32,346 nt of DNA. It comes from an uncultured Dehalococcoidia bacterium (lineage in GTDB: Bacteria; Chloroflexota; Dehalococcoidia; Dehalococcoidales; UBA1222). Below are positions 1 to 32,346 of the stretch, in pieces. The DNA lies in assembly GCA_903844845.1 (NCBI GenBank), contig CAIMVG010000007.1, positions 1 to 32,346 of the forward strand, written 5' to 3'. Made by a program: the position numbers and the translations under genes. The notes below the pieces were generated by a model. The model saw nothing but the letters and a program-made list of their open reading frames with translations, was not told where the DNA came from and ran no database searches. Each line of letters begins with the position of its first letter. The stretch's first letter is position 1.

Positions 1-1690
1 CAAGCTTGCCGTCTGCAGCGGCCTTGACGATCTTGTCCGTTTCCGAAAGCAGATCTGCCATCATCTCGACCATTTTGTTGAGGTTGGTCTTGATGATGTT
101 GTACTGCCCCTTGTATTCGGTCGTGATAACCGGGGGAATGATTCCTTTGGATACCTTGTCGACATAGTCGGCGGTAACGTTGAGCGGGTTCACGATGTTG
201 GTGATAGTATCGTTAACACCACTCACCAGCTGGTGCCATCCGCCTACGAATTTGCCCGCGTTGGCGCGTTCGTCAAGCTTCCCGTCTGCAGCGGCCTTGA
301 CAATCTTGTCCGTTTCCGAAAGCAGATCTGACATCATCTGAACCACATTGTTGAGATTGTTTTTGATGACATTGAAATCACCGTTGTAATTATCGGTGAT
401 TTTGGCGGGGATAACGCCCTTGGAGATATCGTCCACATATTTCGCAGCGACATTTAAAGGCCCGATGACGGAATCGAGTGTCTGGTTGACACCCTCAACT
501 ACCTTGCGGAAATCACCCCAGTGTTTGGTGGCGTCGGCACGAGTCGCCAGCTTGCCTTCTATAGCTGCTTTGGACAGCAAACCGGCGTCCGCTACCAGAT
601 TGTTCACCGCGTCGATGCACTGGTTAAGGTTGTTCTTGATGGAATTAAAGTCGCCGTTGTAGGTGTCGGAGATCTTAGCGGGTATATTGCCCTTGGAAAT
701 GTCGTCGACATACTTGGCGGCTACATTCAGGGGACCGATGACAGCGTCCAGTGTCTGGTTGACGCCCTCAACTACCTTGCGGAAGTCGCCATAGTGCTTC
801 GAGGCGTCGGCGCGCGTCGCCAATTTGCCTTCCACGGCGGCCTTCGACAGCATCCCGGCATCTTCGACCAGCTTGTTAACAGCGTCGATACACTGGTTAA
901 GGTTGTTCTTGATGGTATTGAAGTCGCCGTTGTAGGTATCAGTTATCTTCGCAGGAATATTGCCTTTCGAGATATCGTCTACATACTTGGCGGCAACGTT
1001 AAGAGGACCGATGACGGCATCGAGTGTCTGGTTGACGCCTTCCACTATCTGGCGGAAGTCGCCCTGGTGCTTGGAAGCGTCGGCGCGCGTCGCAAGTTTT
1101 CCTTCGACCGCGGCTTTAGACAGCATCCCGGCGTCGCCAACCATCTTGTTGACAGCGTCGATGCACTGGTTGAGGTTGTTTTTTATGGTGTTGAAGTCGC
1201 CGTTGTACTTGTCAACGATCTTGGCAGGGATGTTGCCTTTGGAGATCTTGTCCACGTAGTCGGCGGCTACATTAAGGGGACCGATCACCGCGTCCAGGCA
1301 GTCATCCACGCCCTGCACGATCTTGCGGAAGTCACCCTGATGTTTAGAAGCATCGGCGCGAGTCGCCAGTTTACCTTCCACTGCAGCCTTCGACAGCATC
1401 CCGGCATCTTCGACCAGCTTGTTGACAGCGTCGATGCACTGGTTGAGGTTGTTCTTAATGGTATTGAAGTCGCCGTTGTAGGTATCGGTTATCTTCGCAG
1501 GGATATTCCCTTTCGAGATGTCGTCTACATACTTGGCGGCAACGTTAAGCGGACCGATAACAGAATCAAGTGTCTGGTTGACCCCTTCCACGATCTTGCG
1601 GAAATCACCCTGATGCTTCGAAGCGTCGGCACGCGTGGCCAACCTGCCCTCGACGGCGGCCTTGGAGAGCACATTAGCGTCTACTATTAA
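1..1690 (-). repeat. Tandem 273-bp coding repeat (91-residue di-HAMP unit)
   Basis: Equivalent bases of the motif around GGTTGAGGTTGTT fall near 75, 348, 621, 894, 1167 and 1440, a strict period of 273 bp. The units between about 600 and 1690 are nearly identical at the DNA level, with mostly third-position differences, for example when the stretch at 880-1040 is compared with 1400-1560. Units closer to the left edge are more diverged (VVQMMSDLLSETDKIVKAAA replaces the usual sequence). This suggests recent expansion or homogenisation of the central units. Confidence 0.92.
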
Positions 1691-1993
1691 AGCCTTGGTA
1701 TTGGTGCGCAAACGCTCGATATTGTCATTGATAAAGGCTTTTTTGCCAGGAAATTTCTCGAGAGGCGCTTCAAAATTGCCATTGGCAAATTCAGCGACAC
1801 AAGCCATCGCTTTCTTCTTGACCGCAATATGGCTGGCAACTACTTCATTGATAGATTTAGCAATATTGGCATAGGCACCCTGGAATTTCTCCACAGGGAT
1901 GAACGCATCGATTTCACCTCTGTTGTGCTCTTCCAGCATGTGATTTGTTTCGTATTCCAGTAATTTGATAGCATTTGTTCTATTGAAAGCCAT
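1..1993 (-). CDS. Poly-HAMP signalling protein, N-terminal part (runs off the left edge)
   Basis: The minus strand reads open from an ATG at 1993 to the window edge (about 664 codons), preceded by AAGGAG eight bases upstream. The first ~100 residues (starting MAFNRTNAIKLLEYETNQML) contain no membrane segment. They are followed by units of exactly 91 residues. Each unit holds two HAMP-like helical pairs, one with the core IGPLNVAAKYVDDISKGNIP and one with the core LSKAAVEGKLATRADASK. Six full units and part of a seventh lie in the window. HAMP domains relay conformational signals between sensor and output modules. Long soluble poly-HAMP arrays with ~90-residue periodicity are known in hybrid kinases (fungal Nik1 type) and in some chemoreceptors. 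The output domain (kinase or methyl-accepting) is not visible, so the class is undecided. The membership in HAMP is a confident call; the role in the cell is inference from the neighbouring kinases. Confidence 0.88.
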   Translation of the reverse strand, partial: MAFNRTNAIKLLEYETNHMLEEHNRGEIDAFIPVEKFQGAYANIAKSINEVVASHIAVKKKAMACVAEFANGNFEAPLEKFPGKKAFINDNIERLRTNTKALIVDANVLSKAAVEGRLATRADASKHQGDFRKIVEGVNQTLDSVIGPLNVAAKYVDDISKGNIPAKITDTYNGDFNTIKNNLNQCIDAVNKLVEDAGMLSKAAVEGKLATRADASKHQGDFRKIVQGVDDCLDAVIGPLNVAADYVDKISKGNIPAKIVDKYNGDFNTIKNNLNQCIDAVNKMVGDAGMLSKAAVEGKLATRADASKHQGDFRQIVEGVNQTLDAVIGPLNVAAKYVDDISKGNIPAKITDTYNGDFNTIKNNLNQCIDAVNKLVEDAGMLSKAAVEGKLATRADASKHYGDFRKVVEGVNQTLDAVIGPLNVAAKYVDDISKGNIPAKISDTYNGDFNSIKNNLNQCIDAVNNLVADAGLLSKAAIEGKLATRADATKHWGDFRKVVEGVNQTLDSVIGPLNVAAKYVDDISKGVIPAKITDNYNGDFNVIKNNLNNVVQMMSDLLSETDKIVKAAADGKLDERANAGKFVGGWHQLVSGVNDTITNIVNPLNVTADYVDKVSKGIIPPVITTEYKGQYNIIKTNLNKMVEMMADLLSETDKIVKAAADGKL

Positions 1994-2476
1994 CTTTTAT
2001 TCTCCTTTTTTTTTAGATGTTATTTTAATTCCTGAATAACAAACGCGAAGGTTGGGGACTAACTCATCTATCTCATGGCCTCCTTCTGGTCCCGGTGGTA
2101 ACCAGTTTTGTGAAAATGTTATTCAATTTCCCTGAAATTATTGGACTTACATAGAAGCCGGTACAGGCGTTGCACACAGCCCTTCGGCATCAGTTACATT
2201 GATACCAACGTTCTTAGCTCGGCTGGTCGGAATCATTCTCTGCTAAGTGCATTCTTACCCCCCGTAATACTTATTTGTTTTGATTTGGTATTTGTTTTAT
2301 CTGATATTGTGGGGCACATGAGAGGTCCAGATAAGGCGAAATGGTGCCTTTGTTCCAGTACTTCTAGGTTGGTCGATATGGTACTTAAGGTTTACCGGTT
2401 GACCCAAAATTCATATTCCGGGTTTAAGGTTTCATCTAGAAGAATTCACGAGATCTTTTAAAACGGGCTTTTTTGG
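1994..2476. other. Intergenic region between divergent poly-HAMP and DUF5658 genes
   Basis: This is about 480 bases without a gene I can support. The part next to 1993 holds the A-rich leader and ribosome binding site of the poly-HAMP gene. An open frame at 2141-2461 (plus) has no recognisable domain and no good ribosome binding site. No repeat, tRNA or hairpin of note was seen. Confidence 0.6.
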
Positions 2477-2505
2477 TTGATGATTTGGCCCGGAAAGCTT
2501 ATTAT
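2477..2505 (+). promoter_or_regulatory. Sigma-70-type promoter of the DUF5658 gene
   Basis: TTGATG at 2477-2482 and TATTAT at 2500-2505 are separated by 17 bases. The predicted transcription start near 2512 lies downstream of the TTG at 2473, which argues for the ATG at 2539 as the true start of the gene. Confidence 0.55.
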
Positions 2506-2538
2506 ATTGGTCTATACAGACAACCTGAATGGCCCAAA

Positions 2539-2919
2539 ATGTTTAGAAGATCTGCCAATCCAGCCAATTTTTGTTTAGCCGAGGATAATACCGGAGGCCT
2601 CTCGCCACGTTTTAATCCCAAAACCCAACTATTCAACATCCTGGCTTTTCCCGCGGCAATTTTTAGCCTGAGCGACGCTTTTTTGACACGTTACCTTGTG
2701 GGCATAGGCCGTGTGAGAGAAGGTAATCCGATGATGGCCAAATTGCTTGCAGATAACCAGTTCCTCTGGTTTAAAGTGATCGGGGTGGGTTTGTGCATGG
2801 GGCTCTTATGGAAAGTTTCGATGCGTTTCCCACGATTGGCAGGCTGGACGGCCCTGTTCATTACGGCGTTTTATTGCGGTGTGCTGATTTGGAATTCAAG
2901 CGTCCTTGCCACTACCTGA
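2539..2919 (+). CDS. DUF5658 family small membrane protein
   Basis: The 126-residue protein starts at ATG 2539; the frame stays open up to a TTG at 2473, but a good promoter lies inside that extension. After about 30 polar residues come three to four hydrophobic helices. The motif D-A-F-L-T-R-Y followed by R-E-G-N-P-M-M-A and then F-x-W-F-K matches the DUF5658 pattern (Asp-Thr in the first helix, E-x-N-P loop, Lys in the next helix). The family is widespread in bacteria and has no established function. Its 3' end overlaps the end of the convergent hybrid kinase gene by 24 bases. No ribosome binding site is obvious before the chosen start, so the exact N-terminus is uncertain. Confidence 0.75.
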   Translation: MFRRSANPANFCLAEDNTGGLSPRFNPKTQLFNILAFPAAIFSLSDAFLTRYLVGIGRVREGNPMMAKLLADNQFLWFKVIGVGLCMGLLWKVSMRFPRLAGWTALFITAFYCGVLIWNSSVLATT

Positions 2920-5331
2920 TTTGACCTGGCCCAAATAGGTTATAGTACTTTTAAGAATATCTTCTCGAAGCATTTCCTCAGTTTTGATTTTCGAATTCCC
3001 GGCAATCGTCGATTCAACCTGCTGCCGTAGTTCCCGAATCCCGAAGGGTTTCGCGATAAAAGGCAAATTGTTTTCCGTGAGGAAAGAACGGTTACGTTTC
3101 TCCGATAACCCACCGGTAAGGAATATGATTTTGCTGCGTATCCCGGGCTCGCACTCTACCAACTTGTAATATAAATCGATCCCATCGATTTCCGGCATCC
3201 GGATATCCGCCAGGATAAGGTCGAATTTACGCTTTCTGCATTCCTCAAGAGCGGTCCGTGCGTCAGCCACAGCCTCCACGGAATATCCTTCCCTCGAAAG
3301 AACCCGGTTTATCATGAGCCGGATCGACAACTCATCATCGATGACCAGAACGCTCGCTCCAAGTTGTGGGAGGGGGAGAGCTTGAAGAGGCACCGTACAG
3401 TCTGGTGAGTTCTGGATGCCTGTCGGCAGTTCAATGATGAAACAGGCACCATGTCCATAGAGGCTCCGGGCAAAGATCCTTCCACCATGGTCAGAGATAA
3501 TGCTCCGGCTAACACCGAGGCCCAAGCCGTTGCCTCCATCCTCCGTTCGAGTCGTGAAAAAAGTATCAAATATCCTTTCGATGTTCTCTTCAACTATGCC
3601 CGGGCCATTATCGGTGATCCTTATTACTATTCGATCGCCTTCGGAGGAAGTTCTAATAAAAAGCTTCCCTCCCTTGTGCTTTTCAAACATCGCTTGCTCG
3701 GCATTGATTATGATATTTAATAGAACCTGTTCTATCTGCGCGGAATCCAAAACAGCCAGCGGTAGGGCGGCGCACAAATTGGTTTTCACGACAATATTAT
3801 TCAGATATAACTCATGCGAGCGCATTTTTACCACGAGAGAAACCAGGGAATTTATGTCAACAGGCCTTCTCTCTTCTTTTCGATGCCTTGCAAACGAGAA
3901 TAACTTCTGCACAACACCAGCAGCTCGCTGGGCACTATGGTGGATGATCTCCAAATTCTCCTTGATATCTTCAGATACCTCAGCTTGTCTTAAGAGTTCC
4001 GAGAAACCTATCACGCTGGTAAGCGGGTTGTTCATTTCATGAGCAACAGTCGCAGCCAGTTCGCCTATCGCCGCCATACGGCTGGCCTGTGCAAGCTCTT
4101 GCTGCATCTTGCGTTCCTTAAATTCGGCCTGTACCCGTACAGTGACATCATGAAGCAGAACCACAAACCTTGACTTACTTCCTTCATGGTCTGCGACAGG
4201 GGAACATTTGATAACGAAATGTCTTCCGAGGCGATTATTGTATTCTTCGATGGAGATCGGCTTGCCAATTGCCAGAGATTCACAGAAAATATGAGCTCCC
4301 GGCGAAAGGGTCCCGGAATGTACCGCCCTGTTAAGGAATTGCCCCTTCAGTTCCTGTTTCGTCCCAGAAAGTAGCCTTTCTGCGCTATTATTGAGATTCC
4401 GTATACGAAAATCCGAGCCGATGATGAACATTGCGTCTTCGAGAGAATTGAACGACCCGCGCCAGTCAGAATTAGCTTCTTCGAGTTCCGCGGCAAATCG
4501 TTTCCGCTCCTTGACCTCTTCCATTAGTGAATTCGAAACACGTATATATTCTCCTGACACAAAAATAAAAACGGAGATGAAAACGGCAACGCGCATGCCT
4601 TGCCAGAACCACCACACAATCCCCCATGGTGACGCTATTTGTGCCGCTATATTACCCTGGAAAATAAATATCAGCACTGCAGCTATCGGAAGCAGATCGA
4701 GACTTCCAGTTTTTCGGTGGTACACAAAAAGGCTCGATCCCGCAAAACATAAAACACTCACGATTAACCCGTAGACGGACCACCCCAATCCTGTGAAAAT
4801 ATTATTTGCTGAAAGTGCCGGCCATGCACTTGAAAATTTCAGTATAATGCCGCAAATCAAGGCTGAGATAACAGCAGCTCCAATCAAAACCGGTGCGGCG
4901 TTTTTTTTCCCGGCAGATCCAGAAGTGTTCCCATTGCATTTCTGCCGGGCGAGGATATACCCGGTTGCAAGCAGACCGCCTGTCATCCCAGAAAAAAACT
5001 TCAGCCACAAGAATTGGGACGCTTCCGGAGTTATGAACAAAAAGAATCCTTCAGTGACGCTCATTGTGACCAGAGCGGCGCTGAAGTACAGGACACCCCG
5101 GTGCCTGCCATACCGGGCCAGTAGAAAGATAGAGAGCAGAACCATCGCGGAAGAACCCAGCATATCTACAACGCTGAATGGAACCTCCGCCCTCCAGAAG
5201 AAATTGGGCCAAATAAGGAGAAGCAGGGCCATAAGACATATAGGCACTGTTAATACTAAAAGCAAAAGGACTGACTGCCTATCGATTAGATGTTTTTGGC
5301 TGTTGGCATTGATCATTTCGTCGCGATCCAT
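2896..5331 (-). CDS. Membrane-bound hybrid sensor histidine kinase (PAS-HisKA-HATPase-receiver)
   Basis: I chose ATG 5331 because GAGGAGG sits six bases before it; an in-frame ATG at 5361 would add ten residues. In the longer numbering, residues 30-275 hold about seven hydrophobic helices (a MASE-like membrane sensor), 300-410 a PAS domain, and 425-490 the dimerisation domain with phospho-accepting His441 in VAHEMNNPL. Residues 535-645 form the ATPase domain (N-box Asn553, DNGPGI at 584, GLGLG at 612). A receiver follows at about 670-790 with Asp719 in LADIRMPEIDG, Thr749 and Lys771, then a ~30-residue tail. All catalytic residues are present. The kinase would autophosphorylate on His441 and pass phosphate to its own receiver. 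It lies 54 bases downstream of a NarL-type regulator on the same strand and is probably co-transcribed, so phosphorelay to that regulator is plausible but not shown. Confidence 0.9.
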   Translation of the reverse strand: MDRDEMINANSQKHLIDRQSVLLLLVLTVPICLMALLLLIWPNFFWRAEVPFSVVDMLGSSAMVLLSIFLLARYGRHRGVLYFSAALVTMSVTEGFFLFITPEASQFLWLKFFSGMTGGLLATGYILARQKCNGNTSGSAGKKNAAPVLIGAAVISALICGIILKFSSAWPALSANNIFTGLGWSVYGLIVSVLCFAGSSLFVYHRKTGSLDLLPIAAVLIFIFQGNIAAQIASPWGIVWWFWQGMRVAVFISVFIFVSGEYIRVSNSLMEEVKERKRFAAELEEANSDWRGSFNSLEDAMFIIGSDFRIRNLNNSAERLLSGTKQELKGQFLNRAVHSGTLSPGAHIFCESLAIGKPISIEEYNNRLGRHFVIKCSPVADHEGSKSRFVVLLHDVTVRVQAEFKERKMQQELAQASRMAAIGELAATVAHEMNNPLTSVIGFSELLRQAEVSEDIKENLEIIHHSAQRAAGVVQKLFSFARHRKEERRPVDINSLVSLVVKMRSHELYLNNIVVKTNLCAALPLAVLDSAQIEQVLLNIIINAEQAMFEKHKGGKLFIRTSSEGDRIVIRITDNGPGIVEENIERIFDTFFTTRTEDGGNGLGLGVSRSIISDHGGRIFARSLYGHGACFIIELPTGIQNSPDCTVPLQALPLPQLGASVLVIDDELSIRLMINRVLSREGYSVEAVADARTALEECRKRKFDLILADIRMPEIDGIDLYYKLVECEPGIRSKIIFLTGGLSEKRNRSFLTENNLPFIAKPFGIRELRQQVESTIAGNSKIKTEEMLREDILKSTITYLGQVKSGSGKDA

Positions 5332-5385
5332 CCCCCGCCTCCTCAGGTTTGCCCACCCCATTTATTCTCCGGCAGGAGTTCAAGA

Positions 5386-6087
5386 TCAAGGGGAAATAAT
5401 CTTCCGCTTGATAGCTTCGGAGACTGCTTGCGCCCTATCATTAACATTCAACTTTTGAAGAATCTGGTATATTTCTCTCTTAAGAGTAGAGCGGCTTATG
5501 GACAACAAGGAGGCGATTTCATCTCCTCCGATACCCTCGGCGGTATATTTCAATATTGACCTCTGCCGGTGGGTGAGAACCGGATCGACGTTAGTGCGGG
5601 AAATACTGGTAAATCTTGCAACCAGGTCACGGGTCAGAGAAGGGGCTATCGGACAGAGCCCCTCACAGACCTGAAAGACCGCGCGGGTGATCTGTTCGGA
5701 GTCGCAATCTTTAAGAAGGTACCCTGAAGCCCCGGCTTCTATAGCGTCATTGACATAGTTTTCAGCGTAAAGCGTCAAAACAAGGACATTGACACTCGGT
5801 ACCGCGCGTTTAATCTCTCTAGTAGCAGCAATACCGTCCATCTTGGGCATCTTCAAATCCATGAGAACGACATCCGGCACCAGCCGTATGGCTTTCTTAA
5901 CCGCTTCTTCACCGTCGCCAGCTTCGTCCACGATCTTGATCGACCTCTCGACCTCGAGCATACGCCGCAGTCCCTCACGAACTACCTGGTGGTCATCAAC
6001 AATGAGAACACGAACTGTATTCTTTTCAGAACGCACCCCCGTAATAGCCTGCGTCCTTATATCGGTCAACAAACCCGCACTGTACAT
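5386..6087 (-). CDS. NarL/FixJ-family response regulator (copy 1)
   Basis: The 233-residue form starts at ATG 6087, six bases after AGAGG. A GTG at 6141 would add 18 residues without a good ribosome binding site. About 23 extra residues precede the receiver, which begins at VRVLIVDDH. The phospho-acceptor is Asp77 in LMDLKMPKMDG, with the conserved Thr (VLTLYAE) and Lys (YLLKD). A LuxR-type helix-turn-helix fills the last 60 residues (LTHRQRSILKYTAEGI, then ISRSTLKREI). It is a DNA-binding transcription regulator controlled by phosphorylation. It is closely similar along its whole length to the regulator at 6401-7057, including the unusual KREI in place of the common KNHV/KTHV in the recognition helix region. 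The likely partner is the hybrid kinase downstream. Confidence 0.9.
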   Translation of the reverse strand: MYSAGLLTDIRTQAITGVRSEKNTVRVLIVDDHQVVREGLRRMLEVERSIKIVDEAGDGEEAVKKAIRLVPDVVLMDLKMPKMDGIAATREIKRAVPSVNVLVLTLYAENYVNDAIEAGASGYLLKDCDSEQITRAVFQVCEGLCPIAPSLTRDLVARFTSISRTNVDPVLTHRQRSILKYTAEGIGGDEIASLLSISRSTLKREIYQILQKLNVNDRAQAVSEAIKRKIISP

Positions 6088-6343
6088 CTTTTTCCTCTTC
6101 CTTCCGGATGTAATTCCCCTTCGGATATCACATCTTCTCACACAGGACCTGGAGGAGTAAGGACTTATGAGTCATTGCTGATGGACTTTCCAGCCTGCAA
6201 ATTTTGGGCTGAGTGGGTTAGGGGGTTGGCCTATAGTAGAAGGGGTCAAACAGTGATACAGGCATTGATTTCGCCCCTTCCGGCACGACTCTGGCTGATA
6301 ACCGTTTAAAACATGAGGACTAGGTTACCTGTGGTAGGTCGGT
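6088..6343. other. Spacer between two signalling transcription units
   Basis: About 250 bases lie between the upstream operon terminator and the start of the copy-1 regulator. The region should hold the promoter for the regulator-hybrid kinase pair. On the minus strand I see a TTGACC near 6244-6249 and TATAG near 6231-6236, but their spacing is too short for a standard promoter, so none is called. Confidence 0.4.
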
Positions 6344-6374
6344 ATAAAAAAAGAGCCCCGTTTGCGGAGCTCTT
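6344..6374 (-). terminator. Intrinsic terminator of the five-gene kinase operon
   Basis: A ten-base-pair hairpin (arms 6351-6360 and 6365-6374, four-base loop) lies 27 bases past the stop of the copy-2 regulator. In the minus-strand transcript the only non-Watson-Crick pair is a G-U, and the stem runs into a U-rich tail (6346-6352). In the plus direction the same pair would be a C-A mismatch, so it fits minus-strand termination best. Confidence 0.8.
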
Positions 6375-6400
6375 TTTGAGTGAGCGAAATTAACGTGATG

Positions 6401-7057
6401 TTAAACGGCGGCTTTAATTAACTTTCTCTTCATGGCGATTGAAACTGCATGTGCTCGATCATTTACACCGAGTTTATCGAATATATGCCGTATTTCCCGT
6501 TTAACGGTCGATGGGCTGATAAAAAATTTTGCCCCGATCTCCTTGCTGCTGACTCCCTCGGAGATCAACTGCAACATCTCGGCTTGACGGGACGTCAACG
6601 CAAGGGCATTGTATTCAGAACGCTTGTTCAGGTCGTTTATCAACTGCCGTGTCAACGATGGGGCGATGGGATTGAGGCCATCGTATACCTGGCGAATAGC
6701 CATCATAATCAACTTTGAATCGCTATCTTTTAGAAGGTAACCCGAGGCACCCGCATCCAGAGCTTCTTCCACATAATCCTCGGCATAGAGGGTCAGAACG
6801 AGCACCTGCGTTCGGGGCAGACGCTGTTTGATCTCCCTGGTTGCCGTAATTCCATCCATGCCAGGCATTTTCAGATCCATGATTACAACATCAGGCATTA
6901 ATGCAACCGCCCGACTGATAGCCTCGACTCCGCTTTTTGCTTCGCCTATGACCTCAAGGGTATCGTCCAGCTCGAGTATGCGCCGAAGTCCCTCCCTCAC
7001 AACATTGTGGTCATCGACAATCAGGATCTTAATCTTAGGACTAAATGTTTTCTCCAA
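6401..7057 (-). CDS. NarL/FixJ-family response regulator (copy 2)
   Basis: I place the start at the TTG at 7057: AAGGAG lies six bases upstream, the product is 218 residues (usual for NarL types), and the gene then overlaps the end of the kinase gene by only 17 bases. The longest open frame (GTG 7135) would intrude about 95 bases into the kinase. The receiver begins at KILIVDDH, with Asp61 in IMDLKMPGMDG and Lys in YLLKD. A LuxR-type helix-turn-helix ends the protein (LTSRQAEMLQLISEGV, then ISPSTVKREI). It is the last gene of the operon and the natural partner of the NarX-type kinase translated just before it. The overlap suggests translational coupling that keeps kinase and regulator amounts matched. 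Confidence 0.9.
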   Translation of the reverse strand: MEKTFSPKIKILIVDDHNVVREGLRRILELDDTLEVIGEAKSGVEAISRAVALMPDVVIMDLKMPGMDGITATREIKQRLPRTQVLVLTLYAEDYVEEALDAGASGYLLKDSDSKLIMMAIRQVYDGLNPIAPSLTRQLINDLNKRSEYNALALTSRQAEMLQLISEGVSSKEIGAKFFISPSTVKREIRHIFDKLGVNDRAHAVSIAMKRKLIKAAV

Positions 7058-8681
7058 CGGTTTCTCCTTCCATCTGACTAATAACTGCAGGAAGCGTGAG
7101 GCACGCTTTTGTGCCCTTGCCTCTTGTACTGACAATGGTTAGTTTCGCACAAAGCAATTCTGCGCGTTCCCTCATCCCCACCATCCCTACATGCTCCAGT
7201 ATCACACCGGAATTATTGACGGAATCCAGATCGAATCCGATTCCGTCATCTTCAATCACGACCGTGAACCGATCTTCGGAATTCTGTAACAAAATACTCA
7301 CTGAGGTGGCCTGAGCATGTTTGTGGATGTTACTCAGAATCTCCTGGAGAATCCAGTACACATTTGTTTCCACGGCTTTGTCGAATCTGGGAGTAGGACC
7401 GTCTAGTTTCAGTACACATTCAATGCCTTCCATTTTCAATGCTTCAATCGACTGCGTTATAGCATTCACAAGTCCCAATCGAATCAGTAATTCGGGGCGA
7501 AGATCCGCGATTGCTCTACGCAACTCCCTGATACTATTTTGAAGCGTTTCTTTTACTCGTAACAGAGAATCGCCAACATCGTCCAGCTGGTTGCAACTGA
7601 TGAGCTGGTGGCAAGCGGATATGTCCAGCGCGGCCCCGACAAGCCATTGAGCTACCCCATCGTGTATCTCTGTGGCTACTCGTCGGCGTTCATTGGTTTG
7701 GGCGCTCCCGATTTCTTTAAGTAATTTTCCGACATAGTTCTGTTGCGTCCTCATATCCGCCGATAACGCATCATTCTCCATCCCCATTCCGAATTGACGA
7801 GTGAGCAAACTGGTAAATGCTGCGTCACTGGGTTTAAAACTGGAGTTGGTTTGGCTTTTTACCTGGTTGATTACACCCACAATTTCCCCTTTAACAATCA
7901 ACGGGGCGCAGAGCATACATTCAACCGAAGACTTCTTCATTAGACGAGCCAGTTCTGGTGGAGAGTTTGTCGGGGAATAAACCACGGCGGAACCATTGTC
8001 TATTTTCGTTATTTTTTCGCAAATAAAATTCCATGAAGGATTTGAAACCCCTTTTTCAGCACGGACGGAATATTTTCCGGTTACCGCATCTTTCAATAAA
8101 ACTGAGACGTAGCAGGGCTCGGTCCTGTTGCTAAGCAAATTCAGCAATTGAACGAAGGAATCATCCGATTTCCGCCAGAAAACCTGCTTCTCGTCTATCT
8201 CGGAGAAAGCACTGTTTCTTAGCGATTCCGATATCTGGTTTACACCATCGATCGTCTGGAGAACCGACTCTCCCAGCTGCCTGGAAGTAAAAGGCCGTAG
8301 TAAAAACGATCGGATCGCGCAGCACTTTGATTGGGCGGCAGCAGGCATATTTTGGGCATCCGTTACGATAAGAACACCTGTATCGGGGGGAAATTGAGCC
8401 AAAATCATATCAAGAAGTTCAGTCTCGTAAACGCTGATGATAACCAGCCTGGCTTTGATACCATGCGCGTTGGTGATGGCGTCGCCGAAATCAGCAAAAC
8501 AATCAACACGATAATGCATCTTCAGCAGAACCCTGGCAATCACTGCCCGCGCAATCTGGTCTCGCTCCACAACTATCACCTTCTCGCTATTGAATATTGC
8601 TTTCTTTTTTGCAGAGGAGCGAGCTGTTGTTTTGGAAACAACGTTAGCATTAACCCCGGATTCTTGATTTAAAGTCACCAT
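7041..8681 (-). CDS. NarX/DegS-type sensor histidine kinase with pseudo-receiver and GAF domain
   Basis: The 546-residue form starts at ATG 8681, 13 bases after the upstream gene; a TTG at 8723 would extend it into that gene. Residues ~33-145 resemble a receiver domain (VIVVERDQIARAVI at the start, FLLRPF near the end). The phospho-acceptor Asp is absent: the third strand reads LVIISVYETE. A GAF domain follows at ~175-310 (LCAPLIVKGEIVGVINQV). The HisKA_3 dimerisation helix has His340 in RRRVATEIHDGVAQ, and the ATPase domain has Asn451 (EILSNIHKHA) and EDDGIGFD at ~477. There are no membrane segments, so it is cytosolic. It would phosphorylate the NarL-type regulator encoded immediately downstream. 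The dead receiver may sense protein contacts instead of phosphate, which is an inference. Confidence 0.9.
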   Translation of the reverse strand: MVTLNQESGVNANVVSKTTARSSAKKKAIFNSEKVIVVERDQIARAVIARVLLKMHYRVDCFADFGDAITNAHGIKARLVIISVYETELLDMILAQFPPDTGVLIVTDAQNMPAAAQSKCCAIRSFLLRPFTSRQLGESVLQTIDGVNQISESLRNSAFSEIDEKQVFWRKSDDSFVQLLNLLSNRTEPCYVSVLLKDAVTGKYSVRAEKGVSNPSWNFICEKITKIDNGSAVVYSPTNSPPELARLMKKSSVECMLCAPLIVKGEIVGVINQVKSQTNSSFKPSDAAFTSLLTRQFGMGMENDALSADMRTQQNYVGKLLKEIGSAQTNERRRVATEIHDGVAQWLVGAALDISACHQLISCNQLDDVGDSLLRVKETLQNSIRELRRAIADLRPELLIRLGLVNAITQSIEALKMEGIECVLKLDGPTPRFDKAVETNVYWILQEILSNIHKHAQATSVSILLQNSEDRFTVVIEDDGIGFDLDSVNNSGVILEHVGMVGMRERAELLCAKLTIVSTRGKGTKACLTLPAVISQMEGETVGENI

Positions 8682-8694
8682 TGTTTTGTCTCTT

Positions 8695-9084
8695 TCACGC
8701 GATACAAGATTTTGAATCACCAAGCATAAGCTTTTGAATGCAGGAAAAGATCCTATCGCTGCTAGCAGGTTTCTCGATCAATGCATCGGGGCCAATAGAA
8801 GATTCGTTAACGCCACCCACTTCAACTTTGGCGGTAAAATAAACGACTTTGACGTTAGGGATGCTTAATCTAAGCCGCCTGCAAACCTCATATCCATCCA
8901 TACCCGGCATAATAAGATCGAGGATCACCACGTCAGGGCTAAAGGCAGGCAAGACATCAAGCGCTTCTTTACCACCGCGAACAGCCATCGTTATACATCC
9001 CTTTTGGTCCAATATGCGACTGAGAGAATCGCGTATCGCGGGTTCATCATCCACGATCAGGACGTTTATGCGACGCTTAATCAT
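8695..9084 (-). CDS. Stand-alone receiver domain protein (CheY/Spo0F-like)
   Basis: The 129-residue form starts at ATG 9084, which overlaps the stop of the upstream kinase by eight bases and points to translational coupling. The frame stays open upstream to 9204, but that part lies inside the kinase gene. The protein is one receiver domain: acidic pair in VLIVDDE (Asp12, Asp13), phospho-acceptor Asp56 in ILDLIMPGMDG, conserved Thr in VYFTAK, and Lys in LIEKPAS. There is no output domain. Its position between two histidine kinases suggests a phosphate shuttle or sink linking the PAS kinase to the second kinase. That is inference; single-domain receivers also act by protein-protein contact. Confidence 0.88.
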   Translation of the reverse strand: MIKRRINVLIVDDEPAIRDSLSRILDQKGCITMAVRGGKEALDVLPAFSPDVVILDLIMPGMDGYEVCRRLRLSIPNVKVVYFTAKVEVGGVNESSIGPDALIEKPASSDRIFSCIQKLMLGDSKSCIA

Positions 9085-10606
9085 GTTCACGCGCCAATTC
9101 GAGGCCGGTACGCCCAGGTTTTTTTGAAACCCGCTGTACAAGCGGGAGTTCGACAATAAAAGTCGTACCTCCTGATGGATTATTTTTTGCTTTAATAAAT
9201 CCATGGTGCCGGGTTACGATACCATAACATACCGAAAGACCGAGGCCTGAGCGTTGGGCATTTTTTTTAGTAGTGAAGAATGGAAAAAAGATTTTTTGCA
9301 GATCTTCTTCTTTGATGCCCTTTCCCGAATCGCATATAAAGAGCCTCCCCCATTTGGAACTGATCTCGGTGGTGATGTTGATATCACCACCTTTCTTTTC
9401 ATTGATCGAATCTTCGGCGTTCATCACGATATTCATGATTACCTGTGTAATTTGATTGCTATCGCCCTGAATATAGAATCCCGCCCTAGATAGATTGCGG
9501 GTTACATGAATATTTTTGACATTTTGCTGATAGCTGCGTACTTCAAGTACTTTTTTTACCAGGGTGTTAAGGTTGACAGTAGTCATCGAGGTATTGATAC
9601 CACGCGCGTAATTTAACAACTCTGACATAGTCCTGCTGGCCCTCTCGGCTTCATCATGAATAAGCTTAAGATCTTTGCGAATTTTTGGATTAGCGCCACC
9701 AGCCATGAGCAATTCGGAATAAAGCAAAATACTTGATAGCGGATTGTTTACTTCATGGGCGATTCCGGCAGTCATTTCTCCAAGCGTCGCGAGTAAGGTC
9801 GCCTGCTGTAATTGCCGCTGAATAAGTTTGATCTCAGTGATATTTCTGAAATTCGAAACCATACCAATGATTGTCCCCGCCCTGTCACAATATGGCACGA
9901 CTGTGAGGTGGAAATTCGCTTTTTCAGCGGGTGAGATTTCTGCTTCCGTCTCCTGTTCGATTCTGTTCGCTCCGCCGAGTATCTGGGTCAACGGGCACTG
10001 AACCCTGTCGCAACAAATTCGCGCCAATACTTCATTGCATTTGCGCCCAAGGGATTTTATCGGATCGATACCAAAAGTCGTTGCGAATTCGTCGTTCATT
10101 CTTCTGATACTGAAATCTTTGTTGATAATACACATAGCGCCAGAGGCAGTATTAAACACTCTGTCCAACTCAAGGGCGTTTTGTAAAATACTACTCTCGA
10201 TACGTTTTCTTTCCGATATGTCGAAGGCAATGCATCTGAGGCCGATTGATTTCCCGGATTCCCCTCCAATCGTACTCGCAAATACCTCGATGGGGATTCG
10301 TTTCCCGATTTTAGAAATAATTTCACACTCAGATTTGCCACCGGCGCTTTCTGAAGGACGATTAAGAGCCCCATTTTGAAGCAATTCAAAATCCCATGAG
10401 TCGAAAATGTTCAAAATATTTGAACCTGAATGGATTTCTTCGATTCTATGTCCGGTAAAGGAAAGCAATGCCGCATTGGCATAAATCAACTTTCCCGAGT
10501 TATCAAGTTCAAAAGCAAAACAAGGTAAAGAAGCTGCAAATTTGCGGAATGAGGATTCTTCTTCCACACCTTGGTTAAATTCCCATTTTTTGTCTAGAAG
10601 TTGCAC
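9077..10606 (-). CDS. Soluble PAS-PAS sensor histidine kinase
   Basis: The 509-residue protein starts at GTG 10606, just after the stop of the small membrane protein gene and behind a GGCGGG stretch. The first PAS domain spans ~20-135 and the second ~145-260. The second contains four clustered cysteines (Cys190, 198, 199, 204, ending in CPL), a pattern seen in many PAS domains of anaerobes and possibly redox- or metal-sensing. The dimerisation helix has His284 in GIAHEVNNPLSS. The ATPase domain shows Asn396, CDSGKGI at 425 and GLGL at 454. There are no membrane helices. It lies in an operon with a membrane protein upstream and a lone receiver downstream that overlaps its stop codon. The receiver is the most likely phosphate acceptor. 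Confidence 0.9.
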   Translation of the reverse strand: MQLLDKKWEFNQGVEEESSFRKFAASLPCFAFELDNSGKLIYANAALLSFTGHRIEEIHSGSNILNIFDSWDFELLQNGALNRPSESAGGKSECEIISKIGKRIPIEVFASTIGGESGKSIGLRCIAFDISERKRIESSILQNALELDRVFNTASGAMCIINKDFSIRRMNDEFATTFGIDPIKSLGRKCNEVLARICCDRVQCPLTQILGGANRIEQETEAEISPAEKANFHLTVVPYCDRAGTIIGMVSNFRNITEIKLIQRQLQQATLLATLGEMTAGIAHEVNNPLSSILLYSELLMAGGANPKIRKDLKLIHDEAERASRTMSELLNYARGINTSMTTVNLNTLVKKVLEVRSYQQNVKNIHVTRNLSRAGFYIQGDSNQITQVIMNIVMNAEDSINEKKGGDINITTEISSKWGRLFICDSGKGIKEEDLQKIFFPFFTTKKNAQRSGLGLSVCYGIVTRHHGFIKAKNNPSGGTTFIVELPLVQRVSKKPGRTGLELAREHD

Positions 10607-10617
10607 TTGATACCCGC

Positions 10618-10914
10618 CTACCGCCCGGCCGTTATTTTTCGACCTGTGAGTTTAAGAAAAATCAAAGCTAGTGAGCAAATGATTAAAACGAAAGAAGAAA
10701 TCCACAGGGCACCAAGTAATGAGGAGTTCTGTATAGTCCCCACCAAAACAACGGTTTGAGCAACTGCGAAAAGTCCCCATCCGCTGGAAAGAACTATCCA
10801 GAACATCCAGCGTTCTCCGGTTTTACGATAGGTGAGAAAGTAACCGCCAATCGCGAGGGCAACGATGAACCAGGCAAATCCGCAATTAACCCCATGCAGT
10901 AGTGTGTCCGACAT
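10618..10914 (-). CDS. Small three-helix membrane protein, first gene of the kinase operon
   Basis: The 98-residue protein starts at ATG 10914, four to five bases after a strong GGAGG. It has three hydrophobic segments (about residues 10-28, 37-59 and 66-88), separated by the charged loop YRKTGERW, and a basic tail. I do not recognise a family. It is translated just ahead of the PAS kinase, which lacks membrane segments, so it could tether or sense for that kinase. That idea rests only on gene order. Confidence 0.75.
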   Translation of the reverse strand: MSDTLLHGVNCGFAWFIVALAIGGYFLTYRKTGERWMFWIVLSSGWGLFAVAQTVVLVGTIQNSSLLGALWISSFVLIICSLALIFLKLTGRKITAGR

Positions 10915-11029
10915 TTTGCCTCCAACAATTCCGGGTTTCCACCGTTTTTCTCAAACCATCCTGTTTCGAATGGTCTGCATTTGCGGGGAAAAGACCCGGT
11001 GGTCTCATGCATTCCACTTTAGTTTTCAC

Positions 11030-11058
11030 ATTATGGTTTGATTTACGGTCTGCAACAA
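11030..11058 (-). promoter_or_regulatory. Promoter of the kinase operon
   Basis: On the minus strand TTGTTG (11053-11058) and CATAAT (11030-11035) are 17 bases apart. Predicted transcription begins near 11023, leaving a leader of about 110 bases before the first start codon. A 12-base perfect palindrome (CAACAATTGTTG, 11056-11067) overlaps the -35 element. Confidence 0.55.
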
Positions 11059-11067
11059 CAATTGTTG
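11056..11067. promoter_or_regulatory. Palindromic candidate operator over the -35 of the kinase operon
   Basis: CAACAATTGTTG is identical to its own reverse complement and covers part of the -35 hexamer, so a dimeric DNA-binding protein here could block or recruit RNA polymerase. Several copies of AAATCAA in either orientation lie around it (11036-11044, 11093-11100, 11146-11152, 11252-11258). Which protein would bind is unknown; the NarL-type regulators of the same operon are candidates. Confidence 0.35.
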
Positions 11068-11456
11068 GTTCAGGAAAATGACCCTTTAGGGCCAAATCAA
11101 ACTTAAAAGTATCGAAATCGGTCAGGGATGCAACCGAAATCCAAACCAAATCAAGGAAACTTCAATACACCATGGAAATGGCCCAAAAGGTGCACGAAGT
11201 AAAAACCGACTTGCACACGTTTGGGATCAAAAAACATGCCGGGGAGGGTGTAAATCAAAAACTTCTCTCGAAAAGCCAAACGGCCACATCTGAGGCGATT
11301 GAAGTATTACGATAAAAAACTAGAATTCTTATGCCATAAAAATGCTGATATCCTGGAATTTATCGGTATAAGTATTGAAGAGATGGATCAATACCCAAGC
11401 GGTGTTTAGACTGTAGTTAAAATGGGGAAAGGTGCCTGGTGTGCGCAAGAAACAAA
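11068..11456. other. Intergenic region between kinase operon promoter and tRNA-Ala
   Basis: About 390 bases without a convincing gene. A 47-codon open frame at 11172-11315 (plus) has no good ribosome binding site and no recognisable domain. No strong hairpin and none of the spacer repeats found in the right half occur here. Confidence 0.5.
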
Positions 11457-11532
<76 letters not shown>

Positions 11533-11547
11533 ACAAAAACAAGATAG

Positions 11548-11556
11548 ATTATAACA
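11548..11556 (-). promoter_or_regulatory. Extended -10 promoter of tRNA-Ala
   Basis: On the minus strand TGTTATAAT gives a perfect -10 with the extended TGn element. Transcription would start about nine bases before the mature 5' end. No good -35 is visible, as is usual for extended -10 promoters. Confidence 0.6.
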
Positions 11557-11641
11557 TACCTTCAGTCTTTTTCCACTCAGTGGCAAAATGTCTCAAGCTT
11601 ATTTTGCATTCCGACCACATTAATGAGGTCCTGTGACATTC

Positions 11642-11670
11642 TTGTCAGTCCAGGTTGATATTGATATACT
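11642..11670 (+). promoter_or_regulatory. Promoter of gatB-secG, predicted leaderless
   Basis: TTGTCA (11642-11647) and TATACT (11665-11670) have the ideal 17-base spacing. The start point expected near 11677 leaves at most about six bases before the ATG at 11683, and no ribosome binding site is present, so the mRNA should be leaderless or nearly so. Confidence 0.75.
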
Positions 11671-11682
11671 GATAAATTGTTT

Positions 11683-13164
11683 ATGGAAACCACAAACCCG
11701 ATACCAGCTTTAGATTACGAGACCGTTATCGGCCTTGAAGTTCACGCGCAATTACGGACTCGCAGCAAGATGTATTGCAGTTGCTCGTCGGACTATGCAA
11801 ACGCGCCCCCCAATACGCATGTTTGCCCGGTATGCCTCGGTATGCCAGGAGTCCTTCCCAACATCAACCGGCAGGCTGTTGAATATGCGATGATGACTGC
11901 ACAGGCACTCAACTGCTCCATTTCACAGTACACCAAATTCGATAGGAAAAATTATCCGTATCCTGACCTGATGAAGGGCTACCAGATATCCCAATACGAC
12001 CAACCTGTAGGTCTTGGAGGCTGGCTTAACATCGAGGTCAATCAGAAAATCAAACGAATCGGCATCACACGTGTCCACCAGGAAGAAGATGTCGCAAAGC
12101 TGCTGCACCGCGACGAAGGCGGGATGGCGTATAGTCTGGTCGATGTGAACCGAAGTGGAGTTCCTTTAATGGAGATCGTCAGCGAACCCGACATGCGTTC
12201 TGCGGAAGAAGCCCGGGCTTATCTTGTAAAACTCCATTCGATATTGCGCTACCTTGGCGTCTCTACTGCAAATATGGAAGAGGGCAGTTTCCGTTGCGAC
12301 GCCAATATCAGCATCCGACCCAGGGGAACAGACAAGCTATTAGCCAAAGTTGAAGTCAAAAACATGAACAGCTTCCGCGCAGTCTTCCGCGCCCTGGAAT
12401 ACGAAGGAGAACGACAGCGCAAGGTGCTTTCGCAGGGTGGACGTCTCGCCCAGGAAACACGTGGGTGGGTTGAACCAGAAGGCAAAACAGTCTCTCAGCG
12501 TTCCAAGGAATTCGCTCACGACTACAGATATTTTCCAGAGCCTGATTTGCCGCCTATCACTCCGTCATCCGCGTGGGTAGAGAACGTCCGTGCGATGCTG
12601 CCCGAGTTACCCGAGGCGCGTTTTAACCGCTTCGTTTCTCAATTTGGGTTGCCAGTATATGATGCCAACCTGCTCACTGAGAACAGGGAAACAGCTGAAT
12701 ATTATGAACTTCTTGTCAGTTCAGATCCTGAAGTTTCGCCTAAAGAGATCAGCAACTGGCTTGTCGGAGCAGCGGCAGGTATCCTCAATACCTCCGGATG
12801 TGATATTATTGACTTCGGCAGGCGGGTCAACCCCCAAAACTTCACAGCACTCGTAAAGTTAGTAAGCAAGGCAGTGATTAACTCCGGAACGGGCAAAGTT
12901 GTGCTCGAAGAAATGTTCGATTCCGGCAAGACGGCCCAAACTATCATTAACGAGAAGGGGTTGGGACAGATTTCCGATACATCCGAACTGGAAACCGCCG
13001 CTTTCGAAGTAATTAGAGACAATCCGCAGGCGGTTGCCGATTTCAAGGCAGGAAAAGCCCAAGCGGTAAAATTCATGGTCGGCCAGTTGATGCGCCTTTC
13101 TAAAGGAAGAGCCAACCCGAATATGGCATCAGAAATAATAACCCGAAAATTGGGGGAATTGTAA
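11683..13164 (+). CDS. gatB: Aspartyl/glutamyl-tRNA(Asn/Gln) amidotransferase subunit B
   Basis: The 493-residue protein begins METTNPIPALDYE; an in-frame TTG at 11677 would add two residues. GatB binds mischarged Glu-tRNA(Gln) or Asp-tRNA(Asn), activates the acyl group with ATP, and transfers ammonia delivered by GatA. The N-terminal cradle domain shows GLEVHAQL and the zinc cysteines in YCSCSSDY and HVCPVCLGMPG. Further conserved blocks are YPYPDLMKGYQISQYD, EEDVAKL, DVNRSGVPLMEIVSEPD and DYRYFPEPDLPP. The C-terminal YqeY-like tRNA-binding domain ends with the GRANP motif. Length fits the family (about 475-500). It is followed after one base by secG. GatA and GatC are not in this window. 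Confidence 0.97.
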   Translation: METTNPIPALDYETVIGLEVHAQLRTRSKMYCSCSSDYANAPPNTHVCPVCLGMPGVLPNINRQAVEYAMMTAQALNCSISQYTKFDRKNYPYPDLMKGYQISQYDQPVGLGGWLNIEVNQKIKRIGITRVHQEEDVAKLLHRDEGGMAYSLVDVNRSGVPLMEIVSEPDMRSAEEARAYLVKLHSILRYLGVSTANMEEGSFRCDANISIRPRGTDKLLAKVEVKNMNSFRAVFRALEYEGERQRKVLSQGGRLAQETRGWVEPEGKTVSQRSKEFAHDYRYFPEPDLPPITPSSAWVENVRAMLPELPEARFNRFVSQFGLPVYDANLLTENRETAEYYELLVSSDPEVSPKEISNWLVGAAAGILNTSGCDIIDFGRRVNPQNFTALVKLVSKAVINSGTGKVVLEEMFDSGKTAQTIINEKGLGQISDTSELETAAFEVIRDNPQAVADFKAGKAQAVKFMVGQLMRLSKGRANPNMASEIITRKLGEL

Positions 13165-13165
13165 A

Positions 13166-13384
13166 ATGAAAACTTATTTCACGATCGCTCAAATGATATT
13201 GTCGGTGGCCCTGACAGCTGCCCTATTGCTACAGGTTAAAGGCGGAGGGCTGGGTGGTATTTTCGGACAAGCCGACACTGTTTATCGCACCCGGAGAGGG
13301 GTAGAGAAGACGCTTTTCCAGATCACTATTGTGCTTGTCGTCCTGTTTGTCGCAATCTCGCTGGCGATGCTCAAAATCAAATAG
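13166..13384 (+). CDS. secG: Protein translocase subunit SecG
   Basis: The 72-residue protein has two hydrophobic helices (about 5-22 and 50-70) joined by a glycine-rich cytosolic loop KGGGLGGIFGQAD that is diagnostic for SecG, then YRTRRGVEKTLF. SecG sits beside SecYE in the membrane and aids SecA-driven protein export. The start lies one base after the gatB stop, so the two genes form one transcript, ending at the hairpin at 13445. Confidence 0.93.
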   Translation: MKTYFTIAQMILSVALTAALLLQVKGGGLGGIFGQADTVYRTRRGVEKTLFQITIVLVVLFVAISLAMLKIK

Positions 13385-13444
13385 CCCATTCCCTTCAGAC
13401 CTTGAGACTAAACCTCTCCTAGGTTTAAGTTTTATTCGGTAAAA

Positions 13445-13476
13445 AGCCCCCGGATTCATATGAATCGGGGGCTTTT
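13445..13476 (+). terminator. Intrinsic terminator after gatB-secG
   Basis: GCCCCC and GGGGGC enclose a second perfect palindrome (GATTCATATGAATC), giving one long hairpin with a single bulged G, followed by TTTTG. It lies about 60 bases past the secG stop. A-rich sequence on the other side could allow termination from the right as well. Confidence 0.85.
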
Positions 13477-13652
13477 GTTTAGATCCCTTGTTCCTCGGTC
13501 CGGATGTGTCCCAGGTAAATTCCGAGCATCAGAGAATCAGTAACTTCATTGTAGGCTCCCTACTTTCACTGGGTCATAAAATAAATCGACTCTCTTTGTC
13601 ATCAATCCTTTCAAACCATGCGAAACCCACATAAAAACGTAGAATGCGCATG

Positions 13653-13681
13653 TTGACACATAACAAAAACTTATTTATACT
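13653..13681 (+). promoter_or_regulatory. Consensus promoter of the selC-selD-selA-selB cassette
   Basis: TTGACA (13653-13658), a 17-base spacer and TATACT (13676-13681) form a near-consensus sigma-70 promoter. Transcription should start near 13688, about 48 bases before tRNA-Sec. A second start is possible from the extended -10 at 13721. Confidence 0.75.
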
Positions 13682-13720
13682 CGTTAAATCGTTCATGACC
13701 CGCCTCAAACCACACGTGTA

Positions 13721-13729
13721 TGTTATAAT
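13721..13729 (+). promoter_or_regulatory. Second, extended -10 promoter abutting tRNA-Sec
   Basis: TGTTATAAT gives a perfect extended -10 whose expected start point coincides with the mature 5' end of tRNA-Sec at 13736. The same nine bases precede tRNA-Ala (11548-11556, minus) and overlap the cca start (25428-25436 reads TGTTATAAT). Confidence 0.55.
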
Positions 13730-13735
13730 CACGGC

Positions 13736-13829
13736 GGAGGCGGATAGGCTCTGGTGGGCCTTGCGGACTTCAAATCCGTTGGCGACGGTTAACCCGCCGC
13801 GGGGGGTTCGATTCCCTCCCCCTCCGCCA
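13736..13829 (+). tRNA. selC: Selenocysteine tRNA (anticodon TCA)
   Basis: The 94-base gene has the marks of tRNA-Sec. It has a six-base-pair D stem (AGGCTC/GGGCCT) with a four-base loop, an anticodon loop CTTCAAA with TCA at 13770-13772 to read UGA, a long variable arm (GGCG...CGCC) and an encoded CCA end at 13827-13829. In the standard fold the eight-pair acceptor stem GGAGGCGG/CCCCCTCC carries one C-C mismatch at the sixth pair. A shifted pairing GGCGGAGG (13733-13740) with CCTCCGCC (13821-13828) is perfect but would displace the D arm and lose the CCA. SelA converts seryl-tRNA-Sec to selenocysteyl-tRNA-Sec. The gene lies 28 bases before selD. Confidence 0.93.
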
Positions 13830-13857
13830 AGATCCGCACAGAGAAGGAGATCATAAA

Positions 13858-14904
13858 TTGACAGAGACCGGTAGCGACGTAAAGCTAACCGCCCTCTCCC
13901 GTTATTCGGGCTGAGGGGCCAAACTAAGTCCGGGTGACTTAGCAAAGGCTCTGGGTTGTCTAAAGATCCCGCAGAACGAAAACGTCCTGGCAGGGGTTAA
14001 GGACGATGCTGGCGTTTACAAACTACGCGACGACCTGGCTATTGTAGAGACGGTTGATATGATAGCAGCCATCGTTGACGACCCTTACAGCTTCGGGATG
14101 ATTGCCGCAGCGAATGGCATAAGCGACATATATGCGATGGGGGGCAAGCCCATAACTGCGATGAACATCGTCGGTTTCCCTTCGGAGACAATGGATATAT
14201 CGGTACTTAGCCTGATCCTTCAAGGAGCCCTCGCCAAGTTGAACGAGGCGGGCATTATCCTGGTCGGCGGTCACAGCATCCGTAACGACGAAGTGAAATT
14301 CGGTTTAAGCGTCACCGGAACCATCCACCCCGACCGGATCGTGACCAAGGGAGGGGCGAAAGTTGGTGACCGGCTTATAATGACCAAGCCCATAGGCACC
14401 GGCATACTCACTACGGCGCTTAAAGCCGAGATGCTTCCTGCGGACGTTCTTAAAAAACTGGTGGCACAGATGACTCGCCTTAACGACAAAGCATGCGACG
14501 CCATGCTGGAAATCGGGGCGAACGCCTGCACCGACGTAACAGGGTTTGCCCTTATCGGGCATGCCTGCGAGATGGCCGAAGCCAGTGGGACCTCGATTGA
14601 GATTGATTCCAAAAAGGTTCCTATGATTCCTGAGGCACTTCAATTCGCACACATGGGACTGATACCGGAAGGCATGTACGCCAACTGGGAATACCGGGCG
14701 CCCATGGTAAACACAGGACCGATTGACGAAGACACCATGAGTGTCTTGTACGACCCGCAGACTTCAGGAGGGCTCCTGATATGCGTCCCCGAAGAAAAAA
14801 CTGCCGCTATGCTCGCAAAACTTCATGAGAAGGGCGTAAACGAAGCCGCGGTCATGGGCAAGGTAATAGAATCGTCCCCCGCCGGCAAGATCATCGTAAT
14901 ATGA
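13858..14904 (+). CDS. selD: Selenide, water dikinase SelD, itself a selenoprotein (in-frame UGA)
   Basis: Read through the TGA at 13912-13914 this is a 348-residue SelD, the usual family length. The TTG start at 13858 follows AAGGAG by eight bases. The N-terminus reads ...RYSG-U-GAKLSPGDL, placing selenocysteine (residue 19) exactly where SelD proteins carry the catalytic Cys or Sec; the following Lys is also catalytic. Later conserved blocks are DDPYSFG, IAAANGISDIYAMGGKPITA, GGHSIRNDEVKFGLSVTG, TKPIGTGILTTA, CTDVTGFALIGH and DPQTSGGLL. SelD makes selenophosphate from selenide and ATP, the selenium donor for SelA. Without recoding, only the part from 14059 (281 residues) would be annotated, lacking the active site. 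selA overlaps the stop by four bases. Confidence 0.95.
13912..13942 (+). promoter_or_regulatory. Selenocysteine UGA codon with bacterial SECIS element in selD
   Basis: Nine bases after the UGA begins a six-pair stem CTAAGT (13924-13929) / ACTTAG (13937-13942) with the apical loop CCGGGTG (16-22 bases after the UGA). Position and a G/U-containing loop fit bacterial SECIS elements, which SelB binds to deliver selenocysteyl-tRNA at the ribosome. The hairpin is seen in the sequence; binding is inferred from the family. Confidence 0.85.
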
Positions 14905-16313
14905 AAGCATCGAGGGCACCACGCACTCGACACACAACGAACACCGCATTGCGGAGCCTCCCCGCAATCGAAAAACTGCTTGAATCTCCGGAACTTATCC
15001 CAGAAATAACGCTTTACACACGCCCACTGGTAATCGAGGCCACCCGGCATGTACTTTCCGAACTGCGTGATCGGATCAGAGAGGGCACAGCACCCCGGGG
15101 TGAAGCCGACCTACCGGTTTTAATCAGAACGCGTTTGTTGTTAGAATGGCCAGGTTTTATGAGCGGCGTGATAAACGGCACAGGCATCATCCTCCACACC
15201 AACCTCGGGCGAGCCCCTTTATCCCAAAAAGCGCTGGAAGCGGTTTCTAATCTCGGGGGGCAATATTTTAACCTGGAAGCCGACCTAAAGAGCGGCGGGC
15301 GGGGAACCCGGGCATCAGAGTTGAGACGACTGCTATCCCGGCTAACCGGTGCTGAAGACGCAATCGCTGTAAACAACAATGCCGCGGCAGTCCTCCTCGT
15401 CCTTGTGGCAATGGCGAACGGCCGCGAAGCCATAGTTTCCCGCGGCGAACTTGTCCAGATCGGAGGGGGCTTCAGGGTACCCGAAATAATGGAACAAAGC
15501 GGGGTAAAACTGCGCGAAATAGGGACCACCAACCACACAACGAGGAAGGACTACGCGCGGGCAATCAACGAACATACCGCGATGATCCTGAAGATACACC
15601 AATCCAATTTCGTCCAAAACGGCTTTGTGGGCGAAACTTCCCTAAGCGAACTATCGGAATTGGCGGCCGAGCACAACGTTCCCTTGATTTACGACCTGGG
15701 CAGCGGCGCAGTTATTGACACCGCGGAATTCGGTTTAAAACCGGAGCCGACGGTCCAGCAGGCATTGCGGGATGGAGCCGACCTCGTTTGTTTTTCCGGA
15801 GACAAGCTATTCGGTGGCCCCCAGGCCGGAATTATAGCCGGAAAACGAAAGCTCATCGAACCTCTGCTGAATCACCCATTGATGCGAGCGGTGCGGCTGG
15901 ATAAGCTTTCAGCAATCGCGCTGGAAGCCACTGCTGCGGTCTATTTGAACAGGACAGCGACTCTGGACATCCCATCATGGAGAATGATGTCTTATGACCT
16001 TTCAGCCCTGAGATTACGAGCCCGCGCCATTATGCGTAAATTAAAAGCCTGCGATATCAAAGCAGAGATAAAAGAGGGCTTAAGTATGGTGGGAGGCGGA
16101 ACCCTGCCGGAACAAAGCCTGTCAACCGCACTGGTCAGTCTTACCCCGACAGGGTCAGCCGAAGCATGCGCACGCTCCCTCCGCCTCTCGCAACCTCCAC
16201 TGATCGCCAGGATAGAAAACGATCATATCCTCATCGATATGCGCACGGTCTTTCCAGAACAGGATGACGCAGTTGCAAAAGTCGTCCAAAGAGCCATGAA
16301 CCGGAAAAACTGA
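14901..16313 (+). CDS. selA: L-seryl-tRNA(Sec) selenium transferase
   Basis: The 470-residue protein (bacterial SelA is usually 450-475) starts at ATG 14901, overlapping the selD stop in ATGA, which implies translational coupling. SelA is a PLP enzyme of decameric structure that turns serine on tRNA-Sec into selenocysteine using selenophosphate. The PLP lysine is Lys302 in CFSGDKLFGGPQAG. Other conserved blocks are INGTGIILHTNLGRAPL near 91-107, YFNLEADLKSGGRGTR near 122-136, AVNNNAAAVLL, SRGELVQIGGGFRVPEIM and IYDLGSGA. No key residue is missing. selB starts two bases past its stop. Confidence 0.97.
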   Translation: MKASRAPRTRHTTNTALRSLPAIEKLLESPELIPEITLYTRPLVIEATRHVLSELRDRIREGTAPRGEADLPVLIRTRLLLEWPGFMSGVINGTGIILHTNLGRAPLSQKALEAVSNLGGQYFNLEADLKSGGRGTRASELRRLLSRLTGAEDAIAVNNNAAAVLLVLVAMANGREAIVSRGELVQIGGGFRVPEIMEQSGVKLREIGTTNHTTRKDYARAINEHTAMILKIHQSNFVQNGFVGETSLSELSELAAEHNVPLIYDLGSGAVIDTAEFGLKPEPTVQQALRDGADLVCFSGDKLFGGPQAGIIAGKRKLIEPLLNHPLMRAVRLDKLSAIALEATAAVYLNRTATLDIPSWRMMSYDLSALRLRARAIMRKLKACDIKAEIKEGLSMVGGGTLPEQSLSTALVSLTPTGSAEACARSLRLSQPPLIARIENDHILIDMRTVFPEQDDAVAKVVQRAMNRKN

Positions 16314-16315
16314 CG

Positions 16316-18214
16316 ATGTTGACCATCGGCACCGCCGGGCATATCGACCATGGCAAATCAAGCCTGGTCAAAGCGTTAACATCCATCGACCCCGACCGCC
16401 TCCCAGAAGAAAAAGAACGCGGTATGACCATCGACCTGGGATTCGCCTGGATGCCGCTTCCTTCGGGTGATACCGTTGGGATCGTCGATGTTCCAGGGCA
16501 CAAACAATTCATCCACAACGTTATCCCCGGACTTTTCGGGATAGACGCCGTCCTCCTGGTGGTCGCGGCTGACGACGGCTGGATGCCCCAGACCGAGGAA
16601 CACCTGCGGATACTGGACCTGCTGGGCATCCAACACGGGATAATAGTCATCAATAAAATCGACCTCGCCGGTGACCCGGAGTGGGTGTCGCTGGTTGAAA
16701 AAGACATCATCTCGCACCTTTCAGGGACCAGCCTCGAAGGCTCTCCTGTCGCACGCGTCAGCACTCGAAGCGGGGCGGGAATCGAGGAATTGAAAAAGAC
16801 GATTGCCGACCTGGCGGCAAAGCTCGCTCCACGCCAGGAAATCGGAAAACCGCGCCTCCCGATAGACCGGGTTTTCGTCATCAAGGGAAGCGGCGTAGTT
16901 GTGACGGGAACCCTTTCCCAGGGCACGTTCTCGACGGGAAAAGATGCATTTATCATCCCTTCCGGCACCGCTGCACATATCAGGGGGCTGGAAAGTTACA
17001 AGCATATGGTACAAACGGCTGCGCCGGGAAGCCGCGTGGCGGTCAACCTGACAGGCGTAAAACGGGAGGAAGTCGCCCGCGGGGACATCGTCGCAGGTTC
17101 TCGGGGTTATACTCCCTCCAGCCGCACGGTGGATATAAACGTGCAACTGCTGGCTTCGGCCGGCGCATCCCTGAAAAGCATGTCCGAGGTGCTCGTCTAC
17201 CTGGAGACACGTGAGCTTCTCGCCCGTGTGGCATTGATGGGATCGAAAACGATCAAACCGGGAGAAACCAGCCTCGCACAATTAAGATTCAGCGAGGATG
17301 TTGCCGTTTTCACGGGGGAACGTTTCATAATCAGGCAACAATCGCCCGCCGTGACGATCGGCGGAGGAGTGGTACTTGACCCGCTGGCTTCGAAATTCAA
17401 ACTGGGGGAAATCCCTGCCAGGAAAGTACTACTTGAAAGGCGCCTGAGCCTGAAGCTGGAAGACCTCATATCGGCCGAGATAGAAAAAAACAGGTTCTCC
17501 GAAACCGGCAGTCTCCTGGCGGCAAGCCTTTTTTCGTCATCTGAAATCGCCGCTAAAGTGAAACAGCTTGCAAACCAGAAAAAACTGGTTCAAGCAGGGC
17601 CTTATTCGATAGACATCCGCGTCTGGGAGGAGGCATGCGGAAAACTGCTTTCGACCATTACAAAAGAAATGGCGTCGGACACTCTGAAGCATGGCGTACC
17701 CCAGGCTGTTCTGCAGGAAGGACTCGGCTTTCCGAAAGAAGTATTCGAAACGCTCGTGCTGAACATGATTTCTTCCGGGAAAATCGCACGTGAAGAGGAA
17801 TTACTTACTCTCCCGCAAAACAAACCAGTCCTCTCCAAACAGCAGGAGGCATTAAAAGCCCAGGTGCTCGGCCTTTTTGCGAAAAATCCTTCAAGCCCCC
17901 CGAATCTTAAAGAACTTTCAGCCCAGCTGCCTTCAAGCCAGCCGGTGGTGCACTATATGATAAAACAAGGGGAACTGGTCGAATTGCCCGACGGGATACT
18001 TCTCGAAGCAAAACAATTCCAGGCCGTAAAGGAACAGATAACCGGACGGCTGAAGGAAAACGGGAAAATTACGATACAGGAGATAAACCAGCTATTCGGG
18101 TTCAGCCGGAAATACAGTGTACCGCTATTAACACACCTCGACCGTATCGGCATCACAAGGCGCGAAGGAGATGCCAGGGTAGCCGGGAAAAAACTGATCC
18201 AGGGTCAAAAATAA
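16316..18214 (+). CDS. selB: Selenocysteine-specific elongation factor SelB
   Basis: The 632-residue protein (E. coli 614) replaces EF-Tu for selenocysteyl-tRNA and recognises the SECIS hairpin. The GTPase domain shows GHIDHGKSS (8-16), DVPGH (58-62) and NKID (113-116). Domains II and III follow (IDRVFVIKGSGVVVTGTL, then RFIIRQQSPAVTIGGGVVLDP near 335-355). The C-terminal ~270 residues form the winged-helix repeats that bind the SECIS RNA, ending with INQLFGFSRKYSVPLLTHLDRIGITRREGD, typical of SelB. The gene is the last of the selC-selD-selA-selB run; the SECIS in selD is a substrate in the same transcript. No clear terminator follows before the repeat-rich spacer. Confidence 0.97.
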   Translation: MLTIGTAGHIDHGKSSLVKALTSIDPDRLPEEKERGMTIDLGFAWMPLPSGDTVGIVDVPGHKQFIHNVIPGLFGIDAVLLVVAADDGWMPQTEEHLRILDLLGIQHGIIVINKIDLAGDPEWVSLVEKDIISHLSGTSLEGSPVARVSTRSGAGIEELKKTIADLAAKLAPRQEIGKPRLPIDRVFVIKGSGVVVTGTLSQGTFSTGKDAFIIPSGTAAHIRGLESYKHMVQTAAPGSRVAVNLTGVKREEVARGDIVAGSRGYTPSSRTVDINVQLLASAGASLKSMSEVLVYLETRELLARVALMGSKTIKPGETSLAQLRFSEDVAVFTGERFIIRQQSPAVTIGGGVVLDPLASKFKLGEIPARKVLLERRLSLKLEDLISAEIEKNRFSETGSLLAASLFSSSEIAAKVKQLANQKKLVQAGPYSIDIRVWEEACGKLLSTITKEMASDTLKHGVPQAVLQEGLGFPKEVFETLVLNMISSGKIAREEELLTLPQNKPVLSKQQEALKAQVLGLFAKNPSSPPNLKELSAQLPSSQPVVHYMIKQGELVELPDGILLEAKQFQAVKEQITGRLKENGKITIQEINQLFGFSRKYSVPLLTHLDRIGITRREGDARVAGKKLIQGQK

Positions 18215-18861
18215 ATAATTTACGCCGGGCTTCTTTAAAATAATTTTTTAGGCGAGAGGCGACATTGACCAATATCATTCCGACACTATAAAAAAGACAC
18301 CCATGTAATATTATAACTGTTTATAACGAGGCTAGACTGATTTTATGTTAAGGTGATTCCGGGTATCGGGGACACGTTTAACCTGGATCCCTAGAGCCTC
18401 GAAATCGACTCTGGATTCCGGCTATCGCGCCGGAATGACAAAACGGAAGGATGAGTGGTTCGTCAAACGGATTTATTCTGGATTCCCTCGAGCCTCGAGG
18501 ACAAGAACACTCGAGCCTCGAGTGCGAGAACCTCTGGGGACATCCCGAGGCCCAGGATGAGATGGGGGTGTAATGACCAAACGAACGAGGATAATCGACT
18601 CTGGATTCCGGCTGTCGCGCCGGAATGACAAACGTCGTATCGCCAAACATGCTTTCTGTATTCACTCGAACCCCGGGTCACGGTCCGGGATGACAGGAAG
18701 GAGTAGGTGAGGGTACCACGAAGGAACGAGATTGCCGCGTCGCCAGGTTCCCCGCGATGACAATGGGCAGTATTCACGCTAACTTTTTCCAGGAAATTAC
18801 GTTAGATACTGGTGAGAACCAACAATTAAAACCAATTTATAAATTTCAAAGGAGGCCCGAA
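18215..18861. repeat. Repeat-rich spacer 1 (families A, B, C and D)
   Basis: This 650-base spacer has no gene. Family A (consensus GGATTCCGGCTGTCGCGCC then GGAATGACAA) occurs at 18404-18442 and 18594-18632. Family B (CTCGAGCCTCGAGGACAAGA / CCTCGGGGACATCCCGAGG blocks) spans about 18476-18560. A family C hairpin (CCCCGGGTCACGGTCCGGG then ATGACAGG) lies at 18670-18697. Family D (GAACGAGATTGCC ... CGCGATGACAA) occupies 18723-18762. Each is a short near-palindrome ending in GATGACA or AATGACA. A separate AT-rich stretch near 18311-18325 shares TATAACTGTTTAT with 24765-24777. Confidence 0.8.
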
Positions 18862-20004
18862 TTGAAAAGAGCAATACTAGTCGCAGCGGCCCTGCTGTCC
18901 ATCATCACCGCCGCAGCCTGCTCGGGAAGCCATAACGATGGCAGCACCAGCATCCGGGACGCGGTGACACCCAGTTATACCAGCTACCCTATGACCACAT
19001 CGGTTTCTCTGTCCGGTAAAGGCGAGAGCGCGAGCGTTCCTTCGATAACGGTCACCCAGAGCGCAAACGGGTCGACGAGCTTCACTTCCGATTCCTCTAT
19101 CCCCAGCGACCGCATGATAGTCCGCACCGGCAACATCTCGATGGTGGTGGACGACGTCACCGGGGCGCTGGCAAATATCGCAAAGATAGCCGGCACCCTC
19201 AAGGGGTACGTCGTGTCCTCCAATTCATGGAAAAACGGCGAAGCCGTTTATGGTTCCATCACTATCCGAGTCCCTTCAGAAAGCTATGACGCCGCATCGG
19301 TTTCTGTCACGCAGATAGCGGTTGACGTTACCTCTCAAAGTACTTCCAGCCAGGACGTGACCGAGGAATACGTCGACCTCGGCTCCCAGCTGTCCAACCT
19401 CAAAGCCACCGAAGCCCAACTCCTTCTCATCATGGGAAAAGCGGTCAAGGTAGAAGACATCCTCGCGATACAGGCGCAGCTCACGCAGGTACAATCCCAG
19501 ATAGAACAGATAAAGGGAAGGATGCAGTACCTTGAAAAAACCTCCGCTACTTCCCTGATAAATATCAGCCTCGCCGAGGCTAAACTCGAAGCAAAATTCA
19601 CCGCCAGCGCTGTGAATGCCAAAACGGGGAACAACATCGAATTCGATCCCCAGGTAACAGGCGGCTTTACACCTTACAGCTATATCTGGGACTTCGGGGA
19701 CGGAAAAACAAGCACCGATTCTAACCCCCTGCATTCCTTCAGCAAACCCGGGAAATACACCATAACCCTTAACGTAACCGACGACCGCGCCAACACAGTC
19801 ACCGAGACACGCACGGATTACGTCAATATCACCCAGGGCGGCTGGAGCGTCGGCGGGGTAGCCTCCGGGGCATGGAGCGCCCTGTTATGGTTCGGCCGGG
19901 TATTCGTGTCCGCCATCATCGGAATCGCGGTATTCAGCCCCGTCATCATCGTCATAGCCGCGATAATCTGGCTACTGCGGCGCAAACGAAGAAAAACCTC
20001 CTAG
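18862..20004 (+). CDS. DUF4349 lipoprotein with inserted PKD domain and C-terminal membrane anchor
   Basis: I chose TTG 18862 because AAGGAGG lies seven bases upstream and the product then opens with a signal peptide: basic KR, a hydrophobic run, and a lipobox-like TAAAC with Cys20 followed by SGS. The 380-residue protein is a likely lipoprotein. After a Ser/Thr-rich linker, residues ~85-245 match DUF4349 (RMIVRTGNISMVVDD, ITIRVPSESYDA, EEYVDLGSQLSNLKATE) with a coiled-coil stretch near 165-225. A PKD domain follows at ~250-335 (YSYIWDFGDGKTSTDSNPLHSF, then YTITLNVTDD). One membrane helix near 345-372 ends in RRKRRKTS. DUF4349 proteins normally pass straight to the membrane helix, so the PKD module is an addition. 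Function is unknown; a surface-exposed envelope role is likely. The upstream 105 bases of open frame are repeat-derived. Confidence 0.85.
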   Translation: MKRAILVAAALLSIITAAACSGSHNDGSTSIRDAVTPSYTSYPMTTSVSLSGKGESASVPSITVTQSANGSTSFTSDSSIPSDRMIVRTGNISMVVDDVTGALANIAKIAGTLKGYVVSSNSWKNGEAVYGSITIRVPSESYDAASVSVTQIAVDVTSQSTSSQDVTEEYVDLGSQLSNLKATEAQLLLIMGKAVKVEDILAIQAQLTQVQSQIEQIKGRMQYLEKTSATSLINISLAEAKLEAKFTASAVNAKTGNNIEFDPQVTGGFTPYSYIWDFGDGKTSTDSNPLHSFSKPGKYTITLNVTDDRANTVTETRTDYVNITQGGWSVGGVASGAWSALLWFGRVFVSAIIGIAVFSPVIIVIAAIIWLLRRKRRKTS

Positions 20005-20025
20005 TTCTTTCCCTGGTATAAGCGA

Positions 20026-20065
20026 GTGGGAATCGTCCGCCCAGGCGGACGATTCCCACTTTTTT
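20026..20065 (+). terminator. Strong intrinsic terminator after the DUF4349 gene
   Basis: A perfect 16-base-pair stem (20026-20041 with 20044-20059) with a two-base CA loop is followed by six T. It separates the lipoprotein gene from efp. Confidence 0.95.
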
Positions 20066-20096
20066 GCGACGGTTCTACACGCGCCGCGCATCAACA

Positions 20097-20125
20097 TTGA
20101 TTTTTTAGTCCAGAATGTATAGCAT
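20097..20125 (+). promoter_or_regulatory. Possible efp promoter
   Basis: TTGATT (20097-20102) and TAGCAT (20120-20125) are 17 bases apart, giving a start near 20132 and a leader of about 40 bases before the ATG at 20175. The -10 is weak, so the call is tentative. Confidence 0.35.
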
Positions 20126-20174
20126 ATTACAAGAATATGATTTAGAATCGAGTCAGGAGAGAAACCGCCGGCTT

Positions 20175-20741
20175 ATGGAAATCGAAGAAGTACACAAAAA
20201 TACCAAGCTTTTATATCAAAACAAACCCTGGAACGTGGACGGCGCCGAGTTCGTCAAACCCGGCAAAGGGCGCGCCATCTACAAACTCCGCCTGAAAAAC
20301 TTGCTCGACGGCGGAGTTCTGGACGTCACTTTTCACTCCGGGGAAAAAGTGGATGAAGCCAGTATCACCAACACCGAGATGCAGTACCTGTACAAAGAGG
20401 CCGACCACTACGTGTTCATGAACACACAGAATTTCGAACAGACCTTCGTAACCGAAAAACAGCTCGGGGACAAGATCAAGTTCCTCAAGGAAGGCACGCT
20501 GGTCAACGTTCAGCTGCTCGACGAACTCCCGATAGACATCACCATACCCACCTTCGTGGAGCTCGCCGTCGTCGAAACAGGCTCTTCCATAAAAACCGCC
20601 ACGGTTACCGCCCAGAACAAATCGGCAAAACTGGAAACCGGATTCACTATCGACGTGCCCACTTTCATCAAGGAAGGCGACGTACTGAAGATAGACACAA
20701 GAACCGGCAACTACGTTGAAAGACTGGGCACCAAGAAGTAA
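20175..20741 (+). CDS. efp: Translation elongation factor P
   Basis: The 188-residue form starts at ATG 20175, matching the family length of about 185-190; an upstream ATG at 20115 would add 20 unmatched residues. EF-P enters the ribosome between the P and E sites and relieves stalling at proline runs. The KOW-like N-terminal domain holds the modification loop VKPGKGRAIYK with target Lys31, followed by LKNLLDGG, the OB domains (YLYKEADHYVFMNTQNFEQ) and the C-terminal signature AKLETGFTIDVPTFIKEGD. The Lys in PGKG together with the adjacent epmA gene suggests beta-lysylation or lysylation of Lys31. The ribosome binding site is unclear: AGGAGA sits farther upstream than usual. Confidence 0.95.
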   Translation: MEIEEVHKNTKLLYQNKPWNVDGAEFVKPGKGRAIYKLRLKNLLDGGVLDVTFHSGEKVDEASITNTEMQYLYKEADHYVFMNTQNFEQTFVTEKQLGDKIKFLKEGTLVNVQLLDELPIDITIPTFVELAVVETGSSIKTATVTAQNKSAKLETGFTIDVPTFIKEGDVLKIDTRTGNYVERLGTKK

Positions 20742-20744
20742 TCT

Positions 20745-21671
20745 ATGCCCCCCGAACAGGAGCGCCTGGCAAAGATCAAATCCAACCTCATGCGCCGCGC
20801 TCAGATTTACGACCTCGCCCGCGATTTTTTCCGCGGGCGAGGCTTTTTTGAGGTGGAAACACCAACCAGGGTGCCGGCGATCGCCCCCGAGTTAAACATC
20901 GTTCCTGAAGAGAGTTCGGACTGGTACCTGATAACGTCCCCCGAACTGCACATGAAGCGCCTGCTGGCGGCGGGCTACCCCAGGATTTTCCAGATAAGCC
21001 ACTGCTTCCGTAAAGGCGAACGCGGGCGACTGCACAACCCCGAATTCAGCCTCCTGGAGTGGTACCGTTCGGCCGCGGGGTTTCAGGACGTCATCATCGA
21101 CACGGAGCAACTGGTCACGGCCATCGCGGGCAAGCTTGAATCCGGAAATACAATAAACTACCAGGGGAACAAGGTCGATCTCTCGCTTCCCTGGCCGCGT
21201 CTCCCGGTAAGGGAAGCATTTATCGAAAACGCCGGCTGGGACCCCGTGGCGAATTACGAACCGGAACGGTTCGACCATGACATGGCCACGCTGGTGTTGC
21301 CCAAACTCGAAAGCGCCAGGCCGACCGTCCTGGTGGAATACCCGGCTGCCGCAGCCTCCCTGGCCCGCCTGAAACCGGGCGATCCGGCGGTAGCCGAAAG
21401 GGCGGAGGTATTTATAAGCGGGCTTGAGATCGCCAACGCGTACAGCGAACTAACCGACGCCGACGAGCAAAGAAAACGCTTCGAAGCGGAGATACAACAG
21501 ATACAACGCGAACAGGGAAGGAAAATGAAAATGCCCGAATCTTTTATTGAGGCGGTGGGATATATGCCCGAATGCGGAGGCATAGCGCTCGGGATGGAAA
21601 GGCTGGTAATGCTGTTTTGCAATGCGGGAAGCATAGAAGAAGTGACGGCTTTCACGGCTGGCAACATATGA
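20745..21671 (+). CDS. epmA: EF-P lysine ligase (EpmA/GenX/PoxA family)
   Basis: The 308-residue protein is a class II lysyl-tRNA synthetase-like enzyme without the anticodon-binding domain, the hallmark of EpmA (E. coli 325 residues). It starts MPPEQERLAKIKSNLMRRAQ. Motif 2 reads FRKGERGRLHNPEFSLLEWYR, preceded by TSPELHMKRLLAAGYPRIFQI, and motif 3 reads GGIALGMERLVML. In E. coli the enzyme activates (R)-beta-lysine and attaches it to the conserved EF-P lysine. The gene begins three bases after efp, so enzyme and substrate are co-transcribed. EpmB, which makes beta-lysine, is not in this window. The dUTPase gene overlaps its stop codon. Confidence 0.92.
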   Translation: MPPEQERLAKIKSNLMRRAQIYDLARDFFRGRGFFEVETPTRVPAIAPELNIVPEESSDWYLITSPELHMKRLLAAGYPRIFQISHCFRKGERGRLHNPEFSLLEWYRSAAGFQDVIIDTEQLVTAIAGKLESGNTINYQGNKVDLSLPWPRLPVREAFIENAGWDPVANYEPERFDHDMATLVLPKLESARPTVLVEYPAAAASLARLKPGDPAVAERAEVFISGLEIANAYSELTDADEQRKRFEAEIQQIQREQGRKMKMPESFIEAVGYMPECGGIALGMERLVMLFCNAGSIEEVTAFTAGNI

Positions 21672-22180
21672 GCACGCTATCGCACGACGATATCCTCGCT
21701 CTCATGCAGGGCATGCCGCCTCTCATCGAATGCTTCCTCGATATGGGGGCACAACTCCAGACCAACGGCTTTGATTTGAGCCTGCGCAGCGTTTCCGCAC
21801 TCGTTTCAGCCGGAAAACTGTCGCTCGACAACCGAAACCGCGTCATTTCGGAGCAGAACAAACTGGATTTCAACTCAGAAGGACTGCTGCACCTTCCCCC
21901 CGGGTCCTACAGCATAACCTATAATGAAATCGTGCACCTGCCCAAAAACATCATGGCCCTGGGGCTGTCACGCTCCAGCCTGCTCCGCTGCGGGGCCAGC
22001 CTCCACACGGCTGTCTGGGACGCCGGATATTCGGGACGGTCCGAATCACTGCTGGTGGTATATAACCCGCTGGGTCTGGACCTTGAGAAAAACGCCAGGG
22101 TGCTGCAACTGGTGTTCTCGACACTTACAGGGGAGAGCCAGGGCTATAAGGGCCGATACCAGGGGGAGAATACAGGCTAG
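21668..22180 (+). CDS. dut: dUTP diphosphatase of the dCTP-deaminase family (archaeal type)
   Basis: The 170-residue protein starts at ATG 21668, overlapping the epmA stop in ATGA; the longer open frame from 21572 lies inside epmA. Conserved blocks are MGAQLQTNGFDLSL, LPPGSYSITYNEIVHLP, SRSSLLRCGASLHTAVWDAG, YSGRSESLLVVYNP, ARVLQLVF and the C-terminal GYKGRYQGE. This matches the dUTPase/dCTP-deaminase fold. The position holding the catalytic Glu in dCTP deaminases (LExxN) is LLVVYN here, which argues for dUTP hydrolysis to dUMP rather than deamination. That assignment rests on motif memory; a plain dCTP deaminase is the alternative. Together with the dCMP deaminase at 23674 it would supply dUMP for thymidylate synthesis. 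Confidence 0.83.
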   Translation: MSTLSHDDILALMQGMPPLIECFLDMGAQLQTNGFDLSLRSVSALVSAGKLSLDNRNRVISEQNKLDFNSEGLLHLPPGSYSITYNEIVHLPKNIMALGLSRSSLLRCGASLHTAVWDAGYSGRSESLLVVYNPLGLDLEKNARVLQLVFSTLTGESQGYKGRYQGENTG

Positions 22181-22707
22181 CCCCAATACAGGGTCGCCGC
22201 GCCCAGTCATCACCGGGTATTATTCAACGATCCGTACGTAATGAATAGTTCTGGATCCCGGGTCTCGGCCCGGGATGACAAGAAAGAGTTCCCCGAATTC
22301 AAAGATTCCTCGGTCAACGGGAAAGTCACTCTGGATTGCCGGGTCTCGACGCCCGGCAATGACAATTAACATCAACGCATACTGCCAACAAACGGCAGTC
22401 AACTGAGAGAAAGCGGGCAAAGGAAATGGATCCCTCGAGCCTCGAGGACAAGAACCTCGGGGAATAGCCCGAGGCCCCGGGTCTGCGGCCCGAGGATGAC
22501 AGGATGGGCATCGGAGTAAAGAATCGGATCAGGATCCCGGTTCGCTTAAGCGGACGAAATCGACTCTGGATTCCGGCTGTCGCGCCGGAATGACAATTGT
22601 AACAGACAAAAAGGAAGACCCCTCACCTTAGTCCTCTCCCACAGAGGGGAGAGTAAACAACCGAGAGGTTAAGGCGGGGATGCCCGACAAAAGGCAATGC
22701 CAGCTAA
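22181..22707. repeat. Repeat-rich spacer 2 (families A, B, C and a common intergenic repeat)
   Basis: No gene lies in these 530 bases. Family C hairpins are at 22251-22282 (GGATCCCGGGTCTCGGCCC form) and 22331-22367 (variant with GGATTGCCGGGTC arms). Family B lies at 22431-22502, ending in a variant arm that closes with GAGGATGACA. Family A is at 22559-22596. A different element at 22619-22653 (CCTCACCTTAGTCCTCTCCC then a complementary GAGGGGAGAG) resembles a repeat widespread in bacterial spacers. No terminator with a T tract is seen for either flanking gene, so these hairpins may serve that role. Confidence 0.78.
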
Positions 22708-23625
22708 TCAGGCGACGACATTGAGCGAGGCGGGCTGTATGCGGAAAGTGACGGGCCCTTCCCCGAGAAGTTCCCCGTCCGCCTGAAGCAAAATACGCCG
22801 GTCGCACTCGACAGTCACCGAGTGGGCTTTTTCCATCCGCACCTTGGGATGGGTGATATGAGTCCCCTTGTATACGCGCGGAAACACCTGCAACAATTCC
22901 ACCTTGCCCACATCGCCTATCGTCAGCACATCCAGGTGACGGTCGCTCAATTCGGCTTCCGGCGCGATGCGCATGCCGCCTCCGAAATACGCCCCGTTGG
23001 AAACGACCAGGGTGAGCACCTTGCGCGTTTCTACGCGGCCGTCGATATTCAAACGGATATCCTTGTTGCGGTACCCGGGGAGCGTCTTCAGGAGTGAAAG
23101 CACGAAAGGCACGGTGTTTCCCATGAAGCGCGGAACCCCACGGCCCGCTTCGGCTACTTCCGCGTCAAAACCCACACCAGCCCCATTGATAAAATAACGA
23201 GAGGCCCTTTTCCCGTCTTTGGTATATTCGACGATGCCGACATCAATGAGAGAACGGCGCTCGCCCGTGACATGTTTGCAGGCCATGGCGTAATTGCAGG
23301 GGATGCCGGCAGAACGGATAAAATCGTTGCCCGTGCCCGTGCTGATTATACCCATAGCGGTAGTCGCCGCATTCGGGGAGCCGAGGATCCCGTTGGCGAC
23401 TTCATTGATGGTCCCGTCGCCGCCGACGGCGATAAGGAACCTGTAGCCGTCGCCGGCCGCTGCGCTAGCCAGTTCGGAGGCATGCCCTGCCCCCTCGGTG
23501 TACTGGTAGTCGAAAGATAAGCCGTGCTCCGTGAGCAGGCTTTTGATATGCGGCCATTTGCGGAACGTCGATTTATGGACGCCCGCCACGGGGTTGACTA
23601 TTATTTTTGCGTGGATCTTTGCCAT
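22708..23625 (-). CDS. Diacylglycerol/lipid kinase (YegS/DagK family)
   Basis: The 305-residue protein starts at ATG 23625 with GGGGG five bases upstream. The N-terminal nucleotide-binding domain opens with KIIVNPVAG, then has the family signature AVGGDGTINEVANGI near residues 67-81 and ISTGTGNDFIRS. The C-terminal beta-sandwich domain includes INGAGVGFDAEVAE and GGGMRIAPEAELSDRHLDVL. Such enzymes phosphorylate diacylglycerol or a related lipid alcohol using ATP at the membrane face. The exact substrate cannot be read from sequence; undecaprenol or sphingoid substrates are possible. It has its own promoter, separating it from the dCMP deaminase gene 48 bases upstream. Confidence 0.9.
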   Translation of the reverse strand: MAKIHAKIIVNPVAGVHKSTFRKWPHIKSLLTEHGLSFDYQYTEGAGHASELASAAAGDGYRFLIAVGGDGTINEVANGILGSPNAATTAMGIISTGTGNDFIRSAGIPCNYAMACKHVTGERRSLIDVGIVEYTKDGKRASRYFINGAGVGFDAEVAEAGRGVPRFMGNTVPFVLSLLKTLPGYRNKDIRLNIDGRVETRKVLTLVVSNGAYFGGGMRIAPEAELSDRHLDVLTIGDVGKVELLQVFPRVYKGTHITHPKVRMEKAHSVTVECDRRILLQADGELLGEGPVTFRIQPASLNVVA

Positions 23626-23649
23626 TCGTTCCCCCGGCGGAGACGTTAA

Positions 23650-23658
23650 TATTATACC
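23650..23658 (-). promoter_or_regulatory. Extended -10 promoter of the lipid kinase gene
   Basis: On the minus strand the sequence TGGTATAAT gives an extended -10 about 25 bases before the ATG, leaving a short leader with a GGGGG ribosome binding site. No good -35 is visible. Confidence 0.55.
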
Positions 23659-23673
23659 ACAAGCCGCAACGGT

Positions 23674-24147
23674 TCAGTCCAAGAAGACTATCGAATCCGA
23701 TGGTCTCGGGAGCTGTTCGAAGGCGATACCCGCCTGTTTGAACATCTCCTCGAACGATTTGTCGGCATATTTACCGAAGCTGACATAGCGCTTTATGCGG
23801 GCGTTGGTAAGCATCTTCGCGCAAAGCACGCAGGGCGTGTGAGTGGCATACAGGGTAGCCCCCTCGAGGCTGACACCATGCAGGGCAGCCTGGATAATAG
23901 CATTCTGCTCCGCATGAACCGCGCGGCATATCTCGTGCCGCGTGCCTGAAGGGATTTTCTGCGCGTCCCTGAGGCAACCCAGGCTAAGGCAATCCTCAAG
24001 GCCGGCGGGGGCCCCGTTGTACCCCGTCGAAAGTATCTGCTTGTCTTTTACGGCCACCGCCCCCACGTGGTGCCTGAGGCAGGTTGACCGTTCGGCAACC
24101 ACCGCTGCTATCTTAAGGAAATACTCGTCGGAATGAGGCCGGCTCAA
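23674..24147 (-). CDS. dCMP deaminase (ComE-like cytidine/deoxycytidylate deaminase family)
   Basis: The 157-residue protein begins MSRPHSDEYFLKIA. The zinc site is His78 in VHAEQNAI with catalytic Glu80, plus Cys106 and Cys109 in THTPCVLCAKML. The preceding TGYNGAPAGLEDC with cysteines 53, 58 and 74 is typical of bacterial dCMP deaminases, which convert dCMP to dUMP; this points away from cytidine deaminase. Its ATG overlaps the stop of the upstream UPF0200 gene by four bases, so the two are translationally coupled. The lipid kinase downstream has its own promoter. Function is well supported by motifs; regulation by dCTP/dTTP is not assessable. Confidence 0.92.
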   Translation of the reverse strand: MSRPHSDEYFLKIAAVVAERSTCLRHHVGAVAVKDKQILSTGYNGAPAGLEDCLSLGCLRDAQKIPSGTRHEICRAVHAEQNAIIQAALHGVSLEGATLYATHTPCVLCAKMLTNARIKRYVSFGKYADKSFEEMFKQAGIAFEQLPRPSDSIVFLD

Positions 24148-24695
24148 GATTGTTTCTCCATCGCTGAGATGGTCTTTTTGGTGTCTTTCTCAAGGTCTTT
24201 CATGGATGATTCGTTGATGATGGTGAAGTCGGCCATCGCGATGGGGCCGCCCTTGTTCAGTTTGAGGATTTCGGCTTCATCGCGGCTGAAAGCTTCTGCT
24301 AGTTTCAAAGGGCGCACGGGCCGCTGTGAGAGGCGGGCGTAGCGCGTCGCAGGCGAGGACCATACGCCTACCACGCGAAAATTCTGCTGGTAATAATTGC
24401 TGAGGAACTTATACTCTTCCCACGAGTAGAGGCCGTCCACGACCACCGGCGAATTTTTAATGGCGAGATCTATCTTCGTAAGGTTAAGCATGGCGTAAGC
24501 CTCCATGCCGTACAGCTCGCGGAGGGCTTCGCGCATGCGGCGCTCGTTTTCTTCATTAACGTCCAGCCCCTGTTTTTTCAGCTCTTCGTCGGTGATGTCC
24601 CCAAAACGTATGCGTGCGTAACCCTTGCTTTCGAACACACGGGACACTTCAGACTTACCGGCACCGGCCATTCCGACGATCGCCACAACTAACAT
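24144..24695 (-). CDS. UPF0200-type P-loop kinase (AAA/dephospho-CoA-kinase-like)
   Basis: The 183-residue protein starts at ATG 24695 with AAGGAG five bases upstream. It has a Walker A loop GMAGAGKSEVS at residues 8-18, a nucleoside-kinase-like lid region (SQRPVRPLKLAEAFSRDEAE near 128-147), and DFTIINESSMKDLEKD near the C-terminus, which resembles dephospho-CoA kinase and the archaeal UPF0200 family. It probably phosphorylates a nucleotide-like small molecule, but the substrate is unknown. Overlap with the dCMP deaminase gene suggests a role in nucleotide metabolism. UPF0200 proteins are best known from archaea, so presence here could reflect transfer or deep conservation. Confidence 0.82.
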   Translation of the reverse strand: MLVVAIVGMAGAGKSEVSRVFESKGYARIRFGDITDEELKKQGLDVNEENERRMREALRELYGMEAYAMLNLTKIDLAIKNSPVVVDGLYSWEEYKFLSNYYQQNFRVVGVWSSPATRYARLSQRPVRPLKLAEAFSRDEAEILKLNKGGPIAMADFTIINESSMKDLEKDTKKTISAMEKQS

Positions 24696-24727
24696 AAAGC
24701 TCCTTAAAAATCGACAACAATAGCATA

Positions 24728-24757
24728 TTATAGGTCAAATGCCGCAACGGCAACAAC
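24728..24757 (-). promoter_or_regulatory. Promoter of the UPF0200-dCMP deaminase pair
   Basis: On the minus strand TTGTTG and TATAAT are 18 bases apart, and the -10 lies about 33 bases before the start codon. This leaves a leader carrying a clear AAGGAG ribosome binding site. Confidence 0.5.
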
Positions 24758-25427
24758 ACAAAGCTATAACTGTTTATCAACTATGAATGAGCGAGGCGGT
24801 CGGCTATAGACAATCAGCTTTCTGTAAAAAACCACAGGGAGCTTATAGGTTTTCGGCCGAGCCGAAAATATAATAGAAATGGATCCCGGGTCGCGGCCCG
24901 GGATGACAAAGGATTTCTTCTCAACTCAAAGACCCGGCGGCCAACAAGGTTTGTCATTCTGGATTGCCGGGGCTCCACGCCCAGCAATGACATGCACAAG
25001 AAGTCAGTTATCAACGGTCAGCTTTCAGCGACAGAATAATGAGGGGGCTGGGGACTAGATGGATGAAAATAAAAAAATAATTGCCGCGCTTCGCTCGCAA
25101 TCACCGCAGGTTGTTGAGTAAAATCATATAATAATTAGCCAGGCGGATTCCGACGCTCCTCCCCAAATCGACTCTAGATCCCTCGAGGACACGCTCGAGG
25201 ACAAGAACCTCGGGGAACAAACCCGAGGCCCTCGAGGACACGCTCGAGGACAAGAACCTCGGGGAACAAACCCGAGGCCCTCGAGGACACGCTCGAGGAC
25301 AAGAACACTCGAGCCTCGAGTGCGAGAACCTCGGGGGACATCCCGAGGCCTCGGGGAACAGCCCAAGGTCCGGCTATCGCGCCGGAATGACACGAGAGCA
25401 TGTGGCCCGCCTCTCGTAAACAGGCTG
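24758..25427. repeat. Repeat-rich spacer 3 (families A-E, including a 49-bp tandem array)
   Basis: No gene lies in this ~670-base spacer. Family C hairpins are at 24890-24910 and 24955-24991, a family E fragment (GTCAGCTTTCAGCG) at 25018-25031, and a family D fragment at 25080-25106. A long family B composite runs from 25173 to 25368. Inside it a 49-bp unit (CTCGAGGACACGCTCGAGG then ACAAGAACCTCGGGGAACAA) starts at 25182, 25231 and 25280, the third copy diverging halfway. A truncated family A hairpin (25369-25392) closes the block. Confidence 0.8.
25182..25328. repeat. 49-bp tandem repeat within family B
   Basis: Three head-to-tail units begin at 25182, 25231 and 25280. The first two are identical over the full period; the third keeps the first 34 bases and then switches to the CACTCGAGCCTCGAGTGCGA block that also occurs at 18508-18527, 30481-30500 and partly near 30800. 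Units are joined without unique spacers, so it is not a CRISPR array. Confidence 0.85.
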
Positions 25428-25436
25428 TGTTATAAT
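25428..25436 (+). promoter_or_regulatory. Extended -10 promoter of cca, predicted leaderless
   Basis: TGTTATAAT ends ten bases before the ATG at 25447, so transcription should begin near 25443 with a leader of only a few bases. No ribosome binding site is present. The alternative ATG at 25435 overlaps the -10 element itself and is therefore unlikely to be used. Confidence 0.65.
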
Positions 25437-25446
25437 GCGAGCGGCT

Positions 25447-26700
25447 ATGGAAAACATCAACCTCGCCGACAAAATCGAAGAGCGATTGCCACCCAGGGCC
25501 CTTATCGCGATATCCAGGGCCCAGGGGCTGCTCGAGAAGCGGGGCGGAAAATTGTTCCTGGCGGGAGGGGCCGTGCGCGACCTTCTGCTCGACAAACCCG
25601 TTTGGGACGTCGACCTGGTCCTTGAAGGCGACGCGATGTCGCTCGCCACTGACCTTGCAGATGGCGAAGATGTAAAAATAACGCTGCACAAACCCTTCCT
25701 GACGGCCAATCTCAGGTGGCACGACCTTAACCTTGACCTGACGACCGCGCGACGCGAAAAATACGCCCGGCCCGGCGCACTTCCGACAGTGGCACCCGGC
25801 AGCCTCGAGGACGACCTGTCGCGGAGGGACTTCAGCATCAACGCCATGGCGGTCTCCCTGAACGGCGAGGATAACGGCCGCCTTATCGACCATTACGGCG
25901 GCATCGATGATCTTCACAGCAAAATCGTGCGTATACTCCACGAAAAGAGCTTTAAAGACGACGCCACGCGCATGTGGCGCGCAGTACGCTACGAACAGAG
26001 GCTGGATTTTAAACTGGAAGCCAGAACCGAAACATCGCTCAAACGCGACCTCGGCATGCTGGGTACCATCACCGGGGAAAGAATATGGTACGAATTGGAA
26101 CGGGTTTTTGGGGAAGAGCTTCCTGAAAAAGTCTTAATGAGGGCCGGACAACTCGGGCTGCTGGAATACCTTGCCCCCGGTTTACGCGCCGACGCCAGGA
26201 TGGAGGGCTGGTTCGAAGCCGCCCGCCGAATGTCCCAGCCCGGAAACCCCGGGGCCCAGCTTTATACGGCCCTCCTGACCTTCAACCTGGACAACAGGGC
26301 AATGGACAATATCGTTCAACGGCTCAAACTAAACAGGGCGACGACTCAAACCCTGCACGGAACCCAGGAACTCAAATCCCGCCGCGAGGCCCTATCGGTT
26401 GAACCGCTAAAGCCCAGCTCGATTTACAGGGTTTTAGATGGCTTCTCCGAAGTCGCTGTCAGAGCCAACCTGATAGCAGGCGATTCCGAGAAAACCTGCC
26501 GCAACTTACGGCTTTATCTCGATAAATTACGTTATGTCAAAACATCCTTGAACGGCGACGAACTGATTGCGTTTGGAGTAAAACAAGGGCCGAGCATCAA
26601 AACGGTGCTCGGCCTGTTGCTCGACGCCAGGCTGGACTCTGAAGTCTCCAGCCGCGAAGATGAAATCCGCCTTTTACGGCAGATCAGCTTATCTTCTTGA
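25447..26700 (+). CDS. cca: CCA-adding-type tRNA nucleotidyltransferase (class II poly(A) polymerase family)
   Basis: The 417-residue protein begins MENINLADKIEERLPP. The nucleotidyltransferase head has LFLAGGAVRDLLL (38-48) and the metal-binding pair Asp54/Asp56 in VWDVDLVLEGD. Next come DLTTARREKYARPGALP, SLEDDLSRRDFSINAMA, LIDHYGGIDDL and the nucleotide-selecting RMWRAVRYEQRLDF region. No HD phosphohydrolase motif is seen in the C-terminal helical half. The family adds CCA to tRNA 3' ends, or in some bacteria only CC or A or poly(A); sequence alone does not decide. Both tRNAs in this window encode CCA, so repair is a plausible main role. Its 3' end overlaps the convergent rubrerythrin gene by 17 bases. 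Confidence 0.88.
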   Translation: MENINLADKIEERLPPRALIAISRAQGLLEKRGGKLFLAGGAVRDLLLDKPVWDVDLVLEGDAMSLATDLADGEDVKITLHKPFLTANLRWHDLNLDLTTARREKYARPGALPTVAPGSLEDDLSRRDFSINAMAVSLNGEDNGRLIDHYGGIDDLHSKIVRILHEKSFKDDATRMWRAVRYEQRLDFKLEARTETSLKRDLGMLGTITGERIWYELERVFGEELPEKVLMRAGQLGLLEYLAPGLRADARMEGWFEAARRMSQPGNPGAQLYTALLTFNLDNRAMDNIVQRLKLNRATTQTLHGTQELKSRREALSVEPLKPSSIYRVLDGFSEVAVRANLIAGDSEKTCRNLRLYLDKLRYVKTSLNGDELIAFGVKQGPSIKTVLGLLLDARLDSEVSSREDEIRLLRQISLSS

Positions 26701-27187
26701 ACATCTTGCCCGGGACGCCGCAAATAGGGCAAACATCCGGGGCTTCTCCGAAGACGGTGTTCCCGCAAACCGGGCAGACATAGTAGGCGCCCTCGGGCAT
26801 CTTCCCGCCTTTCTCCAGCGAAGCCAGCGCCTGCTGATAAAGCGTATGATGGATCTCTTCAACCTGGTTGGCGTGATTGAAACTCATCTCCGCCTTTGCA
26901 TCCTTGTCTGACTGGGCCTGTTTGATGAAAGGGGGGTACATCTCGGTGTATTCGTAACTTTCGCCTTTGACGGCCGCCTTGAGATTATCCGCCGTCGAAC
27001 CGATACCAGCCAGAGCGGTAAGGTGATTGCGGGCATGCACCGTCTCGGCTTCGGCAGCAGCCCTGAAAAGCCTGGCGATTTGAGGCAGTCCCTCTTTTTC
27101 GGCTTTTTCGGCAAAATAGGTGTACTTGCGGCTCGCCTGGCTCTCCCCCGCAAACGCTGCCTTCAAATTGTCCTGTGTTTTACTCAT
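26684..27187 (-). CDS. rbr: Rubrerythrin
   Basis: The 167-residue protein starts at ATG 27187 with AGGAGG six bases upstream. The N-terminal ferritin-like four-helix domain carries the di-iron ligands in AFAGESQASRKYTYFAEKAE, AAAEAETVHARNH, KGESYEYTEMYP and NHANQVEEIHH. The C-terminal rubredoxin-like domain has two iron-binding pairs, YVCPVCG and DVCPICG. Rubrerythrin reduces hydrogen peroxide in the cytosol of anaerobes, so this gene supports an anaerobic lifestyle. The start overlaps the plsY stop by eight bases, an unusual pairing of an oxidative-stress enzyme with phospholipid synthesis that may simply reflect operon compaction. Confidence 0.96.
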   Translation of the reverse strand: MSKTQDNLKAAFAGESQASRKYTYFAEKAEKEGLPQIARLFRAAAEAETVHARNHLTALAGIGSTADNLKAAVKGESYEYTEMYPPFIKQAQSDKDAKAEMSFNHANQVEEIHHTLYQQALASLEKGGKMPEGAYYVCPVCGNTVFGEAPDVCPICGVPGKMFKKIS

Positions 27188-27857
27188 CTTTGCCCTCCTG
27201 TTTTATTTTATTTCTACCCGGCGGCGAGTTACGTTTAGACTGCCACCATTTGTAATCCCTGTCGATAATAAGGTTTTTGCGAACAGTCGGGTCGCTGACT
27301 TTACGAAGGTCGACAAACAACATACGCGAGCCCACCAGAAGAGGGACCAACACCGAATAAGCAATCATAGCAAAACCCGCTCCGAAAGCCCATATCAGAA
27401 AGGGCTGAACAACAAAGCCTGCTGTTAGAGACAGGCGGGCATTGCTGGTAAGAATCAACACACAAAGCATAATACCAAAGACTATCAAGGCAGCAGGCAA
27501 AACAAGACCAAGAAATATGCCGTAACCCGTAGCGCCCCCGCGGCCGCCCCGGAACCGGAGAAATACGGGCCAGCTGTGCCCCGCAACGGCGGCCAGCCCG
27601 GCCGCGAAAACAGCAAACTGCCCTGCCCCTATCCATTTTGCGACCAGCACGGCGAGGGCCCCCTTGCCTGCATCGGCAATGAAAACAAGCAGACCGGGCA
27701 CAAAACCGACCTGCCGGAGGGTATTAAGGGTCCCGACGTTCCCCCCGCCGACATTGCGGATATCTTCGTGCTTGACGATGTACCCCGCGAGATAAGCCGA
27801 TGGAAACGAACCGAGAATATATCCAGCCAATATGGCCAGAAGAGCCTTAAGCATCAT
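27180..27857 (-). CDS. plsY: Acyl-phosphate:glycerol-3-phosphate acyltransferase
   Basis: The 225-residue integral membrane protein has five to six hydrophobic helices. Family motifs are GSFPSAYLAGYI near residues 16-27, the phosphate-binding NVGGGNVGTLNTLR near 36-49, and LRFRGGRGGATGYG near 100-113, where the usual GGKG is GGRG. It transfers an acyl group from acyl-phosphate to glycerol-3-phosphate, the first step of phospholipid synthesis. The N-terminus MMLKALLAILAGYILG gives the first helix. The gene lies 12 bases after ispE. The hydrophilic tail of about 40 residues (DLRKVSDPTVRKNLI...) is longer than in many family members. Confidence 0.92.
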   Translation of the reverse strand: MMLKALLAILAGYILGSFPSAYLAGYIVKHEDIRNVGGGNVGTLNTLRQVGFVPGLLVFIADAGKGALAVLVAKWIGAGQFAVFAAGLAAVAGHSWPVFLRFRGGRGGATGYGIFLGLVLPAALIVFGIMLCVLILTSNARLSLTAGFVVQPFLIWAFGAGFAMIAYSVLVPLLVGSRMLFVDLRKVSDPTVRKNLIIDRDYKWWQSKRNSPPGRNKIKQEGKDE

Positions 27858-27869
27858 AACCTGATTCTA

Positions 27870-28730
27870 TCACAACAGGGAGGAATTCAGTGTGCGCGAA
27901 ACGAGGGCCTCAAGCCCCTTTTCCCTCATGGAGGACACCACCCTGACCGACTCTTCCCAATCATGCACAAACGCGAAGAGAGAGGGACCCGCCCCGGCCA
28001 GGTGCACCGGCGACTCCACAGCTTCCTGAAAATCATCGCGATACTTTTTCAAGCCCGGGAAAGCTTCATAAGCCACTTTCTCGAACACGTTATACAGTGA
28101 CGAGGGATCGAACGTTTTCCCGCGCTTGATCCCGGCAACCATCTTTTCGGCCGCAGAACCATCGGTAAAATGGGCAGGTTTGATACGGGAATAGAGATCA
28201 GCCGTTTTCGATTTCGGTATCTCGACCTTCGGCATCAGTACAATCACCCAGGCCGGCGGCAAGCCGGGCAACGGGCTCACGACTTCGCCCCTCCCAGAGG
28301 CGAGGGCGGTCGAGCCGCCCAAAAAGAACGGGACATCCGAACCAAGTTCTGCGGCAATAGAGGACAACTCGTCCCTTGGAACCCCAGTCTTCCATAAACG
28401 GTCCAGCCCAGTCAAGACCGCCGCCGCATCGCTGGAATCCCCGCCCAGCCCGGAGGACAAAGGGATATCCTTGACGATGTGCACCGCCGCACCGAGAGCA
28501 ACCCCGGTCTTTTCCCTCAGTTTTTCAGCTGCGCGGACCACCAGGCTTTTGCCTGCATCCCACGCCGGGTCTTCGCACAGGAAATGCAGTTCAGCGGCGG
28601 GTTCGAAGGACAAAGTGTCGCACAGATTGATAGCCTGTAATACGCCGCGGACTTCGTGATACCCGTCCGGGCGTTTTGATAGAACTTCCAAAACAAGATT
28701 TATCTTGGCTGGCGCTGTCAGAATCAACAA
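27870..28730 (-). CDS. ispE: 4-diphosphocytidyl-2-C-methyl-D-erythritol kinase
   Basis: I chose TTG 28730: AAAGGAG lies seven bases upstream, the product is 286 residues (E. coli 283), and overlap with the rsmA stop is minimal. An ATG at 28772 would intrude about 50 bases into rsmA. A TTG at 28727 is also possible. IspE is a GHMP kinase of the non-mevalonate isoprenoid route. Motifs are TAPAKINLVLEVL near the start, RPDGYHEV, the ATP loop IPLSSGLGGDSSDAAA, and GAGPSLFAF near the C-terminus. rsmA-ispE is a common pairing in bacteria. The presence of ispE indicates the MEP pathway for isoprenoids. Confidence 0.95.
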   Translation of the reverse strand: MLILTAPAKINLVLEVLSKRPDGYHEVRGVLQAINLCDTLSFEPAAELHFLCEDPAWDAGKSLVVRAAEKLREKTGVALGAAVHIVKDIPLSSGLGGDSSDAAAVLTGLDRLWKTGVPRDELSSIAAELGSDVPFFLGGSTALASGRGEVVSPLPGLPPAWVIVLMPKVEIPKSKTADLYSRIKPAHFTDGSAAEKMVAGIKRGKTFDPSSLYNVFEKVAYEAFPGLKKYRDDFQEAVESPVHLAGAGPSLFAFVHDWEESVRVVSSMREKGLEALVSRTLNSSLL

Positions 28731-29602
28731 GCCGAAACTCCTTTGTCGAAAACCCTCCACAGCTTTACCCATTCGGGTATCGAAAGCGTTTCAGCTCGCC
28801 TGGTCGATTCGATGCCCGCGGTGTCCAGGAACAGCCGGACCTCCTCTTTGGGCAATGACAACCCCTGTGAAATAGAATTCACAAGCTGTTTGCGGTTGGC
28901 GCAAAAAGCGGCGCGTACAAGACGGAAAAAGCCCGCCGTTTCCCCCGGTTCGATGAACGGCTGTTTGTGCAGGCGTATCTTCAGGACCGCCGAATCCACC
29001 TTCGGGGCAGGGTAAAAGCTTTGAGAGGACACTTTTACAGCGACATGCGGTTCACCGTAAAGCTGAACGGCAACGCTGAGGATGCTCATCTGCCCCGGCG
29101 CCGCCGTAATGGCCTTCGCGACTTCTTTCTGCACCATCACCACCAGCAACGAAGGCCTTACGTCCCCTTCGAGAAAATGGCGCAGGACTGCCGAGGTGAT
29201 GTAATAAGGCAGATTGGCAACTACTTTGTATGGACTTCCGGCCGTCAGACCCCCGGCGGCCAGCAAGGCCGAAGGGGCTATCTTTAAAATATCTTCGTGC
29301 ACCACGGTAAGGTTGGACGCCCACGGCAGGGTCCGTTTGAGCGCATCGGCAAAATTATCATCAAGCTCGACTGCTATGACTTTCCCGGCGCGTTTTGCGA
29401 GCTCTCCAGTCAGGACTCCCAGCCCCGGTCCAACCTCGACAACATTGTCCAGGGGGGAAAGTTCAGCGGCTTCGACAATTTTGTGAAGCACGCCCGCATC
29501 GATGAGAAAATTCTGGCCCAGGCTTTTTTTAGCCCGGGCATCCAAACTTCCAAGGAGGCTTTTGGCTGCCTGAGTCAGAGACCGGCTTTTTTCTTTGGCC
29601 AT
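28724..29602 (-). CDS. rsmA: 16S rRNA (adenine1518/1519-N6)-dimethyltransferase
   Basis: The 292-residue protein starts at ATG 29602, two bases before the end of the upstream phosphoesterase gene; the frame stays open to 29776 but that part is antisense-free shadow of the upstream gene. RsmA (KsgA) dimethylates two adjacent adenines near the 3' end of 16S rRNA late in small-subunit assembly. Motifs are KKSLGQNFLIDAGVL, the SAM-binding VVEVGPGLGVLTGELA, VIAVELDD, the catalytic NLPYYITSAVL, and FYPAPKVDSAVL. The start MAKEKSRSLTQAAK is a short leader before the core. It sits in a five-gene minus-strand run. Confidence 0.96.
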   Translation of the reverse strand: MAKEKSRSLTQAAKSLLGSLDARAKKSLGQNFLIDAGVLHKIVEAAELSPLDNVVEVGPGLGVLTGELAKRAGKVIAVELDDNFADALKRTLPWASNLTVVHEDILKIAPSALLAAGGLTAGSPYKVVANLPYYITSAVLRHFLEGDVRPSLLVVMVQKEVAKAITAAPGQMSILSVAVQLYGEPHVAVKVSSQSFYPAPKVDSAVLKIRLHKQPFIEPGETAGFFRLVRAAFCANRKQLVNSISQGLSLPKEEVRLFLDTAGIESTRRAETLSIPEWVKLWRVFDKGVSAC

Positions 29603-29603
29603 G

Positions 29604-30335
29604 TCAGACCCCGCGCTCAAGACGGGCCGCCAGGCGCACCGGCAACCCCGCATTCCACATGCGTTCCCGAACGGCCGCGATATCGTAAGGCACGCGATGC
29701 AGGCGAAAAACCCCGCTCCCCGAATCATACGTCGCATAGGCGGCCCTAGGGTCACTGTCGCGCGGCTGCCCGACACTGCCCGGGTTGAGGATCAGCGAAG
29801 CCTTGCCCAGCACGAGACCCACGGTTTCCGACAAAGGAGCGGCGCTCGTAGCGCCCGCCTCCTGCTTGAAACTCATAGGAATATGCGTGTGACCGACCAG
29901 GCAATAAGGGGTTTTAAAAAACTTATAATTTCCCTCAGCGGCGCCGAGCGAATTTATGTATTCCCAGGCAGGCTGCCTGGGGCTGCCGTGGACCAGCGTA
30001 AAGCCGTTTGTTTCGACAACCGGCTCAAGCCGCGTAAGAAATAGAGCATCTTCGGCGCTTATCTGGCGTTTGGTCCAACGGACCGCCTCCGCCGCATCGG
30101 GATCGAAACCGCTGGCACTGAGCCTTTCCAGAACAGCGAGATCGTGGTTGCCGGAGACGCCGACGCATTTAAAACGCCGCAGAATATCGAAGCAGCGGTG
30201 GGGGTCGGGGCCGTAGCCCACGATGTCGCCGAGAAGCCAGAGTTCGTCTGCCCCTCCGCGGCGGTCAACATCCTCGAGGACAGCCATCAGGGCGGCGGCG
30301 TTGGAGTGTATGTCGGCAAGAATCGCGCAGCGCAT
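29604..30335 (-). CDS. Calcineurin-like metallophosphoesterase (YfcE/DUF2437-like)
   Basis: The 243-residue protein starts at ATG 30335 and appears leaderless. Metal ligands are complete: Asp8 and His10 in ILADIHSN, Asp near 37 in LLGDIVGYGPDP, GNHD near 63, His in LVHGSPRQP, and GHTHIPM near 148. NPGSVGQPRD follows near 184, a signature of the YfcE-type single-domain phosphodiesterases. These enzymes hydrolyse phosphodiesters or phosphomonoesters with two metal ions, and the natural substrate is usually unknown. It is the first gene of the phosphoesterase-rsmA-ispE-plsY-rbr run; rsmA starts within two bases of its stop. Confidence 0.9.
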   Translation of the reverse strand: MRCAILADIHSNAAALMAVLEDVDRRGGADELWLLGDIVGYGPDPHRCFDILRRFKCVGVSGNHDLAVLERLSASGFDPDAAEAVRWTKRQISAEDALFLTRLEPVVETNGFTLVHGSPRQPAWEYINSLGAAEGNYKFFKTPYCLVGHTHIPMSFKQEAGATSAAPLSETVGLVLGKASLILNPGSVGQPRDSDPRAAYATYDSGSGVFRLHRVPYDIAAVRERMWNAGLPVRLAARLERGV

Positions 30336-30344
30336 ATCGTGAAT

Positions 30345-30374
30345 ATAATATCACAGTCAGCTGTCAGCTATCAG
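30345..30374 (-). promoter_or_regulatory. Promoter of the phosphoesterase-rsmA-ispE-plsY-rbr operon
   Basis: On the minus strand CTGATA (30369-30374) and TATTAT (30345-30350) are 18 bases apart. The start point is expected about seven bases after the -10, within two or three bases of the ATG at 30335. The -35 hexamer lies inside a family E repeat (GTCAGCTATCAGG). Confidence 0.5.
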
Positions 30375-30996
30375 GGATTGCCTCCTTCATCCACCACGTT
30401 TATTCTGGATCCCTCAAGCCTCGAGGACAAGAACCTCGGGGAACAGCCCGAGGCCCTCGAGGACACGCTCGAGGACAAGAACACTCGAGCCTCGAGTGCG
30501 AGAACCTCGGGGGACATCCCGAGGCCTCAGGGAACAGCCCGAGGCCCGGGTCGTCGCCCGGGATGACAATATGTTTTTAGGCAAAGAACAACAATCTTCT
30601 GTCGTTCAATAAGGATATCGCTCTACACTCAACGAGAATAAAGAAATGGATCCCGGCTCGCGGGCCGGGATGACAAAAACGAGCAGTCAGCTATCAGCTT
30701 TCAGCGGGCAGCGATCGGCCGAAGACGATTGGCGGGGCACGAGATTGCCGTCCGCCCAGGCGGACTGCGCTCCTCGCAATGACAGATCTTTTATTCTGGA
30801 TCCCTCGAGCCTCGAGTGCGAGAACCTCGGGGGACATCCCGAGGCCTCGGGGAACAACCTAAGCCAGGGCATGACCGAGGAGTGAGATCGGCTCTGGATC
30901 CCGGCTGTCGCGCCGGGATGACAAGAAGAAAGCACGGCATCGAAGAAAAGCTGACAGTCAACCAAGAGGTTAAGAAAATGGATCCCTCGAGCGCGA
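30351..30996. repeat. Repeat-rich spacer 4 (families A-E)
   Basis: No gene lies here. Family E (GTCAGCTGTCAGCTATCAG) is at 30356-30374 and again at 30684-30702. A family B composite spans 30409-30543 and fuses into a family C hairpin (30544-30570). A second family C copy is at 30646-30677. Family D with an inserted GCCCAGGCGGAC arm is at 30738-30784. A shorter family B copy is at 30799-30860, family A at 30887-30924, and a remnant GGATCCCTCGAGCGCGATTG at 30980-30999 directly precedes the next gene's promoter. Confidence 0.8.
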
Positions 30997-31026
30997 TTGC
31001 CGTCTACGCCGCAGCCGTGATACAAT
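30997..31026 (+). promoter_or_regulatory. Promoter of the MBL-fold gene, predicted fully leaderless
   Basis: TTGCCG (30997-31002), an 18-base spacer and TACAAT (31021-31026) place the start point at about 31033-31034, which is the A of the ATG. There is no ribosome binding site. The -35 falls in a repeat remnant resembling family D (GATTGCCGTC). Confidence 0.6.
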
Positions 31027-31033
31027 AAACGTC

Positions 31034-31675
31034 ATGGAAATTACGTGGCTTGGCAATTCTTGTTTTAAAATCCGCGGTAAGCAGGCAACCATCATCACAG
31101 ACCCTTTTCCTCCCGCCAACGGCGTTTCGATAGGCAAGGTTACAGCCAATGTGGTAACCGTCAGCCATGACCATCCAAACCATTCCTTCGCCTCCGGTGT
31201 AGGCGGGAGCCCCAAGGTGCTCAAACGCCCGGGCGAATACGAGATAGCCGGCGTTCTTTTCATCGGACTGGCGACGTTCCACGACGCCAACAAAGGCGCA
31301 GACCGGGGCAAGAATACCGTCTATGTCATGGAAACCGAGGAATTGTCCATCTGCCATCTCGGGGACCTCGGACAGGCACTTACGGACGCGCAGATAGAGG
31401 AAATCGGCAAAGTGGACATCCTGATGATACCCGTCGGGGGAGTCACTACCATCAATGCCGGCACAGCAGCCGCCATCGTACGCCAGATGGACCCCAAAAT
31501 CGTCCTACCCATGCATTACAAAACATCTTTGTTCGAAGCTGAACTGGACTCGGTGGAGCACTTCCTGCGTGAGTTCGCGACCCAACCGACTCCCCAACCG
31601 AAGCTGAACGTCAACAAAAACAATCTTCCCATCAGCACACAGGTCGTAATCCTGGAGGCACAACCCGGTAAATAA
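31034..31675 (+). CDS. MBL-fold metallohydrolase (UlaG/UPF0173-like)
   Basis: The 213-residue protein begins MEITWLGNSCFKIRG, typical of the UPF0173/UlaG-like branch of the metallo-beta-lactamase fold. The first metal motif reads VSHDHPNHS near residue 39, so the usual HxHxDH Asp is Asn. Other family positions are present: KRPGEYEIAGV, a His in ATFHDANKGADRGKNTVYVME, the Asp in CHLGDLG near 116, and the final His in VLPMHYKTS near 165. Activity is probably hydrolysis of a small molecule or nucleic acid with one or two metals, but substrate is unknown. It stands alone between repeat-rich spacers and ends at the palindrome at 31727. Confidence 0.85.
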   Translation: MEITWLGNSCFKIRGKQATIITDPFPPANGVSIGKVTANVVTVSHDHPNHSFASGVGGSPKVLKRPGEYEIAGVLFIGLATFHDANKGADRGKNTVYVMETEELSICHLGDLGQALTDAQIEEIGKVDILMIPVGGVTTINAGTAAAIVRQMDPKIVLPMHYKTSLFEAELDSVEHFLREFATQPTPQPKLNVNKNNLPISTQVVILEAQPGK

Positions 31676-31726
31676 CCCTGACACGCCAGGATGCGAATCC
31701 TGAACGATTAGTCCGACGGCAATATC

Positions 31727-31760
31727 AATACGCGCCTTTCACATGTGAAAGGCGCGTATT
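31727..31760. terminator. Perfect 34-base palindrome, probable terminator
   Basis: Arms AATACGCGCCTTTCACA (31727-31743) and TGTGAAAGGCGCGTATT (31744-31760) are exactly complementary with no unpaired loop bases. It lies about 50 bases past the MBL gene stop. The following TGTGTTATAG has only a weak T tract, so termination is probable rather than certain; a protein-binding palindrome is the alternative. Confidence 0.65.
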
Positions 31761-32207
31761 TGTGTTATAGGGGCCCTGATGGGGATGTGGTCAAACAACG
31801 AACCTCACAAATCAACACTTAACTAAATCAGCACCCATAATTGTGGCCTGATTGGGGTAATTGCAATTTTCCAGGCCGCATTGGGCTGGATTACAAGTCT
31901 GCGGCTCGGCAATGACCGGGCAGGAACGAGATTGCCACGTCGCTAGGCTCCTCGCAATGACAAATTAAAGCTATCAGCCTTCAGCAGTCAGTTGAGAACC
32001 GGACAGGGAACGGGATTGCCACGTTGCCACGCTCCTCGTGACAAACGAGGGCGATTAACGGTCATCGGATAACGGAAAACGGGGATGAAATTGCCACTTT
32101 TGCCTGCGGCCTCCCGCAATGGCAAACAAGAGATTATTGCTGCCGGTGACCTGTGTCCGCTCATACTTTAATACGAAAATAATAGGAGGTTCAGATACGT
32201 TGGAGGT
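31761..32207. repeat. Repeat-rich spacer 5 (mainly family D)
   Basis: No gene is supported here. Three family D copies lie at 31921-31963, 32007-32046 and 32082-32127, each reading GATTGCC or AATTGCC near the left end and CTCGCAATGACAA, CTCGTGACAA or CCGCAATGGCAA at the right. A family E fragment (GCTATCAGCCTTCAGCAGTC) spans 31970-31989, and a degenerate family C-like arm lies near 31888-31917. AGGAGGT at 32184-32190 is isolated. Confidence 0.7.
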
Positions 32208-32263
32208 ATGAAAAAGTTCAGAAACATATTGGACTCTCTGGGGGGTGAAGACAGGGAGCCCGA

Positions 32264-32346
32264 TTGAAGCAGATCTATCTAGAAAGTTATTACCGAAGCG
32301 GGTATATTCGCTTCATGCATTACGTCAATGATGTTCTCGACAATCC
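32264..32346 (+). CDS. Possible partial gene at the right edge
   Basis: An open frame starts at TTG 32264, five bases after GGGAG, and runs to the window end (27 codons, beginning MKQIYLESYYRSGYIRF). No family is recognisable from so little sequence. A 19-codon frame ending in the TGA that overlaps this TTG (32208-32267) lies just upstream, but its ribosome binding site spacing is poor. Confidence 0.35.
   Translation, partial: MKQIYLESYYRSGYIRFMHYVNDVLDN

Follow-up and report, generated by a model that had tools for sequence, protein, structure and literature searches.

Formate dehydrogenase FdhA is the commonest bacterial selenoprotein, and its UGA codon is decoded by SelB with a SECIS element lying immediately downstream. 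The selenophosphate synthetase SelD is a different protein, but has the UGA, the adjoining downstream SECIS and SelB in common with FdhA. It ranks second among prokaryotic selenoproteins in breadth of distribution (PMC13188914) and belongs to the 25 bacterial selenoprotein families known (PMC1794560). The Sec-containing bacterial SelDs and the eukaryotic and archaeal SPS2 (SEPHS2) proteins, all of family TIGR00476, carry a catalytic selenocysteine (Sec) in an N-terminal loop, and in the bacterial ones a bacterial SECIS follows just past the UGA. The solved Cys-containing SelDs (3u0o and 2yye) are of the same family and have the same residues, but with a Cys at the Sec position, meaning that those chains are no selenoproteins.

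We have analysed a selD locus in a draft Dehalococcoidales genome (29 contigs), where the window denotes the whole 32,346-nt stretch of DNA that was studied. From its sequence, we predict with very high confidence that the gene product is a Sec-containing selenophosphate synthetase, with the catalytic Sec likewise in the N-terminal loop, homology over the full length and a SECIS likewise just past the UGA. Nothing of substance distinguishes it from the known Sec-SelD and SPS2 proteins; what is particular here is the Dehalococcoidales lineage and the TTG start. No observation spoke directly against this reading. The predicted product is a textbook kind of selenoprotein, real and well conserved, which is misannotated by ordinary gene callers. 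The surprise implied by the first-pass annotation was overstated, since SelD is a standard selenoprotein family, and the understanding of selenium metabolism is unchanged by the finding. Its weight lies mainly in annotation: in ordinary gene calls the N-terminus is lost, and the catalytic residue with it, so that SelD looks like a truncated protein of 281 aa. Our literature search found no paper joining SelD, selenoprotein and Dehalococcoidia.

The selD reading frame and its operon

The features of the locus are as follows.

13735..13828 (+): selC, tRNA-Sec, anticodon UCA (ARAGORN; Rfam RF01852, 70.8 bits against a gathering score of 47)
13844..13849 (+): Shine-Dalgarno sequence AAGGAG of selD, with an 8-nt gap to TTG 13858
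13858..14904 (+): selD, predicted selenophosphate synthetase, 348 aa, Sec at residue 19 (recoded translation, TIGR00476 match, alignment to solved SelDs, TGA in relatives)
13912..13914 (+): in-frame UGA of selD, almost certainly read as Sec (TGA in 35 of 35 order-level genomes, alignment with the catalytic Cys, selection on both sides)
13924..13942 (+): putative bacterial SECIS hairpin, 7 bp, loop CGGGU, 9 nt past the UGA (fold, covariation, synonymous constraint)
14901..16313 (+): selA, selenocysteine synthase, its start overlapping the selD stop (ATGA) (TIGR00474, 537.9 bits)
16316..18214 (+): selB, Sec-specific elongation factor with a C-terminal winged helix (TIGR00475, 357 bits; SelB-wing_3)

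The frame runs from the start codon TTG 13858–13860 to the final stop TGA 14902–14904 and is interrupted only by the TGA at 13912–13914. The first-pass annotation had described precisely this frame, with a well-spaced AAGGAG before it, and all its coordinates match the sequence. It had also foreseen that standard calling would truncate the gene, and the longest selD entry in the standard-code ORF list is indeed only 281 aa, from ATG 14059. When the TGA is translated as U, the product has 348 residues (...SRYSG-U-GAKLSPGDL...) and scores 361.9 bits against TIGR00476, for which the cutoff is 125; the match spans profile positions 1–310 of 311. In an alignment with the solved SelDs 2yye and 3u0o, residue 19 takes the place of their catalytic Cys (GC-x-x-K), and SG-U-GAK retains the C/U-x-x-K pattern, with its conserved Lys, in the N-terminal loop. 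The family alignment that the first-pass annotation had asked for therefore bears out its claim of a selenoprotein SelD with U at the active site.

The placing of selC, selA and selB in the same cassette as selD, claimed in the same annotation, is also correct. The four genes form one selC-selD-selA-selB cassette in which selB starts 2 nt past selA, so that SelA, SelB and tRNA-Sec, the machinery expected for a bacterial selenoprotein, are all encoded in the operon of selD. In most of the examined relatives with enough flanking sequence selA lies 3′ of selD, usually together with selB, and a tRNA-Sec lies upstream of selD in many relatives, though not in all. Two close relatives (L036 and L047) have selD-selA-selB with no adjoining tRNA-Sec detected by ARAGORN or Rfam.

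Conservation of the UGA and of its flanks

SelD was searched for in 61 genomes (the source genome and others of its genus, family and order), in which the stop-free matches begin past the UGA site. Thirty-five genomes of the order, the source genome included, have a SelD match that spans the site, and in all 35 the codon is TGA and never Cys. The codon was inspected directly in 31 sequences, comprising 30 from the searched genomes (the source genome included) and one named record, and also in further named records; the named near relatives are Dehalococcoidia or Dehalococcoidales MAGs. The SelDs of the relatives share 46–84% protein identity with the one studied. Within the sampled order, every SelD spanning the site is thus a Sec form, with clear SECIS covariation. 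TGA again predominates in a phylum-wide sample of 400 genomes, where a smaller share of the SelD matches lack a stop. Elsewhere in the phylum, two genomes (L105 and L107) have SelD matches within open frames of 743–750 aa without a stop, which suggests a fusion of a non-Sec SelD with a further domain.

A Cys codon in close relatives with no SECIS conservation, or a second full-length SelD in the genome with no product read through the UGA, had been named in the first-pass annotation as grounds for abandoning the Sec reading. The order relatives spanning the site include no Cys codon, and the search of the genome yielded no further selD, a count limited by a run of N of at least 11.5 kb. The two other matches of the AIR-synthase fold were rejected as second selD genes: one is ThiL, above the cutoff, and the other is a HypE-like protein by its best match, which falls below the cutoff.

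The start region is conserved too. Of eight family members compared, seven have the TTG in the same place and an AGGAG ahead of it; in the exception, L009, a GTG occurs two codons further on. The AGGAG is kept 5′ of the TTG in relatives L004–L008 and L010. For residues 4–18, before the UGA, dN is 0.21 and dS 0.88 (dN/dS about 0.23), and for residues 20–67, after it, dN is 0.05 and dS 1.36 (dN/dS about 0.04), each pooled from seven comparisons. These ratios indicate purifying selection on the codons both before and after the UGA. Since the TTG and the Shine-Dalgarno sequence are conserved as well, we conclude that the UGA lies inside a translated reading frame.

A real stop at 13912, or a sequencing or assembly error there, would leave a working SelD of 281 aa from ATG 14059; a table-11 ORF caller gives exactly this product, which still matches both AIR-synthase domains. 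However, such a form is devoid of the N-terminal selenide-binding loop, and with it of the Lys and the catalytic residue. The same TGA recurs in every order-level genome spanning the site, and the codons between the UGA and ATG 14059 are strongly constrained. We therefore give this reading a negligible probability; the UGA is almost certainly read as Sec and not as a stop.

The SECIS hairpin and decoding of the UGA

The arms of the hairpin are CTAAGTC (13924–13930) and GACTTAG (13936–13942), with 16 nt from the UGA to the loop. A small apical loop bearing a guanosine is characteristic of bacterial SECIS elements (PMC1088965), and the selD hairpin, with its 7-bp stem and 5-nt loop CGGGU directly 3′ of the UGA, has this form. 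Across the 31 sequences, 91.7% of the cells pair, as compared with 12–44% when the 3′ arm is shifted by 1–3 columns. The covariation score and the paired percentage were reached by none of 500 shuffles, which ignore kinship, and the covariation counts are inflated by related sequences. The hairpin codons also show the lowest synonymous variation of selD, ranking first of 342 six-codon windows among the eight nearest genomes. The bacterial SECIS nine bases past the UGA that the first-pass annotation had proposed is well supported by these results. The single-sequence fold of the region is only modestly more stable than shuffles (z −1.64), as expected because the hairpin is short.

The pairing of alignment columns 19 and 31 is A-U in 17 of the 31 sequences and G-C in 13, with one exception overall. 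The A-U form corresponds to Ser AGT with Leu TTA (17 sequences), and the G-C form to Gly GGT with Leu CTN in 12 of 13. The Leu change is synonymous, and protein constraint therefore does not explain the covariation. The Gly form occurs both in L016 and L018, whose proteins resemble those of Ser-form relatives, and in the L021–L032 group, which suggests, judging by protein resemblance and not by a tree, that the G-C form may have arisen more than once.

In principle any in-frame UGA is open to readthrough, and the codon could be read by a near-cognate tRNA or be reassigned, for example to Trp. Yet selD itself ends in UGA, its operon supplies tRNA-Sec, SelA and SelB, a SECIS-like hairpin with a compensatory change stands 3′ of the codon, and the aligned residue is the catalytic Cys or Sec; there is practically no chance that a decoding other than Sec applies.

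For Sec insertion, established SelD, SelA and SelB biochemistry leads us to propose the following route. Ribosomes would start at TTG 13858, and the SECIS at 13924–13942 would recruit SelB with Sec-tRNA(Sec) at UGA 13912. Sec would then be inserted as catalytic residue 19 in the flexible N-terminal selenide-binding loop, with translation continuing to 14902. SelD would make selenophosphate, which SelA would use in converting Ser-tRNA(Sec) into Sec-tRNA(Sec) for delivery by SelB. Because SelD itself needs Sec, its production would require some pre-existing SelD product. The positive feedback loop described in the first-pass annotation is a logical dependency only; the proposal that SelD in general depends on itself goes back to Guimaraes et al. 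(PNAS 93:15086, 1996; cited in PMC8659212).

Other selenoprotein candidates and the remainder of the window

SelD might further be the organism's only selenoprotein, in which case the Sec machinery would have no use beyond producing the enzyme of its own selenium donor, a closed and apparently self-serving loop; this would be an addition to the Sec-SelD explanation and not a replacement for it. In its favour, there is no match to the molybdopterin oxidoreductase family PF00384 in the readable sequence of the genome and no selenouridine synthase above cutoff, and a covariance model built from the SECIS of selD detected no second full-length element there. The FlpD match and the 12 Pyr_redox_2 matches have no in-frame stops and were ruled out as further selenoproteins. 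Apart from selD, the SECIS model gave two partial matches in the genome, which we judged from the surrounding sequence not to be second SECIS elements.

However, three genomes of the same family (G001, G004 and G005) have PF00384 genes with an in-frame TGA. In G001 and G004, nuoE/nuoF-like and fdhA-like genes adjoin acpS-yebC-ruvC-ruvA, the in-frame TGA lying in the PF00384 protein. The source genome has acpS-yebC-ruvC-ruvA as well, with a run of N directly upstream of acpS: C21:60500-72000, at least 11.5 kb, reads N where G001 and G004 carry the in-frame-TGA fdhA. The lack of a readable fdhA copy is therefore uninformative, and the search of other selenoprotein families was not exhaustive. 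That SelD is the sole selenoprotein is very unlikely in our estimate. In the extracted stretch L080 (G000:C21:60500-80499, from the source genome), the run of N occupies positions 1–11501 to the end of the stretch and truncates acpS.

Elsewhere in the window, a 664-aa ORF at 2–1993 (−), open at the window edge, consists of repeated units of about 90 residues (..NPLNVAAKYVDDISKGNIPAKI..) and by eye resembles a HAMP-like repeat array. Sensor histidine kinases and response regulators, recognized by eye from their translations, follow in a run at 2896–10606 (−). Dispersed repeat families of 40–131 nt, with 2–7 copies each, lie at 18400–18763, 22240–22596, 24953–25393, 30406–30924 and 31915–32047; they are mostly GC-rich and are the source of several spurious ORFs. 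At 20115–21671 (+), an EF-P gene is directly followed by one for EpmA, the EF-P lysine aminoacylase (cutoff 286.9, score 297.5 bits).
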